From positions 43,310 to 107,309 of IMG/VR virus record IMGVR_UViG_3300047558_000238: DNA of 64,000 nucleotides. One strand, given 5' to 3'. How positions within the stretch are numbered: the first letter of the stretch is position 1; each line of letters opens with the position of its first letter. Under the pieces are notes generated by a model. That model was not told the DNA's origin. It saw nothing but the letters and a program-made list of their open reading frames with translations, and did not search any database. This document shows, piece by piece, positions 1 to 64,000 of the stretch. This DNA is from a virus. The position numbers and the translations under genes were made by a program.

Positions 1-549
1 TACGATGTAGTTATGAAGGCTTTCCAGTGGCTTCAGAGCGGAAAGCACCAGTTCAAGTCGCTTATTATCGACTCGATCTCGGAGCTTCAGGTCAAGTGTA
101 TGGACAACATCGCTGGCACAGAGCAGATGAAGATGCAACAGTGGGGAGAGCTACTTCGCCACATGGGTGCGCTTCTTCGTGACCTGCGTGACCTCACCAT
201 GCACCCAACTCAGCCGCTTGAGGCTGTAGTTCTTACTGCTATGGCTCGTAAAGGTCAGGATGGCGTATACCGTCCTTACCTGCAGGGTCAGCTAGCAATT
301 CAGGCACCATACTTCTATGACATCCTTGGAGCGGTTACGGTAGAAACAATGCCGAATCCAGACCCACTCCAGCCACCATACAAGGTGCGACGCATGTACG
401 TTGAGCGCACACCTGAGTACGAGGCCGGAGAGCGTGTCCAGGGTCGTCTAGGTAAAGTAGTCGAGCAGCAAGATCTAGGTATCGAGCGTATGCTAGACAT
501 GGTTTTCGGAGAGAAGACCACCGCAACAACAACAAGTAAAAAGGCATAA
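1..549 (+). CDS. RecA/Sak4-like phage AAA ATPase, 3' part of gene
   Basis: The reading frame is open to the first base of the window, so the N-terminus, including the Walker A loop, is missing. The visible part has a Walker B-like strand (SLIIDSISEL) followed by an amphipathic helix and a conserved QWGELLRHMGALLRDLRDL stretch. These are typical of the RecA-like Sak4/Sak-type ATPases that phages use for single-strand annealing and recombination. The next gene encodes an SSB-like protein, which is the usual partner in such modules. The tail is rich in Thr and Lys. The family is assigned from motif and neighbourhood; the ATPase core is strong, the exact subfamily less so. Confidence 0.7.
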   Translation, partial: YDVVMKAFQWLQSGKHQFKSLIIDSISELQVKCMDNIAGTEQMKMQQWGELLRHMGALLRDLRDLTMHPTQPLEAVVLTAMARKGQDGVYRPYLQGQLAIQAPYFYDILGAVTVETMPNPDPLQPPYKVRRMYVERTPEYEAGERVQGRLGKVVEQQDLGIERMLDMVFGEKTTATTTSKKA

Positions 550-562
550 GGAGCCATAACTA

Positions 563-1165
563 ATGAGTACTATTAACTGGGCAGACCTCGTCAAGCAGGC
601 GGGCGATGCAGGATCAAGCACCAACTACGAGCCACTACCAGAGGGCGACTACGAGCTTAAGGTAGTCGACGCTCAGGCAACCACCACCTCGACTGGAAAG
701 GTGATGTTCAAGGTCACCAACGAGGTTCAGGGTGGCCCATACAACAAGCGTCGCGTTTGGGACCAGCTTGTTGTAACCACTGACAACCCAAAGGCCATGA
801 ACATGTTCTTCATGAAGGCCAACGCAATGGGTCTGGGACGCACCTTCTGGGATGCAAACCCTACCAATGCTCAGGTTGAGCAGGCGCTAATGGGACGCGC
901 ATTCCGTGCGACTCTAGGTACCCGTACTTACAACGGTAACGTTAGCAACGAGATCAAGAAGTATTTCCCTGGCCAGGCTGCAGTTGCTGCAACTGCCGCT
1001 TCAGCTGCTCCAGCTGCTGCTCCAGCACCAGCTCCAGCTCCAGCACCTGCTGCTGCTCCAGCTCCTATTGCTACCCCGTTTGACGGTCCATCGATCGCTA
1101 ACGCGCCAGCACCAGCGCCAGCACCAGCACCGGCTGCTCCTGTAACCGCAGAAGAGCCGTTCTAG
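563..1165 (+). CDS. SSB-like DUF669 single-stranded DNA-binding protein
   Basis: This is a 200-residue protein. Residues 1-140 resemble the DUF669/phage SSB-like domain, with LPEGDYELKVVDAQ at the start of the fold, GPYNKRRVWDQLVV in the middle and a GRAFRATLGTRTYNG strand. Residues 141-195 are a flexible Ala/Pro linker. The chain ends in EEPF, which looks like the acidic tip with a terminal Pro-Phe that bacterial SSB proteins use to recruit partners. An AAGGAG ribosome-binding site overlaps the stop of the ATPase gene and sits about 9 nt before the ATG, so the two genes form an operon. ssDNA binding is inferred from family and context. Confidence 0.7.
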   Translation: MSTINWADLVKQAGDAGSSTNYEPLPEGDYELKVVDAQATTTSTGKVMFKVTNEVQGGPYNKRRVWDQLVVTTDNPKAMNMFFMKANAMGLGRTFWDANPTNAQVEQALMGRAFRATLGTRTYNGNVSNEIKKYFPGQAAVAATAASAAPAAAPAPAPAPAPAAAPAPIATPFDGPSIANAPAPAPAPAPAAPVTAEEPF

Positions 1166-1184
1166 TAGTTAGCTAAAGTAGGCG

Positions 1185-1211
1185 ACGGGGCATCTTTTAG
1201 GTGCCCCGTTT
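1185..1211 (+). terminator. Rho-independent terminator after the SSB-like gene
   Basis: An 8-bp perfect stem, ACGGGGCA with TGCCCCGT, encloses a 9-nt loop 20 bases after the stop codon. Only two T residues follow the stem directly, so termination may be partial. Confidence 0.7.
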
Positions 1212-1229
1212 GCCTCATAGGGAGATAAT

Positions 1230-2240
1230 ATGAAAGTTCTATTTACTGGTATGGCTTCGCACCATTGCAGCCCGTCAGCGAATGTTGGATTTTTCAACAC
1301 GCTAGCCGAGGTAGTCTCCAGGTCCGCTCAGATTACCTGGGCTAGCCCAAAGTTGACTTGGACTAAAGCTGAGCTAGAGTCATATGATGCTATCTTTTTA
1401 GGGTTTATTCCACCAACTGCTTTAGGTGCAAACAAAATTTATGGGGCTATGCATGTTCTTGGCCTAATGTTTGACTCACCTAAACTCCATTTAGTAGCGG
1501 ATAGCGCTCAGATTTGGCAGTACAAGAACAGCCTTGAAGCCGTAAAGAGGGACATCTCCGGGCTATTTACGCCTTTTTACTCGAAGAGGCTAGACTACTC
1601 TAAGGCTAGAGAGCCTAAATACATCAAAACAATTGTTGCTGCAGCGGAAAAAATGTCTAGCAGCGCTTGGCCAAAAATCCTATACCCGATTCTTCCATGG
1701 CAGAGCCCTGAAGATTCTTTTAAAAAGCTAGGGTTTGGCTCTCAGAGCAACTCTCTCGGTCTCAACCTGGACTCGGTTTTATTGAGTAATAGCTCTTACG
1801 GGCTGGATCGGTCGAACCAGTGGGCCGCTGACAACACAAAAAGTTCTTGGCTCGCTACCCTCGAGGCTACCTTACAGTTTCCAATTGTAAGCACCAAACT
1901 AGCTAGAGTTTCTTCTGATGCTGATGCTATCTCGGTTATGTCATCTAGCATCGGACTGATTGTTCCCCCTCAGGACCGCGGCCTGGGAACATGGTGGTCA
2001 TATCGGTACGTTCAAGCATTGAACTCAGGTACTCCGGTTTTGACCTACTGGCAAGATACTGCAAACTTTGACCAGTCTTGGTCTCAGCTGGCTTACCAAG
2101 TAGAAGACATGCACCCGACTGGACGAGTGGGGCTGGCTCGAGAGCAGTATGAAAGCTATAGAGCCTCGCTCCTACCAAAACTAGAACTTATAAGCCACGT
2201 AAACACTGAACTGCTAGAATCAATCAAGGAGAGGATCTAA
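1230..2240 (+). CDS. putative GT-B-like glycosyltransferase
   Basis: This is a 336-residue protein. The N-terminus starts with a beta-strand and loop (MKVLFTGMASHHCSPSANVG) like the first Rossmann unit of GT-B glycosyltransferases. Near residues 250-285 a segment, GTWWSYRYVQALNSGTPVLTY, resembles the C-terminal donor-binding helix and the 'A-x-GTPV' loop of that fold. Acceptor and sugar cannot be told from sequence. A clear GGGAGATAAT ribosome-binding site precedes the ATG, and the stop overlaps the next start by one base. A phage DNA or protein glycosyltransferase is the best guess. Overall similarity is weak, so this is tentative. Confidence 0.45.
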   Translation: MKVLFTGMASHHCSPSANVGFFNTLAEVVSRSAQITWASPKLTWTKAELESYDAIFLGFIPPTALGANKIYGAMHVLGLMFDSPKLHLVADSAQIWQYKNSLEAVKRDISGLFTPFYSKRLDYSKAREPKYIKTIVAAAEKMSSSAWPKILYPILPWQSPEDSFKKLGFGSQSNSLGLNLDSVLLSNSSYGLDRSNQWAADNTKSSWLATLEATLQFPIVSTKLARVSSDADAISVMSSSIGLIVPPQDRGLGTWWSYRYVQALNSGTPVLTYWQDTANFDQSWSQLAYQVEDMHPTGRVGLAREQYESYRASLLPKLELISHVNTELLESIKERI

Positions 2241-2677
2241 TGCCTGAATTAAATCAAGAGTGGATTAAAGAGCAGCTAACTGCTGCAAAAGTTAAAGTAG
2301 CGTCTGGTAAAGCTGTTCTCAAGCTATTGGCAGCCTGGGAAGAGCTTCCCGAGCTTTCCCCTGCAATTGTAGAAGAAGTTCTATCAGTATTCCCTGTGCT
2401 AGCTAGGGGCCATGCTTTAAAGCAGGAAGAGTCAGACGATGACTATCGCTGGATAGATGCTCAGCCTGGTGGGATTATTGTCGGTGATGTTGTCCGCGTT
2501 AAGGCTGATGCATACACCGAGAAGCTAGGCACTGTCCACAATGGTAGAGTCGGAAAAGTTATTGCCGTTAGATACGGCGACATCATTGTAAATTCAACAG
2601 ATGATAAGAAGCCTCCCCTAGCCGGAGCTCACTACTCGCCGTATAAGCTAGAGAAGCGCGTAAGGAAGGCTAACTAA
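2240..2677 (+). CDS. hypothetical protein with SH3/KOW-like C-terminal half
   Basis: This is a 145-residue acidic protein. The N-terminal half is predicted helical. The second half contains GDVVRVKADAY, LGTVHNGRVGKVIAVRYGDIIV and a final SPYKLEKR, the strand pattern of a small KOW/SH3-type barrel that often binds nucleic acid or protein. Start and stop codons overlap those of both neighbours by one base (TAATG), so translation is coupled to the genes on each side. Function is unknown. Confidence 0.6.
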   Translation: MPELNQEWIKEQLTAAKVKVASGKAVLKLLAAWEELPELSPAIVEEVLSVFPVLARGHALKQEESDDDYRWIDAQPGGIIVGDVVRVKADAYTEKLGTVHNGRVGKVIAVRYGDIIVNSTDDKKPPLAGAHYSPYKLEKRVRKAN

Positions 2678-2931
2678 TGCGAACATCATTTGATCTAAAA
2701 ATAGTTGCGTCTACTATTGAAGAAGCAAAAACACTTGCTATCGGCGAGATTTCAAAGTTTCTTGGAATCCCCGAGAGTGAAGTTCCGGATCGAGTCTCGA
2801 TGGAGCTTAAGGTCTCTTACCCTAAGGCAGAGACTGTTAGTGAGATCGAGCAAGCTGTCTCTGCTGGAATCTTCCAAGTAATTGCCTTTGGCACCGTTAA
2901 GCAGGGAGTTGTAAAACATTTCGGTGTCTAG
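2677..2931 (+). CDS. small hypothetical protein
   Basis: This is an 84-residue protein with alternating strands and helices (DLKIVASTIEEAKTLAIGEISKFLG). It is coupled to the upstream gene by a TAATG overlap and is the last gene of the 1230-2931 unit. No family is recognised. Confidence 0.55.
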   Translation: MRTSFDLKIVASTIEEAKTLAIGEISKFLGIPESEVPDRVSMELKVSYPKAETVSEIEQAVSAGIFQVIAFGTVKQGVVKHFGV

Positions 2932-2960
2932 TTGACAAACTAAAAAGTAAGCGGTACATT
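2932..2960 (+). promoter_or_regulatory. sigma70-type promoter, leaderless gene downstream
   Basis: A perfect TTGACA at 2932-2937, a 17-bp spacer and a TACATT -10 at 2955-2960 lie before the gene. The start codon at 2967 is exactly 6 nt after the -10, so the predicted transcript begins at the ATG. Confidence 0.7.
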
Positions 2961-2966
2961 TGTTTT

Positions 2967-3458
2967 ATGCAAACATTTGTACCGCTTATTTCTTCTTTTG
3001 ACGACATGGCTAAAACGCTTGACCGCGCTCGGCTCAATAAACAAGCCCTTGAGGGGTGGCAGATTCTTATGACTCTGCTGGAGCTGGACCCTCAGGGAAA
3101 TCACCGAACTCCAAAAGGTTGGGTAAACCACCCAGCAGTGAAAATGTGGCGTGGCTACGAGACTGCACTATACCTCTACATTCAGGCTATGGTAGAAGAG
3201 TGGCTCGACCGAGGCTATAAGTCGACTATTGGCATAAAGGCAAAAGCAACGTTTGATGCTGCACTTAGTGCAGGGTTGGCACACTTTAGTCCGACAGAAG
3301 CCCCCGAGTGGATGACCAACAGGGAACTATTTGACTCAATTGCATCTAGTCACCGTACTGCGCTGCTAAATAAGGACTACGAGTGGTATTCTCAGTTTGG
3401 TTGGCCAGAAGATACTGGCAAGCGACCAGAAACTTACGAGTATATTTGGCCTATCTAA
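2967..3458 (+). CDS. Pyr_excise/MSMEG_6728-family protein (putative DNA glycosylase-like)
   Basis: This is a 163-residue protein opening with MQTFVPLISSFDDMAKTLD and then RLNKQALEGWQIL, WVNHPAVKMWRGYE, a RSHR-like ASSHRTALLNKD and a terminal YIWPI. This order matches the MSMEG_6728 family, related to the T4 endonuclease V (pyrimidine dimer glycosylase) fold. Such proteins are common in actinobacteria and their phages. Repair of UV lesions is plausible but not shown, since the family is larger than the proven glycosylases. The gene has no ribosome-binding site and sits directly behind a promoter, as expected for leaderless translation. Confidence 0.65.
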   Translation: MQTFVPLISSFDDMAKTLDRARLNKQALEGWQILMTLLELDPQGNHRTPKGWVNHPAVKMWRGYETALYLYIQAMVEEWLDRGYKSTIGIKAKATFDAALSAGLAHFSPTEAPEWMTNRELFDSIASSHRTALLNKDYEWYSQFGWPEDTGKRPETYEYIWPI

Positions 3459-3494
3459 TTTAGTAATTTACACTATTTAAGACATACCGCACGG

Positions 3495-3500
3495 TAGAAT
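3495..3500 (+). promoter_or_regulatory. -10 element (TAGAAT) of a leaderless gene
   Basis: TAGAAT ends 6 nt before the ATG at 3507. No good -35 box is seen at 17 bp. Confidence 0.5.
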
Positions 3501-3506
3501 CCTAGT

Positions 3507-3857
3507 ATGAAGGATTCGCGCGTAGGAGAGTCGCTCTGGGATATCTGGGAAGGCTCTGGATATACCCAGGGGTTCGCAGACTCTATTGTGTACTATACCG
3601 AGGGCCACGTAGACATCGAACATGATGTAGTACGAAAAGCCCTTGCCTCCTCTATCCAGCGAGATGGTATTACTTACTCACTATTCTCTGCTTTTGGGCT
3701 AATAGATACTGGTATCTGTTCCCAGGGGTGGGTCGGGTTAGATACTACATACGAGGTATACCAAGAGGTATGCGACGAATCTGGACAAACATATAGCGGA
3801 ACCATGCTCAATGCTGTGGTGCCAGTAACTTTCGTCGAGGTTCAAGACATTGATTGA
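3507..3857 (+). CDS. hypothetical protein
   Basis: This is a 116-residue, strongly acidic protein (net negative, many Asp and Glu) with no recognised domain. The N-terminal part DSRVGESLWDIWEGSGYTQGFADS is Trp/Gly-rich. It has a TAGAAT box 6 nt upstream and no ribosome-binding site, which fits leaderless expression. Its 3' end overlaps the start of the WhiB-type gene by 8 nt, so the two are probably co-transcribed. Confidence 0.55.
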   Translation: MKDSRVGESLWDIWEGSGYTQGFADSIVYYTEGHVDIEHDVVRKALASSIQRDGITYSLFSAFGLIDTGICSQGWVGLDTTYEVYQEVCDESGQTYSGTMLNAVVPVTFVEVQDID

Positions 3858-4341
3858 TACACCTGATTGGCATGAAGATGCTGAGTGCTCTAAGCCTGCC
3901 AACAATAAGTTTATTGATAACTTTTTTGCAAATAAACCTTCCCAGCAATGGGAGGCTAAGAAACTATGCGGCGGATGCCCTGTGCGACTAGAGTGCGCTA
4001 AGTGGGCACTAGATAATAAGCAGCTTTGGGGCATCTGGGGCGGTCTAGATTACAAAGAGATTAGACGAACTCTCTCGGTTAACTGGGAGGGGCAAGAAAT
4101 GCGTCACAAGCGTTTCCCGCTATGCCCAGGGTGTAAGGCAAAAACTAAGCATCTAAAAACTGCAACTATTGATAGGCCAGATGGTGGCAGATGGTCAACT
4201 ATGAGAGTAGTACGTTGCGATCTATGCCACTTCACGTGGCAGAGCAGAACAAGTGCTAATGCTGTAGACGCATACCATGTTGGTGTGACTAAGAAGCAGA
4301 GCTCAGCAAAGCCTGACGATAGTAGTAATTATTTGTTTTAA
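3850..4341 (+). CDS. whiB: WhiB-family [Fe-S] regulator fused to a zinc ribbon
   Basis: Residues 1-75 are a WhiB domain. DWHEDAECSKP gives the first Cys, CGGCPVRLEC gives the CxxC plus third Cys of the [4Fe-4S] site, and GIWGG is the signature turn. After a basic linker, residues 90-140 form a second module with CPGCK and CDLCHFTW pairs, a likely zinc ribbon that standard WhiB proteins lack. WhiB proteins act on sigma factor region 4, so this may redirect host RNA polymerase. The TTG start overlaps the preceding stop. The 3' end runs 53 nt into the convergent glycosyltransferase gene. Confidence 0.8.
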   Translation: MIDTPDWHEDAECSKPANNKFIDNFFANKPSQQWEAKKLCGGCPVRLECAKWALDNKQLWGIWGGLDYKEIRRTLSVNWEGQEMRHKRFPLCPGCKAKTKHLKTATIDRPDGGRWSTMRVVRCDLCHFTWQSRTSANAVDAYHVGVTKKQSSAKPDDSSNYLF

Positions 4342-5365
4342 GTCTCTCATCATTGGGGGCTAGCAACTCTGCCTGTTCCCCGTAAGATACTGATTCTTTG
4401 TTGAGACCAAGATTGTGCGCTGAGATTGCTGCAAGATCGTATGGTAGTGCTCCCCACGCAAACTCCTCGCATAGGTAGTCGAGAGGTTTCTCTTTGATTT
4501 CTAGTGCCTTCAGTGCAGTTCTAAAGCACTCTGCCCAGTCTTGCTGCTCATAGAGGTGCTGAGCTAGCTCGACTAGTGCTTCTCGTCTTCCGGGAGCTTG
4601 GTCTATAGCTTTTAGTAGCCAATCGTGTCGATTATTTGGCTCTATCTTAGCCAGATACCTCATCGAGGCTGCTCGCTCTGGTGCCCAGGTGGCGCTAGGT
4701 AGGTTAAGATGGCGTCTAAACTCGGCAGAAGCTTCTGCATACTTTCCGTAGAAGTAGAGCTCTCTAGCGTAGTAGAAAGCGTTCCTATCGTCATGTAGGT
4801 CTTCTTGTACTGCAATCTTTAGCAGCGGGAGGTATTGCGAGCGTGGCTTAGAGTTGTCAGCATGGTGGTGAATCTCTAGTCCATACCACCCCTGAGTCTC
4901 CGCAGTCTCTCCATATGAGACTAGGACCTCGTGGACTGGGTGCTTCCATCTATAGCCAAATCTGGTGTGTATCTTATCTCCGCCATACTGTAGCCCTGGC
5001 ACTGTCTCGGCATCGTCTTTCCAGTTCCACGTGTACTGGTATCTTGGCCTACTAACACCGTCTGCATAGGCTTTATCAAGCTCAGAGCGCCATCCTGGTA
5101 TGAGGATCTCGTCCATGTCGAGCGCGATGCAGTAGTCGATATCAGCTGGTAGAGCAGCTAATGAAGCATTTCGAGCTAAGTCAAATCGCCAAGGTTTAAC
5201 CGAGACATCTATAATATTTATGCCTAGTGACTTAGCAAGCTCTATAGTTCCATCTGAGCTACCTGTATCTGCAATAAGTAGGTAGTCAGCATCTTTTGCA
5301 GATTCATACCAACTTTTTACAAACTGCTCTTCATTCAGTGCAATAGTGTAGACAGCTACTTTCAT
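4289..5365 (-). CDS. family 2 glycosyltransferase (GT-A) with helical C-terminal half
   Basis: Residues 1-110 are a GT2 core. VAVYTIALNEEQFVKSW is the nucleotide-binding start, ADTGSSDGT the second motif and ALDMDEIL the metal-binding DxD equivalent. A histidine-rich acceptor region (KHPVHEVL, LEIHHHADNSKPRSQYL) follows. Residues 190-358 are helical repeats of TPR character (AQHLYEQQDWAECFRTALKALE). This domain order is common in phage and bacterial GT2-TPR proteins of unknown acceptor. It starts the leftward unit 5365-4289 and overlaps the upstream membrane-protein gene by 4 nt. Glycosylation of a phage or host surface component is inferred. Confidence 0.85.
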   Translation of the reverse strand: MKVAVYTIALNEEQFVKSWYESAKDADYLLIADTGSSDGTIELAKSLGINIIDVSVKPWRFDLARNASLAALPADIDYCIALDMDEILIPGWRSELDKAYADGVSRPRYQYTWNWKDDAETVPGLQYGGDKIHTRFGYRWKHPVHEVLVSYGETAETQGWYGLEIHHHADNSKPRSQYLPLLKIAVQEDLHDDRNAFYYARELYFYGKYAEASAEFRRHLNLPSATWAPERAASMRYLAKIEPNNRHDWLLKAIDQAPGRREALVELAQHLYEQQDWAECFRTALKALEIKEKPLDYLCEEFAWGALPYDLAAISAHNLGLNKESVSYGEQAELLAPNDERLKTNNYYYRQALLSSAS

Positions 5366-5580
5366 TTACTAGCCTTACTCTTTCGTATCTCTAGCATGTT
5401 CCAGAGTCTCTCATGGGCATAGTAGTAGCCAAGCTCAAGTAGCGAGCCAGTAACCGCTATACCAGCTGCTGTGGCTGGGTTACCTGACCAACCCCATGCA
5501 ATAAAAAAGAAAATAAGCTCGTGAGTAACGATATAGCTTACGCTTTTTATTGCTGACTTTACTCTAGACTCTTTAGACAT
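5362..5580 (-). CDS. DUF2061-like two-helix membrane protein
   Basis: This is a 72-residue protein with a basic N-terminus (SKESRVKSAIKSVSY), a hydrophobic segment HELIFFFIAWGW, a second hydrophobic segment AAGIAVTGSLLELGYYY and the ending AHERLWNMLEIRK. The pattern S-x-x-K-x-x-x-Y, two transmembrane helices and HERxWN matches the DUF2061 family of small inner-membrane proteins, whose function is unknown. It lies between the metallophosphoesterase and the GT2 gene. Confidence 0.65.
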   Translation of the reverse strand: MSKESRVKSAIKSVSYIVTHELIFFFIAWGWSGNPATAAGIAVTGSLLELGYYYAHERLWNMLEIRKSKASK

Positions 5581-5582
5581 AA

Positions 5583-6779
5583 TTAAATCGGTAAGACGCT
5601 AATGAACTCTCGTGGGTCAAAATCTCCACCAAACACCATTGTCAAAAGTCCTGGCTTAGATTCAAGACCGGCACGATCACGGAACCATTCGGACCCTGGG
5701 TCAGTGGTAGGGCACTGAAGCCATAGGCGATCACCAATATCCATAGTGCGGAAGTTGTGGAAGTGCCCGGAGATCCAAATATCAGCGTTGCCTAGCGCGG
5801 TCTGCCCTGCAGCTTGACCAGAGATATATCTTAGGACATTATTCTGGTTAGCCTGGTGCCCGTGGAACATACCGATGTGCGTCCCGCAAATCTCTGTAAC
5901 TAGTGTCTGATGCCCTGAAGCCGGGAACCTAAACTGTACGTGCTGTAGAGCTGGGTTCTCAGCGCAGGCATCTGCCACTGCTGCTGCGATCTCGACATTC
6001 CAGCCATCTGCTGGATCCGCGGCTACCTGACGAGTTACCTCGTCGTGGTTGCCGTTGATAACAGGAACAATCATATTCTCGGCTAGAGGAGCCAAAGCTT
6101 TGATCTGAGCCATAAGAAGACGACGCGCTACACGCACCTGCTCGGTGATGCCTAAGTCAGATGCAGCAAGACCCTGTAGTCGACCATTCTGAGATACGTT
6201 ACCTTCTACGTGGTCTCCAGGAAGTCCTAGGGTGATGGTTCCTAGCCCTAGGCCCATCTTTTGGTACATCTTATATCTGGCAACTGCCTTTTCGGTCAGC
6301 GTTAGGATTCTAGCGACAGACTGCTCGCTGCCTCCGCTTCCAGTCTTTTTTCCTAGCTGCTGGTCGCTAGGGAAGGCTGCAAAAGAGCCATTTCCAGTGG
6401 ACTGCTTAGTTCCACGCTCTGGACGCCACTTCTTGACCTCGTCAATTAGCTTTTCTACGTCTAGCTGATCTGCATAAGTCGGCCCAGCGGGAGTTAGGTT
6501 TACCCGCATAGACTCTAAATACTCGCCATCGTACTTCTGCCACTTACCTCGGCGAAGTGATGTCACTACCCATTCATTTGGGTCTAGGCCAAATTCTTCA
6601 ACCACAGAGGTGGCGTCTGATAGTTGGCCTTCTGGCTTAGGTTGCGAAATTACAAAGCCACCTTTGATGGTGTCTATGTCCATTCTTGAGCGCCACTCTT
6701 CTGGCACTCCTAATTTCTTAAAGTCTGATCCAGAATGTCCTGGACTACGAAATTGCTCTAGCTTGTCAGAGAGACTCAA
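5583..6779 (-). CDS. calcineurin-like metallophosphoesterase (Mre11/SbcD-type fold)
   Basis: This is a 398-residue protein. Metal-binding motifs appear in family order: GLPGDHVEGN, VINGNHDE, FHGHQ and ISGHFHN. The first 130 residues are unrelated to the phosphoesterase core and are predicted to be mixed alpha/beta, with the strand EWVVTSLRRGKWQKYDGEYL. Phage members of this type are often annotated as DNA exonucleases, but sequence alone does not separate nuclease from phosphatase. The start is TTG, directly after the small upstream gene. Confidence 0.8.
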   Translation of the reverse strand: MSLSDKLEQFRSPGHSGSDFKKLGVPEEWRSRMDIDTIKGGFVISQPKPEGQLSDATSVVEEFGLDPNEWVVTSLRRGKWQKYDGEYLESMRVNLTPAGPTYADQLDVEKLIDEVKKWRPERGTKQSTGNGSFAAFPSDQQLGKKTGSGGSEQSVARILTLTEKAVARYKMYQKMGLGLGTITLGLPGDHVEGNVSQNGRLQGLAASDLGITEQVRVARRLLMAQIKALAPLAENMIVPVINGNHDEVTRQVAADPADGWNVEIAAAVADACAENPALQHVQFRFPASGHQTLVTEICGTHIGMFHGHQANQNNVLRYISGQAAGQTALGNADIWISGHFHNFRTMDIGDRLWLQCPTTDPGSEWFRDRAGLESKPGLLTMVFGGDFDPREFISVLPI

Positions 6780-6780
6780 G

Positions 6781-7053
6781 TCACTTCACCAATCGTCGGC
6801 AAGAACATTTGTTCCCGCGGTGTCTATCCACAGCGCTTGCACTTATATCGTAGCCCTCTGCACGAAGCAGAGCTGCAAGGTGTGAATTTGGAATATATCC
6901 GTCGTCATTTGGTTTTAAGTCTATAACACTTTTTAGTGCAGCTTGGTCTGCTTTAGGTACTTTAGGGTCTACAGTCAGTGCTGCTAGTTTGCAAGTAGAT
7001 ATGACTTGCTTATATGCTTCTGAGGCAGATGCGAGTTTCTGCATTAGCGGCAT
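6781..7053 (-). CDS. small protein with HTH-like C-terminus
   Basis: This is a 90-residue basic protein. The C-terminal half, IPNSHLAALLRAEGYDISASAVDRHRGNKC, reads as a helix-turn-helix followed by a short Cys-containing basic tail. The ISASAVDRHR portion resembles a recognition helix. A strong AAGGAG ribosome-binding site precedes the ATG. It may be a DNA-binding protein; the target is unknown. Confidence 0.6.
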   Translation of the reverse strand: MPLMQKLASASEAYKQVISTCKLAALTVDPKVPKADQAALKSVIDLKPNDDGYIPNSHLAALLRAEGYDISASAVDRHRGNKCSCRRLVK

Positions 7054-7104
7054 AGTTTCTCCTTAAATAGGCCTATGCCGTTATGCTACTACATATTTAT
7101 GTAT

Positions 7105-7476
7105 TTAGCTAGACTTTTTTCTAGCTGGTCTTGTTGTCTTTTTTAGTACTGGCTGCTCTGAAGGATAAAAAACAGTGTTTGTTGTAGGAATGCTGTGAAG
7201 ACCTAGAGCTAAGTCTTTGATTAAGTCAATCTCTGTTGAAGTCTTGATTACGTGCTGCTCAATGTTATTAACACGGTCAGCTAGAGAACTTCCGCCATTC
7301 TCCCAGAGCTGGTGTTCGACTCTGCTTAGACGGTCTGATATGGTTCGACCCTCGTGGTCTACTCCAAGCGCATCATCGATTCTTCTAGCTAGTCGATATA
7401 TAGCCATGAATGACCCTATAATTACACCAATAGCAGTTATAACGGCAGCGACAGTTAGAATAAGCTCGGCGGTCAT
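7105..7476 (-). CDS. membrane-anchored coiled-coil protein
   Basis: This is a 123-residue protein with one N-terminal transmembrane helix (residues 4-27, LILTVAAVITAIGVIIGSFMAI). A heptad-like coiled coil follows (RLSRVEHQLWENGGSSLADRVNNIEQH), then a basic C-terminal tail (KKTTRPARKKSS). This layout is common among small actinophage membrane proteins of the DUF2746 kind. A lysis-accessory or membrane-scaffold role is possible but unproven. Upstream on the same strand, TATTAT ends 5 nt before the ATG. Confidence 0.6.
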   Translation of the reverse strand: MTAELILTVAAVITAIGVIIGSFMAIYRLARRIDDALGVDHEGRTISDRLSRVEHQLWENGGSSLADRVNNIEQHVIKTSTEIDLIKDLALGLHSIPTTNTVFYPSEQPVLKKTTRPARKKSS

Positions 7477-7617
7477 GTCCTATAATAGTTTCTACTTGGA
7501 AGAAAGCGATTAGATTCGCATTTCTACTATTTTACCTTATTAAGGTGCCCCTGATTAGTGGGTAAAGTCGTTAGTTCGACCGTCTCATGTCAATTTTTAG
7601 TAAATTTTAGTGTAAAT

Positions 7618-7652
7618 TTGCATTTGCAGCATTTCTGTGTATGCTGTACGGT
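7618..7652 (+). promoter_or_regulatory. possible overlapping promoters for the replication gene
   Basis: TTGCAT (7618-7623) is followed 16 bp later by TATGCT. TTGCAG (7624-7629) is followed 17 bp later by TACGGT. Both lie upstream of the leader ORF and the primase gene. The rest of 7477-7617 is AT-rich with no gene seen. Confidence 0.4.
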
Positions 7653-7675
7653 AAGTCTTATTGGCGGAGAGTTTT

Positions 7676-7711
7676 ATGTATTTCTTTAGTGACGAACGGG
7701 TCGGTGCGTAA
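7676..7711 (+). CDS. 11-residue leader peptide coupled to the primase-helicase
   Basis: A CGGAGAG ribosome-binding site (7665-7671) precedes an ATG that opens a short frame, MYFFSDERVGA. Its TAA stop overlaps the primase ATG by one base. The primase ATG has no ribosome-binding site of its own, so its translation probably depends on ribosomes that finish this leader. The peptide itself is unlikely to have a function. Evidence is positional only. Confidence 0.45.
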   Translation: MYFFSDERVGA

Positions 7712-10326
7712 TGGGAGACTGGGAGTCTGCAAATGGTCGCCTTGGTAAAGGTGCTTTGTGGTATGCCAACCAAGGCTGGAAGATTCTTCCAGTGCACGGT
7801 ATCTCGAGAGATGGTCGCTGTACCTGCGGTAAGTCGCACGCTGACCCTAAAGAGATCGGTAAGCACCCGGCTATCCCTTCATGGAACTCTGAAGCATCAT
7901 CAGATACAGACAAGATAAGCGCGTGGTGGTCCGAGAACCCAGACTACAACGTAGGTGTTTTCTGTAAGGCATCTGGATTTTTAGTCATCGATATTGACCC
8001 ACGCTCCGGCGGAGATGAGTCGTTCCTAAAGCTCGAAGAACGTGCCGAGGGAGCACTTCCGCCAACTGTTGAAGCTATTACTGGCGTATATACAGTACGT
8101 GGAAAAGCTGTTCGTGGACGTCACCTAATTTATAGGTGTGACCCTGATGAAAAATTCATTGGTAACTTTAAAAAAGAAGGCCTAGACGGTATTGACGTCA
8201 AGCACAATGGGTATATTCTTCTTTCCCCGTCACGCCACTTTTCAGGACTCACCTATGACTGGAAGCCTGGCCATGCACCGTGGGAGCGAGAGATTGCTGA
8301 AGCACCTGAAGAACTTCTTGCTGTAGTTCGTGCCAAGTCTCTGCGCCGTAATGCTACGGGGGGTAGCTCAACTTACCGCGATGGTAGCTGGGATTGGCTG
8401 ACCGACCTGGAGTTTGCTGGCGAAAAAGTTGACGTCGACAAGATTATGGAAGAAGGCCTCGTTGAAGGCCAGCGTGCGGTTGAGATTTATCGACTAGCCT
8501 GCGCTCTTGCAAATAAGTACGGAACAACTGAAACAGACCGTCTCGCAATTGAATCGATGATGATTCGCTTCAACCACGAGATGGTTAAGCCCCCTATGGA
8601 GCTTGAGGGCCAGAACTCTCTACTTATGCACGTTCACCGTGCTATCGATTTTGTGGCTGCCAACCCTAAGGTCAACCTCAAGTGGGATGGTCTGGGTGAA
8701 TGGGTAAGCAAGCAAGGTATGTCATGGGCCGAGCGTTCTCAGGGGGAGGGTGTTCCTAATGCCGCTTCACCATCTGTAGGTCCTGATTTTGTAGGCAATC
8801 AGATTGCCATCAATATCGAGCAGGGTATGTCAGTTTCCGAGGCAGTTAGCAACGGCAACCTAGATGTTCCTCAGGATGTCGATGCTATTGAAGCTGAAGA
8901 TGGTGGACGTCCTGGCTACCGTACCCTCACTGATGTTGGTAATGGACGTCGACTTGTCGACACGTTCTCATCATCAATTCGCTATTCTGCTGGTCTTGGC
9001 TGGTTCTATTGGGACGGCAACTATTGGAAGCCAGACGTTGAAGAACTTGAAGTTCGAGAGCTCTCTAAGCGTGTAGCTGCAGTTATTGCAGGTGAAGTAG
9101 TTCAGTTCCCTATGAACGACTCTAAGGTCAATGAGCTGGTCTCCTGGGCGAAGCAGGCTAAATCAAACACTCGTCTGAATAACATGCTGAAGAGCGCCAA
9201 CACAGATAAGCGAATTGTCGTAGATGTAGAACGCTGGGATAGCGATGCTCAGCTTCTCGGTGTTGCCAATGGTGTTGTAAACCTAAAGACTGGTGAGCTC
9301 TATAAGGGCAGGCCAGACCTCTACATCACTCGTAAAGCACCTGTTGCGTACACTCCTGGCCTCCGTAATGTCCGCTGGGAGCAGTATGTTGACTTTGTTA
9401 CTGGTGGCGATAAAGAGCTTCAGGATTGGCTACAGAAGGCTGTAGGCTACACGCTTACAGGTCTAAATAGCCAAGACGTGCTCTTCTTGGTTTACGGCCC
9501 TCCAGGCTCTGGTAAGACTACTTTCGTTGAGACAATCTATAACGCACTTGGTATGCATGAATACGCTTGGAAGCTGAACTCTGATGTTCTCGCTGCTGGC
9601 GACAGCCACGGCAGTCGTAGCGACGAGTATCACATGGCAGAGCTTCGTGGTCGTCGCATGATCTGGGTAGATGAGCTTCCTGAGTCAGAGCGTCTAAAAG
9701 AAAACAAGGTTAAGCAGCTAACTGGTTCTGGCCAGATTGAAGCTCGATCACCTGGTGGACGTCCATTCACATTCAGCTCTCAAGGCAAGATGTGGATTAC
9801 CACAAACCACCGCCCTATTATTACGGACGATGCTATGTGGCGTCGTCTACGTCCTATCCCGATTACCAACATCCCTGAGAACCCAGACCCTGAGCTGCGT
9901 CCGTATCTTTCTGACCCAGATGGCGGTCTTCCTGCCGTTCTAGCCTGGGCCGTTGAGGGTGCAATTAAGTATCTAAATTCTTCAGCAAAGGATCCGCTTG
10001 GCTGGTGTAGCGTTGTTGGCGAGGCTGCCGAGATGTATCGCAAGAATGAAGACCGTATTGGTACCTTCTTGGAGGAAGAGACTAATGCTTCTCACGGTGG
10101 CAGTCTGCAGCTAAAGCAGCTGTACGCTATCTACCGTATGTGGTCAGAAGAGCGTGGTGAGCGTGCAATGACCCAGATTGGATTCCAGCGTAAACTTTCA
10201 GACCGTGGCGAAACTATCATTGGTCAAGGCTCGCGTGCTGAGATTAAGAACCGTGTTCTGATTCCACGAGTAGTCTCTAGCGGAGAAGTTGACTGGTCAA
10301 TGCAGACAAGATTTGCTGGGCTATAG
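7711..10326 (+). CDS. bifunctional primase-polymerase / SF3 (D5-type) helicase
   Basis: This is an 871-residue replication protein. Residues 10-200 are a prim-pol domain: GRCTCGKSHADP...GKHPAIPSW, WWSENPDYNVGV and the catalytic strand FLVIDIDPRSGG, then GRHLIYRC. Residues 400-560 carry a D5_N-like region (YWDGNYWKPD). The SF3 helicase follows, with Walker A GPPGSGKTTF near 596, Walker B RRMIWVDELPE near 648, motif C WITTNHRPI near 694 and a WRRLRPIPI arginine finger. The C-terminal 80 residues resemble a winged-helix DNA-binding end. It is likely the phage's initiator-type primase and helicase. It stands alone between leftward units. Confidence 0.92.
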   Translation: MGDWESANGRLGKGALWYANQGWKILPVHGISRDGRCTCGKSHADPKEIGKHPAIPSWNSEASSDTDKISAWWSENPDYNVGVFCKASGFLVIDIDPRSGGDESFLKLEERAEGALPPTVEAITGVYTVRGKAVRGRHLIYRCDPDEKFIGNFKKEGLDGIDVKHNGYILLSPSRHFSGLTYDWKPGHAPWEREIAEAPEELLAVVRAKSLRRNATGGSSTYRDGSWDWLTDLEFAGEKVDVDKIMEEGLVEGQRAVEIYRLACALANKYGTTETDRLAIESMMIRFNHEMVKPPMELEGQNSLLMHVHRAIDFVAANPKVNLKWDGLGEWVSKQGMSWAERSQGEGVPNAASPSVGPDFVGNQIAINIEQGMSVSEAVSNGNLDVPQDVDAIEAEDGGRPGYRTLTDVGNGRRLVDTFSSSIRYSAGLGWFYWDGNYWKPDVEELEVRELSKRVAAVIAGEVVQFPMNDSKVNELVSWAKQAKSNTRLNNMLKSANTDKRIVVDVERWDSDAQLLGVANGVVNLKTGELYKGRPDLYITRKAPVAYTPGLRNVRWEQYVDFVTGGDKELQDWLQKAVGYTLTGLNSQDVLFLVYGPPGSGKTTFVETIYNALGMHEYAWKLNSDVLAAGDSHGSRSDEYHMAELRGRRMIWVDELPESERLKENKVKQLTGSGQIEARSPGGRPFTFSSQGKMWITTNHRPIITDDAMWRRLRPIPITNIPENPDPELRPYLSDPDGGLPAVLAWAVEGAIKYLNSSAKDPLGWCSVVGEAAEMYRKNEDRIGTFLEEETNASHGGSLQLKQLYAIYRMWSEERGERAMTQIGFQRKLSDRGETIIGQGSRAEIKNRVLIPRVVSSGEVDWSMQTRFAGL

Positions 10327-10347
10327 GTAGATCAAACCTATATAGGT

Positions 10348-10614
10348 TTATAGCTCTTTTGGCGCTGTGCCCCAGTGGCCGATTGGGCAGTAGGCATTAG
10401 GTAGCTTAGTTTTTAGATTCATAAAACAGCCGCACTTCCTGCACTGCTTGCTGATCTTAAATAAAAATGGGCACTGTAAACATATCGACATGCGCTCTTC
10501 AGCTACTTCATCAGATACTCTACCTACCTCAGAGTCTAGTAGGTCCCATGGCTTTGCGCTTTTTCTTAGCTCTTCTGGGCTCGGTAGCGGTGGGATCTCA
10601 GGTAGTTGGCTCAT
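10348..10614 (-). CDS. small zinc-ribbon protein of the phage CxxCGCFM type
   Basis: This is an 88-residue protein. A Pro-rich N-terminus (LPEIPPLPSPEELRKSAKPWDLL) precedes a four-cysteine cluster, CLQC and CRKCGCFMNLKTKL, followed by AYCPIGHW. This motif set recurs in tailed phages near tail-fibre and 2OG-oxygenase genes; its role is unknown. Its start overlaps the preceding gene by 17 nt, and it is the last gene of the leftward fibre block. Confidence 0.7.
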   Translation of the reverse strand: MSQLPEIPPLPSPEELRKSAKPWDLLDSEVGRVSDEVAEERMSICLQCPFLFKISKQCRKCGCFMNLKTKLPNAYCPIGHWGTAPKEL

Positions 10615-10951
10615 TGTCTATAAACTTTCCGTCTATATATCTAGATCCTATTTTAGCAGTAGCTGTAGTATCATCAACTAGAACAAATGTTGGCTGTGCC
10701 AAAAATATATCTGCTAGAGAGTCCTGGGCTCTTAGGATATCATAAACTTCACCATCTAGAACCATTGCAATGGTATGTACCGATGGTCCGCTTAGGTTCT
10801 TCTTCTGTTCCAGTGAGTACTGACTCTCTGTGCCGCTGCCATGGCTGTGTTGATGTTCCTTCGAAAAAGTATTTTTTAGCTTCTGCAGGAATGATACTTG
10901 ACTGGCTAATCCAGCCTGCTTTGGGGTAGGTATCTTATGTCTTGGCTTCAT
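10598..10951 (-). CDS. hypothetical protein with C-terminal domain shared with 11645-11878
   Basis: The start is placed at the ATG at 10951, which overlaps the upstream stop as TAATG; a GTG at 10975 would add 8 residues. The N-terminal part is basic and His-rich (KEHQHSHGSG). The C-terminal half (TIAMVLDGEVYDILRAQDSLADIFLAQPTFVLVDD, then YIDGKFID) aligns with the small gene at 11645-11878, including the core sequence QPTF-V-VD. The shared domain is probably a small fibre-associated or chaperone fold. Function is unknown. Confidence 0.6.
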   Translation of the reverse strand: MKPRHKIPTPKQAGLASQVSFLQKLKNTFSKEHQHSHGSGTESQYSLEQKKNLSGPSVHTIAMVLDGEVYDILRAQDSLADIFLAQPTFVLVDDTTATAKIGSRYIDGKFIDNEPTT

Positions 10952-11640
10952 TAGTCGTACTTTTTTCTGTGCCACATGGTGCGCTTATAGTTAAAGTCTT
11001 TTGTTCGTGCTAGATAAGCAAAGTAGCCTAAGTTTCTAAGGGCCTTGCTGCTAGCTGAGCGTATCTGCATTTTCCAGTCGTAGCGCTTGATAGGGATCAA
11101 CTGGGCTATAGGAGTTCCTTTAGGGATAACCCCTTCAAAATCTTCTTTTATGAAAAACGGAATGTTGCCAGCGTTAAAAAATACATCTGAATCGATGATA
11201 CCAGAGGTCACGTGGAAAGGTAGATCTTCTCTATTTAGTGGATGGGTCAGTAACACACTGAATCCACGGGGAGCCTTAAAATTCCAGAAACCTGTAAATG
11301 CGAGATGGTTTGGCGCGAATCCTGGCAGTCTAGGCATTGTCTCGCCTAGTGCTGCTGGACGTTCGTTAATTATTTGACCAAGAGGGTTTTCCGGGTATGA
11401 AAAAAATATGTTTCCATCTTTTTTAGAGACTTCAATATCAAAAGGAATAGTTAACACATATCCGGTAATCATCGCATCTAAAAAAGGCATACACTGTTTA
11501 AGTCCAGCTGATTTTTCACCTGTAGCGGTTAAAAAATGGCTTTCTGCAGACTTATACCACCCGGGTAGCGCTCTTTTAGTAGGTACTGGTCTTCCGTATT
11601 CAACTAAGTCTTTAGCGATAAAAAACTTTAGAAGTTTCAT
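10951..11640 (-). CDS. hypothetical DUF6065-like protein (paralogue of 22530-23261)
   Basis: The start at 11640 (MKLLKFFIAKDL) lies just after the upstream stop and matches the N-terminus of the paralogue at 22530-23261. Shared blocks are PGWYKSAE / PEWYRKAD, TGYVLTIPFDIE / TGYVYRTPCDIE, TSGIIDSD / TSGIIDND and GVIPKGTPIAQLIPIKRYDW / GIIPAGTPYAQMLPFKREDW. The Gly-rich strands suggest a beta-sandwich or cupin-like fold, with no obvious HxD iron site. Both copies sit among 2OG-oxygenase and fibre genes. The biochemical role is unknown. Confidence 0.6.
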   Translation of the reverse strand: MKLLKFFIAKDLVEYGRPVPTKRALPGWYKSAESHFLTATGEKSAGLKQCMPFLDAMITGYVLTIPFDIEVSKKDGNIFFSYPENPLGQIINERPAALGETMPRLPGFAPNHLAFTGFWNFKAPRGFSVLLTHPLNREDLPFHVTSGIIDSDVFFNAGNIPFFIKEDFEGVIPKGTPIAQLIPIKRYDWKMQIRSASSKALRNLGYFAYLARTKDFNYKRTMWHRKKYD

Positions 11641-11644
11641 AAAC

Positions 11645-11878
11645 CTATGGCTTGCTGAAAGTTCCAGTAACTGGGTCGTAAATGTCGCCAGCCTCCACTG
11701 GGTCGTTAACATCTACCTGAATAAATGTTGGCTGGCCACTAAAGACCGAAGCAAGTTGAGCATCTGTTCGCATTCTTTGGTAGACAACATTATTGATAAT
11801 TAGTGCAAAACCATATTCGTTTGCGCTCTGCTGAGGCTGGCCTGGCGATTCTAGAGGCGGAATGCTTGGTAAAGTCAT
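11645..11878 (-). CDS. small hypothetical protein (QPTF-VD family)
   Basis: This is a 77-residue protein with a Pro-rich N-terminus (LPSIPPLESPGQPQQ). The domain after it (GFALIINNVVYQRMRTDAQLASVF, QPTFIQVDVND, YDPVTGTF) is shared with the C-terminal half of the gene at 10598-10951. An ATAGGAAC ribosome-binding site precedes the ATG. It is likely a fibre-associated accessory protein; that is inferred from location. Confidence 0.55.
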   Translation of the reverse strand: MTLPSIPPLESPGQPQQSANEYGFALIINNVVYQRMRTDAQLASVFSGQPTFIQVDVNDPVEAGDIYDPVTGTFSKP

Positions 11879-11879
11879 T

Positions 11880-12689
11880 TTAGTTCCTATCTATTGATAT
11901 CTTATTAATTGTACTACCCTGGCCGTATGAGCTAGGGCTGATTGCTAATCCAAATCGTTTTGTTTTTGTTGGATTGTCTGCTGCATAAGTTAGGTCAGAG
12001 CCAATTTGGCTAGAAAAATTGTAGTCAGAGTAAGCTTGAATCGTAATAACATTATTTGAAGTTTTTACTCTAAATGCCGAGATTAACGTAGATACAGCCT
12101 GAGACCACATGACGGATATCGAACCGGATACTGACTTAAGTATTCTCAGATACTGGGGGTAGCAGGTGCTACATGAAGTTCCAGAGCAGGTGCTACATGA
12201 AGTTCCAGAGCAGGTTTGACAAGTAGTTGTTGTGCCCCCGCCGGTATAGTAGATGCAATAGAAGCCAGTCCAAAATCCGCAGGTAGGTGCAGTATAGGAG
12301 TCAACACAGTTGCAACTATATGAGTAGTTGTAGCAGTTGCAACTATATGAGTAGTTGTAGCAGTTGCAACTTTCTGCTTGACTATATTTTTGTACCCCCC
12401 ACCAACTATTGGATTCAGTCACCCAGAGGGAGACCATGGCCCCTTGATCTGGAGCGGCTAGTTCTACAGATACATTTTCTACGCCCATGTCTGTAGTCAT
12501 CATTGGATATGTTCCAGCACCAGTAACTGTAGTCAGCTTATTGCTTACAATGCTAAATGTTCCTGCTGCTATATCCCATTTGCTGCCATCAGTAGCAACT
12601 CCAGGACTGTTTGTTATGTCAGCTCTAGTGAAAGTATCAACAAACTTTTTTCTTACAGCTTGAGCTTTGATGCCTATTGACGGTCTCAC
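11880..12689 (-). CDS. putative lectin-like tail protein with cysteine-rich repeat insert
   Basis: The start is taken as the GTG that overlaps the upstream stop (TAGTG); a GTG 30 nt earlier at 12719 is also possible. The N- and C-terminal parts look like one concanavalin/LamG-type beta-sandwich: FVDTFTRADITNSPG, WDIAAGTFSIVSNKL, YLRILKSVSGSISVMW, VITIQAYSDYNF. It is split by an insert of about 65 residues containing two Cys-repeat arrays, CNCYNYSYS units and CSGTSCST units. About 18 cysteines are packed in this stretch. It is probably a receptor-binding or fibre component. The insert has no counterpart I recognise. Confidence 0.65.
   Translation of the reverse strand: MRPSIGIKAQAVRKKFVDTFTRADITNSPGVATDGSKWDIAAGTFSIVSNKLTTVTGAGTYPMMTTDMGVENVSVELAAPDQGAMVSLWVTESNSWWGVQKYSQAESCNCYNYSYSCNCYNYSYSCNCVDSYTAPTCGFWTGFYCIYYTGGGTTTTCQTCSGTSCSTCSGTSCSTCYPQYLRILKSVSGSISVMWSQAVSTLISAFRVKTSNNVITIQAYSDYNFSSQIGSDLTYAADNPTKTKRFGLAISPSSYGQGSTINKISIDRN
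12161..12215. repeat. 24-bp tandem repeat encoding CSGTSCST
   Basis: Two full identical 24-bp units (12161-12184 and 12185-12208) plus a partial third lie inside the cysteine-rich tail gene. The length keeps the reading frame. Confidence 0.85.
12307..12370. repeat. 27-bp tandem repeat encoding CNCYNYSYS
   Basis: Two identical 27-bp units (12307-12333 and 12334-12360) plus a 10-bp partial unit lie in the cysteine-rich tail gene. They keep the reading frame. Confidence 0.85.
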
Positions 12690-13405
12690 TATGCCACCGT
12701 ATCCCCAAACAATACCCACAAGTCAGTGCCGCGCTTGTAAAGCGTAGCGGATGACCACTGAGCACGCAGTTTATTTCCAGGAGTATAGTTTAGGGTTACA
12801 CCAGCACCCGGTGACACGGTAACTTGACCTGCTCCAGTTTGCATAATTGATATCGTTGATCCAACTGCTATAGCAGCTGAAGAATTAGGCGGAACTGTGA
12901 CAGTTATTGCAGCCGAGTTGTTTAACTCGATAAAGTAGGCAACATCGCCTGCAACTAAAGTATATGAAGTTCCAGTTTGGTTGTTTACTGGATAAGTAAG
13001 TGAGGCTTTAGAGTTCAACTGTGTCTGTATCGGTGAGGTTACACCGCTAGCGTAGTTTAGCTCAGTGGTGGTTACAGTTGCGCCATCTAGAATGTTAAGT
13101 TCTGCTGCTGTTGCCGTAACTCCCTCTACACCGGGGCCTGTCGGTCCAATCGGTCCTTGAATTCCGTCTGCTCCTGCTGGTCCAGTTGGTCCCATTGGGC
13201 CAGCTGCTCCATCTGCACCTGGTAGCCCATCGGCACCAGGTAGCCCGTCAGCACCCGTGGCACCAGTGGGTCCAGTTGGTCCGGTAGGGCCAACCACCAT
13301 AGCTGTATTTGATGCCTTCCAGAAGGTGCCATTCCATGTCCAAGACTGGTCACCTAAAACATACGTCTGCCCTACAGTAGGGGTGTTAGGGAAATTGATT
13401 GGCAT
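12689..13405 (-). CDS. short collagen-like tail fibre protein
   Basis: This is a 238-residue protein. Residues 1-38 are a small beta domain ([27 protein letters not shown]) common at the head of phage fibres. Residues 40-95 are Gly-X-Y collagen repeats, rich in GPT and GAD triplets. Residues 100-238 are a C-terminal knob that includes the element [14 protein letters not shown] and ends in [20 protein letters not shown]. That knob is shared with the 873-residue fibre at 27863-30484. It is likely a trimeric host-contact fibre. Confidence 0.8.
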
Positions 13406-13406
13406 A

Positions 13407-13736
13407 TTACACTAGACCTCTCGATAAAGCATCAATCTCTAGGTCGGTTAGCCCAGCGATATCTTTTAATTTCTGTCTAGCAGTAATAGGGGCTGATATT
13501 TTCTCTAACTCTTCTGTAGTTAGATCACGTAAAGTCCATACTTGACGCCATACCCCATCAATTTCCTGTGGAAAGAGCTCCTGAAGAACTTTACCATCTA
13601 TCAATGCAGGTGGATCAGTTGGTTTTACTAATGTCCACCCTGTAGGTAGACCAAACTCTGGTTCCCAGTCGGGGTTGGCAACTTTGATATCACCAATGTG
13701 TCGTGGATACTCATTATTAGGGCTGATGTATAGCAT
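13407..13736 (-). CDS. putative tail-fibre assembly/accessory protein
   Basis: This is a 109-residue protein with [15 protein letters not shown], then [38 protein letters not shown] and a helical C-terminus. The 'PEGW-xx-V...PP...W-R-xW' pattern resembles tail-fibre assembly or attachment proteins placed next to fibre genes in many phages. It overlaps the upstream gene by one base. A chaperone versus a structural role cannot be decided. Confidence 0.55.
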
Positions 13737-14974
13737 TATCCTACTTCCGTACCTATATAGTTTACCGCTGCGCTAACCGACTGGTTGGTCACAGAATATG
13801 ACGATGCAACTGAAGAAAATCCTGGGTTTGCATAGCTAAATCCAGCGGTATTGTAATTAAATGATGGGGTAGTCACTTGTAGTGATGACGTGGCGTAGCT
13901 AAATCCTGAGTATGCTCCTAGCCCGGAGCCGTCGCCTTTTAATTTTGTAACGGCCGCTGTTCCCATTATTGCCACGGTACTATCTGGAGCAACGTGCATT
14001 CTGAGCCAGCCCATGATAACGTTGAGCTTTCTAATGAACTGAATTGTTCCGCTACTGTTGAATTTAGCAAATCCGCCACCATAGTTTGGGTAGTCGGTAT
14101 TGTTGTTGTCCTGATAAAAGCTTATATATACGTTTCCAGCACTATCTACTCCAGGAGTAGCATAGTCATTATAGCTATATACACCTGGAATCTCTAGCTG
14201 CCTTGCCCACTGCATGGTGCCTGAGCTGTTGTACTTAACAATAAATGAGTGCCTTGTAGAGCCAGACATCCCGGAGACGTACACATTCCCGGAGGTATCT
14301 ACAGTGCAGCCCATCCCCCACATTGTCTGTCCATCGGTTGGAGTTATGGTTCTTTGCCACTGAACTACGCCGTTACCTCCAGCATACGCTGTAACGTGAA
14401 CTCCGGCTCCACCGCTATATGTTCCTGCTGCTACAGCAATCCCTGCGGATGCACTATAACCTATACCGTTATAGTAGCTACTTGGTGTAGTTAGGTACTG
14501 CGACCAAACCATATTTCCACTACTGTCTAGGCAAGATACGACAGGGTAGTCTGATCCACCAGTATTGTATTGTCCGCAGATGTATGTGGTTCCAATAGTG
14601 TTAGTTACGCTAGCTTGAGCAGAGCTTACAGTGGCATTTGTTGCTAGCTGCCTCTGCCACTGAATTACTCCATCAGAGTTATACTTAGCTGCAAAAAATG
14701 ATCCAGAACCGGCAATATATACATTTTCTGAGCTATCTAGACTCAACCCTTGAGTATTGCTCGGGTTAATTCTTCTACCCCAGACAACTTCACCATTTTT
14801 ATTTAGCTTTATGGTTGTGCTGTATGTTTGGTAGTAGACATTTCCTAGTGCTCCAGTAGTTGCTACACCATACCCAGAGCCAGTTCCCTGGACCACCCAG
14901 TAAAGTCCGAGTATGCGTTTTAGTCTGCCCCATGCGGCAGCTCCGCTATTCCCTAGAGTCTGTAGTAGTGGCAT
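13736..14974 (-). CDS. beta-propeller (SBBP-like repeat) tail protein
   Basis: This is a 412-residue protein built from six or seven repeats of about 50 residues. Typical elements are 'DSSENVYIAG...FFAAKYNSDGVIQWQRQL', 'DTSGNVYVSG...FIVKYNSSGTMQWARQL' and 'DSAGNVYISF...FAKFNSSGTIQFIRKL'. This is the SBBP-type beta-propeller pattern of extracellular repeat proteins. It lies between collagen-like fibres, so it is probably a distal host-binding protein. The final 45 residues are Ser/Tyr/Asn-rich short repeats (ATSSLQVTTPSFNYNTAGFS). No enzyme motif is seen. Confidence 0.75.
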   Translation of the reverse strand: MPLLQTLGNSGAAAWGRLKRILGLYWVVQGTGSGYGVATTGALGNVYYQTYSTTIKLNKNGEVVWGRRINPSNTQGLSLDSSENVYIAGSGSFFAAKYNSDGVIQWQRQLATNATVSSAQASVTNTIGTTYICGQYNTGGSDYPVVSCLDSSGNMVWSQYLTTPSSYYNGIGYSASAGIAVAAGTYSGGAGVHVTAYAGGNGVVQWQRTITPTDGQTMWGMGCTVDTSGNVYVSGMSGSTRHSFIVKYNSSGTMQWARQLEIPGVYSYNDYATPGVDSAGNVYISFYQDNNNTDYPNYGGGFAKFNSSGTIQFIRKLNVIMGWLRMHVAPDSTVAIMGTAAVTKLKGDGSGLGAYSGFSYATSSLQVTTPSFNYNTAGFSYANPGFSSVASSYSVTNQSVSAAVNYIGTEVG

Positions 14975-14982
14975 ATGTAATC

Positions 14983-17900
14983 CTACGCGAACTTAGCTTG
15001 GCTAGCTAGAACAGTAAATGTGTTAGTAGCTGTCTTAATAATAGTGTAGGTGTACATGTCAATAGAGCTAGCGTTTCCGCTAGAAGGAGCAGTTCCACCT
15101 ACCCATTTAGGGGTCACAGCCGTTCCATCGATTTGGTACGACGTTGGGTAGTATGGGGTAGTTCCGTTTGTAATCAGTAGTGCGCATGTCACTGACTGAT
15201 TTACTGACATAAATGCATCCAGGCTTGTGGCACCATCGTAATAGAAGTTAACTATTCCGTTGCCAGCTGCCGCTACAGTGTAGAACTGAACTGCACCATC
15301 TACTAACTTAAATGCACCTCCAGCAAATCCAGTAGCTGTTGCATATACGCCTTCCTTGGTTTGTGAAGTCAGCACTGGGCTAATGAGTGTCTTATTAGAT
15401 AGCGTCTGCGTTCCAGGAATTGTTACATATGTAGATGTGTCTGGAGCAGGGCCAGTTGCACCAGTAGGTCCAATTGGACCTTGAATACCTTGAACACCCT
15501 GAGGGCCTGCAGGGCCAGTGTCTCCAGTTGCACCAGTTAAACCCTGAACACCTTGAGCACCAGTTGCTCCAGTTGCTCCAGTTGGGCCGGTCGGGCCCAT
15601 ATCTCCGGCAACAGCTTCTGCCCAGAAGCCGTCGATATATGTGAGTAGAGTTCCAGTCGCGGTGTCGACCCATACGTCTCCTACGGAAGGCGATGTCGGG
15701 GCTACGTCTGAAACATAGAATTTACCGTCTGCACCTGTAGGACCAGTTGGTCCATCTAGTCCGTCGATACCGGCCGCGCCAGTAGGCCCAGTAGGGCCAG
15801 TTGCTCCTTGAACTCCAGTTGCACCAGTTGGACCTGTCGGACCAGTTGGGCCAATAGCACCAGCACTAATGGTTGTCCTAACGTTTGATGCCTTACCGTC
15901 TTCAAAATAGATGGTGGTAGTGCTATTAGAGTTTCCATATCCAGTAGGTCGGATTGCATAGTACTTAAAGACAAGTCTGTCAGTCAAATCAATTGATGCT
16001 GCAACTGATCGTACATACTGATAAGAAATCTCTTCAATGGTAGTGTTGCTGTGCAGTTCAGAGTCTACAGTTGAAAGTAGAGTCTCGCTCCCTCCGCTAG
16101 GTCCGCACTTATAGACTTCAGTGCGGAACTTAACACTGCCAGAGTCTACAAGCATGTGTAGGGAGTTGACTCCGATTCCTGTTGGAATATTAGTCACACC
16201 AGGAACTCCGACTGGAGTGGCAAATGCTCCAATTAGGTATGGAGTATCTGCCAGAGATAGCTGAATAGTGTAGCTAGTAAGCGCATTTACTGAAGGGCTT
16301 TCACCTGCAATAAAGTATCCAGTTAGGTCAGAGGTATCAGTTCTATTTAGATAGAAAGTTCTACCAGCTGCACCACCCTGAGGTCCTGTCGGTCCAGTGG
16401 CACCAGTCGGTCCGGTCGGGCCAACTACCTGAGAGTTAGTCCAGACGCCAGTAGCCGAGTTATATCTAAGAACGTCACCATCAACTAGAGTGCTTAGATT
16501 TACATCGTGAAGCTCGTCTAGCTCTAGACCATTGGCTACCTTTACATAGATAGACCCGGTTGTGGCTGATTTACGGACTAGGACACCAACCATAACCCCA
16601 TGAGCTGGAGCTTCTGGCCGCTGAGTAGTCATGGTTCCAGCAGTTTCTGATAGCCAAAGGACTGCACCTTCGCTATAGTTACTAACTATTCCACCGAATC
16701 CAACATAGTTAGATGTATCTATGTCTCTAACTAGACCATTAAGGGTCACATATCCTTCACCAGCCACTGCAATATCTTCTGTAGCGATACCAACAGTAGC
16801 TGTAGACTGCAACTCGGTAGAGGCGTCTGCCAAAATAACTTCTGGTCTAGTGCCATTTGCGCCACTAAGAGCGACAACTGACCCATTGGTGATAGTTGAC
16901 CCGGTAGCGTTGTAGACCTTCATCACGAACTCTTGGCCAACCTGGAGGGTTACGTTGTTACCGCCAAGACGAAGGTTTAGCGTACCATCAGCCTCGTTCC
17001 AGGCTAGCTCGCCTGGATTCGAGACACCGTTAACATACGTGGTGTCAAATCCCAGCTTGTCTAGTCCAGAGATTGAAGTTATTTCGGTAACAGCTCCGGA
17101 TGGCATAGGCCCTGTTGCACCAGTTGCACCAGTTGGTCCAGTTGGTCCAGCAACAGTCGAAGCTGCACCAGTCGGTCCAGTCGCACCAGTCGGACCAGTT
17201 GGTCCAGTCGCACCATCAGCGCCAATGTATCCATCTGCACCCTGAGGACCAGTCGCTCCGGTTGGGCCAGTCGGACCTTCTACACCTTGAGCACCAGTTG
17301 GGCCAGTTGGGCCTACCGGTCCAACAGAACCAGTAGGACCAGTCGGACCATCTACACCCTGAATTCCAGGGACACCTTGAATACCAGCAATACCCTGAGC
17401 ACCGGTAGGGCCTGTTGCTCCGGTAGGACCAGCCAAAGTGCCTGAGTCGACCCAGGATAGTGTTGTCTCTGACCAGATATATAGAACACCACCAGCGATG
17501 CTTGCATCGCCTGGAGTTCCAGTAGGGTGCGCTGCAATGAGCTCTGCATAAGTGTTATGAGCGTCAATGATCTGAATACCTTGACCCTGCGCACCAGTTG
17601 GGCCTGTCGGACCCTGAGCTCCAGTTGCACCTGTCGGTCCAATATTCCCCTGAACACCCTGAGCACCAGTAGCACCCGTTGGTCCAGTAACCCCTTGGGT
17701 TCCAGTTAGGCCTTGAGGCCCCTGAGCTCCCGTCGCACCAGTTGGACCGGCAATACCTTGAATACCTTGAGGACCTGTTGCACCAGTTGGGCCCTGGACA
17801 CCTTGAGCGCCAGTTGCACCAGTTGGTCCAGTGACCATCGATGGGGCACCAGTCGGACCGGTTGGACCCTGAGCTCCTGTTGCACCAGTTGGACCAGTTA

Positions 17901-19314
17901 CACCCTGAATTCCTTGGAATCCAGCCACGCCCTGAGGCCCCTGAGGGCCAGTAGGTCCAGTTGGTCCCTGTAAGTTTCCATTAGCTTCCCAGGCTAGGTT
18001 GTCCTGAGACCAGATGTAGATTGTACCGTTTACAACGTGCACGTCTCCGACGTTACCAATTGGGTGATCAGTGACAAGCTCTTGGTACGTAGCATAGGAG
18101 TCTAGAATAGTTAGGCTTTGACCCATTGGCCCTGTTGCACCAGTTGGTCCAGTTATACCTTGTACACCTGCGGCACCAGTTGCACCTGTAGGGCCTGTAG
18201 GGCCTTGAATACCCTGTAAACCAGTAAGACCCTGAGCTCCCTGGGCACCAGTTGCACCAGTTGCACCAGTTGCACCAGTAGCTCCAGTTGCACCGGTTGG
18301 TCCAGCTGGACCCTGCGTACCTTGAGCACCAGTTGGGCCAGTAACACCTGCTGGTCCTTGAAGACCGCTTGCTCCAGTAGGGCCAGTTGGCCCTACGGAA
18401 CCAGTTGCACCAGTGGCACCAGTTGCACCCTGAGTTCCAGTAAGACCCTGAGGGCCAGTTGCACCGGTAGCTCCAGTAGCACCTGTTGGCCCCTGGATAC
18501 CCTGTGTACCAGTAGGGCCTGTTGCTCCGATGGGACCCGTTGCTCCAGTAGGGCCTTGAATGCCCTGTGCACCCTGAGCTCCAGTCGGTCCGGTTGCTCC
18601 AGTAAGACCTGCTGAACCAGTAGCACCTGTTGCACCAGTTGGTCCAGTAGCTCCAGCAGACCCTGCAATACCCTGAGGACCAGTAGCTCCAGTCGGACCA
18701 GTCGACCCGGTTAGTCCTTGAATACCTTGAGGACCAGTTGCACCTGTTGCTCCTGTTGCACCAGTTGGACCAGTTACACCCTGAATTCCTTGCTCGCCCT
18801 GAGGACCAGTAGCACCAGTTGCACCCTGAGTTCCAGTAAGACCCTGAGGGCCTGTAGCACCAGTAGGACCCTGAGGGCCAGTAGAACCAGTAGCTCCGGT
18901 TGGCCCTGCTTGCCCTTGAATACCTTGAATACCCTGCGCACCAGTAGGACCAGTTGCCCCTTGAGCTCCTGTTGCGCCAGTAGCTCCAGTAGCGCCCGTT
19001 GCACCAGTTGCACCAGCTGCACCAGTTGCACCTGGTGTTCCTTGAATACCAGTTAGACCCTGTGGTCCAGTTGGGCCCTGGATACCTTGAGGACCAGTTG
19101 CGCCAGTAGGGCCTGGAATAGTACTAGCTGCACCAGTAGCACCAGTTGCACCAGTTGCACCAGTTGCACCAGTTGCACCAGTAGGACCAGTAGATCCTGG
19201 AGCGCCTGTAGGGCCAGTTGGCCCTCCCGCAGGGCCAGCAGGGCCAGTAGGTCCAGCAGGGCCTTGAGCCCCTACGCCCTTAACTTCTAGATACGCAAAG
19301 TCATCTGAAAACAT
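14983..19314 (-). CDS. giant collagen-like tail fibre/adhesin
   Basis: This is a 1,443-residue protein. Residues 1-15 are a short head. About 400 residues of uninterrupted Gly-X-Y triplets follow, dominated by GPT, GAT and GPQ-GIQ-GPT. Further collagen blocks are separated by small globular spacers: two homologous ones near 425-475 and 615-665 ([19 protein letters not shown] / [19 protein letters not shown]), a larger domain after GPMPSG, another starting RTFYLNRTD, and a [10 protein letters not shown] module. The chain ends in a globular C-terminal knob. Thr occupies most Y positions, the site that is O-glycosylated in bacterial collagens such as BclA. Oxygenase genes lie just upstream. Confidence 0.9.
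15450..19290. repeat. collagen triplet-coding repeat tracts
   Basis: Degenerate 9-bp units of the type CCA-GTT-GCA recur hundreds of times and encode Gly-X-Y triplets. They are most dense at 17100-19250, with shorter blocks near 15450-15600, 15730-15860 and 16380-16430. Confidence 0.85.
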
Positions 19315-19673
19315 TAGTAAGTAATCTCCGCTCTAACGGTAAACTTTCCAGCAATAAATTTAGTAACGTCTCCGTCAGGGCTTTCAAGTTCTATATCATA
19401 TGTGTAGATGCCAGCTGCTAGTGCCTCAGTTTGAGCTGGAGTAAGTAGAACTTCAACTTTTCCGGTGAGCGGCTCTATCACTAGACTTCTAGTTCCAGTA
19501 ACTAGTGAGAGCGCAATCTCGGAGCTATTGGCTGAAGTTCTTATCTGCATTCGACCGGAGTACCCAGTCAAGTTGATAGGAGTCTTAGTAGATGTCTTAA
19601 GAATTAAGACGCGATTCAGTGTAGCACCTTGATCGGCTATTATATCATAGTAATTGTTCGTTGCGCAATACAC
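19314..19673 (-). CDS. BppU-N-like fibre attachment domain protein
   Basis: This is a 119-residue all-beta protein: [60 protein letters not shown] and [11 protein letters not shown]. It is a clear paralogue of the gene at 33119-33478. The pattern is that of the BppU N-terminal type domain that links receptor-binding fibres to baseplates. It directly precedes the giant collagen-like gene, with a TAATG overlap, as expected for an adaptor. The start is GTG with an AGGA ribosome-binding site. Confidence 0.65.
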
Positions 19674-19729
19674 GGGAATCCTCTGGAGAAAAGGCTAGTC
19701 CTTTATATTTTACCGCAATAAGTGTTTTC

Positions 19730-20329
19730 CTAGTTGCTTAGCCTTTTAATCCAGAAAGCTGGCGACATGTATTTAACTCCTGAGACTACCGGAGTCGACC
19801 TGTGATAGTAGGGCTCTACAGATGGGAAGACCACAATACTTCCAGCTTCTGGCTTTATTTTTATATCGAACTCAGTGAAATGTAGCTCGCCGCCGTCCAT
19901 ATCGTCATTTAGGTAGATAACAGCTGACATTATTGGCTCTAAATGCGGCTCCCCGTGGTAGTCAACGTGAGGGCCCATCTCTGCTCCGCTAATGTATTTA
20001 GAGATACTTATAGGCGCTGGGTCGATATAGTCTATGCCATTCTTTTTGGCATAATCTCTTCCCGCCTCGGTTAAAGCGGTTTTTAGATTTAGATATATTG
20101 ACTTGACGCTATCAGAGCTGGTGCTTAGTTTAGATTCATCAGTAAATTTTTGCTGACCAAATACGTAAGGCTCTCCATCGCCAGAAGCCAACCATTGATG
20201 CCATTTTTGTATAGCATCGTTGGTAGTCAGATTAGCATCTGTTGTCTCGATGAGCTCTATGATCTTTTCTGGGCTCTCTACAATACCCTTGTAGTAGTAA
20301 ATTTTGTCAGCAAAAATCTCGGGGTTCAT
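19730..20329 (-). CDS. 2OG-Fe(II) oxygenase (P4H-like)
   Basis: The start is the ATG overlapping the previous stop (TAATG). The double-stranded beta-helix core shows the iron triad HVD (GPHVDYHGE) and a distal His (YYHRSTPV). Between them is the shared signature AVIYLNDDMDGGELHF. The 2OG-anchoring position is Lys (SGVKYMSPAFW), not the usual Arg. Members of this family hydroxylate protein or small-molecule substrates using O2 and 2-oxoglutarate. It is the last oxygenase of the cluster, immediately before the fibre adaptor and the collagen gene. Confidence 0.88.
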   Translation of the reverse strand: MNPEIFADKIYYYKGIVESPEKIIELIETTDANLTTNDAIQKWHQWLASGDGEPYVFGQQKFTDESKLSTSSDSVKSIYLNLKTALTEAGRDYAKKNGIDYIDPAPISISKYISGAEMGPHVDYHGEPHLEPIMSAVIYLNDDMDGGELHFTEFDIKIKPEAGSIVVFPSVEPYYHRSTPVVSGVKYMSPAFWIKRLSN

Positions 20330-21063
20330 TAGGCGAACTTGTTGCCCTTCTCCCACTCTATTTTCTGCTCGGCCTGTGCCTTACGTACCTCTTGGATTTC
20401 GGCTTCCCAAGCTGCCTTTTTCTCATCAGAGTACACGGCATCGGCAAAGTCCCAGAAGGAGACCATGGTATATCTAGTTCCCTTTAGAATCTCTTTAACT
20501 CCGTGAATGTTTTCTATTCCGCCAGGGAAGCAGATGTACGAGTAGGCAGCTGGCTTAAACTCTAGGTTGTGGTCAGGAAAATAAAGCTCTCCACCCTCGT
20601 AATCGTCATTTAAGTACAAGATACCTACATACTTATTAATCTCAAAAGCGTTTGGCGAGCCGTCGAAGTCCGAGTTATCTGAGTGTGGCGCTGCAAATCC
20701 GCCAACATCCCACTTCTGCGCATGCGAAGTATTGGCTACAACTTCACGATCAAATACCAGCTGAATAGCTTCTTTAAACTTTTCACGAAGAGTCTCGAAG
20801 AAGCGTGGAGGCAAGTCGTAGTCAGCTAGCTTCGGGTCATCAGGGTGAATGCCCATACCGGATGATCCGTAGAAGGCAATATCACCCCACGAAGAAGAAT
20901 ATGACTCTATGTAGTTGATGATGTTTCTTGCGGTATCTGGAGAGACAAAGTTAGCAATCTCTACGATACGGTTCTGAGGGATACCTAGCTCCCCGATGGC
21001 GTTGGGCTCATCTTTATAGACGATGAACTCTTCTGGCTGTAGGTTTTCAATAATCAATGACAT
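20329..21063 (-). CDS. 2OG-Fe(II) oxygenase (P4H-like)
   Basis: This is a 244-residue protein. The iron ligands are HSD (AAPHSDNSDFDG) and the distal His in IENIHGVKEI. The signature is LYLNDDYEGGELYFP, and the 2OG-binding Arg lies in KGTRYTMVSFWDF. The N-terminal 90 residues are helical (SPDTARNIINYIES). Start and stop codons overlap both neighbours, so translation is coupled through 21833-19730. A basic/acidic C-terminal helix (KKAAWEAEIQEVRKAQAEQK) is added after the core. Confidence 0.9.
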   Translation of the reverse strand: MSLIIENLQPEEFIVYKDEPNAIGELGIPQNRIVEIANFVSPDTARNIINYIESYSSSWGDIAFYGSSGMGIHPDDPKLADYDLPPRFFETLREKFKEAIQLVFDREVVANTSHAQKWDVGGFAAPHSDNSDFDGSPNAFEINKYVGILYLNDDYEGGELYFPDHNLEFKPAAYSYICFPGGIENIHGVKEILKGTRYTMVSFWDFADAVYSDEKKAAWEAEIQEVRKAQAEQKIEWEKGNKFA

Positions 21064-21833
21064 TAGTGGTCTATACCTTTCAAGTTATATCGTCCAGAAT
21101 TACGTTCGACGCGCTCGCGCTCTTTTTCCATCTCGCCCCATACCGTGGGGCCGTACTTTTCCAAACCGTCACGCCACTCCTGAGTGCCCTCCGAGTAGTA
21201 CTGCCAGAATGAGCGAACAAAATATTTTTGCCCTGAAGTAGTTTTATTTACTCCATGGTAGTAAGGTGCTCTGGACGGGAACACTAGCACATCACCGGCC
21301 TGAGGCTTATGAATAAAAAAATCTACATCAGTACCTTCTTCATTCAATACTTTGAAGCAGATCTCTCCGCCTTCATAGTTATCGTTTAGGTACATAGTGC
21401 ATGTCATCACTGGCTTATCGCCAGGAGCATCAGCGCGTTCTTGCTGAAAATCAGTGTGATAGAACATGCCAACATTAGTGTCTGCTCCGCCATCAGTTTT
21501 ATACATGCAAATAGCGGGAGCGCTGAATTTCCAGTTAGGAATCTCTTCGTTGAAGTAGTTATCGTGGTAGTGACTGGTGGCCGTATAAAAAGCTCCCATA
21601 ATTTCTTGTGCAGCAGGTACTAGACCCTGGCTCGCAACCATGGTCTCATGCCACTCATCAGCATCAGGAAATTTACTAAATGTATGGTTTCTAGCCTTTA
21701 CGGTAGTTAGCTCTCCAAAGGTAAACCACTTAGCCCACTCCGCCGAGTCACGGTAATGCTTAGCTACTTCTTCTGGGTTTTGATATAAACCTCGGTAGAC
21801 AACAACATTCGGGTAGAGTTCGATAACTTCCAC
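21063..21833 (-). CDS. 2OG-Fe(II) oxygenase (P4H-like)
   Basis: The start is placed at the GTG at 21833 that overlaps the upstream stop (TAGTG); a GTG at 21845 is possible. The iron ligands are HTD (FYHTDFQQE) and YYHGVN. The signature is MYLNDNYEGGEICF, with a 10-residue insert in the following loop. The 2OG-anchor residue is Lys (SGQKYFVRSFW). The C-terminus is strongly charged (GEMEKERERVERNSG). The substrate is unknown. Confidence 0.9.
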   Translation of the reverse strand: MEVIELYPNVVVYRGLYQNPEEVAKHYRDSAEWAKWFTFGELTTVKARNHTFSKFPDADEWHETMVASQGLVPAAQEIMGAFYTATSHYHDNYFNEEIPNWKFSAPAICMYKTDGGADTNVGMFYHTDFQQERADAPGDKPVMTCTMYLNDNYEGGEICFKVLNEEGTDVDFFIHKPQAGDVLVFPSRAPYYHGVNKTTSGQKYFVRSFWQYYSEGTQEWRDGLEKYGPTVWGEMEKERERVERNSGRYNLKGIDH

Positions 21834-22513
21834 TAGATACCGCACTGGCTTTCGTGAGATAAGATCGTCCAGAAAAACGGAACAGTGTATCTAGTACCGG
21901 AGGTAATCTGAGTTACTCCGTGAATGTACTCCATGTCTCCAGGGAAGAAGTAAGCAGCACCTGCCTTGGGCTTAAACTGAATCCCCTGATTTGGGAAGTA
22001 CAGCTCGCCACCTTCGTAATCGTCGTTCAAGTAGAACAGTCCAGCTAGGTCATAGTAGGGGAAGTCATTTGGCTTACCTCTATCTGCACCTTGGTGTAGC
22101 TCTTTATCTGCGTGAGGCATCTGAAGCTGTCCAGGCAGCCAGCGGACTAAAGCTGGTGAAGTAGGTACCGCGTCTACTTTAAAGAACGCGTCTACTTCCT
22201 TCTTAAGCCGATCAACCATACCGCTGATCACTTCTGGAATCTTTGGATCTACTGCTCGTATGGTGTCATAGGTGGCAACTCGATCTTTCCAGTAGTCAGA
22301 GTCGTAAATTACCGTGCCTTCTTCGTTATAGTGAGTCTCGGTTACATCCCAGGCAGTATTTGATCGAATAAATTTATTAAGAGTCTCTAGCTCGTACTCT
22401 GTCATAAAGTTCTCACGGGTCTGAATGTTTGACGGGCTATTGCCAAAAAATCCAGATGGTGTTATAGAGACTCTATTATTTAGTCTAGAGTTTGCGTAAT
22501 CTTCTGGTTCCAT
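21833..22513 (-). CDS. 2OG-Fe(II) oxygenase (P4H-like)
   Basis: This is a 226-residue protein. The iron ligands are HAD (QMPHADKELH) and YIHGVTQI. The signature is FYLNDDYEGGELYFPNQGIQFKP, with a 2OG Arg in SGTRYTVPFFW. A TAAGAT box sits exactly 6 nt before the ATG, so this gene may also start its own leaderless transcript inside the cluster. Confidence 0.9.
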   Translation of the reverse strand: MEPEDYANSRLNNRVSITPSGFFGNSPSNIQTRENFMTEYELETLNKFIRSNTAWDVTETHYNEEGTVIYDSDYWKDRVATYDTIRAVDPKIPEVISGMVDRLKKEVDAFFKVDAVPTSPALVRWLPGQLQMPHADKELHQGADRGKPNDFPYYDLAGLFYLNDDYEGGELYFPNQGIQFKPKAGAAYFFPGDMEYIHGVTQITSGTRYTVPFFWTILSHESQCGI

Positions 22514-22519
22514 ATTTTT

Positions 22520-22525
22520 ATCTTA
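22520..22525 (-). promoter_or_regulatory. -10 element (TAAGAT) inside the oxygenase cluster
   Basis: On the minus strand TAAGAT ends 6 nt before the ATG at 22513, the spacing seen in other leaderless genes here. No strong -35 box is seen. Confidence 0.45.
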
Positions 22526-22529
22526 CTGT

Positions 22530-23261
22530 CTACTCGTAAACTCGTCTGGTCCAAACTTCTTTTTGGTAGACGCCACCGTCAGGTACACGATATTTTTTAC
22601 TATTTTCATTGTTACTCATCGCCATCTTCATGTACGAGACATCAGCATCTACTTCTGACTCCCAGTCTTCTCGCTTAAATGGAAGCATCTGGGCATACGG
22701 TGTTCCGGCTGGAATAATTCCGGTAAAGCCTTTTACTACAAAGAATGGCATGGTTCCCGGAAGGTTTACCTTGTCATTGTCGATAATTCCACTAGTGGTT
22801 AGAAACGGTAGCTCAAAGCGATTGAATGGCTGGGTGTATAGGACGCTGTAGCCTTCAGGGACTGATACGGCCCAGTCTGACCACCATGCGAAGTGGAACT
22901 CGTGGTAGCCCATCGGTGCTTTAAACTGAGGCATTGGTGGTCGGTTCTGGATAAAGTCCTTGTTTTGAGGGTCTAGGACCTTAGCTCTAATGGTTCCGTT
23001 TTCTTCATAAAACTCGATATCGCATGGTGTTCTATAGACGTATCCAGTACCCATGATGTCAAAAACTGCCGGACAAGCTTTCCAGGTAGGGATCTTTCCT
23101 CCCACCATCGGGTCCTGCCAGTATTCACCATCTGGCTTTATTGCAAACCTATCAGCTTTTCTATACCACTCTGGGATAGTCTTAATAGTTGGACGCGGGA
23201 CAGAGGGGCTATCCTCTGTCAGCCATGGCCTGTTCTTGATGAACTTAATCAGTTGTTTCAA
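22530..23261 (-). CDS. hypothetical DUF6065-like protein (paralogue of 10951-11640)
   Basis: This is a 243-residue protein with a TTG start behind an AGGA site. It shares with 10951-11640 the blocks PEWYRKAD, TGYVYRTPCDIEF, FAWWSDWAVSVPEGYSVLYTQPFNR, TSGIIDND, MPFFVVKGFTGIIPAGTPYAQMLPFKREDW. The fold is probably all-beta. It lies between oxygenase genes and overlaps the upstream DUF6065-like gene by 17 nt. No catalytic residues can be named. Confidence 0.6.
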   Translation of the reverse strand: MKQLIKFIKNRPWLTEDSPSVPRPTIKTIPEWYRKADRFAIKPDGEYWQDPMVGGKIPTWKACPAVFDIMGTGYVYRTPCDIEFYEENGTIRAKVLDPQNKDFIQNRPPMPQFKAPMGYHEFHFAWWSDWAVSVPEGYSVLYTQPFNRFELPFLTTSGIIDNDKVNLPGTMPFFVVKGFTGIIPAGTPYAQMLPFKREDWESEVDADVSYMKMAMSNNENSKKYRVPDGGVYQKEVWTRRVYE

Positions 23262-23979
23262 TTGTCATTCCTGTCACTGGGCATGTTACTGTCTTTAGTC
23301 TTATTGACTTAGTCTCGTGAGAGCCTAACGAAGTACCATCATAGTTTATGGCGTTTCTATACATCTTCGACCAGTCACCCTTAGAGTTTTTGGCTTGTGC
23401 CGCATCTCCATACTTTCTCAGCTCCTCCCAGTACTCGGGTGGTGGTGGGGTGCTGTCTACTTCTAAAGTGAAGTTGTCTTCTAGCTGACCCAATGAGATT
23501 GGCAGAACTGCTGCTACTGGAGTTCCTGCTGGAATAGTAATCTCTTTGTCTGCTTCGGTTATCTTCCAAGCAACTGGTAGCGGTGCATTATAGAAAGACG
23601 TGCTAATTAGCGTAGTAAAGCATTGAGTACCAGCTATAAACTGATTCGGAACTGGCATAGTTAGCGTTGTAACATCAGCGTCTGTATGGAAGATTAGTCC
23701 AGTATCGAAACTAACTGTTGCACTGCCTCGATTTGGGTTCGCCCACTCTTCACCTTTGAGAATAGTGACATGGTCTCTGGTCGGATCATCGATTCCATCC
23801 CAGATAAATGAAATATCTTCAGGGAAAGATATACCCCACCCTAGCCGATTAGTTAGCGACACTGGAAAGCACATGTAGCCATGCTTTTCTGGCAGTCGAT
23901 CCATCCAGTCTCTGGTCCCTGGTAATGGTTCGATTTTTACACCGTTATCGTAGGCCTTAACTACACGTATAGTTTTCAC
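23245..23979 (-). CDS. DUF6065-like protein
   Basis: This is a 244-residue protein with MCFPVSLTNRLGWGISFPEDISFIWDG, TGLIFHTDADVTTLTMPVPNQF and ITIPAGTPVAAVLPISLGQLE. The 'P-x-x-x-x-N-x-xGW-x-(I/L)' block and GTPVA-x-(V/L)-P motif resemble the DUF6065 family found in bacteria and phages, and they parallel the GTPxAQ motif of the next gene. A GTG start overlaps the upstream stop (TAGTG). Function is unknown. Its place inside the oxygenase operon suggests a shared process. Confidence 0.6.
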   Translation of the reverse strand: MKTIRVVKAYDNGVKIEPLPGTRDWMDRLPEKHGYMCFPVSLTNRLGWGISFPEDISFIWDGIDDPTRDHVTILKGEEWANPNRGSATVSFDTGLIFHTDADVTTLTMPVPNQFIAGTQCFTTLISTSFYNAPLPVAWKITEADKEITIPAGTPVAAVLPISLGQLEDNFTLEVDSTPPPPEYWEELRKYGDAAQAKNSKGDWSKMYRNAINYDGTSLGSHETKSIRLKTVTCPVTGMTIETTD

Positions 23980-24728
23980 TAGCTTCCGGTTTCTACCATA
24001 AATGACGGCTTGTGGAACTTGTCTGAGTAGTCAAGCATAGTTACCATCGAGTACTTAGTACCAGACTTAACTGGCATAGCTCGGTGTGGGTACATAAAGT
24101 TTGACGGGAAGATATATAAATCGCCTGCAGTAGCCTTGATGGTTGCATTTTGCAGTCTGAAGTGCAGCTCGCCGCCTTCATAGTCATCATTAGGGAACGC
24201 AACTAGGGACACTACGCAGTTGTAGGAGAAGCCGTGATCGTGGTGCTCCTGAAAGTGCTGTCCTGGACCGTACTTAATGAAGTTAGTTGCTTCCCAGTAG
24301 CGGAGCTCGCCAATGTTATACATCTTTGTGTAGTGGCGGACTGCCTGAAGCTGGCGATAGTGAGTCTCGTCCCAGAGGGCAGCAAGCTTTTCAGCTGCCT
24401 CCGACTTATCGCTTTGAATGTCTGTCTTCTTGTACTTAAAATCAAAGCAGTCGCGATACTCTGGCATCTTTACGCCATATCCGACCAATGCTTCTTCGTA
24501 GTGGTATCGATTAGTCGGGTCTAATAGGACCTCTTCTAGTCTGCTAATGACGTTTACTGAAGACGGTATTACATTTCTATACACCCAGATACCAGATCCT
24601 GGCGCAACCTCTTCTGCGTGGTCCCAGGTTTTTTCTTCAATCTCGTACCACTTAGTTAGGCGTAGATTGTGGTCTTCAATCTCTCGCTCCATTGCTTCAG
24701 TTGGCTTACTTACGTGAGAGTTTTGCAT
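23979..24728 (-). CDS. 2OG-Fe(II) oxygenase (P4H-like)
   Basis: This is a 249-residue protein. The iron ligands are HHD (FQEHHDHGFSY) and MYPHRAMPV, and the signature is AFPNDDYEGGELHFRLQNATIKATAGDLYIFPSN. The 2OG anchor is Lys (SGTKYSMVTMLDY). It is the closest relative of the next gene, 24738-25481. The N-terminal half (RLTKWYEIEEKTW, GSGIWVYRNVIPSSVNVISRLEE) is helical, as in prolyl-4-hydroxylase-type proteins. AGAGG precedes the ATG. Confidence 0.9.
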   Translation of the reverse strand: MQNSHVSKPTEAMEREIEDHNLRLTKWYEIEEKTWDHAEEVAPGSGIWVYRNVIPSSVNVISRLEEVLLDPTNRYHYEEALVGYGVKMPEYRDCFDFKYKKTDIQSDKSEAAEKLAALWDETHYRQLQAVRHYTKMYNIGELRYWEATNFIKYGPGQHFQEHHDHGFSYNCVVSLVAFPNDDYEGGELHFRLQNATIKATAGDLYIFPSNFMYPHRAMPVKSGTKYSMVTMLDYSDKFHKPSFMVETGS

Positions 24729-24737
24729 TATTACCTC

Positions 24738-25481
24738 TTAGTACTTGAGCTTGTAGTCTTGAATTATTGGAGACACCTTGTGATTAACATCTCCGCGATC
24801 GTTGTAGTCGGTCATAATAACAACCGCATACTTAGTCCCGCTAATCATGTCCTGAGATGCGTGCTCATAGATATATGTTGACGGGAATACGACAATATCT
24901 CCTGCCTTAGGCTTAATCGAGAGTCCGTCCATACGGGGGAACCAGATCTCACCACCTTCGTAGTCGTCATTTAAGTAGACGACCACGGAGATGGTGCAAA
25001 CATACGTCGGGCCATGGTCAGCGTGGACCTTAAAGTGGGTGCCAGCACCCTCGTACTTTACAAAATTGAATGCCTCATACGATGCAATGCCAACACCCCA
25101 ATAGCGACCGTAGTCGTCTACGCATTGGCGCACTGCCTGAAACACTGCCTCGTGAACGTCGTACAGTTCGGCGTTGTCTTCGTTACGTGGCCCCAGTCCA
25201 GTGGAGTTGATCTTAAAGTCTTGAGCATTCCTTGCATTAAGGTCGACATCTGCAGATGATGTGACCTTAGCTCCATGCCATTTATATCTACCGCTGCCGT
25301 CAAGCTTACGCTCTAACGTATCGATGTATTGCTGCCCCTGCTCTTTGGTGATTGCACCACTATAAACATTGATGCCTAGAGCTGGGTTAGTTACGGTAAT
25401 AGCTGGATTAGTTGAAGCCTGGCGACCAGGCATACGGTGAGATGCGGTCTCTGACCTGTCTTTAGTAAACCAATCGTTCAT
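24738..25481 (-). CDS. 2OG-Fe(II) oxygenase (P4H-like)
   Basis: The start is chosen at the ATG at 25481; a TTG at 25499 would add 6 residues. A TATAGT box lies 7 nt before the chosen ATG. The iron ligands are HAD (FKVHADHGPTY) and YEHASQDM. The signature is VYLNDDYEGGEIWFPRMDGLSIKPKAGDIVVFPS, with a Lys anchor (SGTKYAVVIMTDY). It is similar along its length to 23979-24728, so the two are likely a tandem duplication. Confidence 0.9.
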   Translation of the reverse strand: MNDWFTKDRSETASHRMPGRQASTNPAITVTNPALGINVYSGAITKEQGQQYIDTLERKLDGSGRYKWHGAKVTSSADVDLNARNAQDFKINSTGLGPRNEDNAELYDVHEAVFQAVRQCVDDYGRYWGVGIASYEAFNFVKYEGAGTHFKVHADHGPTYVCTISVVVYLNDDYEGGEIWFPRMDGLSIKPKAGDIVVFPSTYIYEHASQDMISGTKYAVVIMTDYNDRGDVNHKVSPIIQDYKLKY

Positions 25482-25499
25482 ATGGTCTACTATACACAA

Positions 25500-26102
25500 C
25501 TATTCAGATTTTTGCTGAAGTCTTTCTAGGTATTTTGGGCTCATTAAATATGACTCTGACTCTGTTAATAGCCCCTGGTCTTGTAGCTTATATCCGTAGT
25601 CTGGACCTTCGGTGAAATACCAATGATCTTCCGGACAAAAATGAAACATAATAACCTCGACCCTGTTGTTATCTGGGTCAGGCATTTCATTGCGCCAATG
25701 AGAATCATAGCCCCCCATAAATGCTAAAGCTTGTCCCTCGGAGAATATAAACTCCTCGCCCTCGACTACTACCCCCCATGGAGTTCTGGCTGATAGGCAG
25801 TAGTCGATTGTATAGGTGCATGCGTTATTGTCCCTATGCGGGGGTAAGCTAGAGGTCGGCTTATTGTAGTCTAGATAGACAGCATAGGTTGACTTAAGAT
25901 TAGGATCAGAAAATATCTCTCTAGCTGTTGGCTCGATAGCCTTACTAAAGTAGTCATCTAGCTGAGTAAATCTTTTAACTCCTCTATCTTTTTTGGAGTC
26001 TTTCCATGACTTCTTAAAGTCGTCAGAGTCTATTAAAGCTCGAAGCTTTTCATGATCTGCTGCAGAGAAAAGATTATCTAGTAGTTTAGGTTCAAAGTGC
26101 AT
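25500..26102 (-). CDS. divergent 2OG-Fe(II) oxygenase-like protein
   Basis: This is a 200-residue protein from a different branch. HRD (SSLPPHRDNNACTYT) is the likely first pair of iron ligands, SHWRNEMPDPDNNRVEVIMFHF supplies the distal His and an Arg, and PEDHWYF follows. The YLNDDYEGGE signature is absent and is replaced by WGVVVEGEEFIFSEGQALAFMGG. This resembles small-molecule or aspartyl-type hydroxylase relatives. It precedes the canonical members in the same operon. Confidence 0.7.
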   Translation of the reverse strand: MHFEPKLLDNLFSAADHEKLRALIDSDDFKKSWKDSKKDRGVKRFTQLDDYFSKAIEPTAREIFSDPNLKSTYAVYLDYNKPTSSLPPHRDNNACTYTIDYCLSARTPWGVVVEGEEFIFSEGQALAFMGGYDSHWRNEMPDPDNNRVEVIMFHFCPEDHWYFTEGPDYGYKLQDQGLLTESESYLMSPKYLERLQQKSE

Positions 26103-26114
26103 TAGAAGCCGCCT

Positions 26115-26918
26115 CTACTTAAGTCTGACGTAGCCAGGAATATGGTCTGTAAAATCCTCTGCAACAATGTTGCACTGACCACATCCGCCAGGATTGCATT
26201 CATAGTTTGACTCGGGTATTCCGGTCAGTCTTGGGCTGTGGCCTATATGTTCGTAGTATCTAATATCGCCATCTAATTTATACTCAGCCATTCGACGATA
26301 TAGCTCTTCATGATCTTTGTCGTCGTAAGCACTTAGGTCGTACATCCAATGCTCTGGGCTAACAAATAAGACGAACATCAATACTACGTAAGCATCTTCA
26401 TCAACGTCTGGGTATGGCGGCCTTGCATGGGTCTGCTGTTGCCCCATAAAAAATACACCGCTGTTTACGGCTTCCTCAAATCGCTCGCCATCGACTAGTA
26501 GGCCCCAGCTATCTATGCCGTGAGTGTCTATGCATATGTCCATAGTGAACTGAGTTCCTGGCTGATCCATGTGCTCCCAGAGATATGGAGTTATGCCTTT
26601 ATATTTTTGATATCTAGCAAACCAGATATTTTTGATTCGAAGTCCCTGCTTTTTCCAATTTTTCTTGGCTAAGTCGTCTAGGTGGTCCCAGACCTCCTGC
26701 GGCAAATCAATCTCGGTCACCCATCTGCCAGTCATGGTGTGGTATTGCGCTGGATTCTCTAGACTCTCGCTGCCTGGCCCCCAGTTGGCTTTTTCAGCCA
26801 GTGCCAAGTTTATCTCCTCGAGCATATCCTCTGGGAATATGCCCTCTACTTTTTTAGCTGGCTCACCTTCTGGCAGGGGCCACTTTATGTTTGGGCTGGA
26901 GTCAGCTGAAATCGGCAC
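26115..26918 (-). CDS. divergent 2OG-Fe(II) oxygenase-like protein with Cys tail
   Basis: This is a 267-residue protein. Its core parallels 25500-26102: HMD (LWEHMDQPGTQFTMD), WGLLVDGERFEEAVNSGVFFMGQQQTHARPPYP and VLFVSPEHWMYD. No Arg is visible at the usual anchor position. A C-terminal extension carries a cluster, CNPGGCGQC, that might hold a metal. The GTG start has an AGGAGAG ribosome-binding site. It is the first gene of the oxygenase cluster, just after a terminator for the preceding fibre gene. Confidence 0.65.
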   Translation of the reverse strand: MPISADSSPNIKWPLPEGEPAKKVEGIFPEDMLEEINLALAEKANWGPGSESLENPAQYHTMTGRWVTEIDLPQEVWDHLDDLAKKNWKKQGLRIKNIWFARYQKYKGITPYLWEHMDQPGTQFTMDICIDTHGIDSWGLLVDGERFEEAVNSGVFFMGQQQTHARPPYPDVDEDAYVVLMFVLFVSPEHWMYDLSAYDDKDHEELYRRMAEYKLDGDIRYYEHIGHSPRLTGIPESNYECNPGGCGQCNIVAEDFTDHIPGYVRLK

Positions 26919-26924
26919 AATCTC

Positions 26925-26965
26925 TCCTAAAAACTAAAACGGGGGTGGCATGTAACCACCCCCGT
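26925..26965 (-). terminator. strong leftward terminator between fibre and oxygenase genes
   Basis: A perfect 10-bp stem, ACGGGGGTGG with CCACCCCCGT (26939-26965), is followed on the minus strand by GTTTTAGTTTTT. It ends the upstream fibre operon at the FFP-repeat gene. Confidence 0.85.
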
Positions 26966-26980
26966 ATCAGTCTACGCTAG

Positions 26981-27844
26981 CTACTCTTCTTTCTGAGGCT
27001 CTTCGTTCTCTGCATCTAGCTCTCGCTCATCGATCGAGCTCATGCCGAATCTTGGCGGGAAGAACGGGAAGAACGGGAAGAACGGTGGGAAGAACGGGAA
27101 GAACGGTGGGAAGAACGGGAAGAACGGGAAGAACGGTGGGAAGAACGGGAAGAACGGTGGGAAGAACGGGAAGAACGGTGGGAAGAACGGGAAGTACGGG
27201 AAGTACGGGAAGTATGGCGGGAAGAACGGAGGCGTAGTATTCTGAGTAGAATACGCTGACCACAGCGATGTTCCATTAATATTTACTGCTCTAACTCGGT
27301 ACTGCTGTGAAGTAGCAGCTTCCTGAGCTACGTTGGCTGCCGTACTTACGGTGTTGCCAGACTTAGCATCAGTACTCTCCCAGTAGTAGAGAGTTATGTT
27401 GCTGCCACCGTTATTTGGGGCGGTCCAAGAGACATAGTCTGTTTGGTCATTAGAGAAGTTTTGAACTACTGGAGCAGCAGGGGCATCCGGGACAGTTGTA
27501 ATCGTTACCGCAGCAGACTCGGTAGAGAAAGCAGAAGCACCACTTGCATTTGAGGCAGATACTGTAAAAGTATATGACCCGTTGGAGTCTAGACCGCCTA
27601 CGGTTATCGGTGATGCTGTTCCAGTTGTCCCGGTTGCAGTAGTATCTTCTATGCCAGATTTGTATGCTTTTACAGTATATGAAGTTGCTGGTGGCGACCC
27701 GGCTGGTAGGGTAAACGATACAGACGCAGCGCCGTCGTTGTATGCTCTGTCGGTTGCAACGTTAGTTGCAGACACATTTGTAGGAACAGAAGGCTGTAAA
27801 AAATCATTCTGTTGCTGAGAGTGTCTACCTGCTCTTTTTGACAT
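26981..27844 (-). CDS. FN3-domain protein with FFPFFPP heptad repeat
   Basis: This is a 287-residue protein. Residues 1-17 are basic. Residues 18-115 and 118-207 are two fibronectin type III domains (PSVPTNVSATNV...YTVKAYKSG, PDAPAAPVVQNFSND...WTAPNNGGSNITLYYWES). Residues 210-268 are an uninterrupted Phe/Pro tract built on the heptad FFPFFPP, and the chain ends in an acidic tail (ERELDAENEEPQKEE). No signal peptide is seen. FN3 domains are common on virion surfaces. The aromatic-proline tract is hydrophobic but cannot form a normal helix, so a polyproline-type rod or membrane-contacting patch is possible. It is the last gene before a strong terminator. Confidence 0.8.
   Translation of the reverse strand: MSKRAGRHSQQQNDFLQPSVPTNVSATNVATDRAYNDGAASVSFTLPAGSPPATSYTVKAYKSGIEDTTATGTTGTASPITVGGLDSNGSYTFTVSASNASGASAFSTESAAVTITTVPDAPAAPVVQNFSNDQTDYVSWTAPNNGGSNITLYYWESTDAKSGNTVSTAANVAQEAATSQQYRVRAVNINGTSLWSAYSTQNTTPPFFPPYFPYFPYFPFFPPFFPFFPPFFPFFPPFFPFFPFFPPFFPFFPPFFPFFPFFPPRFGMSSIDERELDAENEEPQKEE
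27056..27230. repeat. 21-bp/9-bp tandem repeat encoding FFP heptads
   Basis: The array is made of GGGAAGAAC 9-mers, grouped as 21-bp units (two 9-mers plus GGT). On the minus strand it encodes Phe-Phe-Pro heptads. The last units (27191-27222) change to GGGAAGTAC, giving Tyr-Phe-Pro. The array is open in several frames on both strands. Confidence 0.9.
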
Positions 27845-27862
27845 AAAATCTAGTTCTCCCTA

Positions 27863-30484
27863 CTAGGCGGACAGGTCTCCATAGACTAACCAAGTATTTG
27901 CTGCACGCTTTAATAGTGTAGCAGATGACCACTGAGTTCTTAGCTTAAGCCCTGGAGTTGCATTTACTGTTACTCCTCCAGCTCCAGCAATAGTTACCTG
28001 TCCAGCTCCAGTCTGGATGATATCTAACGTGGTACCTACGGGGTAGTTTATGGTTGCATCTGTTGGAATTGTTAGAGTTGTAGCCGATGCGCTTCCAATC
28101 TCAACGATAGTGTCTCGCTCATCTAGGCTTGCTAGCGTGTATGATGCGGTCTTCTGAGAGATCGTCGTAATAGATGGCACTCCGACCTTTGTCTGAGTCC
28201 CGTCTGAGAACGCTACTCCACTAGAAGATACTGTAACTAGTCCAGTAAACGTAGGAGCTGCTATCGGCGCGTACGTACTTGCAGCGGTAGAGGTTCCAAG
28301 CTTGGCGTCTAGCTGGCTCTGAATCCCTGATGTTACTCCATCTAGGTACTGTAGTTCTGTATTAGATACGTTTCCGATTACTGCAGACGACGCCTCGAAT
28401 GCTCCGACGGCAAGTGCATCTAGCGATCCCTGAGTGAAGTTGATAGTAGTAGTAGGCTCGTCGGTTACACCTTTAAATAGCTTCCATTTAGCGTCCGATG
28501 AGTCTCTAACAAGTCCGGCATGCTGGTAAGTTCCGTCATTAAAGCTAGCAACCATACCAAGGTCTGATGAGTTAGCATTATTGCCTTCACCAATATAGAT
28601 TAGCGGGTCAGTAATGGCTAAGTCAGTTGCATTTACTGTCGTAGTAGTTCCGTTGACGGTGAAGTCTCCTGAAATTACTAGGTTACCGCCAATGTATGCG
28701 CTATCTCCTGTGCCTAGTCCACCAGCAATTACCAAAGCTCCGGTAGTTGTGCTAGTAGATGGTGTCGTAGCTGAGATAGCAACATTTCCTGTGAAGGTGT
28801 CTCCAGAGAGATCTGCTTTTCCATCTAGCTGAGTCTGGATAGCTGAAGTAACGCCATCTAGATAGCCAACCTCGGTAGCACTTACGGTGCCGATAGATGT
28901 TGTAGAAGGTAGCGTAACTGTTCCAGTGAAAGTTGGTCCAGCTAGGTCAGCCTTTAGGTCTAAAGCGCTCTGAGTTGCAGTTGATATTGGCTTACTAGCG
29001 TCAGAAGTATTGTCTACATCTCCTAAACCAACCATGGCCTTAGTTATGCCAGAAACTATCCCGGTAAAGGTTGGGTTGGCGATTGGTGCCTTAGAGTCTA
29101 TCTGAGATTGAATAGCTGAAGTAACGCCAGAGAGCTGGTTGATTTCTGAGGCTAGAACGGTCACACCATCTAGGGTGTTTAGCTCTGCAGTGCTTACAGT
29201 TGCTCCAGTAAGAATGTTAAGTTCTGCGGTGCTAGCTGTAATTCCAGTAAGAACATTAATCTGGGCGCTAGTTGCTGTCACTCCTGTAAGGATATTTAGC
29301 TCTGCAGTACTTGATGTCATACCGTGCAGAATGTTCAACTCTGTGGTAGTTGCCGTAATTCCAGTTAGCGTATTTATCTCTGCCGTAGTGGCTGTAACTC
29401 CATCAAGAAGGTTTAGCTCTGCGGTGCTAGCAGTAATCCCGGTAAGAGTATTTAGCTGTGCAGTAGTTGCTGTGATTCCAGTCAGAACATTCAGCTCTGC
29501 AGTGCTTGAAGTGATACCATCCAGGATCGCTAACTCCACTGGAGAGATAGTGCCGATAGTAGTATCAGCCGGAAGTACTACAGTACCTGTGAAAGTTGGG
29601 CTAGTCAGGTATGCAAGATTTCCAGTGTCCGAGATTCCGTGAACATTCGAGATTTGGCTGTTGTGCACAGTGATTGCATTAGATACGTCGACTTGATACG
29701 CCAAGTTGGCTGCATTAGAGATTCCGTGCACATCTGTTGTGCGGTTGTGAACTATGATTTCATCGTCCACGTAGCCCTTAGTGGCCGCATGCAGAGGGTT
29801 TACGGGGGCACTAGGGAGTGTTAGTGCTCCAGTCATGGTGTCACCAGACTTTGACACCTTAGTACCGATTGAGTTCGTTATCGTAGTAGCAAAATTAGCA
29901 TCATCATTTATTGCAGCAGATAGCTCATTGAGTGTGTCAAGCAGAGCTGGTGAGCCATCGATAACTGCACTAACTGCAGTATCTACATACCCCTTAGTTG
30001 CTGCATCAGTCGAACTTGCTGGTGCTGCTAACCCTGTAACTGTGTAGTTATTAGCGTCTAGGTTGGAGCCTAAAGAGGTGAAAGGTCCGATAACCTTATT
30101 TCTAATAGTCTGATAGTCAGTTGTACCGACCACATCACCAGCAACGCCGTGAACATCGTGAGTTGCCGATGCGTGAGTGCTTAGGTTAGTTGCTACGGTT
30201 GTGAAAAATGCTGGATCATCGCCAAGAGCCGCTGCTAGCTCATTTAGGGTATCCAATGTCGATGGAGCTAGATCAATGATGCCATTGACAGCAGTGTCAA
30301 TCATCCCCTGAACTGTTGCTGGAGATGCTGTAGCGTAGGCCAAAGCACTCCAAGTACTAGTGCCATCACCAAACTTAATGCTCAGTGTATCGGTCTCTAG
30401 CCCAACCTCGCCGCTGGAGAGTACTGGATTAAACGATGACCAGTTAGCTGCTGTGTCGTGTCTGAGGATGATTTTAACTGCCAT
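27863..30484 (-). CDS. large tail fibre with Mtd-N-like head and STAELNxL repeats
   Basis: This is an 873-residue protein. Residues 1-50 resemble the N-terminal domain of major-tropism-determinant-type fibres (ILRHDTAANWSSFNPVLSSGEVGLETDTLSIKFGDGTSTWS). Residues 60-280 contain repeated 'LDTLNELAAALGDD' and 'AATKGYVD' blocks. Residues 320-450 carry at least ten copies of a 12-residue repeat, TGITASTAELNI. The C-terminal 80 residues are the QTGAGQVTI...LRTQWSSATLLKR module shared with 12689-13405. This is a long trimeric host-binding fibre. Confidence 0.88.
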   Translation of the reverse strand: MAVKIILRHDTAANWSSFNPVLSSGEVGLETDTLSIKFGDGTSTWSALAYATASPATVQGMIDTAVNGIIDLAPSTLDTLNELAAALGDDPAFFTTVATNLSTHASATHDVHGVAGDVVGTTDYQTIRNKVIGPFTSLGSNLDANNYTVTGLAAPASSTDAATKGYVDTAVSAVIDGSPALLDTLNELSAAINDDANFATTITNSIGTKVSKSGDTMTGALTLPSAPVNPLHAATKGYVDDEIIVHNRTTDVHGISNAANLAYQVDVSNAITVHNSQISNVHGISDTGNLAYLTSPTFTGTVVLPADTTIGTISPVELAILDGITSSTAELNVLTGITATTAQLNTLTGITASTAELNLLDGVTATTAEINTLTGITATTTELNILHGMTSSTAELNILTGVTATSAQINVLTGITASTAELNILTGATVSTAELNTLDGVTVLASEINQLSGVTSAIQSQIDSKAPIANPTFTGIVSGITKAMVGLGDVDNTSDASKPISTATQSALDLKADLAGPTFTGTVTLPSTTSIGTVSATEVGYLDGVTSAIQTQLDGKADLSGDTFTGNVAISATTPSTSTTTGALVIAGGLGTGDSAYIGGNLVISGDFTVNGTTTTVNATDLAITDPLIYIGEGNNANSSDLGMVASFNDGTYQHAGLVRDSSDAKWKLFKGVTDEPTTTINFTQGSLDALAVGAFEASSAVIGNVSNTELQYLDGVTSGIQSQLDAKLGTSTAASTYAPIAAPTFTGLVTVSSSGVAFSDGTQTKVGVPSITTISQKTASYTLASLDERDTIVEIGSASATTLTIPTDATINYPVGTTLDIIQTGAGQVTIAGAGGVTVNATPGLKLRTQWSSATLLKRAANTWLVYGDLSA

Positions 30485-30486
30485 GA

Positions 30487-30831
30487 TTATCCGTTCGCGC
30501 CTCCACCATTTACGGTGACTAGGTAAGTAGAGCCAGCTGTTCCGCCGTCTAGTACGTCATAGTTTGTTCCAGTCAGCACATTTGTGTCGACATTTACCCA
30601 CTTTGATGCGGTTGAGTTGTAGATCAGTACTTGATTATTGGCAAGATTAGTTAGCTCCACATCTGAAAGGCCAGAAATGGCGCTAACTGAGCTGCCTGTT
30701 AGCCAAGACACGCCATTATGAGCGTAGATCTTTGACTCGTCTGTCTTATAGAACAAATCTCCAGCAGAACCTGCCGAAGGGAGGGTATTGCCCTTCGGTA
30801 GGTTTACTGGCGTTAAAAACTTCTTAGACAT
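30487..30831 (-). CDS. small tail-fibre component
   Basis: This is a 114-residue protein. The head, FLTPVNLPKGNTLPSAGSAGDLFYKTDESKIYAHNGVSWL, is the usual phage fibre 'GDLFY-x-x...YNGxxW' domain. ISGLSDVELTNLANNQVLIYNSTASKWVN matches an element also found in the giant collagen fibre ([26 protein letters not shown]). A Gly-rich tail ends in GGGANG. It has an AAGGG ribosome-binding site and sits between two large fibre genes. Confidence 0.7.
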   Translation of the reverse strand: MSKKFLTPVNLPKGNTLPSAGSAGDLFYKTDESKIYAHNGVSWLTGSSVSAISGLSDVELTNLANNQVLIYNSTASKWVNVDTNVLTGTNYDVLDGGTAGSTYLVTVNGGGANG

Positions 30832-30851
30832 GTTCTATACCCTTAGTCTGA

Positions 30852-32792
30852 TTAGCCGATTACAACTACTTGGTAGCTGTCCGAAGCTATAGTTGCAGAA
30901 GCTACCCATGACAATGTTACTTCATTGGTGTTAGTTCTAACAACATCTACTTCAACCTGTTCAAAGGTGTCTAGAGCGTAGACCTGAACAACAACTGTAC
31001 GGATTCCTAGGTTGTGAGCCACTGTCCAAGTAACTGAACCGCTAACTGGTGCCAGCTCAGGGTTGGCTGCGGTGTACTTAGTTGTTGCACCAAGATTTGC
31101 GCGGGCTCCTGCAGCAGTCTCTGCTCCAGTACCACCAGCTGTAACAGCAATGGTGGTTGCGTCCCAAGTACCTGTTGTAATGGTACCGAGGGTGGTGATA
31201 GAGGTTTGACCTGCGTATGTCGAAGCAATATCGATGCTGTCAGCATTTACAGTAACTCGATCTGCGGTTCCAACTACATCTAGAGTATTACCAGTTTTAG
31301 TAAGACCAGCTCCAGCAGTAATCTGAGCAGCACCAGAGAACTGTACCCAGTCCTGGTTTGTGAAGTCAGTTAGGTAGTGGTTAGCCTGAGTCCAAGCAGA
31401 CTGCCCGTATACGGTGCCTTCCTGGATAAATACAGTTGCATTTACTAGTTCTGTATAGACATCTGCATCAGTTGCGCGAGACAAGGTGTATGTGGTGCCA
31501 TTGTCAGCATAGACATAGATACCATTCTCCGAGTCAGTTGACTGGCCAGCTAGCAAAATTCGGTAGCCAACGTGTGAAGTACCTAAAGCTGCATGGCTGT
31601 CGATAACTAGAGTGCTAGTGTCACCAGTCAGTGCAACATTGCTCACTGCAAGAAGGTTTACAGATGCCTTCCAGGTTAGACCTGCAACTGCGTTGTCTAC
31701 ATACGCCTTGTTGGCTGCATCACCTGGGTTAACAGGAGTTGCAACGCTAGTGATCTTGTAGCCGTCAGCATCTAGGTCTGCACCCAGTGAAGTTCCAGTA
31801 CTTAGAACCTTGTTAGTTAGGGTCTGGGCCTCGGTAGTGCCGACAATCTCGCCGACACCGTGGGTGGATATGTCTGAAGCGTGAGTTGATAGTTCAGTAT
31901 CTACATAACCCTTAGTTGCAGCGTCGCTAGCGTTTACGGGGGTGCCTAGGTCGGTTACAGTGTTTCCGTTAGCATCAACGGTAGCGCTAAGAACTGTTCC
32001 GGAACCTAGAGTCTTATTGGTCAGGCTCTGAGCATCAGTATCGCCAACTACATTTCCAACAACTCCGTGAACTCCAGAAGTTGCATTATTGTGGGTAGTT
32101 ACAGCTATAGATGCAGCATCAGTTGCATAAGTCTTTGAAGCAACTGGGCTAGTCTCTCCAGTAAGAACTCTTAGCTGGCTGCTAGAACCAGAAGTGTCAA
32201 TAGATGTTCCATCTACCTTCACCTCTACGTATCCGTTTACACCATTTACTCCAACAGCACCGTAAGTAGATGAGTATTTAAGGCTTACGGCTCCGGTAGT
32301 GTCGTTGTATGCCAGACCCTCGCCTAGCGCGTTACCAACTGCATCCTGAGCACGCTCATCGGTGAAGTAGAGGTTAGTCGTGCCTTCAGCAAGGTCATCA
32401 GTCGTGGAATCTGCTACACCGTTTTCAGCCTCGAAGGTGAACTTATTGTTAGCATCATCATAAGTAATCGTGATGTTGCTGTGGGTGCCAGCAGCAATGG
32501 CAGCTGCAACGGCATCCTGAGCACGCTCGTCAGTAAAGTATAGATTGCTGCCTTCTTCGATATCTGAAGTAGTCAGTAGGTCAATAGCAGCTTGGATAGC
32601 CTGCTCTACGCTTCCACCCTGAGCTAAGGTTAGCCAGGCAGATCCGTTGTAGTAGCGAAGAGTATTGTCGCTGGTGTTGTAGTAAATCTGACCAGCAACC
32701 GGTGCTGTTGGTGGGACACTTAGATTCTGAATTCTTGCATTTAAAAGCTCATTCTTGTTTAGATTGAGCCCTGTTAGATACTGGCGAGCCAT
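30852..32792 (-). CDS. large tail fibre protein
   Basis: This is a 646-residue protein. The N-terminal domain is ARQYLTGLNLNKNELLNARIQN, followed by GQIYYNTSDNTLRYYNGSAWLTL. Repeated 'SNLYFTDERAQDAV', 'AQTLTNKVLGSGT' and 'ASDAATKGYVDTEL' blocks follow; these are standard in long phage fibres. The middle section near 370-500 is a globular domain (NGIYVYADNGTTYTLSRATDAD). The C-terminal 60 residues (VTWTVAHNLGIRTVVVQVYALDTFEQVE) match the next gene. It is probably a receptor-binding or long-tail-fibre subunit. Confidence 0.85.
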   Translation of the reverse strand: MARQYLTGLNLNKNELLNARIQNLSVPPTAPVAGQIYYNTSDNTLRYYNGSAWLTLAQGGSVEQAIQAAIDLLTTSDIEEGSNLYFTDERAQDAVAAAIAAGTHSNITITYDDANNKFTFEAENGVADSTTDDLAEGTTNLYFTDERAQDAVGNALGEGLAYNDTTGAVSLKYSSTYGAVGVNGVNGYVEVKVDGTSIDTSGSSSQLRVLTGETSPVASKTYATDAASIAVTTHNNATSGVHGVVGNVVGDTDAQSLTNKTLGSGTVLSATVDANGNTVTDLGTPVNASDAATKGYVDTELSTHASDISTHGVGEIVGTTEAQTLTNKVLSTGTSLGADLDADGYKITSVATPVNPGDAANKAYVDNAVAGLTWKASVNLLAVSNVALTGDTSTLVIDSHAALGTSHVGYRILLAGQSTDSENGIYVYADNGTTYTLSRATDADVYTELVNATVFIQEGTVYGQSAWTQANHYLTDFTNQDWVQFSGAAQITAGAGLTKTGNTLDVVGTADRVTVNADSIDIASTYAGQTSITTLGTITTGTWDATTIAVTAGGTGAETAAGARANLGATTKYTAANPELAPVSGSVTWTVAHNLGIRTVVVQVYALDTFEQVEVDVVRTNTNEVTLSWVASATIASDSYQVVVIG

Positions 32793-32801
32793 TATTATTC
32801 C

Positions 32802-33119
32802 TTAGGAGAGATGAGCTTTTCCAGAAATTGCTGAGGAAAAGGTTAGGGTTACGGTTGTTTCATTGGTATGCGTCACTGTGCCTTCTACCTGAGACCCGCC
32901 ACTATCAAAAACGGTCACATTAGGGAAGAAATTTAGGTTATGAACGATAGTCCACGTATCTAGTGGCGTAGTTTGCAGGTGGGTGTAGGACACTAGGGGG
33001 ACAATAGCGTCCGCTTGAACACCGTCTACACCGCCAGGACCCTGAGGGCCAGGAGCCGTGACTACAATCTGGCGAACGTACTTGCCCGTGGTAATGCTGC
33101 TTGGAACATCTCCAGCCAT
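32802..33119 (-). CDS. small fibre protein with collagen remnant
   Basis: This is a 105-residue protein. A GPQGPGGVDGVQ stretch is a short collagen remnant. After it, TWTIVHNLNFFPNVTVFDSGGSQVEGTVTHTNETTVTLTFSS matches the C-terminal knob of the 646-residue fibre. Start and stop overlap the upstream gene by one base. It may be a stand-alone copy of that knob or a fibre connector. Confidence 0.65.
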   Translation of the reverse strand: MAGDVPSSITTGKYVRQIVVTAPGPQGPGGVDGVQADAIVPLVSYTHLQTTPLDTWTIVHNLNFFPNVTVFDSGGSQVEGTVTHTNETTVTLTFSSAISGKAHLS

Positions 33120-33478
33120 TATCGCGTTACCTCCGCTCTTACTACAAAGTTGCCATTTAAAAGTTTGTAGACATAGATGTCTGCACTAGGGCCAACAAGC
33201 TCTAAGTCATAAACGTATCTATCCTCAGGGATGGCGGACATAACGTCATCTGGAATGTTCAAAACTATTTGACCATTAGTTGCGCCCAAAGTTATGCGAC
33301 CATTTTCAGTTGTTAGCTCTAAAATTAGATCAAAAGTTTTAGGATTTCTGACCTTCATTCTTGCTGTATACCCCTCCAAAAGAATTGGTTTCTTCGCAGG
33401 GTCTCGCCACAAAATGGTGCGTGAAAAAGTGGAGCCTTGGTCGGCTACGATATTATAAAGACCAGCGGGAGCACTCAT
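33119..33478 (-). CDS. BppU-N-like fibre attachment domain protein
   Basis: This is a 119-residue paralogue of 19314-19673: YNIVADQGSTFSRTILWRD, GYTARMKVRNP, LNIPDDVMSAIPEDRYVYDLELVG and GNFVVRAEVTR. It is the first gene of the leftward fibre block. Its position before the fibre genes mirrors that of the other copy, which supports a role as baseplate adaptor. Upstream on this strand, TAAAAT lies near 33514. Confidence 0.65.
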   Translation of the reverse strand: MSAPAGLYNIVADQGSTFSRTILWRDPAKKPILLEGYTARMKVRNPKTFDLILELTTENGRITLGATNGQIVLNIPDDVMSAIPEDRYVYDLELVGPSADIYVYKLLNGNFVVRAEVTR

Positions 33479-33602
33479 CAGACTCTTTCAGCGAGGATAC
33501 AGTCAACTATTATTTTACACTAGTTTTGTATTCGGGAGAAGTGGGTGTATTCTATATATTTAGGGCTAAATACGCAGTCGCAGCCTAGATATCGAGGTCA
33601 CT

Positions 33603-33830
33603 ATGAGTGAGATGAGCACTTTAGAGCAGATTCAGCTAGATCCGGTCATCGGTGAGCCAAAATTTGCTCACTACGCTGAAGCAGTGTCTACTACTCAAGG
33701 GTATGTGCTGGGAACCCCCGTCGAAGCTCTATGCGGTAAAGTTTTTGTTCCTTCTAGGGACCCTAAAAAGTTTCCGGTTTGCCCGATTTGCAAAGAGATA
33801 GCAGAAGCGGTATTCTTAGATTTAGAGTAA
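33603..33830 (+). CDS. DUF3039 family protein
   Basis: This is a 75-residue protein. The end, ALCGKVFVPSRDPKKFPVCPICKEI, is the DUF3039 signature, a zinc-ribbon-like family almost limited to actinobacteria. In hosts it is a small housekeeping protein of unknown function. Its presence is one of the clearest host clues in the window. It lies divergently from the fibre block and upstream of the nrd operon. Confidence 0.85.
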   Translation: MSEMSTLEQIQLDPVIGEPKFAHYAEAVSTTQGYVLGTPVEALCGKVFVPSRDPKKFPVCPICKEIAEAVFLDLE

Positions 33831-33853
33831 AAATCAGCGATTGATTTTTGTTT

Positions 33854-33859
33854 TATACT
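33854..33859 (+). promoter_or_regulatory. -10 element (TATACT) upstream of the nrd leader hairpin
   Basis: A consensus-like TATACT would place the transcript start near 33866, just before the inverted repeat. No clear -35 hexamer is seen at 17 bp. Confidence 0.45.
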
Positions 33860-33872
33860 AGTTATCCAACCC

Positions 33873-33914
33873 ATCCTGACGTTGGCCAAGTGGCTAGAAA
33901 AACGTCAGGATTTT
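33873..33914 (+). terminator. leader hairpin/attenuator-like element before nrdH
   Basis: A perfect 11-bp inverted repeat, ATCCTGACGTT (33873-33883) and AACGTCAGGAT (33901-33911), is followed by TTTT. It has the form of an intrinsic terminator. It lies between the DUF3039 gene and nrdH and downstream of a TATACT box, so it could end the DUF3039 transcript or attenuate the nrd operon. Confidence 0.65.
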
Positions 33915-33943
33915 GCGTCTCTTACCTCGAAAGGTACCTTCAA

Positions 33944-34168
33944 ATGGTTACTGTGTACACCTTGCCGTCATGCGTCCAGTGCGAGAGCACTAAGAAGTAT
34001 TTAGCAAGACTTGATGTACCGTTCGAGACCATTGATTTGAGCGAAGACGCTGAGGCTATGGACATGATTAAGGGCTTGGGCTATCAGGCTGCACCTGTTG
34101 TTGTAGCTGGTGATTCTCACTGGAGTGGTTTCCGTCCAGACAAGCTAAGCAGCCTAGCTGGCAACTAG
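33944..34168 (+). CDS. nrdH: NrdH-redoxin (glutaredoxin-like)
   Basis: This is a 74-residue protein. The start is placed at the ATG with a GAAAGG ribosome-binding site. The thioredoxin-fold core VTVYTLPSCVQCESTKKYL has the redox pair CVQC. The cis-Pro loop is AAPVVVAG, and WSGFRPDKL is the typical NrdH ending. It reduces the NrdE/NrdF ribonucleotide reductase encoded two genes downstream. It is the first gene of a four-gene nrdHIEF operon. Confidence 0.92.
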   Translation: MVTVYTLPSCVQCESTKKYLARLDVPFETIDLSEDAEAMDMIKGLGYQAAPVVVAGDSHWSGFRPDKLSSLAGN

Positions 34169-34569
34169 TAGGCGAGTCGTGTGTACGACCTTGTCTACTT
34201 TTCAAATGTATCTAACAACACAAAAAAGTTTGTAGATAAGCTCGGTCTTAATACACTACGACTTCCTATCCGTTGGGACGAGAGCTCTCCAGTAGTAGTC
34301 AGCAGTGACTTTGTTTTAGTTGTTCCGTCATATGGCGGTGGCGCTGAGAGCCGAACTGTTCCAAAATCTGTAATTAAATTTCTCAATATCGAGACTAATA
34401 GGCAGCACCTTCGTGGAGTTGTGGGTACCGGAAATACTAATTTTGGTGTACACTACTGTAAAGCCGCGGAGATCGTTGCAGCAAAACTAGGCGTGCCTTT
34501 GCTGTATCGAGTAGAAATAACCGGCACACCTGATGATGTAGAACAAGTAAAAGAGAGGTTAGAGCTACT

Positions 34570-37652
<3,083 letters not shown>

Positions 37653-37664
37653 TTCCTAAAAGAA

Positions 37665-37688
37665 AGCCCCTCCTTCGGGAGGGGTTTT
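37665..37688 (+). terminator. terminator of the nrdHIEF operon
   Basis: CCCCTCC (37667-37673) pairs with GGAGGGG (37678-37684) around a 4-base loop, followed by TTTT. Confidence 0.85.
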
Positions 37689-37696
37689 CTATTTGG

Positions 37697-37702
37697 TAAA
37701 CT
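37697..37702 (+). promoter_or_regulatory. -10 element (TAAACT) of a leaderless gene
   Basis: TAAACT ends 6 nt before the ATG at 37709 and lies directly after the nrd terminator. The -35 region is poor. Confidence 0.5.
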
Positions 37703-37708
37703 TTTCTT

Positions 37709-38512
37709 ATGACTATTGCTCATGTATTTTGGCACGGTGAGTTGACTCGCTATGAGCTAATATCTCTGCAGTCGATAGTTAATCAAGGTTTTGACGTGTG
37801 GTTCTGGTCTTTATCGGACTATGACCTACCTAAATTAGTACGTCATATGGATGCATCTTTGGTGGTCCCAGCAGAATTAGTTACCGCTTACAGACACGAG
37901 CACTGGAATAAAGAGTGGGGAGCAGCAACCGAGCTTACCAGTATCACTCTATATAGTGACATTCTTAGATACAAACTTTTAGAGCTTTACGGCGGGTGGT
38001 GGTTTGATTTAGATACTATCTGCCTGAAGAGTGCATCTAAGTTTGATGAGCTGTCCTCTGGTCTTGATATTTGTATTGGGTGGCAGAGCCCTGCTCCTGG
38101 AGAACTTAGCTGTAACAACGCTGTGCTATCTATCCCGAATAAGTCAATTGCCTATGAAGTAAACGAGATTGTAGCTCAATTGCTCGAAACTAAAACTACA
38201 TTCTCATGGGGCGAGATTGGTCCAGACCTTTGGTCTAAGTATTTAGAGGAAGCTAGACTACTAGACCAGGTTCTGCCTAGAACTGTTTTCTATCCGAATT
38301 CTACTGAACCTAATGTTCAAAATATTTGGAAACGCTTGTCTAAGCTCTCAGCCGGTGAGGTGGAAGATTTAGAAGCCGAGACAGCGGACTCGTATGTACT
38401 GCATTGGTCAAATAACAATCTTTTACCTAGCGACAAAAAGAGTTTTCTACCTTCAGAAGACTCTTTTCTAGGTAGATTATTTAACTCTGTTACTCGTCAA
38501 GTAGTCGAGTAA
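37709..38512 (+). CDS. DXD-type glycosyltransferase (Gly_transf_sug/GT32-like)
   Basis: This is a 267-residue protein. SIVNQGFDVWFW is the N-terminal beta-strand region. SITLYSDILRYKLLELYGGWWFDLDT is the classic 'SD-x-x-R-x-x-L-x-x-x-GG-x-(Y/W)-x-D-x-D' donor and metal site. CNNAVLSIPNKS and HWSNNN complete the core. Family members transfer a sugar from a nucleotide donor. The acceptor here is unknown, possibly a virion or cell-surface polymer. It is leaderless by sequence. The 3' end overlaps the convergent PIN-PhoH gene by 23 nt. Confidence 0.8.
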   Translation: MTIAHVFWHGELTRYELISLQSIVNQGFDVWFWSLSDYDLPKLVRHMDASLVVPAELVTAYRHEHWNKEWGAATELTSITLYSDILRYKLLELYGGWWFDLDTICLKSASKFDELSSGLDICIGWQSPAPGELSCNNAVLSIPNKSIAYEVNEIVAQLLETKTTFSWGEIGPDLWSKYLEEARLLDQVLPRTVFYPNSTEPNVQNIWKRLSKLSAGEVEDLEAETADSYVLHWSNNNLLPSDKKSFLPSEDSFLGRLFNSVTRQVVE

Positions 38513-39788
38513 CCATCTCGGCGACTCTGCTTCGCTCTGACCTAGTTAGCTTGATGTGAGCAAATAATTCTTCACCCTTAAGCTTTTCTACGACTGAAGC
38601 AATACCATCGTGACGACCAACACGTAGGTTATCGCGCTGGGCAACGTCGCTGCTAATAAATACTCTAGAGTTGTCACCAGTTCGGCTTAGTGCTGTGAGC
38701 AGCACATTGCGCTCTAGGTTTTGAGCCTCGTCCACGATAATAATCGTGTCAGTAAATGTACGTCCACGAATATGAGTTAGCGGGAGTACTTCAATGATTC
38801 CTCGGTCAATAACGTCTTCAATCACATTCTTTGACGTAAATGCACTTAGCGCATCGTATACTGCTGCTGCCCATGGGTTCATCTTCTCCGACTCTGAGCC
38901 AGGGAGGAATCCTAGGTCTTGACCGCCTACTGCAAAGAGTGGACGGAATACAACAATCTTCTTGTGAGTGCGCTGCTCAATGACTGCTTCTAGTCCAGCT
39001 GCCAGTGCAAGCATACTCTTACCTGTACCGCCGCTACCACTCATCGAGACAATGCCGATCGAGTTGTCTAGTAGATGGGCTAGAGCAATTCTCTGCTCTG
39101 CAGATCTTCCTCGTACACCAAAAGCTTCCAGATCCTGCGGAATGAGCTCAAGAGCACCACTAGTGGTCACTCTAGCAATAGCCGATGATCTTCCGCTCTT
39201 TACAATTACTCCAGTATGTGCTGGAGTATCTAGCAAGTCTTCGCTGACTGAACTTAAACGGAGAGTCTTATTTTCATATAGCGAGTCCAGCACCTCGCGG
39301 TCAACCTGAACTTGAACTAGCCCGGTGTATCCGGAATCAGGGAGAATATCTGCCTTATAGTCTTCGGCAACAATACCTGCAGCAGTAGATGCCAGTAGTC
39401 TCATTGGTAGGTCTTTGCTGACTAGTACTACTTTTCTACCTTGACCCGAGAGGGTTGCAGCCACGGTCAGGATGGCTGTGTCGTGAGAGTAGCTATCTCT
39501 AAGAGTCTCTGGTAGTAAGTTTCTATCGCCCTGCGATACTTCTACTCGGAGGGTTCCAGCTTCCGGGGTAACTACTACTCCAGTCTTAAGGTCTCCCTTA
39601 GAGGTTCTTAGTTCTTCTAAAGATCTAAGTGCTTGTCTTGCTAGGTACCCAATCTCTGGGTCATTCCTCTTGGTCTCTAGCTCTTTGATAACAATCAGTG
39701 GCAGTACCACTTCATGCTCCTCGAAAGAAAAAATTGATTTTGGACTAGCTAGTAGAACGCTAGTATCGAGGATATAAGTAGTGACCAC
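38490..39788 (-). CDS. phoH: PIN-domain/PhoH-type ATPase (PhoH2-like)
   Basis: The start is set at GTG 39788 (VTTYILDTSVLL), behind GAGAG; a longer frame to 39812 exists. Residues 1-130 are a PIN-type RNase domain with YILDTSVLL, IVIKELE and HDTAIL acidic positions. Residues 215-432 are a PhoH ATPase with Walker A SGSGGTGKS, Walker B TIIIVDEAQN and FISSDVAQRDN. This is the PhoH2 arrangement, known in mycobacteria as an RNA helicase/RNase. The phage role is unknown but such genes are very common in phages. Confidence 0.9.
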   Translation of the reverse strand: MVTTYILDTSVLLASPKSIFSFEEHEVVLPLIVIKELETKRNDPEIGYLARQALRSLEELRTSKGDLKTGVVVTPEAGTLRVEVSQGDRNLLPETLRDSYSHDTAILTVAATLSGQGRKVVLVSKDLPMRLLASTAAGIVAEDYKADILPDSGYTGLVQVQVDREVLDSLYENKTLRLSSVSEDLLDTPAHTGVIVKSGRSSAIARVTTSGALELIPQDLEAFGVRGRSAEQRIALAHLLDNSIGIVSMSGSGGTGKSMLALAAGLEAVIEQRTHKKIVVFRPLFAVGGQDLGFLPGSESEKMNPWAAAVYDALSAFTSKNVIEDVIDRGIIEVLPLTHIRGRTFTDTIIIVDEAQNLERNVLLTALSRTGDNSRVFISSDVAQRDNLRVGRHDGIASVVEKLKGEELFAHIKLTRSERSRVAEMVTRLLDE

Positions 39789-39849
39789 AAGCACTCTCTC
39801 GTATTGATACAATTGATACTGTCCATGTTACCAGCTTCTGGGAGATGCT

Positions 39850-40035
39850 TTGCCAACGTATGAATATAAGTGTTCTGAAAATTCTGCGCACACATATAAA
39901 GAGATTCGCGGAATGACTGAAGAAGCTACTCGTTCGATTTGCGCTGAAGAAGGTTGTTCCGGTAGACTGATTCGAGTATTCGGAACACCGCCTATTACCT
40001 TTAAAGGGTCAGGGTTTAGCGCTAAGCGAGGATAA
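39850..40035 (+). CDS. FmdB-type zinc ribbon protein
   Basis: This is a 61-residue protein. The start is TTG, with GGGAG upstream. It begins PTYEYKCSENSAHTYKEIRG and continues with CAEEGCSGRLIRVFGTPPITFKGSGF, the layout of FmdB-family zinc ribbons. One of the first Cys pair is replaced (CSENSAH), so the metal site may use His or be incomplete. It is followed after 3 nt by WhiB. Confidence 0.8.
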   Translation: MPTYEYKCSENSAHTYKEIRGMTEEATRSICAEEGCSGRLIRVFGTPPITFKGSGFSAKRG

Positions 40036-40038
40036 TCT

Positions 40039-40341
40039 ATGCTGCCAAAGTCAACTCTTTCACTTGACTATCCTAAGTTTGAAGAGTTTGGGGCAGCCCC
40101 TTGTTCCGAAGTAGATCCAGAGATTTTCTTTGCAGAAGATCGTCTGCCTTCCGCGCCATCTGCATCTAAGCCAATCTATAGGCACGAGCAAGAAGCCAAA
40201 GCTACCTGTATCCGTTGCCCGTATCGTATGGATTGCTTAGACTACGCCCTAAAAAATGAAGATTTACAAGGCATTTGGGGCGGAACTACCGAGCAAGATA
40301 GGCGTAAACTACTACGTAATAGGCGTGCTCGACTGCTCTAG
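40039..40341 (+). CDS. whiB: WhiB-family [Fe-S] transcription regulator
   Basis: This is a 100-residue protein. AAPCSEVDPEIFF has the first Cys, CIRCPYRMDC the CxxC-x5-C, and GIWGG the signature turn, followed by a basic C-terminal helix (RRKLLRNRRARLL) for DNA contact. This is a full-length, canonical single-domain WhiB, unlike the fused copy at 3850-4341. It probably binds host sigma factor region 4 and modulates transcription. Confidence 0.93.
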   Translation: MLPKSTLSLDYPKFEEFGAAPCSEVDPEIFFAEDRLPSAPSASKPIYRHEQEAKATCIRCPYRMDCLDYALKNEDLQGIWGGTTEQDRRKLLRNRRARLL

Positions 40342-40370
40342 TGGGGCAGTAAACACAACTAATCTTGTGA

Positions 40371-40376
40371 TACAAT
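40371..40376 (+). promoter_or_regulatory. -10 element (TACAAT) before the holin-like gene
   Basis: TACAAT lies 57 nt upstream of the GTG at 40434. The -35 region is weak. The leader contains GGGAG and CTCCC tracts that could pair. Confidence 0.4.
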
Positions 40377-40433
40377 AGAAGTGCCTTGGGAGAGGTGGCG
40401 TAATTATTCGCACTCTAACTCCCGGGAGAACTT

Positions 40434-40814
40434 GTGGACATCACAAAAATCATATTTAAGAGATCTATTGCTCTTATCATCCTCCGCATTAGCGGAACTC
40501 TAGCTGCTGGTAGCATCGGTGGCGTCGAACTGTGGCAGTCAGCCCTAATCGCGGCATTCATTGGAATTATGGATGTTGCAGAATCGCTTTCTCGTTCATA
40601 CGTTGTTGACGGTGACCTAACTGTAGCTGAGATCAATACTGCGTTTGCAAGCTCGGCAGAAGCAGAGCTTTCGGCAGCCGCAAAGGCATCGGAAGTTGCT
40701 GCTGTAGCTGCTGCACCTGTAGTTGCTACTGTTGCTGTTACTGCAGCACCACTAGATGAAGACGACGAAGACGTCGAGCTAGTGGATGATGAGGACGATG
40801 CTCCAACTGCATAA
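40434..40814 (+). CDS. holin-like membrane protein with acidic tail
   Basis: This is a 126-residue protein. Two hydrophobic segments, IALIILRISGTLAAGSIGGV and SALIAAFIGIMDVAESL, are followed by an EF-like DGDLTVAEINTAF, an Ala-rich linker and an Asp/Glu-rich tail. The core is paralogous to the 99-residue protein at 62952-63251 (AGSIIGIDVWLSASLGGLLAVAKVVEKLALAFLEDGKIDQDEVNAIF). A holin role is inferred from size, topology and the other copy's place near lysis genes. A GTG start follows CGGGAGAA. Confidence 0.6.
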   Translation: MDITKIIFKRSIALIILRISGTLAAGSIGGVELWQSALIAAFIGIMDVAESLSRSYVVDGDLTVAEINTAFASSAEAELSAAAKASEVAAVAAAPVVATVAVTAAPLDEDDEDVELVDDEDDAPTA

Positions 40815-40830
40815 ATAAGTCAGTAAAAGA

Positions 40831-40863
40831 ATACCTAGGCATAATTTGCCTGGGTATTTCTTT
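40831..40863 (+). terminator. terminator after the holin-like gene
   Basis: ATACCTAGGCA (40831-40841) pairs with TGCCTGGGTAT (40847-40857) with one G-T pair, followed by TTCTTTT. Confidence 0.85.
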
Positions 40864-40868
40864 TATGC

Positions 40869-40874
40869 TACGCT
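40869..40874 (+). promoter_or_regulatory. -10 element (TACGCT) of a leaderless gene
   Basis: TACGCT ends 6 nt before the ATG at 40881, just after the terminator. Confidence 0.45.
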
Positions 40875-40880
40875 TTTTGC

Positions 40881-41123
40881 ATGGATATTGATTTCGAACA
40901 GTGGCTAGCACTAGGTATCAACAATGGTTGGTGTGGTCCTGCAGTATGTTACACTCATGACGGTTTACCTACTTCAGAGCCGGAAGACGCTGACTTTGAA
41001 GAGGGCGGCGATCCTTGTCTACACATCATCAGATTGTATGAAGATGACGAGAACAAGGCTGCTGTAGAAGCAAACCATTCTGCATCAATTTGGCGTGCAA
41101 CTAATCGCGGAATTGATGTATAA
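40881..41123 (+). CDS. small acidic hypothetical protein
   Basis: This is an 80-residue protein, very acidic (LYEDDENKAAVEANH), with WCGPAVCYTHDGLPTSEPEDADFEEGGDPCLHIIRL. The layout, with a CYTHDGLPT block and a conserved PCLHI(I/V)R, is common among actinophage small proteins of unknown role. It has no ribosome-binding site and a -10 box 6 nt upstream. Confidence 0.6.
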   Translation: MDIDFEQWLALGINNGWCGPAVCYTHDGLPTSEPEDADFEEGGDPCLHIIRLYEDDENKAAVEANHSASIWRATNRGIDV

Positions 41124-41139
41124 TTAAATCCCATACAAT
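41113..41139 (+). promoter_or_regulatory. possible promoter of the 42-residue basic protein and RNA genes
   Basis: TTGATG (41113-41118), a 15-bp spacer and TACAAT (41134-41139) precede an AAGAAGGA ribosome-binding site. It may also drive the tRNA/tmRNA region. Confidence 0.4.
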
Positions 41140-41154
41140 AAAGAAGGAATGACA

Positions 41155-41283
41155 ATGGCAAAAGGCAAGGGTGGAGCTCCAGCTCCTCAGAAGTCGACTA
41201 CTGACCGCAAGAATGGGAAGGCTTCGAAGAAGCGTCCAAAAATCTTTGATGCAGTCAAGCGTCGTCTAGTGACTAAAAACTAA
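41155..41283 (+). CDS. 42-residue lysine-rich basic protein
   Basis: This small frame starts with ATG behind AAGAAGGA and ends at TAA 41283. The product is Lys/Arg-rich (MAKGKGGAPAPQKSTTDRKN, then GKASKKRPKIFDAVKRRL) with no Cys. Its strong ribosome-binding site and its fit between two non-coding stretches support a real gene. Nucleic-acid or RNA binding is possible. Confidence 0.6.
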   Translation: MAKGKGGAPAPQKSTTDRKNGKASKKRPKIFDAVKRRLVTKN

Positions 41284-41291
41284 ACAGGTTT

Positions 41292-41364
41292 TGCCCTATA
41301 ACTCAATTGGCAGAGTGACGAGCTGTTAACTCGTAAGTTCCTGGTTCGAGTCCAGGTGGGGCAG
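41292..41364 (+). tRNA. tRNA-Asn (GTT)
   Basis: A full cloverleaf is present: 7-bp acceptor TGCCCTA with TGGGGCA, D-arm ACTC/GAGT, anticodon stem ACGAG/CTCGT with loop CTGTTAA, and T-arm CCTGG-TTCGAGT-CCAGG. CCA is not encoded. Confidence 0.95.
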
Positions 41365-41365
41365 C

Positions 41366-41500
41366 GACTTACAACTGCGGTTCGTAATTGTTCAGCACCT
41401 CGCAAGAGATTAAGTTGTAAGCAACTATCTATAGAAGCCCGAAAGGGTCACTATTTATAGCAAAAAGGCTCGCCAGAGCCCGCGTATGCGAATCTGGCAC
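41366..41500 (+). ncRNA. candidate structured RNA between two tRNA genes
   Basis: There is no reading frame here, but three hairpins lie in series. P1 is CTTACAACT (41368-41376) with AGTTGTAAG (41413-41421), continued by TGCG/CGCA. P2 is CTATCTATAG (41425-41434) with CTATTTATAG (41451-41460), two internal mismatches, capped by CCC-GAAA-GGG, a GNRA tetraloop. P3 is GCCAGA (41472-41477) with TCTGGC (41493-41498) around CGC-GTAT-GCG. It may be a free RNA or a processing element. No known family is recognised. Confidence 0.45.
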
Positions 41501-41502
41501 TT

Positions 41503-41573
41503 GCGGATATTGCATAGTGGTAGTGCCTCTGACTTCCAATCAGACGGTGCGGGTTCGATTCCCGCTATCCGCT
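41503..41573 (+). tRNA. tRNA-Gly (TCC)
   Basis: Acceptor GCGGATA/TATCCGC, anticodon stem TCTGA/TCAGA with loop CTTCCAA, and T-arm GCGGG-TTCGATT-CCCGC are all complete. CCA is not encoded. Confidence 0.95.
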
Positions 41574-41574
41574 C

Positions 41575-41635
41575 GGAGAGCCCCCTGAGGTTTTTAGCTA
41601 ATTTATGGCGTTCATGGCCTGATGGGGGCTGCTCC
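41575..41635 (+). other. long hairpin between tRNA-Gly and tmRNA
   Basis: GGAG-AGCCCCC (41575-41585) pairs with GGGGGCT-G-CTCC (41624-41635), 11 bp with one bulge. A 38-nt loop holds a smaller GGC/GCC hairpin. No T-tract follows, so it is not a standard terminator. It may be an RNA-processing signal or a separate RNA. Confidence 0.45.
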
Positions 41636-41652
41636 TTATAACTAAATATCGA

Positions 41653-41997
41653 GGGGATGACTGGTTTCGACAGTCACCCGAAAAATTAGTGAAGCAAGCA
41701 GAGAAGCCTGTACCTCTTGAATCGGGCAAAGAAATAAATGCAAACTCACGTTCCGCATTCGCTCTAGCTGCGTAGCCTAGCTACAACGCTTCGGCCCCTA
41801 GCAAAGCACTAGTCCTAAGTGGGCAGCTAGGTTTTAAATAAGTAGGACAACTAGCATCACGGTAACGATTCAAGCCGCAATTGGATCTGACTCGATGTCT
41901 GGCAGGTCAAACTTCGAGAATACAAGGAAAGCTGCCTAAGCTTGTAGAAGACTAGTTAAACGGTGATTGGACCGGGGTTCGATTCCCCGCATCTCCA
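41653..41997 (+). ncRNA. ssrA: tmRNA (transfer-messenger RNA)
   Basis: The 5' end GGGGATGACTGGTTTCGACAG and the 3' end GGTTCGATTCCCCGCATCTCC form the tRNA-like domain, with 7-bp acceptor pairing (one G-U). The resume codon is GCA at 41740, and the tag reads ANSRSAFALAA with a TAG stop at 41773-41775, typical of actinobacterial tags. CCA is not encoded. It rescues stalled ribosomes and tags the nascent peptide for proteolysis. It is 345 nt long, normal for a one-piece tmRNA. Confidence 0.96.
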
Positions 41998-41999
41998 CT

Positions 42000-42614
42000 T
42001 TAAAGAAGCTTCTCGATTTCTGAGCAAATGAGCTCATAAGCTTCTTCTTTAGTCATAGCCGGAGCGTCCCCTTCTTTAAGCGTAACTACGCCATTCTTTA
42101 CGTTGTCATAGTAGTAGTCCAGTAGTGTTGAGTTGTGGAATCGCTCGACTACATTGCCATCTCTATCAACTAAAAACTTCTCGAAATTGCCGCCCATAGG
42201 GAAACCTTCTGGAGCTAATGCGGCATAAAGAGGGTGAGTCTCTCTATAGTTGTTTCGCTTCTCTCTCCAGACCTTATCTACTTGAGAAGTAATCATCTCC
42301 GAAAAGTCGTAAGTAACTTGATAAGTATCTAGAGCGTAAGTTCTAGCATCATTGGCGCAGGTAATTCCATTCTCCCACTCGTCGTAGGTAATGCCTGGCC
42401 CACAGAAGTCGTTAGTTGGTATAGCAACTACAGCGAACCCTCTGTCCTTGTACTTCTGATATATCTGCTCTAAAGGAGCTAACTGAGGAGCATTACCGCA
42501 GTTGGCCGTGACATTTACAATCATGGTAACCTTGCCACGATATTTAGCTAAGAAGTTGTCTCTCTCGTCCCAAGACTTTAGGGGGATGTCATATATAGAA
42601 GTAGAGTTAGTCAC
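42000..42614 (-). CDS. glutathione-peroxidase-family protein
   Basis: This is a 204-residue thioredoxin-fold protein. IVNVTANCGNAPQLAPLEQIY matches the catalytic loop of GPx/BsaA proteins, with Cys in the peroxidatic position. VVAIPTNDFCGPG corresponds to the 'PCNQF' block, and MGGNFEKFLVDRDGNVVERF to the C-terminal 'WNFEKFLVDRDG' block with Gly in place of Trp. It would reduce hydroperoxides, perhaps via NrdH or thioredoxin. The stop codon lies 2 nt after the tmRNA end. It has a GTG start. Rare in phages. Confidence 0.82.
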   Translation of the reverse strand: MTNSTSIYDIPLKSWDERDNFLAKYRGKVTMIVNVTANCGNAPQLAPLEQIYQKYKDRGFAVVAIPTNDFCGPGITYDEWENGITCANDARTYALDTYQVTYDFSEMITSQVDKVWREKRNNYRETHPLYAALAPEGFPMGGNFEKFLVDRDGNVVERFHNSTLLDYYYDNVKNGVVTLKEGDAPAMTKEEAYELICSEIEKLL

Positions 42615-42727
42615 GATGTGGTAGTCCTTAGTCCGGGCACATCTCTGGTAGCGTTAAGCATTACCGAGATTGCTATTTCATAGTAAAATTTTACTCTAGA
42701 TGTTTAACACCTATTGAGGACGTGCTT

Positions 42728-43366
42728 GTGCCATACGATATGGATCCTGTGACTTTAGATAGCTATATCGACGATGCTATGGTTTCAGAATTAGTCGAGT
42801 TTCTTGATCCGCTACTTAAGCCAACTCCACGAGATGGTATGCGTGGCGCTCTAGGCTATGAGACGTCTGAAATTGCAGCAGCAGTTGGTTCTACTATTCC
42901 AGCTATAGGTGGGTATGAAGGTACTGACCATGAAGAGACTGTAGCTAGGCTAGGGCAGCTATATCTTAAAGTTAGAGCATCTATGGAAGAGCATTTTGGG
43001 GTCGAGATGGATCTTGTCAACTGTAGCTATCAGGAGCTCACAAAAGGTGCAGGCAATCCTATGCACTCGGATAGCACTAAATTAGACGGATCGCCGTGGC
43101 GAGATGACGGTATAGAAGAAGAGCTAGAGTTTTCTGCCCTAATTTATCTAAATACCTGGGGAGTTGACTTTACTGGTGGCGAAATAGAGTTTCCGCTACA
43201 AAATACTGTAATTAAGCCTAAAGCCGGTCAGCTTGTATTCTTCAGGGGTGACGTTGAACACCTGCATGAAGTAAAAACAGTAGAGAGTGGCGTACGTAAA
43301 AATTTAGTATTTTTCTACGGTAGGCGCGGAAATACTTCTAAAATTGGCCACTTCTTAAAGGACTAA
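42728..43366 (+). CDS. 2OG-Fe(II) oxygenase
   Basis: The start is taken at GTG 42728, 7 nt after TTGAGGA; GTG 42722 is too close to that site. The iron ligands are HSD (NPMHSDSTKLDG) and VEHLHEVKTV. The signature is LIYLNTWGVDFTGGEIEFP, which differs from the NDDYEGGE type. A 2OG Arg is in SGVRKNLVFFYGRR. The 3' end overlaps the convergent small gene by 4 nt. The substrate is unknown. Confidence 0.88.
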   Translation: MPYDMDPVTLDSYIDDAMVSELVEFLDPLLKPTPRDGMRGALGYETSEIAAAVGSTIPAIGGYEGTDHEETVARLGQLYLKVRASMEEHFGVEMDLVNCSYQELTKGAGNPMHSDSTKLDGSPWRDDGIEEELEFSALIYLNTWGVDFTGGEIEFPLQNTVIKPKAGQLVFFRGDVEHLHEVKTVESGVRKNLVFFYGRRGNTSKIGHFLKD

Positions 43367-43656
43367 GCAGTTCCAGTAACATATCTACTTAGCATCTCGT
43401 ATTCTGGATTTTTTGTAGCATATTCCTGAATTTTGTAGTACTGCTCAGCGATGATATTAGACATCTCATGCCACTGGTCCGGGTTTTCGATTAGTGGGTG
43501 CCAAGTTGTTCCGTCAAAAACTGCTGGAGCTTCTTCTCCATACACGAGAACGTAGCCTAAGGTCTGGCCATTCTCTTCGAAGGGGCTAAATAGAATGCGA
43601 TCTGGGTCGTTCCATAGACGAGCTCCTCGCATGATGCCTGCACGTGGCTTAATCAC
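43363..43656 (-). CDS. hypothetical protein
   Basis: The start is placed at GTG 43656 because AAGGAG lies 5 nt before it and a promoter lies inside the longer upstream frame. The 97-residue product (IKPRAGIMRGARLWNDPDRILFSPFEENGQ...) is mixed alpha/beta, with VFDGTTWHPLIENPDQWHEM and a helical C-terminus. No family is recognised. It lies between oxygenase genes. Confidence 0.55.
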   Translation of the reverse strand: MIKPRAGIMRGARLWNDPDRILFSPFEENGQTLGYVLVYGEEAPAVFDGTTWHPLIENPDQWHEMSNIIAEQYYKIQEYATKNPEYEMLSRYVTGTA

Positions 43657-43696
43657 AATGACTCCTTCGATATGTCTAGTAGCTATAGTTGCTTTT

Positions 43697-43725
43697 ATTT
43701 TATATGTCTCTAGGTCAGTAGTCAA
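43697..43725 (-). promoter_or_regulatory. leftward promoter with ribosome-binding-site leader
   Basis: On the minus strand TTGACT (43725-43720), a 17-bp spacer and TAAAAT (43702-43697) form a promoter. It drives 43656-43363 and diverges from the 43740 element. Confidence 0.65.
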
Positions 43726-43739
43726 CTATTTTATTGGAG

Positions 43740-43745
43740 TATACT
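43740..43745 (+). promoter_or_regulatory. -10 element (TATACT) of a leaderless oxygenase gene
   Basis: TATACT ends 6 nt before the ATG at 43752. The -35 region is weak. Confidence 0.55.
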
Positions 43746-43751
43746 CTAGAC

Positions 43752-44402
43752 ATGACTAACTTTACTCTAGAGCTAGAAGATTTTACTCAAGCTGGGCTGT
43801 CAGCTGAAGAGGTCTGCACAAATATTTTTGTTGTGCGTAATTTTTTGCTCCCTTCTGAGATTGATGCACTGATGGCGCAGTTCGAAAAAATGTCAGAAGA
43901 AGATTGGAAGCGACAGTACACAGAGAGTCTGTACGAGTTTATAGCCACTCAGTATGGCGTAAATACGTTTGAAGAGGCTCAGGCGCTGGGGCACCGTATT
44001 GATATTGATTCTAACTGGGTAGATAAGAATGCTCTAATTGAAGACCGAGATATTTCTATTGCTCTTAGTAATCGACTAGGGGCTATCTTTGCGCCTCGTG
44101 CTGAGTTTGAGTTTCGAGGCGTAGGTTCTGTTCAGCGTCAATATGAAGGCGTAAAGTTGAATGAGCATCTAGACAGCGAGTCAAATCCTCTAGTTGCATA
44201 CGCTTGCGTCATCTATGTGAATGATGATTTTACTGAAGGAGAGCTTAACTTTCCTCGACTCGGGTTTAAGTACAAGCCAGAAGCTGGTGCGCTAATAGTT
44301 TTTCCGTCTAAGCCTGAGTATCTACATGGCGTGCTTCCAGTTGGTCCAGGGCCTACTAGATACGCACTGCCAGCATTTGTGAACAAGAAGGTAGAAGAAT
44401 AG
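43752..44402 (+). CDS. 2OG-Fe(II) oxygenase (P4H-like)
   Basis: The start is set at ATG 43752 from the leaderless promoter spacing; an in-frame start at 43734 lies upstream of the -10. The iron ligands are HLD (LNEHLDSESNP) and YLHGVLPV. The signature is VIYVNDDFTEGELNFPRLGFKYKPEAG, and the 2OG Arg is in PTRYALPAFV. VQRQYEG precedes the first ligand and is shared with the next gene, so the two are tandem paralogues. Confidence 0.9.
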   Translation: MTNFTLELEDFTQAGLSAEEVCTNIFVVRNFLLPSEIDALMAQFEKMSEEDWKRQYTESLYEFIATQYGVNTFEEAQALGHRIDIDSNWVDKNALIEDRDISIALSNRLGAIFAPRAEFEFRGVGSVQRQYEGVKLNEHLDSESNPLVAYACVIYVNDDFTEGELNFPRLGFKYKPEAGALIVFPSKPEYLHGVLPVGPGPTRYALPAFVNKKVEE

Positions 44403-44403
44403 T

Positions 44404-45102
44404 ATGCCAATTAATGTAGATGCCTTTACTTCTGCTGGGTATAAGGTAAAAGAGCTAGCTACTGAGGTCTGGGAAGTCGAAGACTTCATGGGTCAGGATG
44501 ACATCCAAAAAATCTTTGAGTTTATCTCTACCCTCGCAGAAGAAGACTGGATTGGTCACTATATGGACCACCTCCGCGATAAGGCCGAGAAAGAGTTTGG
44601 TACTCGAGACATCGAGACTCTCCAGAAGGAGGGGAAGATGGAAATTACCTTCGACTGGGCAGACAAAAATATTAGACTTCCTGACTACGAAATTCTAGAC
44701 AGAATAAACCGTGGAATAGAGAGCATCATCTCGTATGACCCAAACCTGTACTTTACTGGAGCTGGCACTATCCAGCGTCAATATGAAGGGTCTGATCTCA
44801 AAGTTCATGTTGATAATCACGTAGACCCGTATGTTGCATATGCTGCAGTCATCTACTTAAACGATGACTATGCGTATGGAGAAGTGATCTTTCCCGAGCA
44901 AGGATTAGAGCTTAAACCAAAGCCTGGATCGATGTTAATGTTCTCGTCAGGAGAGACTCATCCGCATGGGGTAAACCCTCCTGGCCCTGGCCCGCTGCGA
45001 TATGTTATTCCGTGTTTTATTAAGCAGCACGTCCTGCCTGAAGGGTTCATACATCAGCCGAGTGCCATGCACCTTAAGTATCAAACTAAGAAGAAGTACT
45101 AA
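44404..45102 (+). CDS. 2OG-Fe(II) oxygenase (P4H-like)
   Basis: This is a 232-residue protein starting 2 nt after the upstream stop, with AAGAAGG as ribosome-binding site. The iron ligands are HVD (LKVHVDNHVDP) and HPHGVNPP. The signature is VIYLNDDYAYGEVIFPEQGLELKPKPG, and the 2OG Arg is in PLRYVIPCFI. The C-terminus (GFIHQPSAMHLKYQTKKKY) is basic. It shares an IQRQYEG segment and a helical N-terminal domain with 43752-44402. Confidence 0.9.
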   Translation: MPINVDAFTSAGYKVKELATEVWEVEDFMGQDDIQKIFEFISTLAEEDWIGHYMDHLRDKAEKEFGTRDIETLQKEGKMEITFDWADKNIRLPDYEILDRINRGIESIISYDPNLYFTGAGTIQRQYEGSDLKVHVDNHVDPYVAYAAVIYLNDDYAYGEVIFPEQGLELKPKPGSMLMFSSGETHPHGVNPPGPGPLRYVIPCFIKQHVLPEGFIHQPSAMHLKYQTKKKY

Positions 45103-45142
45103 CTTTGTAGTATCCTAAGGTCTTGAAATCTAAGGAGACTGG

Positions 45143-45493
45143 GTGGGTAGGAAGAAAAAGGTAGTACAGTCTGGTCCACGGCCTAACGATGAATGGGTCT
45201 ATTTGACTGAGATGCAGATTAATGGGCGCAATGTTACCAAGGGTACCGAACTAAAAATTTCTGGTGAGCGAGGTCGATTTCGCTTTGTTCAGTTTGTAAA
45301 AACTGATAAAGAAATTGAATGGATTGATGTCTGGGGCGGCCCTAAGGGTGCGGAAACTATGAGAAGCTTCAAACTAGATCGAGTAAAGCGCGTTCACTAT
45401 AAAAACCAAACTGTTGGTAATCTGTCGCTTGAATATAAAGCAAAACGTGCTGCTATAAAAGCAGAAAAAGAATCCGAGACAACTTCTGATTAG
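45143..45493 (+). CDS. hypothetical actinophage protein
   Basis: This is a 116-residue basic protein with a GTG start behind AAGGAGACTGG. RPNDEWVYLTEMQINGRNVTKGTELKISGERGRFRFVQFV and EWIDVWGGPKG suggest a small beta-barrel. The sequence then turns helical and charged (KAKRAAIKAEKES). I recognise the layout from actinophages but no function. Confidence 0.55.
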   Translation: MGRKKKVVQSGPRPNDEWVYLTEMQINGRNVTKGTELKISGERGRFRFVQFVKTDKEIEWIDVWGGPKGAETMRSFKLDRVKRVHYKNQTVGNLSLEYKAKRAAIKAEKESETTSD

Positions 45494-45513
45494 GAATAAT
45501 CTAATAGTCCCTG

Positions 45514-45519
45514 TATACT
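45514..45519 (+). promoter_or_regulatory. -10 element (TATACT) with TTAGGA -35
   Basis: TTAGGA (45490-45495) lies 18 bp upstream of TATACT. The leader carries a small ACCC/GGGT hairpin before the ribosome-binding site at about 45562. Confidence 0.55.
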
Positions 45520-45571
45520 AGAGATACCCCGAGCACGGGTTCTAACTAATACAAACACTGAGGAGCACAAA

Positions 45572-46003
45572 GTGTCTTTATCTTCACCAGTCCCTGAACG
45601 TATGGCCGCTAGAAAAGCCTACTGGGAGTACAATAAATACCGAGAACTACTTAAAAACATGGGAGACATCGAGCTAGTCCCGTTCGATGAGGTTGCAGAC
45701 CATCTAGATATGGATCTAGAGTCCTGGCAGTCCGGATCTCTCTACCCTCTTCATCCTGTCTTTCTACTGGCAGAGCACTTTATGTCAGAAGATGGTAGTG
45801 GTTATGAAAGGCCGTACGTTAATATCCACTGGCGTGGGAATACTATGCTTATTCCAGCGTACTCGGAGTACGGAGATGTATACCTTATTGCTTTAGGATT
45901 TCATAAAGGAGAGACAAAAACCGGACTTGTTAGGTTTATCAACCCTCCAACTGAAACTAAAGAAAAACTACTGGAGATTGTCCAGATGTACGAGACGCGC
46001 TAA
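45572..46003 (+). CDS. hypothetical protein
   Basis: This is a 143-residue protein with a GTG start behind GAGGAG. YEWNKYRELLKN-type helices are followed by a beta-rich half (RPYVNIHWRGNTMLIPAYSEYGDVYLIALGFH). No family is recognised. It is co-transcribed with dUTPase, 19 nt downstream. Confidence 0.55.
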   Translation: MSLSSPVPERMAARKAYWEYNKYRELLKNMGDIELVPFDEVADHLDMDLESWQSGSLYPLHPVFLLAEHFMSEDGSGYERPYVNIHWRGNTMLIPAYSEYGDVYLIALGFHKGETKTGLVRFINPPTETKEKLLEIVQMYETR

Positions 46004-46022
46004 GACAAGGAAAAAAAAGAAT

Positions 46023-46499
46023 ATGTGTAATGGTTCATGCAGATGTGGTAGAGCAGACGGCCCTACCGTTAATATTCAGCTAATCGATAATGGTGTAGCT
46101 CCTGCGTACGCTAAAGCAGGGGATGCTGGTGCAGACTTAGTTGCTCGTGAAGAGGTTAGAATTCCAGCCCATCAGTGGGCACTAGTTCCTACTGGAATCA
46201 AGATTGAGATTCCTGAAGGGTATGTGGGTCTAGTACATCCTCGCAGTGGTCTTGCTCTTAAGCAGGGCATCACTGTTTTGAATACTCCTGGAACTATTGA
46301 TGCTGGCTATCGTGGTGAAGTTGGCGTTGTGTTATATAACGCTAGCCCTATTGACTTTACTGCTAAAGTTGGCGATAGAATTGCTCAGCTGGTTATCCAG
46401 AAAGTAGAGACTGCTAACTTTAAAATAGTAGACGCGCTAACTGATACTGATCGCGGATTAGGTGGATTCGGATCTACAGGTGTAGAATTGAATAGCTAA
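46023..46499 (+). CDS. dut: deoxyuridine triphosphatase (dUTPase)
   Basis: This is a 158-residue protein. The start is at ATG 46023, with AAGG upstream. All five trimeric dUTPase motifs are present: AGDAGADL, HPRSGLA, GTIDAGYRGEV, RIAQLV and RGLGGFGSTG. It hydrolyses dUTP to dUMP, which ThyX can use. An added Cys-rich N-terminus (MCNGSCRCGRADG) is unusual and might bind a metal. Confidence 0.94.
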   Translation: MCNGSCRCGRADGPTVNIQLIDNGVAPAYAKAGDAGADLVAREEVRIPAHQWALVPTGIKIEIPEGYVGLVHPRSGLALKQGITVLNTPGTIDAGYRGEVGVVLYNASPIDFTAKVGDRIAQLVIQKVETANFKIVDALTDTDRGLGGFGSTGVELNS

Positions 46500-46506
46500 A
46501 TAGCTA

Positions 46507-46580
46507 GGTCCTGTAGCTCAGTTGGTTAGAGCGCCGCCCTGTCACGGCGGAGGTCGACGGTTCAAGCCCGTTCAGGATCG
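46507..46580 (+). tRNA. tRNA-Asp (GTC)
   Basis: Acceptor GGTCCTG/CAGGATC, anticodon stem CCGCC/GGCGG with loop CTGTCAC, and a complete T-arm are present. CCA is not encoded. Confidence 0.95.
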
Positions 46581-46585
46581 CGTTA

Positions 46586-46657
46586 GGCCTCATAGTTTAT
46601 CGGTTAGAACGCCGCCCTTTCACGGCGGAAGGGCGAGTTCGATTCTCGCTGAGGCTG
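46586..46657 (+). tRNA. tRNA-Glu (TTC)
   Basis: Acceptor GGCCTCA/TGAGGCT (with a terminal G-U), anticodon stem CCGCC/GGCGG with loop CTTTCAC, and T-arm GCGAG-TTCGATT-CTCGC are present. It shares its anticodon stem with the adjacent tRNA-Asp. Confidence 0.93.
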
Positions 46658-46675
46658 CGACACAACTAAATACTT

Positions 46676-46751
46676 GCCTCCTTAGCTCAGTTGGTAGAGC
46701 GCGATACTTGTAATATCGATGTCATCGGTTCGATTCCGGTAGGGGGCTCCA
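46676..46751 (+). tRNA. tRNA-Thr (TGT)
   Basis: Acceptor GCCTCCT/AGGGGGC and anticodon stem CGATA/TATCG with loop CTTGTAA are present. The 3' CCA is encoded. Confidence 0.95.
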
Positions 46752-46797
46752 ACAGGCAGAGATACTGTCTCGGAGGCATCTGAGATAAGTCAAACCT

Positions 46798-46880
46798 GGA
46801 GCTATAGTGTTAGGGGCAGCACGCGGAGGTCTGAATGCAGGACATAATCCGAAGCCTTGGTTCGAATCCAAGTAGCTCAA
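46798..46880 (+). tRNA. interrupted tRNA-like gene (CAT anticodon position)
   Basis: Acceptor GGAGCTA/TAGCTCA pairs in six of seven positions (the terminal G-A does not pair). The D-arm is GTGT/GCAC and the T-arm is a normal CTTGG-TTCGAAT-CCAAG. The anticodon stem CGGA/TCCG equals that of the nearby tRNA-Met. The loop, however, is 20 nt instead of 7 and ends in CATAA, so about 13 nt are inserted. It may be a degraded gene or a tRNA with an insertion or intron. Confidence 0.5.
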
Positions 46881-46896
46881 TTTAACTAAATAATAT

Positions 46897-46984
46897 GGAA
46901 GCGTGGCCGAGCGGCCTAAGGCGGCAGTCTTGAAAACTGTTGTAGTGAAAGCTACCGTGGGTTCAAATCCTACCGCTTCCGCCA
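46897..46984 (+). tRNA. tRNA-Ser (TGA)
   Basis: Acceptor GGAAGCG/CGCTTCC, anticodon stem GCAGT/ACTGT with loop CTTGAAA, a long variable arm and an encoded CCA are present. It abuts the next tRNA without a spacer. Confidence 0.95.
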
Positions 46985-47058
46985 CGAGACTTAGCTCAGC
47001 CGGTTAGAGCAGCGGACTCATAATCCGTCGGTCGTGGGTTCAAGTCCCACAGTCTCGA
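46985..47058 (+). tRNA. tRNA-Met (CAT)
   Basis: Acceptor CGAGACT/AGTCTCG, anticodon stem CGGA/TCCG (plus a G-T pair) with loop CTCATAA, and T-arm GTGGG-TTCAAGT-CCCAC are present. Initiator, elongator or Ile2 identity cannot be decided. Confidence 0.93.
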
Positions 47059-47063
47059 CTTGG

Positions 47064-47618
47064 TTATGGCAGCATGTCATAAAAGAAAACTAGTAGGTTT
47101 ACTCTAGAGCCTTTAGTAATTAAGTTGACTCCGTGTGATACATAGTATCCAGGAAAGAGAACTAAACTACCTGGCTTTGGCTTAACCTGAGCACCTTGGT
47201 CGTCAAAAAGCAGCTCTCCGCCTTCGTAATCATCGTTCAATAAGATGCTACAGACATGCGAACGCTTTTTCCCATCAAACTCTCCATCTGGGTTAGGGTC
47301 TTCATCTTTATGGGACGGCAGGAATGCTCCTTGGTCCATTACGTTTCCGAAGATTCTGCTAAATACAAACTCTCCATGCATCTCGTAAGTTGATATGTAA
47401 TAGTCCCTAATTTTTTCTACTAGACTCTCTAGCTTTCGCTCGGGGTCTTGGTGGATTGGGTAGTACCCTTGAGCAAGAGTGTGGTTGTCGAAGAACCCCA
47501 TGCCTCTGAAATTTGGTTTTGGGTCTGGTGATGAATTGTCTAGTACTATGCTAAGCAGCTGTGCACATTCTTCAGCTGTGAAGAAGTCTTCGATAATCTC
47601 AAAGGTGCGCTCACTCAT
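47064..47618 (-). CDS. 2OG-Fe(II) oxygenase (P4H-like)
   Basis: This is a 184-residue protein, the shortest of the set. The iron ligands are HKD (PSHKDEDPNPDG) and YVSHGVNLI. The signature is ILLNDDYEGGELLFDDQGAQVKPKPG, and the 2OG Arg is in KGSRVNLLVFFYD. It lies alone between tRNA genes on the opposite strand. The N-terminal domain is short (IIEDFFTAEECAQLLSIVL). Confidence 0.9.
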   Translation of the reverse strand: MSERTFEIIEDFFTAEECAQLLSIVLDNSSPDPKPNFRGMGFFDNHTLAQGYYPIHQDPERKLESLVEKIRDYYISTYEMHGEFVFSRIFGNVMDQGAFLPSHKDEDPNPDGEFDGKKRSHVCSILLNDDYEGGELLFDDQGAQVKPKPGSLVLFPGYYVSHGVNLITKGSRVNLLVFFYDMLP

Positions 47619-47663
47619 TTGGCATTTTCCATTCTATTAAGTACACTTATATTTTACAGCCAC

Positions 47664-47749
47664 CCTCCCGTGGTGAAACTGGTAGACGCGCTAGACTTAA
47701 AATCTGGTTCCGTAAAGGAGTGTCGGTTCGATCCCGACCGGGAGGACCA
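47664..47749 (+). tRNA. tRNA-Leu (TAA)
   Basis: Acceptor CCTCCCG/CGGGAGG, anticodon loop CTTAAAA, a long variable arm and an encoded CCA are present. Confidence 0.95.
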
Positions 47750-47750
47750 A

Positions 47751-47823
47751 CCCCACGTAGCTCAGTGGATAGAGCAGCGGCCTTCTAATCCGCTGGTCGT
47801 AGGTTCGATTCCTACCGTGGGGG
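47751..47823 (+). tRNA. tRNA-Arg (TCT)
   Basis: Acceptor CCCCACG/CGTGGGG, anticodon loop CTTCTAA and T-arm GTAGG-TTCGATT-CCTAC are present. The last base pair of the anticodon stem is a mismatch (C-T). Confidence 0.93.
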
Positions 47824-47829
47824 CTCTGG

Positions 47830-47835
47830 TAAAAT
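47830..47835 (+). promoter_or_regulatory. -10 element (TAAAAT) of a leaderless gene
   Basis: TAAAAT ends 6 nt before the ATG at 47842, right after tRNA-Arg. Confidence 0.5.
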
Positions 47836-47841
47836 AGGTAG

Positions 47842-48075
47842 ATGTCCCTAAAAAATCTCCCGGGGGATCTTCCTGATGACTACGCTAAGTTGAAAGACTT
47901 AGTCGATCAGGCGGTCCATAGAGCTATTGAGTTAGCTGAGTCTGCTCAGCGATTTGAGTTTTTTCAGGCGCTTCGAGATTTAATTCAAGAAAAAGACCTA
48001 GCTGGAGATCAGATTGCTGTAGATACTCTTAACTGGGCCTGTGAGCAGATAGCTTCTAGAATTCCGCTAGATTAG
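47842..48075 (+). CDS. small helical hypothetical protein
   Basis: This is a 77-residue, nearly all-helical protein (YAKLKDLVDQAVHRAIELAESAQRFEFFQALRDLI). It has no ribosome-binding site and a -10 box at leaderless spacing. No family is recognised. It precedes thyX. Confidence 0.55.
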   Translation: MSLKNLPGDLPDDYAKLKDLVDQAVHRAIELAESAQRFEFFQALRDLIQEKDLAGDQIAVDTLNWACEQIASRIPLD

Positions 48076-48104
48076 TTGGAATACTTCACGTCACGCTATA
48101 GGAT
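48076..48104 (+). promoter_or_regulatory. thyX promoter
   Basis: TTGGAA (48076-48081), a 17-bp spacer and TAGGAT (48099-48104) end 6 nt before the GTG at 48111, so the thyX mRNA is predicted to be leaderless. Confidence 0.65.
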
Positions 48105-48110
48105 TGTGGT

Positions 48111-48821
48111 GTGACCGATATTACTTTTAGATCTGATGTAACCGTTGAACTTATCCAGTCCATGGGAGGAGATGAAGCAGTTGTTAGAAGTGCTCGTGTT
48201 TCTACCACTAGTGGTACTACTGGTGATCTTAGTTTGGGCGAACGAGAAAAAGGACTAATCAACTTTTTGATGCGTGACCGACACGGCACGCCGTTCGAAC
48301 ACAATGGTTTCACCTTCTATATCGAAGCACCAATCTTTGTGTTCCGTGAGTTTATGCGCCACCGTATGGCTTCATATAATGAAGAATCAGGACGATACAA
48401 GGAACTAGAGCCAGTCTTCTATGTGCCTGGCGATGACCGTAACTTAATTCAGGTTGGTAAACCAGGCGCATATACTTTCGAACCTGGCAGCTATTCTCAG
48501 GTTAAAAATGCTCAGGCTCTGACTCGTCTATCTAGCGAACGTTCCTATGAGCTATACAAGAAGATGCTTAGTGAGGGTATTGCTCGTGAAGTTGCTCGTG
48601 GAGTGCTTCCAGTAAATACTTATTCGAGTATGTACGTCACTATGAACGCACGCTCACTAATGAATTTTTTGAGCCTGCGCACCATGCGAGAAGGTACGCA
48701 CTTTCCTTCGTTCCCGCAGCGAGAGATCGAGATGGTAGCTGAGAAGATGGAATGCTTCTTTGCTGAGAAGATGCCAATTACTTATGAAACCTTTAACAAG
48801 AATGGTCGCGTGGCTCCGTAA
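48111..48821 (+). CDS. thyX: flavin-dependent thymidylate synthase
   Basis: This is a 236-residue protein. The ThyX signature RHRxxSxNExSxRY is present as RHRMASYNEESGRY. RHGTPFEHNGFTFYIEAP and NARSLMNFLSLR are further family blocks. It converts dUMP to dTMP with FAD and methylene-tetrahydrofolate, downstream of dUTPase. The GTG start lies directly behind its promoter. The stop overlaps the next start as TAATG. Confidence 0.96.
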   Translation: MTDITFRSDVTVELIQSMGGDEAVVRSARVSTTSGTTGDLSLGEREKGLINFLMRDRHGTPFEHNGFTFYIEAPIFVFREFMRHRMASYNEESGRYKELEPVFYVPGDDRNLIQVGKPGAYTFEPGSYSQVKNAQALTRLSSERSYELYKKMLSEGIAREVARGVLPVNTYSSMYVTMNARSLMNFLSLRTMREGTHFPSFPQREIEMVAEKMECFFAEKMPITYETFNKNGRVAP

Positions 48822-49102
48822 TGCTAGACATTGATCCAGTACATGAAGAAGCAAAGGGTCGTAAGACCGCAGCGAGTCTAGCTATCAATAAAGCAATGAC
48901 TGCTAGAAGAGTTGCAGAAGAGTCGTTTGAAAACTCTCTTGATGCTGCTTTTGAGTCTGGTTGGGAGCTAGGCATTATCGATGAGCGTAGTCGTGTAGCC
49001 GATATTCTTACTGCCTTAGAGCGTCGCTTGACAGATTCTGAAGAAGATGCTAAGCTCACTATCGAAATCATAAGAAAGCTGATTTCTACAGATTCTGACT
49101 AG
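48821..49102 (+). CDS. hypothetical helical protein
   Basis: This is a 93-residue protein with the helical segments AKGRKTAASLAINKAMTARRVAEESFENSLDAAFESGWELGIID and ADILTALERRLTD. It is coupled to thyX by a TAATG overlap. No family is recognised. Confidence 0.55.
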   Translation: MLDIDPVHEEAKGRKTAASLAINKAMTARRVAEESFENSLDAAFESGWELGIIDERSRVADILTALERRLTDSEEDAKLTIEIIRKLISTDSD

Positions 49103-49109
49103 GAGTGAC

Positions 49110-49340
49110 ATGGAAGAGCGACAGAACGACAATGATGAGCTTTGCTCTAGTTTTGATGAACTAATTCGTAAAGAGCACTCTCCGGTAGATAAGCAGCGTC
49201 TTATTGAAGTCTGGTCTAAGGTCCAGATTGCAGAGATTATGCAGAAGCATGCTAAAAGCCTTCTAGACTCTGCCCAAACGGATTTAGAGTTCTACAAACT
49301 AATTAGAGCTGAGCGTGAGTTAAATGACGGACTACAGTAG
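49110..49340 (+). CDS. hypothetical helical protein
   Basis: This is a 76-residue acidic helical protein (VDKQRLIEVWSKVQIAEIMQKHAKSLLDSAQTDLEF) with a GGAGTG ribosome-binding site. It overlaps the next gene by 17 nt. Function is unknown. Confidence 0.55.
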   Translation: MEERQNDNDELCSSFDELIRKEHSPVDKQRLIEVWSKVQIAEIMQKHAKSLLDSAQTDLEFYKLIRAERELNDGLQ

Positions 49341-49602
49341 TCAGCTTCGCTCGACTCGAATGCAGCTAGAGCATACTGATATCTATCTAACCTGCCATGA
49401 TGAGCTATCTTGCCGTGGCGAGTACTGCACTCTACATAAGCGTTCAGACCACTCGATGCGCTCTTTTCCGCAGCATTGGCGTGCTGATCGTGCTCTGATG
49501 GAGCGAATTTGTCCTCATGGGGTTGGCCACCCTGACCCTGATGATATCTATCTAGACCTAAATGAACGCGGTGTCCACGGTTGTGATGGTTGCTGTGGCT
49601 AA
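49324..49602 (+). CDS. Cys/His-rich actinophage protein
   Basis: This is a 92-residue protein. CHDELSCRGEYCTLHKRSDHSMRSFPQHWRADRALMERICPHGVGHPDPDD and a C-terminal HGCDGCCG form a conserved pattern that I associate with actinophages and actinobacteria. The many Cys and His suggest zinc binding. Function is unknown. Confidence 0.65.
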   Translation: MTDYSSQLRSTRMQLEHTDIYLTCHDELSCRGEYCTLHKRSDHSMRSFPQHWRADRALMERICPHGVGHPDPDDIYLDLNERGVHGCDGCCG

Positions 49603-49615
49603 ATTTGGTTGGTGC

Positions 49616-49644
49616 TTGACAAATCATCATGAGCTTTGTATAGT
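49616..49644 (+). promoter_or_regulatory. strong sigma70-type promoter
   Basis: TTGACA (49616-49621), a 17-bp spacer and TATAGT (49639-49644) are near consensus. It likely drives the small-protein operon starting at 49710 with about a 60-nt leader. Confidence 0.8.
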
Positions 49645-49709
49645 AAAACTTGTATCTAGCGATACCTACTGTGACTGTAAGTGTCATGAGAAGAATTCAG
49701 AGGACGTAG

Positions 49710-50180
49710 ATGATAAATAAAGAGACCCTAGACAAGATTGCAGAGATTACTCGTCTCCATGACGAAGCATTCTGGCACTTGCACCAGTTTGATGGCCATG
49801 CTAAGAGCAGTGATGGCTATGTAGCAATAAAGATTGGATTTGGTACAGTATGGGATCGCCAGGAAGAGCCAGTAGAGCCAAGTGTGAGCGTGGACATCTA
49901 TTCCTATGTAGTTGCTTCGAATACCCCTTCCTATCCAAACTTCGGGGACAGAAGCCACTACTTCGAGACGGTGGACGAAGCACTTCAGGTGATGAAGGAG
50001 TGGCACCAGAGAGCGATGAGCTACCAGCCGACAGAAGACGAGCTGAAAGAGATTGATGATTTTGCTCGTGAGATGTGTGAAGTTATTAAAGATAAAACCA
50101 CGGTCTACGAGCTAAATGATGGTGAAACTACAAAAGTTTGGCCACCAGAGAACTTTAGAGATAAAGCAAACGGAGAGTAG
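49710..50180 (+). CDS. hypothetical protein
   Basis: This is a 156-residue protein with AGAGGACGTAG before the ATG. YVAIKIGFGTVWDRQEEPVEPSVSVDIYSYVV is beta-rich. HYFETVDEALQVMKEWHQRAMSYQPTEDELKEIDDFAREM is helical. No family is recognised. It is the first gene of a tightly packed operon. Confidence 0.6.
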   Translation: MINKETLDKIAEITRLHDEAFWHLHQFDGHAKSSDGYVAIKIGFGTVWDRQEEPVEPSVSVDIYSYVVASNTPSYPNFGDRSHYFETVDEALQVMKEWHQRAMSYQPTEDELKEIDDFAREMCEVIKDKTTVYELNDGETTKVWPPENFRDKANGE

Positions 50181-50181
50181 C

Positions 50182-50475
50182 ATGGGTAAGAAAAAGTCAG
50201 AGCGTAAGGTCTACCGGGACTTCACGCTGGATGAGTTTGATGAGTTCACTCTTGGTCGTATGATTGAAGGTGCTGCTGAAGAGCGTGGCAACATTATTGC
50301 TGAGCTTCGACGTCATGCTCTAGAGCTACGTACTCTATCTAGCTACTCTAAGCTGCCTCTGCCTGAAGATGTTTTTGCTCATAGGGCTATGGGTCTAGAG
50401 ATGGCAATCTCTATTATCCAGAACTTGCCTGACCTTGAAGAGAACGTTGGTTGTCGTGAGTGTGGCGCGTTCTAG
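50182..50475 (+). CDS. hypothetical protein
   Basis: The start is set at ATG 50182, behind GGAGAG. The 97-residue product begins with a basic patch (MGKKKSERKVYRDFTLDEFDEF), is helical through AEERGNIIAELRRHALELRTL, and ends with a CRECGAF motif. Function is unknown. Confidence 0.55.
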   Translation: MGKKKSERKVYRDFTLDEFDEFTLGRMIEGAAEERGNIIAELRRHALELRTLSSYSKLPLPEDVFAHRAMGLEMAISIIQNLPDLEENVGCRECGAF

Positions 50476-50573
50476 TGGACTGTTCCAACTGCAAGATTGA
50501 ACTAACTAAAGACCCTCATGGTTGGCATGAATGTGTAAGGTGTGGAGCTATCTGGATAGGAGTTGTTGAATGA
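50475..50573 (+). CDS. 32-residue zinc-finger-like protein
   Basis: A GTG start overlaps the previous stop (TAGTG), and the stop overlaps the next ATG (ATGA). The product has CSNC and CVRC pairs 17 residues apart around HGWHE, a minimal zinc ribbon. The double coupling supports a real gene despite its size. Function is unknown. Confidence 0.6.
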   Translation: MDCSNCKIELTKDPHGWHECVRCGAIWIGVVE

Positions 50574-50893
50574 GCTACGCAAGAAGTAACGGTGTAGACA
50601 GCGATGTCTACGTCTATGAACACTGTGCTGGTTTTATTGAATGCTGTGGTTGTAGGTTAACAGCTCCAGAAGAGCATGAAGACGTTGGCTTCGCTAGATT
50701 GAGCACTGCTCGTGAGGCTCTTGCCCATTTGGAGTGGCATGTACGCGAAGGCGATAAAGTCCCTGATCGAGCCTTTGAAAGAATTAAGGAAGAGCACCCG
50801 GACCTAGACGCCGCTATTCAGCCGTATGTTACTCCACCAGAGGTTCGTGAGCGTCAGCTTAAGCGTATGCGGGAATTGTTTAACCGTGATTAG
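50570..50893 (+). CDS. hypothetical protein with N-terminal Cys cluster
   Basis: This is a 107-residue protein. YVYEHCAGFIECCGCRLTAPEEHEDVGF resembles a metal-binding knuckle. STAREALAHLEWHVREGDKVPDRAFERIKEE is helical and of a kind seen in many actinophages. It is coupled to both neighbours. Confidence 0.6.
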   Translation: MSYARSNGVDSDVYVYEHCAGFIECCGCRLTAPEEHEDVGFARLSTAREALAHLEWHVREGDKVPDRAFERIKEEHPDLDAAIQPYVTPPEVRERQLKRMRELFNRD

Positions 50894-51059
50894 GTTTCGT
50901 TGGTACCCGAAGAAGCCATTGAAGTACACTGCTTGGGATACGCACTGGGGTTGGCAGCTTTGGGGGCATAAAGGTAATGGTCTTCGTGGTCCATATAAAT
51001 GGACACTTGACATTTATTTGGGAAAGCGTATACTTGTAGTTATCTTTGGAAGGAGATAA
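50886..51059 (+). CDS. 57-residue Trp-rich hypothetical protein
   Basis: The GTG start lies inside the previous gene (8-nt overlap). RFRWYPKKPLKYTAWDTHWGW and GPYKWTLDIYLGKRILVVIF are aromatic and basic. No family is recognised. An AAGGAGATAACAA ribosome-binding site for the next gene overlaps its end. Confidence 0.5.
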   Translation: MIRFRWYPKKPLKYTAWDTHWGWQLWGHKGNGLRGPYKWTLDIYLGKRILVVIFGRR

Positions 51060-51062
51060 CAA

Positions 51063-51404
51063 ATGCCATGTCAAGTAGAGACGTATGATGATGGATATTC
51101 ACGAGCACGTGAGGCAAACGCTGAAACGCAGAAGTGGAAGAAAATTGCTGACAAGCTAACCCATGAGAACGATATTCTCCGTGAAGGTATTCTTGCTGCT
51201 GCAGAAAAGGCACCTAAGGCTTTTACCGCTAGCTTCTTGAAGAAGGTGAACCTAGATCAGGTTGCTCACCGCAAAGAAGACCTACGCCGTCTAGAGAAGA
51301 CCTTCCGTGCAGCTAAGGACGCAGAGAAGTTGGGTCTTGTTATGTTGGCTGACCCAAATAAGCCATTACAGAAGCAACTTGGATTTGATCCAGATGCTTA
51401 CTAG
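51063..51404 (+). CDS. coiled-coil hypothetical protein
   Basis: This is a 113-residue charged helical protein (REANAETQKWKKIADKLTHENDILREGILAAAEKAPK). The C-terminal part repeats Arg/Lys/Glu heptads (HRKEDLRRLEKTFRAAKDAEKL). Function is unknown. Confidence 0.55.
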   Translation: MPCQVETYDDGYSRAREANAETQKWKKIADKLTHENDILREGILAAAEKAPKAFTASFLKKVNLDQVAHRKEDLRRLEKTFRAAKDAEKLGLVMLADPNKPLQKQLGFDPDAY

Positions 51405-51525
51405 ACTTAAGTACAAATTTCGCGGATATGTTAAGCGCCGTGAAGATGAAGCTGCATTTAAGGCATTTATTGCTGGTATGCAGTATGGCAAATATCTAGC
51501 CGAGAAAGACGTGAAGTCAAAGTGA
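51394..51525 (+). CDS. 43-residue basic protein
   Basis: The ATG lies 11 nt inside the previous gene. The product (MLTRLKYKFRGYVKRRED, then FIAGMQYGKYLAEKDVK) is basic and helical. Its TGA overlaps the GTG of the kinase gene as GTGA, so it is translationally coupled. Function is unknown. Confidence 0.5.
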   Translation: MLTRLKYKFRGYVKRREDEAAFKAFIAGMQYGKYLAEKDVKSK

Positions 51526-52439
51526 AGAAGAAAAAGGTAATTATCCCCCGTGGGCTGCCAGGTTCTGGTAAGAGCACTTGGGTCAAAGAGCAGTTGGCTA
51601 CGCACCCTGCTGGCACTGCTGTTCGCTTGAACAACGATGATCTTTCTATGATGCTCTACAACGAGATGTGGGGCAATATGTTTAACAACGCGAGCAAGGA
51701 GTTGCTACATCACTTGCGCTTGGCTATGCTTAAAACTTTTCTTGCGCAGGAGTACATCACGCACATCTACGTTGATAACACCAACCTTGCACGCGCAACC
51801 GTAAAAGCTTTGCAGGATGTCACTTTGTTGGCTGGTGCTGAGTTTGTTGTTGTAGACACTTTTCTAGACGTCCCTATTGAAGAGTGCATTGAGCGTGACT
51901 CGAAGCGCGAGAAGGTTGTTGGCGGAGATGTTATTCGCAAGATGGCTGGTCAGCTGAAGGGCATTAGGTCGTGGAAGGTCCCCGAGACTCCTACGATTAA
52001 AGCGCATGACAACACTAACTCTGAGTTGGAGTCGGTAGTTCTCTGCGATATCGACGGAACTATTGCATTGATGAACGGCCGTAGCCCGTATGAGTTCGAC
52101 AAGGTTCACACGGACGTCCCTAATTTTTCTGTAGCTGCTTTGGTTGCAATGCTTAAGGCTAATGATGTTCGAGTCATCTTTATGTCTGGACGTGGCGAGG
52201 AGTCTCGCAATGAGACAACTGTCTGGTTATGGAACGAGCTAGGATTTAAGCCAGAGCTATACATGCGTGCAGCTGGAGACGTACGTCCTGACTGGATTGT
52301 CAAGTATGAGCTATTCCAGGAGCACATTGCTGGTAAGTATCATGTTTGGTTTGTACTTGACGACCGTGATCAGGTTGTTGATCTTTGGCGTCGCAAGCTT
52401 GGCCTTCCAACTTTCCAGGTAGCGGATGGTGGCTTCTAA
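51522..52439 (+). CDS. polynucleotide 5'-kinase / 3'-phosphatase (PseT-type)
   Basis: This is a 305-residue protein. The kinase domain (1-150) has the P-loop GLPGSGKST, the lid-like SKREKVVGGDVIRK and VDNTNL. The HAD phosphatase domain (170-305) has CDIDGTIAL, FMSGRGEE and FVLDDRDQVVDLW. This is the T4 Pnkp order. Together with the RNA ligase at 53266 it can heal and seal broken RNA, typically tRNA cut by host anticodon nucleases. A GTG start overlaps the previous stop. Confidence 0.93.
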   Translation: MKKKKVIIPRGLPGSGKSTWVKEQLATHPAGTAVRLNNDDLSMMLYNEMWGNMFNNASKELLHHLRLAMLKTFLAQEYITHIYVDNTNLARATVKALQDVTLLAGAEFVVVDTFLDVPIEECIERDSKREKVVGGDVIRKMAGQLKGIRSWKVPETPTIKAHDNTNSELESVVLCDIDGTIALMNGRSPYEFDKVHTDVPNFSVAALVAMLKANDVRVIFMSGRGEESRNETTVWLWNELGFKPELYMRAAGDVRPDWIVKYELFQEHIAGKYHVWFVLDDRDQVVDLWRRKLGLPTFQVADGGF

Positions 52440-52609
52440 TGAAGTGTGATTACTGCGAGAGTCAAGCTGTGTTCCGCCTATACCATCGAGATGGTTCTGA
52501 AACTGCACGCTGCGGTGAGTGCAAGAGTCCGGAGACAGTATTTAGTATCGCTAAGCTCGGTCTTGAGTTTAAGAATGATAACTACATCTATGTACGAACG
52601 GAAGACTGA
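52439..52609 (+). CDS. 56-residue zinc-ribbon protein
   Basis: It starts at an ATG overlapping the kinase stop (TAATG). CDYCES and CGECKS form a CxxC...CxxC zinc ribbon at residues 3-30, followed by the strand FKNDNYIYV. It sits between the RNA-repair genes. Function is unknown. Confidence 0.6.
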   Translation: MKCDYCESQAVFRLYHRDGSETARCGECKSPETVFSIAKLGLEFKNDNYIYVRTED

Positions 52610-52950
52610 TGGCTAAAAGTCCGCTAGGCCCTAGCTATTGCACTATATGCTCCGAGTACTTCTGGGAGAGCAAGCACGAGTGCGAATGGGGTGTTGAGAA
52701 GTTTACTGATAGCGATGGACACCAGTCCCTAAGAATTATAGCTACAACGTCAGAAGAGCAGAATACCGCTCGGATACTACTTGAAGAGTTTGAAAGAACC
52801 ATGAATCTGCTTAAGGCAAATAATGGTAAAGGCTCCATGACTGAAGCAATGTGGTTGCTACTTGAAGATGCGTACTACGGTGGGGTACAGTGTAACTGGC
52901 CTAAGTGGAAGAAGTATCTAAAAAGTCTGAAGGGACAAACAAATGAGTAA
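52609..52950 (+). CDS. hypothetical protein with N-terminal zinc knuckle
   Basis: This is a 113-residue protein with CTICSEYFWESKHEC near the N-terminus, a helical centre (ARILLEEFERTMNLLKAN) and a C-terminal GGVQCNWPKWKKYLKSL. It is coupled upstream by TGATG. Function is unknown. Confidence 0.55.
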   Translation: MAKSPLGPSYCTICSEYFWESKHECEWGVEKFTDSDGHQSLRIIATTSEEQNTARILLEEFERTMNLLKANNGKGSMTEAMWLLLEDAYYGGVQCNWPKWKKYLKSLKGQTNE

Positions 52951-53269
52951 ATGGGTTTGTAAGACCTGTGATGACATAATCCCTCACGAGCACTACCCTA
53001 CAACTGAAGGAGTACGTAGGGCGTATGTCTACCCGTCCCCTAGCGGGGCAGTTTGGGATGAACAAGACGCGGAAGTAGAGTTCAATCTTTGGCTAAAATA
53101 CCACGATGAAGACGTAGCCAAAGAAACCGAGGACCGCATTATCAAACGACTTGAAGAAGAACGTGAAAAGCACATTCCGTGGTGCGGAGAGGTTCAGCCC
53201 TGTCCTAAGTGTTATCAGACAGTTGGCTTAGAAACTGCTATCGCTCTTACCGAGGGAGAGAACAAGTGA
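52943..53269 (+). CDS. hypothetical protein with two CxxC motifs
   Basis: This is a 108-residue protein with CKTCDD at residues 6-11 and CGEVQPCPKC near the end, joined by a charged helix (VAKETEDRIIKRLEEEREK). The ends may form one zinc site. It overlaps both neighbours. Confidence 0.55.
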   Translation: MSKWVCKTCDDIIPHEHYPTTEGVRRAYVYPSPSGAVWDEQDAEVEFNLWLKYHDEDVAKETEDRIIKRLEEEREKHIPWCGEVQPCPKCYQTVGLETAIALTEGENK

Positions 53270-54363
53270 CGCACCTATTTAATGTCGTAGACCGAGCAAC
53301 CTACAAGAAAGCTGTAGAGGCTGGCTACATTAAAGTTCAGTCGCACCCTGAGATTCAGGGCTACACTATCCACAATTACACTGATGCTTGTACCTGGGAT
53401 CAAGCTTGGGATGGAGCAACTCTAAACTGCCGTGGGCTTATTACAGATGACGATGGCAACATCATTGCACGAGGTATGCCTAAGTTCTTTAACTCTGACC
53501 AAGAGCAAGCACCTGTCTTTGCTTTGGACGATGAGGTTATCGTTTCGGACAAGATAGATGGCTCTTTAGGTATTCTTTACTATCCGCCAGACTTCTCTGA
53601 AGCTATTGCAACTCGTGGTTCGTTTGCATCCGAGCAAGCAATGTGGGCAACTAACTGGTGGCGCGAGAATCGTCCAGACATTGCTTTAGAGGCTGGCAAG
53701 ACTTACTTGTTTGAGATTTTGTATCCAGAAAATCGCATCGTAGTTGACTACGGCGATAAAGAGGGATTGGTCTGGCTAGGCACTGTAGATAATGAAACTG
53801 GTAGGTTTGAGCCTGGGTGGAGTCTACCTATTGACTCTGCTCAGCAGTATAGCTATAGGACTTGGGGCGAAGTGTTAGCCGCTCCTGCACGCGATAACGC
53901 GGAGGGCTTTGTAGTTACCAGAGTGTCGGACGGCGCTATGGTAAAAATTAAGTACGAAGACTACAAGCGCCTACACAAGTACATGACTCGTGTCACCGAG
54001 CGTCATGTGTGGGAGTGTTTATCAGAAGAACGCTCGCTGGAGGCTGAGTTCGCTGGAGCACCAGATGAGTTCCACGTATGGCTTCGTGAAGTAGCCAATA
54101 GGTTGTGGGCTGAGTTTGAGAAGCGTCACCTACAGATCATTCTTGACTACCGCGCTATTCGTTTTGGTCCGGGGGAGGCTTCGTTCGAAGTTGAAGACGC
54201 TCGTGAAGCTAAAAAGAACTTTGCTATGGCTGTTAAAGACGAGAAAGATAAAGCCTACTACTTCACTTGCTTTGGTGACGGCAGCATTGTTGCGCAAGTT
54301 TGGAAAGAGCTGAAGCCTGCTGGCGGAAATACGTTCCGTGCTGTCAGCTCGGACGCAGATTAA
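53266..54363 (+). CDS. T4 Rnl1-type RNA ligase
   Basis: The start is set at GTG 53266, behind GAGGGAGAG, giving 365 residues. The nucleotidyl-transfer motif KxDGS is present (SDKIDGSLGILYYP, Lys near 96). ATLNCRGLI and PKFFN before it, and EGFVVTRVSDGAMVKIKYEDY (motifs IV/V) after it, match T4 RNA ligase 1. It seals 3'-OH/5'-phosphate RNA ends made by the kinase/phosphatase at 51522. The C-terminal domain is helical. Confidence 0.9.
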   Translation: MTHLFNVVDRATYKKAVEAGYIKVQSHPEIQGYTIHNYTDACTWDQAWDGATLNCRGLITDDDGNIIARGMPKFFNSDQEQAPVFALDDEVIVSDKIDGSLGILYYPPDFSEAIATRGSFASEQAMWATNWWRENRPDIALEAGKTYLFEILYPENRIVVDYGDKEGLVWLGTVDNETGRFEPGWSLPIDSAQQYSYRTWGEVLAAPARDNAEGFVVTRVSDGAMVKIKYEDYKRLHKYMTRVTERHVWECLSEERSLEAEFAGAPDEFHVWLREVANRLWAEFEKRHLQIILDYRAIRFGPGEASFEVEDAREAKKNFAMAVKDEKDKAYYFTCFGDGSIVAQVWKELKPAGGNTFRAVSSDAD

Positions 54364-54373
54364 GGAGATAATG

Positions 54374-54589
54374 ATGGCACTACCAAAAATTCCTATGATT
54401 CTGGGCGCTCACGGTGTTCAGGCTCTTGTTCGTAGAGACACTGCCGCTCGCTGGGAAGAAGTTAATCCTGTGCTTAAAGCAGATGAGATAGGGTATGAAA
54501 CAGATACCGATATCTTTAAAGTTGGTGATGGTATCCGTGAATGGGTTGACCTGAGGTCTTATAGGAAATCAAATGATAATCAAAACTGA
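54374..54589 (+). CDS. stand-alone Mtd-N-like fibre head domain
   Basis: The start is at the second of two ATGs, 6 nt after AAGGAG. The 71-residue product contains LVRRDTAARWEEVNPVLKADEIGYETDTDIFKVGDGIREW. It aligns with the first 50 residues of the 873-residue fibre at 27863-30484 (LRHDTAANWSSFNPVLSSGEVGLETDTLSIKFGDGTSTW). Finding only this domain in an early-type operon, far from tail genes, is odd. It could be a small virion piece or a regulator of fibre assembly. Confidence 0.7.
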   Translation: MALPKIPMILGAHGVQALVRRDTAARWEEVNPVLKADEIGYETDTDIFKVGDGIREWVDLRSYRKSNDNQN

Positions 54590-54827
54590 GAGCGGATCTC
54601 GCTACGAGATTGATGACCACGGCATCTGTAGAAAGTTCGACCGTGACGGTGATGTAGTTGATGTCTTCAAACTGTACTGCATGAAGGCTATTCCTACTGG
54701 TGTCATCACCCAGATAGCTCAGGTGTGGGACTATCCGAACGGTGAGCCAGAGGTTGGCAAGCTTCTATTTGTTCTTGGTAAGGATGTCTCTTGGTTGAGC
54801 ACTGAGGTTGTTTCAATTGAAGCTTAA
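54573..54827 (+). CDS. hypothetical protein
   Basis: This is an 84-residue beta-rich protein: IIKTESGSRYEIDDHGICRKFDRDGDVVDVFKL. It overlaps the upstream gene by 17 nt. The layout recalls small phage proteins that bind DNA or protein surfaces, but no family is recognised. Confidence 0.55.
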   Translation: MIIKTESGSRYEIDDHGICRKFDRDGDVVDVFKLYCMKAIPTGVITQIAQVWDYPNGEPEVGKLLFVLGKDVSWLSTEVVSIEA

Positions 54828-55065
54828 ATTTGCTAAGGCGTACTACTGGGGCGTCATATCTTTCCTGAGTTTGATTGCTATTTCTTATATTATTTTTGCA
54901 ATTGGATTTATTGGTAACGGGATTCTTGGTGAAAATCCTCTTGATTGGCGCGGGTATGTTTTATTAGCTTGCGTTTTTGGATTCCTTGCTGTAGTATGGG
55001 GTGCAATTGCCCTTTTTAATTGGGCTGAAGCATATATTGACAGAAATGATGGGCAAAGAAAATGA
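54817..55065 (+). CDS. two-helix membrane protein
   Basis: The TTG at 54817 is chosen (TGAGG lies 9 nt upstream). The 82-residue product has transmembrane helices at WGVISFLSLIAISYIIFAIGFI and GYVLLACVFGFLAVVWGAIALFNW. It ends with a charged tail. It overlaps the next gene by 4 nt (ATGA). A membrane role during infection is likely but unknown. Confidence 0.6.
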   Translation: MKLKFAKAYYWGVISFLSLIAISYIIFAIGFIGNGILGENPLDWRGYVLLACVFGFLAVVWGAIALFNWAEAYIDRNDGQRK

Positions 55066-55613
55066 CAGAAGAGACAGAAACAGAAGAACCAGCTCTAACT
55101 CCAATAGAGAAGAAGCTTCTTGATCGCATTGATCCTAGCTATGGTAAATGGATTAGCTGTGATAAGGGCTGGTATCGAATTTTAGAAGAGCTAGACGCAA
55201 AGTTGGCATACCTATATCCTGACTACAAGATTGCCCAGGTCAAGGAGAAGTTTGGCACTCTTCGGTTCTACACTGAAGGAGTGCCTGTTGGTGTTGTCGG
55301 AGAACTGATGGATGACGCTATTGCAGAAGCTTCACGCCTATCTGCTAAGACCTGCGAAATTTGTGGTAAGTCTTCTATGCGCGGTGGCAATGGTTGGATC
55401 TATGACCCTTCTGTTGGAACTCGTGTGCGTGGCGGTTGGTACAAAACTGTCTGTGATGATTGCGGTACTCCACTTGGGTATGCTCCGTATAAAGACTCAT
55501 ATGAAAGTGCGTATGATGACTGCATTACAGATCTTAAAGATTTTTATGGTAGCAAAGACCTTGAAGTTCCTGAAGGCCTTATCAAGTATCTGACTGGAAA
55601 AGACGATGAATAA
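55062..55613 (+). CDS. hypothetical protein with zinc-ribbon insert
   Basis: This is a 183-residue protein. KWISCDKGWYRILEELDAKLAYLYPDYKIAQVKEKFGTLRFY is a conserved phage block. CEICGKSSMRG and CDDCGTP form a zinc site. The C-terminus is acidic. Similar proteins occur in many actinophages without known role. Confidence 0.65.
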   Translation: MTEETETEEPALTPIEKKLLDRIDPSYGKWISCDKGWYRILEELDAKLAYLYPDYKIAQVKEKFGTLRFYTEGVPVGVVGELMDDAIAEASRLSAKTCEICGKSSMRGGNGWIYDPSVGTRVRGGWYKTVCDDCGTPLGYAPYKDSYESAYDDCITDLKDFYGSKDLEVPEGLIKYLTGKDDE

Positions 55614-55755
55614 TGACCTGCTGCACGCCATCGAAATGTCTAAGGATATTGTCTCGATGTTGGCTGGCGTAAAGAAGCAAGCTATGGATAGCGGATTCAG
55701 TGAAGAGATCGCTGAGCTAATCGCGTTGGAGATGCTTAAGAAGAGTGGCTCTTAG
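55606..55755 (+). CDS. 49-residue helical protein
   Basis: The ATG lies 8 nt inside the previous gene. The product (MNNDLLHAIEMSKDIVSMLAG, then SGFSEEIAELIALEMLKK) is amphipathic and resembles small phage proteins with a 'GFSxExAELxAxxMLKK' ending. Function is unknown. Confidence 0.5.
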   Translation: MNNDLLHAIEMSKDIVSMLAGVKKQAMDSGFSEEIAELIALEMLKKSGS

Positions 55756-55756
55756 T

Positions 55757-55957
55757 ATGGATATTAAAAAATATAGTGAGCGAATAGTTCTTGGCATTGA
55801 AGAAGAGACTCCTGAGTTTCTTGCTGTAAAAATAGTTATGCAAGAAGGCGCTCTTCGGTTTCAGGAGCAGGTCATCGAGGCGCTAAATGCAGCTGGTGAA
55901 CTTGATGCAATCAAGATAATTGAACAGGTGGAGTTTGATGTCACAAAAGGAATTTGA
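55757..55957 (+). CDS. 66-residue hypothetical protein
   Basis: It starts at the ATG 2 nt after the previous stop. The product is helical and acidic (YSERIVLGIEEETPEFLAVKIVMQEGALRFQEQVIEALN). It overlaps the next gene by 20 nt. Confidence 0.5.
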   Translation: MDIKKYSERIVLGIEEETPEFLAVKIVMQEGALRFQEQVIEALNAAGELDAIKIIEQVEFDVTKGI

Positions 55958-56525
55958 ACTATATAGGTTTGAGTATATCTATCAGGGTGAGCGTAATGTT
56001 GACTGGGTGTGGTTGAAGGGTGAAGAAGAGACTCGTGACTATATGGCTAGTGAAACTGATATTGCTGCCATGACATACCGCAAAGCTTCTGATGATGAAG
56101 TTGCTTTATATGAAGAAGCTTTTGAAGATGGCAGAGGGTTAGGCATTGCAGAGACTCGAATGGAGTTGAGCAACGGAGTCGTCTTCAGATTAGAGAGCTT
56201 TACTGCCGATGAAGACGGCATAGATATGAAGACAACTAAGATGTTCACCTGCGGTGAGTGCGGTACATCTAGTCTAGATTTTGAAGTAAAAGCTGCAACT
56301 ACTGGTGACTACTTTGTCTCTTTCGACAAGGAAGGTACTCTTTGGCATATATGTACCGATTGTGCTTCAGATTGTCGTCATGACTGGACGCACTTTAGCT
56401 CTGAGGTGTGTAAGTGTGGCTCTATCCACAACTACTGCGATACGTGTGGCGAAGCGATTAATTGTGAGCTAGACTCAGATATAAGTACTGATAGTCCGTA
56501 CAGAAGAAAAAAGAAGGATAACTAG
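55938..56525 (+). CDS. hypothetical protein with C-terminal zinc-binding cluster
   Basis: This is a 195-residue protein with its start at ATG 55938 behind GTGGAG. The N-terminal half is mixed (FEYIYQGERNVDWVWLKGEEETRDYM). The C-terminal half has CGECGTSS, CTDCASDC and CKCGSIHNYCDTCGEAINC, enough Cys for two or three zinc sites. Function is unknown. Confidence 0.55.
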   Translation: MSQKEFELYRFEYIYQGERNVDWVWLKGEEETRDYMASETDIAAMTYRKASDDEVALYEEAFEDGRGLGIAETRMELSNGVVFRLESFTADEDGIDMKTTKMFTCGECGTSSLDFEVKAATTGDYFVSFDKEGTLWHICTDCASDCRHDWTHFSSEVCKCGSIHNYCDTCGEAINCELDSDISTDSPYRRKKKDN

Positions 56526-56812
56526 TGGATATCGAAGAATTTAAAGAAGAAGCAAAGCCTTTCTATAGCGAAACCTTTCAGGTTCTAGTTAAGAAGCAAA
56601 GCGACTATGGGCCACTAAACATTGCTCGGGCCCCCGGTGGTGCTCTTAACGGTCTTCGTGTTCGTATGCACGACAAGATGTCTCGGATCAACCATCTAAT
56701 CGATTCCGGTGCTACACCAGAGAACGAAAGTTTGCGCGATTCCTTCTTGGACCTGGCTAACTACGCAATTATTGCAATGATGGTTCTAGACGACAAGTGG
56801 CCTAGCGAGTAG
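56525..56812 (+). CDS. DUF1599-like (nucleotide modification-associated) protein
   Basis: This is a 95-residue protein. VLVKKQSDYGPLNI, GLRVRMHDKMSRINHLIDSG and DSFLDLANYAIIAMMVLDDKW match the DUF1599 pattern of 'DYG...N, VR-x-x-DK-x-x-R, E/D...DLANYA'. The family is thought to act in nucleotide metabolism or modification and is related in layout to MazG-like proteins. A GTG start overlaps the previous stop. Confidence 0.7.
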   Translation: MDIEEFKEEAKPFYSETFQVLVKKQSDYGPLNIARAPGGALNGLRVRMHDKMSRINHLIDSGATPENESLRDSFLDLANYAIIAMMVLDDKWPSE

Positions 56813-56872
56813 TAAAAATAGGTAATCCTAACCGCTGTTAAAATTTAAGTAACAACCGAAGGATTATTTATC

Positions 56873-57055
56873 ATGGTTTCGTACCCTCCTAATTTTGTAT
56901 CTAAAGTTGCTGAAGAGCAGTGGGATGCCGGATTTAAAGCTGGCCTTCAAGAGGTACTACATGCACTAAAGCTTGAAGACACTGATGCTAAAGGTTCTCC
57001 TAACGAGCAGTGGATTAAAGATTTTTCCGATAAGATAACTAAAAAGTACAAGTAA
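56873..57055 (+). CDS. 60-residue hypothetical protein
   Basis: It has a GAAGGATT ribosome-binding site. The product (YPPNFVSKVAEEQWDAGFKAGLQEVLHALKLEDTDAKG) is helical and may be a small regulatory or interaction protein. No family is recognised. Confidence 0.5.
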   Translation: MVSYPPNFVSKVAEEQWDAGFKAGLQEVLHALKLEDTDAKGSPNEQWIKDFSDKITKKYK

Positions 57056-57078
57056 CCGTAGTTCTTCAGGAGAGTACG

Positions 57079-57387
57079 ATGAAAATTAATGAACGCCAGC
57101 TTCGTAAGCTCCAAAAGCAGCGCCATATGTATGACATCCAGCAGATGATTCTGGCCAATCCGATGTTTAAGAACCTAAATAAGCGAGACCAGAGCGTCTT
57201 GGCTAAGCTAATTTATAGGGCTGAAATGACGGAAATGTTTATGCGTGACCGCAATGTGGTTAGGATGAACCAGTCATTTGAGCAAATTGTTGGTCAGGTT
57301 CTAGATATGCTTGACGAATCAATGGTTGACCAGGATGGCGATGATGACGACTATGATCGACGTAATCGCGATTTTGATGACAACTAG
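57079..57387 (+). CDS. hypothetical acidic-tail protein
   Basis: This is a 102-residue protein with a basic N-terminus (INERQLRKLQKQRHMYDIQQMI), a helical centre and an Asp-rich tail (DQDGDDDDYDRRNRDFDDN). AGGAGA precedes the ATG. It is the last gene of the rightward operon before a terminator. Confidence 0.55.
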   Translation: MKINERQLRKLQKQRHMYDIQQMILANPMFKNLNKRDQSVLAKLIYRAEMTEMFMRDRNVVRMNQSFEQIVGQVLDMLDESMVDQDGDDDDYDRRNRDFDDN

Positions 57388-57474
57388 TCAATTTAGGTAT
57401 ATACTGTAACTGTCTGTTGGTTTATCTCGTTTTTCCAATTGGCTCCTTTCTGTTAATCATAGGGTGATTAAAGG

Positions 57475-57505
57475 AAAACCCCTCGAGGTTTCTCGGGGGG
57501 TTTTT
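57475..57505. terminator. bidirectional terminator between convergent units
   Basis: A 13-bp stem (57475-57487 with 57492-57504, one G-T pair) has a GTTT loop. It has A-tracts and T-tracts on its two sides, so it can end both the 57387 rightward and the 57523 leftward transcripts. Confidence 0.85.
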
Positions 57506-57522
57506 CTCTGCTTGTTAGCTAA

Positions 57523-58323
57523 TTACTTAAGACGAACCTTGTCGCCAGGGTTTAGACCCTTGTTCTTGTTTAGCTTCTGAAGAGTCTTGGTGTACTCACC
57601 GATTGAAGCACCATCACCATACTTGCCAACATACTTCTCGGCGATTGCCCAGTAGCTGTCGCCAGCCTTAACGGTGTAGGCAGGAACCTGCTTCTTTGCC
57701 GCAGGTGCTGCTGGTGCTGGTGCTGGGGTTGCTGGCTTTACTACAGGGGCTGGGGTAGCAACTGGTGCTGGAGTATCTCCGTGGATTGGCTCTGGAGCTA
57801 CAGGATCAGATTCTGAGGCAACTACTGGTGCAGAGGCGATAGCCTTCTCCTTGGCAATAAGAGCCTTGAAGAATCCGATTGGCTCGATGTAGTTCTTGCC
57901 GTTTGCATCCCAGATGTGTGACTTACCTAGGCGAAGCTCCCAGTGTAGGTGCTTGCCGGTAGACATGCCAGTTGTCCCCATTCGGCCTAGTGGAGTTCCA
58001 GCAGTAATCTTCTGGCCCTTCTTGACCTTGATTGAGCCATCCTGCATGTGCGCAAAAAGAGTTGTGTAGAACTTACCATCGATCTTCATAAGAAGAATGA
58101 CATAGTTACCAAAGCCACCGCCAGCTGCAGTTGACTTCTTGGCTTCAATTACCTTGGCATCGTATGGAGCTTCAATCCAGCATGGTTCGTGGTGTGACCA
58201 GATGTCAGTTCCGTTGTGGTGCTTCTTGGTCTTAAGAACTGGGTGGATTCGGTACCCCATAAGGCTGGTAATCTTGAAGTCTTTACCTAGCTTCCCGTCA
58301 ATTGGGAACTGTGCTTTTGCCAT
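57523..58323 (-). CDS. endolysin: M23 peptidase plus LysM domain
   Basis: This is a 266-residue protein. Residues 15-150 are an M23 metallopeptidase with zinc ligands in HHNGTDIW and HLHWELR and the GNYVILL/FAHM blocks. A Pro/Ala linker (160-210) follows. The C-terminal LysM domain begins YTVKAGDSYWAIAEKYVGKYG and ends LNPGDKVRLK. It cleaves peptide cross-links in peptidoglycan. No signal peptide is seen, so holin-dependent release is expected. Confidence 0.92.
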   Translation of the reverse strand: MAKAQFPIDGKLGKDFKITSLMGYRIHPVLKTKKHHNGTDIWSHHEPCWIEAPYDAKVIEAKKSTAAGGGFGNYVILLMKIDGKFYTTLFAHMQDGSIKVKKGQKITAGTPLGRMGTTGMSTGKHLHWELRLGKSHIWDANGKNYIEPIGFFKALIAKEKAIASAPVVASESDPVAPEPIHGDTPAPVATPAPVVKPATPAPAPAAPAAKKQVPAYTVKAGDSYWAIAEKYVGKYGDGASIGEYTKTLQKLNKNKGLNPGDKVRLK

Positions 58324-58335
58324 TTATATTGTCCT

Positions 58336-58587
58336 CTACTTAGTTTCTGCTAGTTTCACCGTTGCTATTTCATGGCAACGCTGGTTCGTATACGCACGCT
58401 GAAAAGCTATAAACTCTTCGCGGCGGAAATTGTAGTCAGCTACTCGCGGGTATGGGTTTGAAGCTGTGCGTAGTGGTCTTGCTGCATAGTAATTCTGTGC
58501 AGCTTGAAAGGCCTCGGTACGTAGCTCTTTAGTCTCTGCCTGCAAGAAATAGAAGGCATACCTAAAAACTCGGGAGATAGTTTTCAT
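58336..58587 (-). CDS. basic hypothetical protein next to endolysin
   Basis: This is an 83-residue basic, helical protein (RVFRYAFYFLQAETKELRTEAFQAAQNYYAARPLRTAS). A TAAAAT box ends 6 nt before the ATG, so it may be leaderless and start the lysis transcript. Function is unknown. Confidence 0.5.
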   Translation of the reverse strand: MKTISRVFRYAFYFLQAETKELRTEAFQAAQNYYAARPLRTASNPYPRVADYNFRREEFIAFQRAYTNQRCHEIATVKLAETK

Positions 58588-58593
58588 AAGGTA

Positions 58594-58599
58594 ATTTTA
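58594..58599 (-). promoter_or_regulatory. -10 element (TAAAAT) for the endolysin unit
   Basis: On the minus strand TAAAAT ends 6 nt before the ATG at 58587. Confidence 0.5.
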
Positions 58600-58632
58600 C
58601 CAGCGCTAGTGGGTGGTGATTTGGTACTAAAT

Positions 58633-58660
58633 TTGACATATGTGCATTTAGCAGTATCAT
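58633..58660 (+). promoter_or_regulatory. promoter of the macro-domain gene
   Basis: TTGACA (58633-58638), a 16-bp spacer and TATCAT (58655-58660) end 6 nt before the ATG. Confidence 0.65.
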
Positions 58661-58666
58661 GGTTTT

Positions 58667-59212
58667 ATGACTATTCAGATCATTAAAGCAGACATTACTG
58701 AGCTAAAAGTAGATGCAATCGTAAACGCCGCTAACCCTGGACTAGTTGGTGGAGGCGGTGTAGATGGAGCAATTCATGCAGCTGCTGGACCTGAGCTAGC
58801 TGAGGAGGCTAAGAAGTTTGCACCGCTGGCTACTGGTCAGGCTGTGGCTACTCTTGGGTATGGTTTGCATGCTAAGGCTGTTGTGCACACGGTTGGTCCT
58901 ATTTGGAAGGGTGGAGAGTCTGGAGAGATTATCGCGCTCGCGGAATGCTACAAGAACTCTTTAGACGTTGCTAATCAGATTGGTGCTCGTAGTTTGGCTT
59001 TTCCGGCTATCAGCACTGGTGTGTATGGCTTCCCTGCATACGAGGCTGCCATAATTGCAATCGTTACAGTGAATCGTGAGATCGCAAAGTATCCGCATAT
59101 GGATGTCTTCTTTACTTGCTTTGATGATGAGATGTATCAGATTTATAAGCGTGCAGTTGAAGCCTTGTCAAACAACAAAACCCCCGATGAAATCGAGGGT
59201 TCTGCTGACTAG
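58667..59212 (+). CDS. macro-domain protein (ADP-ribose/OAADPR binding or hydrolysis)
   Basis: This is a 181-residue protein. IQIIKADITELKVDAIVNAANPGLVGGGGVDGAIHAAAG is the canonical MacroD-type loop. SLAFPAISTGVYGFP is the second ligand loop. Such proteins bind or remove ADP-ribose groups. In a phage it could reverse host ADP-ribosylation-based defence, but that is inference. It is a leaderless gene by promoter position. Confidence 0.9.
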   Translation: MTIQIIKADITELKVDAIVNAANPGLVGGGGVDGAIHAAAGPELAEEAKKFAPLATGQAVATLGYGLHAKAVVHTVGPIWKGGESGEIIALAECYKNSLDVANQIGARSLAFPAISTGVYGFPAYEAAIIAIVTVNREIAKYPHMDVFFTCFDDEMYQIYKRAVEALSNNKTPDEIEGSAD

Positions 59213-59220
59213 CTTTTTTG
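59177..59220. terminator. hairpin at the macro-domain gene 3' end
   Basis: AACCCCCGAT and ATCGAGGGTT (one mismatch) form a stem across the last codons. On the minus strand it is followed by TTTTGTTGTTT; on the plus strand a T6 run lies 12 nt later. It could terminate either strand. Confidence 0.5.
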
Positions 59221-59246
59221 CATATCTGGTAGACTTGTGATATAGA
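59218..59246 (+). promoter_or_regulatory. promoter of the HNH gene
   Basis: TTGCAT (59218-59223), a 17-bp spacer and TATAGA (59241-59246) precede a leader with a CCCCG/CGGGG hairpin and an AAGGAG site. Confidence 0.6.
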
Positions 59247-59303
59247 AGTACCCCGCGATGGCTGGAACCACCCGGGGTTGTGACCGACTTGAAAGGAGTC
59301 GAT

Positions 59304-59969
59304 ATGTCTAGTCTACCAGAGACTAAGGTCTGCAGCAAATGCGGAGAAGAAAAGCCGCTGGATGCTTTTGGTAAGCGCAACGATACTAAAGATGGTAGGC
59401 GCTCCCAGTGTCGGGTTTGCCGAAATGAAGTCAATAATAAATGGCAACGCACTGATGGCGCTAAACAGACTAGCCGAGCTTGGGGTAGGGCTAATAGAGA
59501 TAAAGTTCGTGAGTATGAGAAACGCTACTGGGGCAATAACCCTGAAAAACTGAAAGAAAAAAGAGCTCGCGGCGGGAAGATTTGGCGGAAGCGTTACCCA
59601 GAAAAATCTCGAGAAAAAACAGCTAAATGGAGAGCTGCTAATCCAGACAAAGTTCGTGAAATAAATAAACGATCCAGAGACAATAGCCCTGGAAAATCAG
59701 CAAAAGATTCAAGAAGACGTCGAGCTCGCGAGTTAGGGGTCATTTCTGAGAAATACACTGAACAAGACATTCTTAGTCGCTGGGGGACTGACTGCCATAT
59801 TTGTAGTGAACCTATAGACCTTAGCGCCTCTAGAGCACCTGGCGCAGATGGCTGGGAGAGTGGGCTTCATCTAGATCATGTTATCGCTATAAGCAAAGGC
59901 GGGCCTGACACTATTGAAAATGTCAAGCCCGCTCATGGGGTTTGCAACTTAAAAAAGAGTGTTGGCTAG
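59304..59969 (+). CDS. HNH endonuclease
   Basis: The start is at ATG 59304, behind GAAAGGAG. The 221-residue product has an N-terminal zinc ribbon (CSKCGEEKPLDAF and CRVCRNEV), a very basic linker with repeated 'NPEKLKEKRA', 'YPEKSREKTAKWRAANPDKVRE' units, and a C-terminal HNH core: CHICSEPID, LHLDHVIAISKGG and NVKPAHGVCNLKK. It is probably a free-standing homing or packaging-associated nuclease. The 3' end overlaps the convergent gene by 4 nt. Confidence 0.92.
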   Translation: MSSLPETKVCSKCGEEKPLDAFGKRNDTKDGRRSQCRVCRNEVNNKWQRTDGAKQTSRAWGRANRDKVREYEKRYWGNNPEKLKEKRARGGKIWRKRYPEKSREKTAKWRAANPDKVREINKRSRDNSPGKSAKDSRRRRARELGVISEKYTEQDILSRWGTDCHICSEPIDLSASRAPGADGWESGLHLDHVIAISKGGPDTIENVKPAHGVCNLKKSVG

Positions 59970-60163
59970 TCCTCTAATTTATCTTCTTTTTCGTATCTAA
60001 ATACTGGGAAGGTAACTACCCAGATTGAGATCGTAACTAGAATCATGTTTCCGACCAACTCACGAGCCGAACCCTCTAGAAGTACCCATGCGGTAGCCAA
60101 TCCCAGCAGGGTATATGCCTGATCTACCAGGTCTTTTAGAAGAGCCTTAATAAAGTGCTTCAT
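59966..60163 (-). CDS. small two-helix membrane protein
   Basis: This is a 65-residue protein with hydrophobic segments AYTLLGLATAWVLLEGSA and GNMILVTISIWVVTFPVF and an acidic C-terminus. AAGGAATAAG precedes the ATG. A holin or antiholin role is possible because it is in the leftward unit with other membrane proteins, but motif evidence is lacking. Confidence 0.55.
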   Translation of the reverse strand: MKHFIKALLKDLVDQAYTLLGLATAWVLLEGSARELVGNMILVTISIWVVTFPVFRYEKEDKLED

Positions 60164-60171
60164 CTTATTCC

Positions 60172-60582
60172 TTACTTGCCTTGCGATGCTGCTCGGCGTT
60201 GCTTCAAAAGATCAAAGTCCTTGATCTTGGTCTCTCCCATGTACTCCCATGCGTAGCCTGATGCAATCATGGCTTCGTTGAAAGATTGCTCTGCGCCGTC
60301 TAAATAAAGCCAGCCAAGAACGCGTCCATACTTTTCGGATGAATCTGGCTTTTCGGTTTTAATCACAACGGTTGTTGCTTTCTTAAGAGTTTCCTTAAGA
60401 AGATTTTTAACTTCTAGTCCTAGAACCTTCTCAGCCTTGTCTGAAGTTCTTGACTCTGGAGTATCAATACCAGCAAGACGTACTCGCTTAGTGATAGAGA
60501 TGTCGAAGCCTAGGTCGATGTCAACATCAATAGTGTCTCCATCAATTACTGCTAATACTGATTTGACTCGGTATTCGTACAT
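60172..60582 (-). CDS. thermonuclease (SNase-like)
   Basis: This is a 136-residue protein. The active-site segments are VIDGDTIDVDIDLG, RVRLAGIDTPESRT and SEKYGRVLGWLYLDG, followed by NEAMIASGYAWEY. All are in SNase order, and the catalytic Arg/Glu/Arg are kept. It has no signal peptide and would act in the cytoplasm, perhaps on host DNA or RNA. It overlaps the upstream stop by one base (TAATG). Confidence 0.93.
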   Translation of the reverse strand: MYEYRVKSVLAVIDGDTIDVDIDLGFDISITKRVRLAGIDTPESRTSDKAEKVLGLEVKNLLKETLKKATTVVIKTEKPDSSEKYGRVLGWLYLDGAEQSFNEAMIASGYAWEYMGETKIKDFDLLKQRRAASQGK

Positions 60583-62951
60583 TACTTATTCCTTCTTGAT
60601 GATGCAGATGCTCCACCTGCAGATGCGGTGGCTGCTACTGCAGCTCCTGCGATTTGACCGACGATCACCGCTGCAACCGTAGCTTTTTGTGCTTCTGCTC
60701 TAACGGTAGGATTCATATCTGCTCCGACGTTAGACAAAAGGTTTAGAACTGCAACCACTGCTTCAGCACCTGGAATGGCTGCAAGCTCTTCTGAAAGAAC
60801 AATGTCATCAGCCTGGGCTGCAACCATCAATGCATCAAGTGCTTGCTCGTAAGCTGCTGAGCCTGGAGCTGCAGTTTCGAATACTTCAAGAGCTGCTTCC
60901 TTGATTGCTTCTGCCTGTACAGGAGTTAGGTCAGTTGGAACAATTTCGTCTAACTTGATATCAAGAAGAACAGTGGCAGTAATCTCTTCCGGTAGATCTT
61001 CAACTGAAGTGATAGGCTCTTCTATAGCAGGTTCTTCAGAAGGAGTTGGTTCAGGTGAAGGTTCTACTACAGGTGCTACTACTGGCTCTTCTTCTTTCAC
61101 TGGTGCCGGTGGTGTTGGTGTTGGCTCTGGCTGTGGCTCAGTGGTGGGCGTTGGTTCTGGTGTTGGCTCTGGCGTTGGTTCCGGCTCTGGTGTTGGTTCG
61201 ACGGTCGGTGTTGGCTCTGGTATCACTACCGGAGTTGGAGTCGGAGTCGGAGTCGGGGTTGGGGTAGGCGTTGGTTCAACTACTGGTGCAGGAGTTGGTG
61301 TTGGGGTTGGTGTTGGCGCTGGCGTTGGGGTGGGCGTTGGCTCTGGCTGTGGTGAAGGGGTTGGAGTCGGAGTCGGAATCGGAGCCGAGTCAATTGGAGT
61401 GCTTAAGCGTAGAGTTTTATAAGTTCCAGGGCAAGGATCAGTAAACGTTCCGTTGTCTGCATAGAAAGTTGCAGTAGTGTTTCCAGTAATGTAGCTGGCA
61501 ACAATTGATGAGACATCAATTCCGCAAGTTCCATCTGGTGCTCCATACCATGCACGAGGTGTTGCGAATATGTGACCTTCAGGTGCAGCTATGTTTACTT
61601 GCGCACCTTCATTGAAGGATACTTGCCACCACTGTGGCTCCTGTGTAGTGACGGAAACAATATTTGACTTTGGTGAGTAGATTGCAAGCGTGTCATTGTC
61701 TGCGCGAATCGCGAACTGGAAAGTACTGCCTAGTGGTGCGGTTGAAGCTAGAATGTCCAGCGGAATAGTTACAGATGTCTGTTCGTGTGACCAGGCCCAG
61801 CCGTTTGCTTGGAAGTTATCTGTAGACCACATAATTGCGTATCGCTCTGTGGTTACGCCTGAAAGGTTTGAAGTCGGGGCAGTCCACGTAAGTTCTACTG
61901 CGGTAGAGGTTAGGGTAGCAGTTAGATTAGTTGGAGCTACTAGATGTGGAGTTAGGTCCTGGATCAGCTGCTCTAGACGTTGAATCTCTGCAACGGCTGC
62001 ACTAACTCTAGCTTGAGCCGAAGAGAGATTAGATTGAGCTACAGCTAGCTCGCTTTGAGCCGACTGTAAAGCTTGAGCTGCTAGCTGTAGCGACTGTGTG
62101 GCATCTTGCAGAGCTTGAGTCTCCGCTGCACCATATGTATATGTGTCTGGGGCTGTAGTAGTGGTAGTCGTTAGAAGTTTAACGTTGTCAAGCTCTGGAC
62201 CGTAGTTACCGTTCCAGTATCCTGAGTCTTGTAGGCGGAAGCCAATATCCCATCTAACTGCATCATCTGCAAGGTTATAGGTAGCACCTCTAGTTAGCCA
62301 GTCGTGCCATGCGCCTGAATACTCTAAGTTGTAATAGTTAAGACGAGTACCTGCGGCATTGTATGTGCGGAACTCGATTCGGTAGTAGTCATAGCTAGTT
62401 GCACGTTGGTTGTCGTTAGTGTCGTTGTCTTTCACGTCAACAGCAAAAGTTACCTGACGAGTCGGAGTGGAGAATGTACCAGTCTGTTGATAGTAGACAC
62501 CAGCTGTGTACGAACCTTTTAAGGTTCCGCTTGGCATAACTAGTGCAACGGATGAGTTGTTGTACTTAGATGCGTCATACATCTGAATGTTGGTCCAGTT
62601 GCTGGCAGTGTCGAACGTTCCGTTCTGGACAACGTTAGTCTGCTGGGTAGTCTGAGCTCCAGGGTGTGTGACCTTAGATGCATTGTATGCAGCTAGGGCA
62701 GTAGTGTAGGTTGCTTGTGCTGTGTCGTAGGCAACCTGAGCATCCTGCACTGCCTGAGTTTTTTGTGTTACTACATCTTGGGCAGTAGTTAGGTTGGCAG
62801 TTGCGTCAGCAAGTTCTTGCTGGGCAGCAGTAAGTTGAACTTGCGCTTCTTCTAGTGTTATGGTATTGTCTGCGAAAGCGATGCTTGCAGAGGCTAAAGG
62901 CCACCCTAGCGCTAAAACTAAAGTAAGGTATACTCTGAAAATCTTTTGCAC
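60582..62951 (-). CDS. secreted Pro/Thr-rich modular surface protein
   Basis: This is a 789-residue protein with a Sec signal peptide (residues 1-28, ending SIAFADN). Residues 30-100 are an Ala/Gln coiled coil ([24 protein letters not shown]). Residues 105-275 are a beta-sandwich ([14 protein letters not shown]). A second coiled coil and an FN3-like domain follow ([21 protein letters not shown]). About 130 residues of PTPTP/PEPTPEP repeats come next, then an acidic domain ([22 protein letters not shown]) and a C-terminal hydrophobic stretch before SSRRNK. It may be displayed on the cell or virion. Confidence 0.75.
61090..61395. repeat. Pro-Thr/Pro-Glu coding repeat
   Basis: Irregular 6-12-bp units encode PTPTPTP, PEPTPEP and PQPEP in the 789-residue gene. 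Confidence 0.8.
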
Positions 62952-63251
62952 TTAGTTCTTCCCCTCTAGTTCTTCGGCGTTCTTTAGGCGTACAACCTGA
63001 GAGAAAATAGCATTTACTTCGTCTTGGTCGATTTTTCCATCTTCTAGGAACGCTAGAGCAAGCTTCTCTACAACCTTGGCAACAGCTAAGAGTCCGCCGA
63101 GCGAGGCAGAAAGCCAGACGTCAATACCAATGATTGAGCCAGCACCGATAACGGATAGGGCAGACGCGATAAAGGTAGCAATGACTCTATAAGAGATGTC
63201 AAGAGTTAGCTTTAGTTTTTTGGTACGCTTCGGCGTAGGTTTTTTAGACAA
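62952..63251 (-). CDS. holin-like membrane protein
   Basis: This is a 99-residue protein. The basic N-terminus (KKPTPKRTKKLKL) is followed by two hydrophobic segments, VIATFIASALSVIGAGSIIGI and LSASLGGLLAVAKVVEKL, and by LEDGKIDQDEVNAIF. It is paralogous to 40434-40814 but lacks the long acidic tail. The TTG start follows GGAG. It is encoded just upstream of the secreted protein in a unit with other membrane genes, which supports a holin role. Confidence 0.6.
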   Translation of the reverse strand: MSKKPTPKRTKKLKLTLDISYRVIATFIASALSVIGAGSIIGIDVWLSASLGGLLAVAKVVEKLALAFLEDGKIDQDEVNAIFSQVVRLKNAEELEGKN

Positions 63252-63315
63252 TGGAGGCTCCGGAAGTTAAGCCTCTCCCCGCATCTAGTTTATCATAAAT
63301 AGGCCATATCTAGCC

Positions 63316-63344
63316 TTGACAACCCCTGTAGTAGGTGTTAGAGT
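63316..63344 (+). promoter_or_regulatory. strong promoter of a leaderless membrane-peptide gene
   Basis: TTGACA (63316-63321), a 17-bp spacer and TAGAGT (63339-63344) end 6 nt before the ATG at 63351. This is the clearest example of the leaderless layout. Confidence 0.75.
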
Positions 63345-63350
63345 GTGCCT

Positions 63351-63494
63351 ATGGAAATTTCATTTGTACTTGACTGGGCATCATTCTTTGTTGGTGTGAC
63401 TGCAACCGTACTACTGTCTTTCGTTGCTTTGGTTGGTATTGCTTATGGGCAGTACCGTAAGCAGCGTGGTGGCGGAGTCCGTCGTAGCCGCTAG
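63351..63494 (+). CDS. 47-residue single-span membrane protein
   Basis: The ATG lies directly at the predicted transcript start. One transmembrane helix (FFVGVTATVLLSFVALVGIAYG) is followed by a basic tail (QYRKQRGGGVRRSR). Size and promoter quality suggest a real, strongly expressed gene. Function is unknown. Confidence 0.65.
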   Translation: MEISFVLDWASFFVGVTATVLLSFVALVGIAYGQYRKQRGGGVRRSR

Positions 63495-63518
63495 TAGTAG
63501 TAGGTAAATATGTGGGGT

Positions 63519-63524
63519 TATACT
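63519..63524 (+). promoter_or_regulatory. -10 element (TATACT) of a leaderless gene
   Basis: TATACT ends 6 nt before the ATG at 63531. Confidence 0.5.
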
Positions 63525-63530
63525 GGAAGT

Positions 63531-63716
63531 ATGACCTCGATGCCTTTTCCTGTGTGGATAACCGTAGCCCTGCTTCTAGCGTGGGTCTTATCTGTCGTAG
63601 CCGTTGCAGTGTTCTATTGGATTAGACTGCGTCCAGTAATTAAGAAGTTACAAGAGACAGATGAAGGGCGTAGAGTCTTAATTAAGACTATGTTTCCGCC
63701 TAGATTTCATAAGTAA
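63531..63716 (+). CDS. 61-residue single-span membrane protein
   Basis: The start at 63531 is chosen from the -10 spacing; a longer frame starts at 63510, upstream of the -10. One transmembrane helix (WITVALLLAWVLSVVAVAVFYW) is followed by a basic cytoplasmic tail (RLRPVIKKLQETDEGRRVLIK). Function is unknown. Confidence 0.6.
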   Translation: MTSMPFPVWITVALLLAWVLSVVAVAVFYWIRLRPVIKKLQETDEGRRVLIKTMFPPRFHK

Positions 63717-63735
63717 TAGATAGTACGTAGCGTAG

Positions 63736-63975
63736 CTACTCGTACTCTTCTTCTTGGGCTTCTGGCCCCCACGCATATAACTTTGCTGTGCGCAAAAGGT
63801 CTAATACCTCGTAAGCAAGGTTCTCTGTAGCTAATAGAAGGTCAGCCTTCTGTTCTGAATCCTGCGGATCTTCTAACTCTAAGTGCAGCTCCTGAACGGC
63901 ATAGGTGCATAGCTCTAGACGGCGGAGGGCAACGTCTAGGGGCATTGGCATGTAGGTGTGGTTGCTGCGCTCCAT
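63736..63975 (-). CDS. hypothetical helical protein
   Basis: This is a 79-residue acidic helical protein (MPMPLDVALRRLELCTYAVQELHLELEDPQDSEQKADLLLATENLAYEVLDLL). A TAAACT box ends 6 nt before its ATG on the minus strand, so it too is probably leaderless. Function is unknown. Confidence 0.55.
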   Translation of the reverse strand: MERSNHTYMPMPLDVALRRLELCTYAVQELHLELEDPQDSEQKADLLLATENLAYEVLDLLRTAKLYAWGPEAQEEEYE

Positions 63976-63981
63976 GAAATA

Positions 63982-63987
63982 AGTTTA
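63982..63987 (-). promoter_or_regulatory. -10 element (TAAACT) of a leaderless gene
   Basis: On the minus strand TAAACT ends 6 nt before the ATG at 63975. The -35 region lies outside the window. Confidence 0.45.
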
Positions 63988-64000
63988 AGGGGCAGGGGAG

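Follow-up and report, generated by a model that had tools for sequence, protein, structure and literature searches.

What use could a phage have for a protein segment built of phenylalanine, tyrosine and proline alone? The question is raised by a gene on the minus strand of a 64,000-nucleotide stretch of viral DNA, hereafter called the window, the product of which carries 60 such residues after two FN3 domains. Our preferred answer, to which we give a probability a little under one half (about 0.45), is a tail-fibre-associated adhesin with a Phe/Pro stalk, the prolines of which are probably hydroxylated by neighbouring oxygenases. The stalk itself is well supported; its hydroxylation, its conformation and its location in the virion are what we infer.

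The window protein and its tract

The coordinates, strand and reading frame of the ORF, as given in the original prediction, are correct, and the protein is divided as follows:

26981..27844 (−): FN3-FFP protein, 287 aa, ATG start; conserved family in IMG/VR
27794..27844 (−): N-terminal motif MSKRAGRHSQQQNDFLQ, aa 1-17, strongly conserved family-wide
27494..27793 (−): FN3 domain 1, aa 18-117, approximate boundaries; Pfam fn3 over aa 35-110, AlphaFold2 (AF2), Foldseek
27233..27493 (−): FN3 domain 2, aa 118-204, approximate boundaries; second fn3 stretch, AF2, Foldseek, PHROG
27053..27232 (−): tract of Phe, Tyr and Pro only, aa 205-264, 60 residues, units [F/Y]FP and [F/Y]FPP
26984..27052 (−): acidic C-terminal tail RFGMSSIDERELDAENEEPQKEE, one among several tail types exchangeable in relatives

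Two FN3 domains had been predicted ahead of the tract, and the different methods agree on them: PF00041 matches the protein in two stretches at 35.1 bits (cut-off 25), AlphaFold2 models both domains with a pLDDT above 90, and the Foldseek matches are FN3 tandems. Residues 113-203 also match a PHROG minor tail protein (9e-6); phage minor tail proteins with FN3 domains (PHROG 6977 and 31) are weakly similar in the FN3 part, and none has been reported with a Phe/Pro tract. In the region of the N-terminal motif, which is probably a virion-docking segment, K3, G6, S9, N13, D14, L16 and P18 are invariant in 32 sequences.

The Phe/Pro run, announced as about 59 residues long, counts 60 residues with the composition F31 P26 Y3 and nothing else; no regular structure is predicted for it by AlphaFold2 (pLDDT 53-58). 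Phe, Tyr and Pro together make up 12.8% of the residues in the other CDSs of the window, and the chance of a 60-residue run of these three, calculated from composition alone, is about 1e-54. At the DNA level the array is not the pure 21-bp repeat that had been described; it mixes 9-bp (FFP) and 12-bp (FFPP) units, and TRF finds periods of 9, 21 and 30, with a best period of 51 bp. The gene lies on the minus strand, so the YFP units, taken for late copies, in fact open the tract on its N-terminal side.

Grammar, selection and distribution of the tract

We counted repeat units in 195 distinct proteins from IMG/VR contigs, with a loose definition of the tract that does not presuppose a grammar. 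The overall composition is F 51%, P 44% and Y 2.5%, and the units read [F/Y]-F-P or [F/Y]-F-P-P: non-Pro blocks have exactly two residues in 3749 cases out of 3872, position 2 of these two-residue blocks is Phe in 3737 (99.7%), position 1 is Phe in 3284 and Tyr in 326, and Pro runs are one or two residues long, with 21 exceptions out of 3677. Family-wide, only Phe is commoner than Tyr at position 1, and in some relatives (L043, L059, L024) Tyr predominates there, which, together with the strong selection at position 2, contradicts the idea that YFP units are signs of repeat decay.

Among single-base neighbours of TTC at position 2, we found 295 synonymous against 14 non-synonymous changes, a count in which tandem-duplicated copies are not independent of one another; at position 1, non-synonymous change is nearly all from Phe to Tyr. 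The direction is plain: as read from the codons, position 2 is under strong purifying selection, and what is conserved is the amino acids, not the DNA. The Pro codons of the tracts are mixed (CCA 60%, CCG 27%, CCT 12%); Phe codons, about half of which are TTT elsewhere in the window, are mostly TTC in the tracts, a preference that perhaps avoids T-runs. A selfish or neutral DNA repeat read in frame by chance, or an assembly artefact, would agree with a tandem array at the DNA level that changes in length, but this explanation, to which we give practically no credence, is refuted by the mixed Pro codons, by the 295 to 14 count and by retention of the tract in hundreds of contigs. A sequencing or assembly error, which had been named as a possible refutation of the prediction, is excluded, as the same kind of tract occurs in those hundreds of contigs. 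We also asked whether the true gene might use another reading frame, and rejected this: other frames are open too, but it is the FFP frame that runs on from the conserved FN3 domains and displays the synonymous pattern.

Comparison of repeat length among relatives, suggested as a check, reveals the expected variation. The tract spans 20 to 179 aa across the family, and of 27 pairs whose FN3 parts share at least 93% identity, 20 differ in tract length, bearing in mind that contig ends truncate some members and that repeats may have been collapsed by short-read assembly.

A scan of IMG/VR with the window protein, FFP peptides being among the seeds, returned at least 276 confirmed relatives, and the tract is present in 59/59 distinct proteins from the best 80 of these at least 276 loci. 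Because this first scan was seeded with FFP peptides, conservation of the tract was retested from scans anchored on the oxygenase, the primase and NrdB. Among 65 oxygenase-anchored loci with upstream room, 61 have FN3 and tract, two have a tract truncated by the contig edge, and the remaining two run out of contig within additional inserted genes; with 63/65, the tract is therefore effectively universal at that gene position.

Outside these viruses, the exact degenerate DNA pattern for the 13-residue motif FFPFFPPFFPFFP gave 0 matches in 84,980 bacterial and archaeal genomes and at least 120 matching stretches in viral contigs; since the pattern is one specific phasing of the motif, cellular absence holds for this pattern alone. 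A FN3-pattern search of bacterial and archaeal genomes gave no relatives of the window protein. Cultured phages returned only weak FN3 matches to the whole protein, in a search where the low-complexity tract is masked; the PDB returned one meaningless sequence match to the tract (E 0.67); and a literature search for the FFPFFPP motif and Phe-Pro repeats found no paper. The chemistry of this repeat appears undescribed so far, and so is the large group of viruses, probably infecting Actinomycetota, that carries it. NrdB shares 77% identity with proteins of Gordonia and Mycobacterium phages, and the closest relatives of the primase are those of Microbacterium phages and of the lake phage DSL-LC01, so the host is probably an actinomycete.

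Modules around the tract

At least four different N-termini carry the tract: the FN3 pair; in L215, a lone, unrelated FN3; in L177, L222 and L228, a short N-terminus lacking FN3; and that of L229, where two tracts occur in one protein. The endings after the tract are exchangeable as well: acidic tails, RFMRIL, GGCPPRC, Cys-rich tips, such as YCWQCPCSNCTC, runs of GVGV (GV repeat) and, in many relatives, a Hint/intein-like domain of about 150 aa. The window protein has no Hint domain and ends, as predicted, in an acidic tail (23 aa). The tails of L158, L227, L239 and L240 end in YSSKRFKxxI, which by eye looks like the beginning of a peptidase S74 chaperone domain, the rest of which does not follow. 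Elsewhere in the window, the product of 11880-12719 (−) contains embedded CNCYNYSYS and TCSGTSCSTC repeats, which recall the Cys-rich tips of the FFP relatives.

The C-terminal Hint domain of the relatives resembles known BIL/Hint domains (2lwy, 6tmm, hedgehog 1at0): its profile matches the bacterial intein-like (BIL) domain 2lwy at E 6e-11, and Foldseek on its model (AF2 pLDDT 92) retrieves BIL (BIL2, 2lwy), intein and hedgehog structures at E 1e-7. Cys1 is invariant in 20 aligned members, and most of them have the HN end. In the Hint-like domains of L013, L011, L040, L041, L152 and L154, Cys1 is seemingly lost (Ser/Thr or nothing at that place), and these copies are possibly inactivated or repurposed.

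Some phages have a second tail protein with an unrelated N-terminus, an internal tract between two domains and collagen-like tail proteins adjacent. It was seen at L447:1302-2156(+), L448:1255-2130(+) and L449:1486-2463(−), laid out as a non-FN3 beta N-terminus, an internal tract and a PASTA-like or Ig-like C-terminal domain, with collagen-like flanks.

With such module swapping and internal use, a stalk or spacer fits better than a terminal membrane anchor. Three roles had been proposed for the tract, and the rigid aromatic rod is the best fit, given the fixed grammar, the free length, the swappable N- and C-modules and the internal linker of the second tail protein. The membrane or wall anchor fares less well: in several proteins the tract is followed by folded-domain sequence, which weakens the case for a purely C-terminal membrane anchor, while insertion into membrane or wall is a live, if improbable, rival. 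In this role, a hydrophobic segment would insert into the envelope or anchor in the membrane and so grip the host surface at adsorption or genome entry. Its very favourable Wimley-White partitioning, about -26 kcal/mol at the interface and -52 in octanol, and the many tracts that stop within 10-30 residues of the C-terminus agree with such a role, but the tract also lies between folded domains and ahead of Hint domains of 150 aa, a transmembrane helix is disfavoured by the alternating Pro, and a length ranging from 20 to 179 aa is unlike a membrane span. As for the phase-separating segment, nothing specific speaks in its favour. Self-association more broadly, be it fibre bundling, cross-packing or a condensate in tail assembly, would suit a Phe-rich low-complexity sequence that tolerates length changes and tips whose Cys residues might form cross-links; the regular spacing of Pro and the invariant position 2 point to a defined geometry rather than to generic stickiness, and we hold this role to be very improbable.

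A neighbouring block of prolyl-4-hydroxylase-like genes

The stalk reading is to be seen in its gene context. The neighbours of the FN3-FFP gene are listed below; loci counts refer to 69 loci with at least 4.2 kb downstream of the FFP gene:

27863..30484 (−): Mtd_N-domain tail-fibre protein, immediately upstream
26115..26918 (−): possible divergent 2OG-type oxygenase; visual inspection shows HxD...H-like motifs; L004 ortholog E 2e-126; no significant Pfam match
25500..26102 (−): weakly Asp/Asn hydroxylase-like, PF05118 E 0.0087, below cut-off
24738..25499 (−): 2OG-Fe(II) oxygenase, prolyl-4-hydroxylase-like, core partner; PF13640, 46.4 bits; homologue at 66/69 loci
23979..24728 (−): 2OG-Fe(II) oxygenase, core partner; PF13640; 69/69 loci
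23245..23979 (−): DUF6065 protein, core partner; PF19541; 65/69 loci
22530..23261 (−): PHROG_7084 protein, core partner, related to haloarchaeal virus HF1/HF2 proteins; 68/69 loci
21833..22513 (−): 2OG-Fe(II) oxygenase, core partner; PF13640; 62/69 loci
21063-21845, 20329-21063, 19730-20356 (−): three more 2OG-Fe(II) oxygenases, variable between phages
14983..19314 (−): collagen-like protein, 1443 aa; rival oxygenase substrate

At 53/53 loci with room, the gene upstream of the FFP gene is homologous to the Mtd_N tail-fibre gene, and this context, along with the PHROG tail matches, points to a tail protein. The whole 107-kb record (G000) encodes ten PF13640 oxygenase domains, six of them in the block beside the tail genes. 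The product of the gene starting at 24738 has the 2OG-Fe(II) fold of the prolyl 4-hydroxylase family, with the HxD...H triad and a Lys at +10 (H159, D161, H213 and K223, invariant in 17 sequences), and its closest solved relatives are prolyl hydroxylases (3itq, 5hv0 and 5iax at E 1e-7; P3H1 at 0.003). The HxD...H and the Lys at +10 are shared with the closest of these, the B. anthracis P4H (3itq, 5hv0), but the match spans just about 77 core residues.

The linkage between tract and oxygenases, the main clue and one absent from the original prediction, is well supported. When loci were selected by FFP DNA only, a same-strand homologue of the oxygenase block, usually an ortholog of the 24738 gene, was present within 3.5 kb downstream in 59 of 64 FFP ORFs with room; among the five exceptions, three are second FFP genes whose oxygenase lies at a distance of 8-10 kb, and two have just 2.1-2.5 kb of downstream sequence. 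Fourteen linked ORFs were not matched as FN3-type, mostly contig-edge fragments and also complete proteins with other N-termini. In a blind sample of 35 contigs of at least 60 kb picked by primase or NrdB, tract and full-length 24738 ortholog (>440 bits) occur together in 9 and neither occurs in 26. Fisher's test on this split gives 1.4e-8, uncorrected for relatedness, a value that overstates significance because the contigs share ancestry and fragments can lose both neighbours together; the linkage cases are likewise not independent, being largely within one phage clade with conserved synteny. Neither a tract nor a PF13640 gene was found in the complete relative DSL-LC01 or in Microbacterium phage Zooman.

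This synteny is central to another explanation, which we judge unlikely: the tract would be an unmodified stalk or linker, the oxygenases would modify collagen-like tail proteins, the tail fibre, metabolites or nucleic acid, and the linkage would merely reflect the clade. It draws on the distant 2OG family members retained, without a close ortholog, in 8 of the 26 tract-less contigs, on related 2OG genes in cyanophages, on cultured phages giving no FFP-family match (tract masked in that search) and on an oxygenase number that climbs with long collagen genes (means 11.3 vs 8.1, p = 0.002), from which some extra oxygenases probably do act on collagen. Against it, the close ortholog tracks the tract exactly (9/9 vs 0/26), and the linkage persists with changed N-termini and without collagen. 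Indeed, of 27 FFP records examined, each with 6-15 PF13640 genes, five have no collagen match and keep 6-9 oxygenases, and collagen was rejected as the obligatory sole substrate. In the window collagen, Pro occupies the X position in 88/243 triplets and the Y position, where it is nearly absent, in 4/243. B. anthracis P4H hydroxylates Pro-rich collagen-like peptides at both positions and favours Y (PMC8968730), so this scarcity makes a collagen substrate less probable. We infer a split in which the extra enzymes may serve collagen and the core set the tract.

In our preferred reading of a hydroxylated stalk, the conserved N-terminus and FN3 domains would dock the protein to the tail, the [F/Y]FP(P) tract would form a stiff, length-tolerant aromatic-proline stalk, and the variable C-terminus would be an outward tip or, in Hint-bearing relatives, an autoprocessing end. 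Aromatic-Pro bonds are cis-prone; 4-hydroxylation favours the trans form and a polyproline-II-like rod, and adds surface hydroxyls. Hydroxylation of tract prolines by the prolyl-4-hydroxylase-like 2OG oxygenases encoded just downstream would thus bias the Phe-Pro bonds to trans, favour such a rod and render a very hydrophobic chain usable in water.

The idea of a modified low-complexity tail stalk has collagen-like precedents. Collagen-like phage tail fibres, some of which the window phage itself also encodes, share with the tract a low-complexity, Pro-containing, length-variable tail stalk with exchangeable end domains; E. coli O157 prophage EPclA is an example with a Gly-X-Y stalk (PMC3368898). 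The tract differs in having Phe, Tyr and Pro only, without glycine or any Gly-X-Y repeat, so that a collagen triple helix is impossible. A prolyl 4-hydroxylase is also known from Chlorella virus PBCV-1 (Eriksson 1999, cited in PMC9301287). It was reportedly proposed to act on viral proline-rich proteins; that system differs in being a virus of a eukaryotic alga, with another repeat and a single enzyme rather than a block.

Since the tract adjoins a gene resembling collagen prolyl hydroxylases, a new kind of chemically modified virus fibre is suggested. The fullest version of this proposal, which we advance as tentative, is a new structural repeat class hydroxylated by a dedicated phage oxygenase block in a large actinophage clade and undetected in the cellular genomes searched, i.e., a collagen-like maturation of a non-collagen substrate, with Hint self-processing in some members. 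A stiff, aromatic protein material is one possible application of such a repeat class. Prolyl-4-hydroxylase genes abound in viral metagenomes, and the tract offers a specific candidate for what phage prolyl hydroxylases act on. How viruses use P4H "remains cryptic", according to a Baltic virus study of 2022 (PMC9301287); because the candidate substrate is genetically inseparable from a P4H-like enzyme, this question is testable here in one co-expression experiment.

Elsewhere in the window, the phage encodes a tmRNA (tag ANSRSAFALAA) and a tRNA cluster (41653-41998 and 46507-47824, +), and the product of 60582-62951 (−) has a signal-like N-terminus, a coiled-coil-like region and a long Pro-Thr repeat, and is possibly surface exposed.
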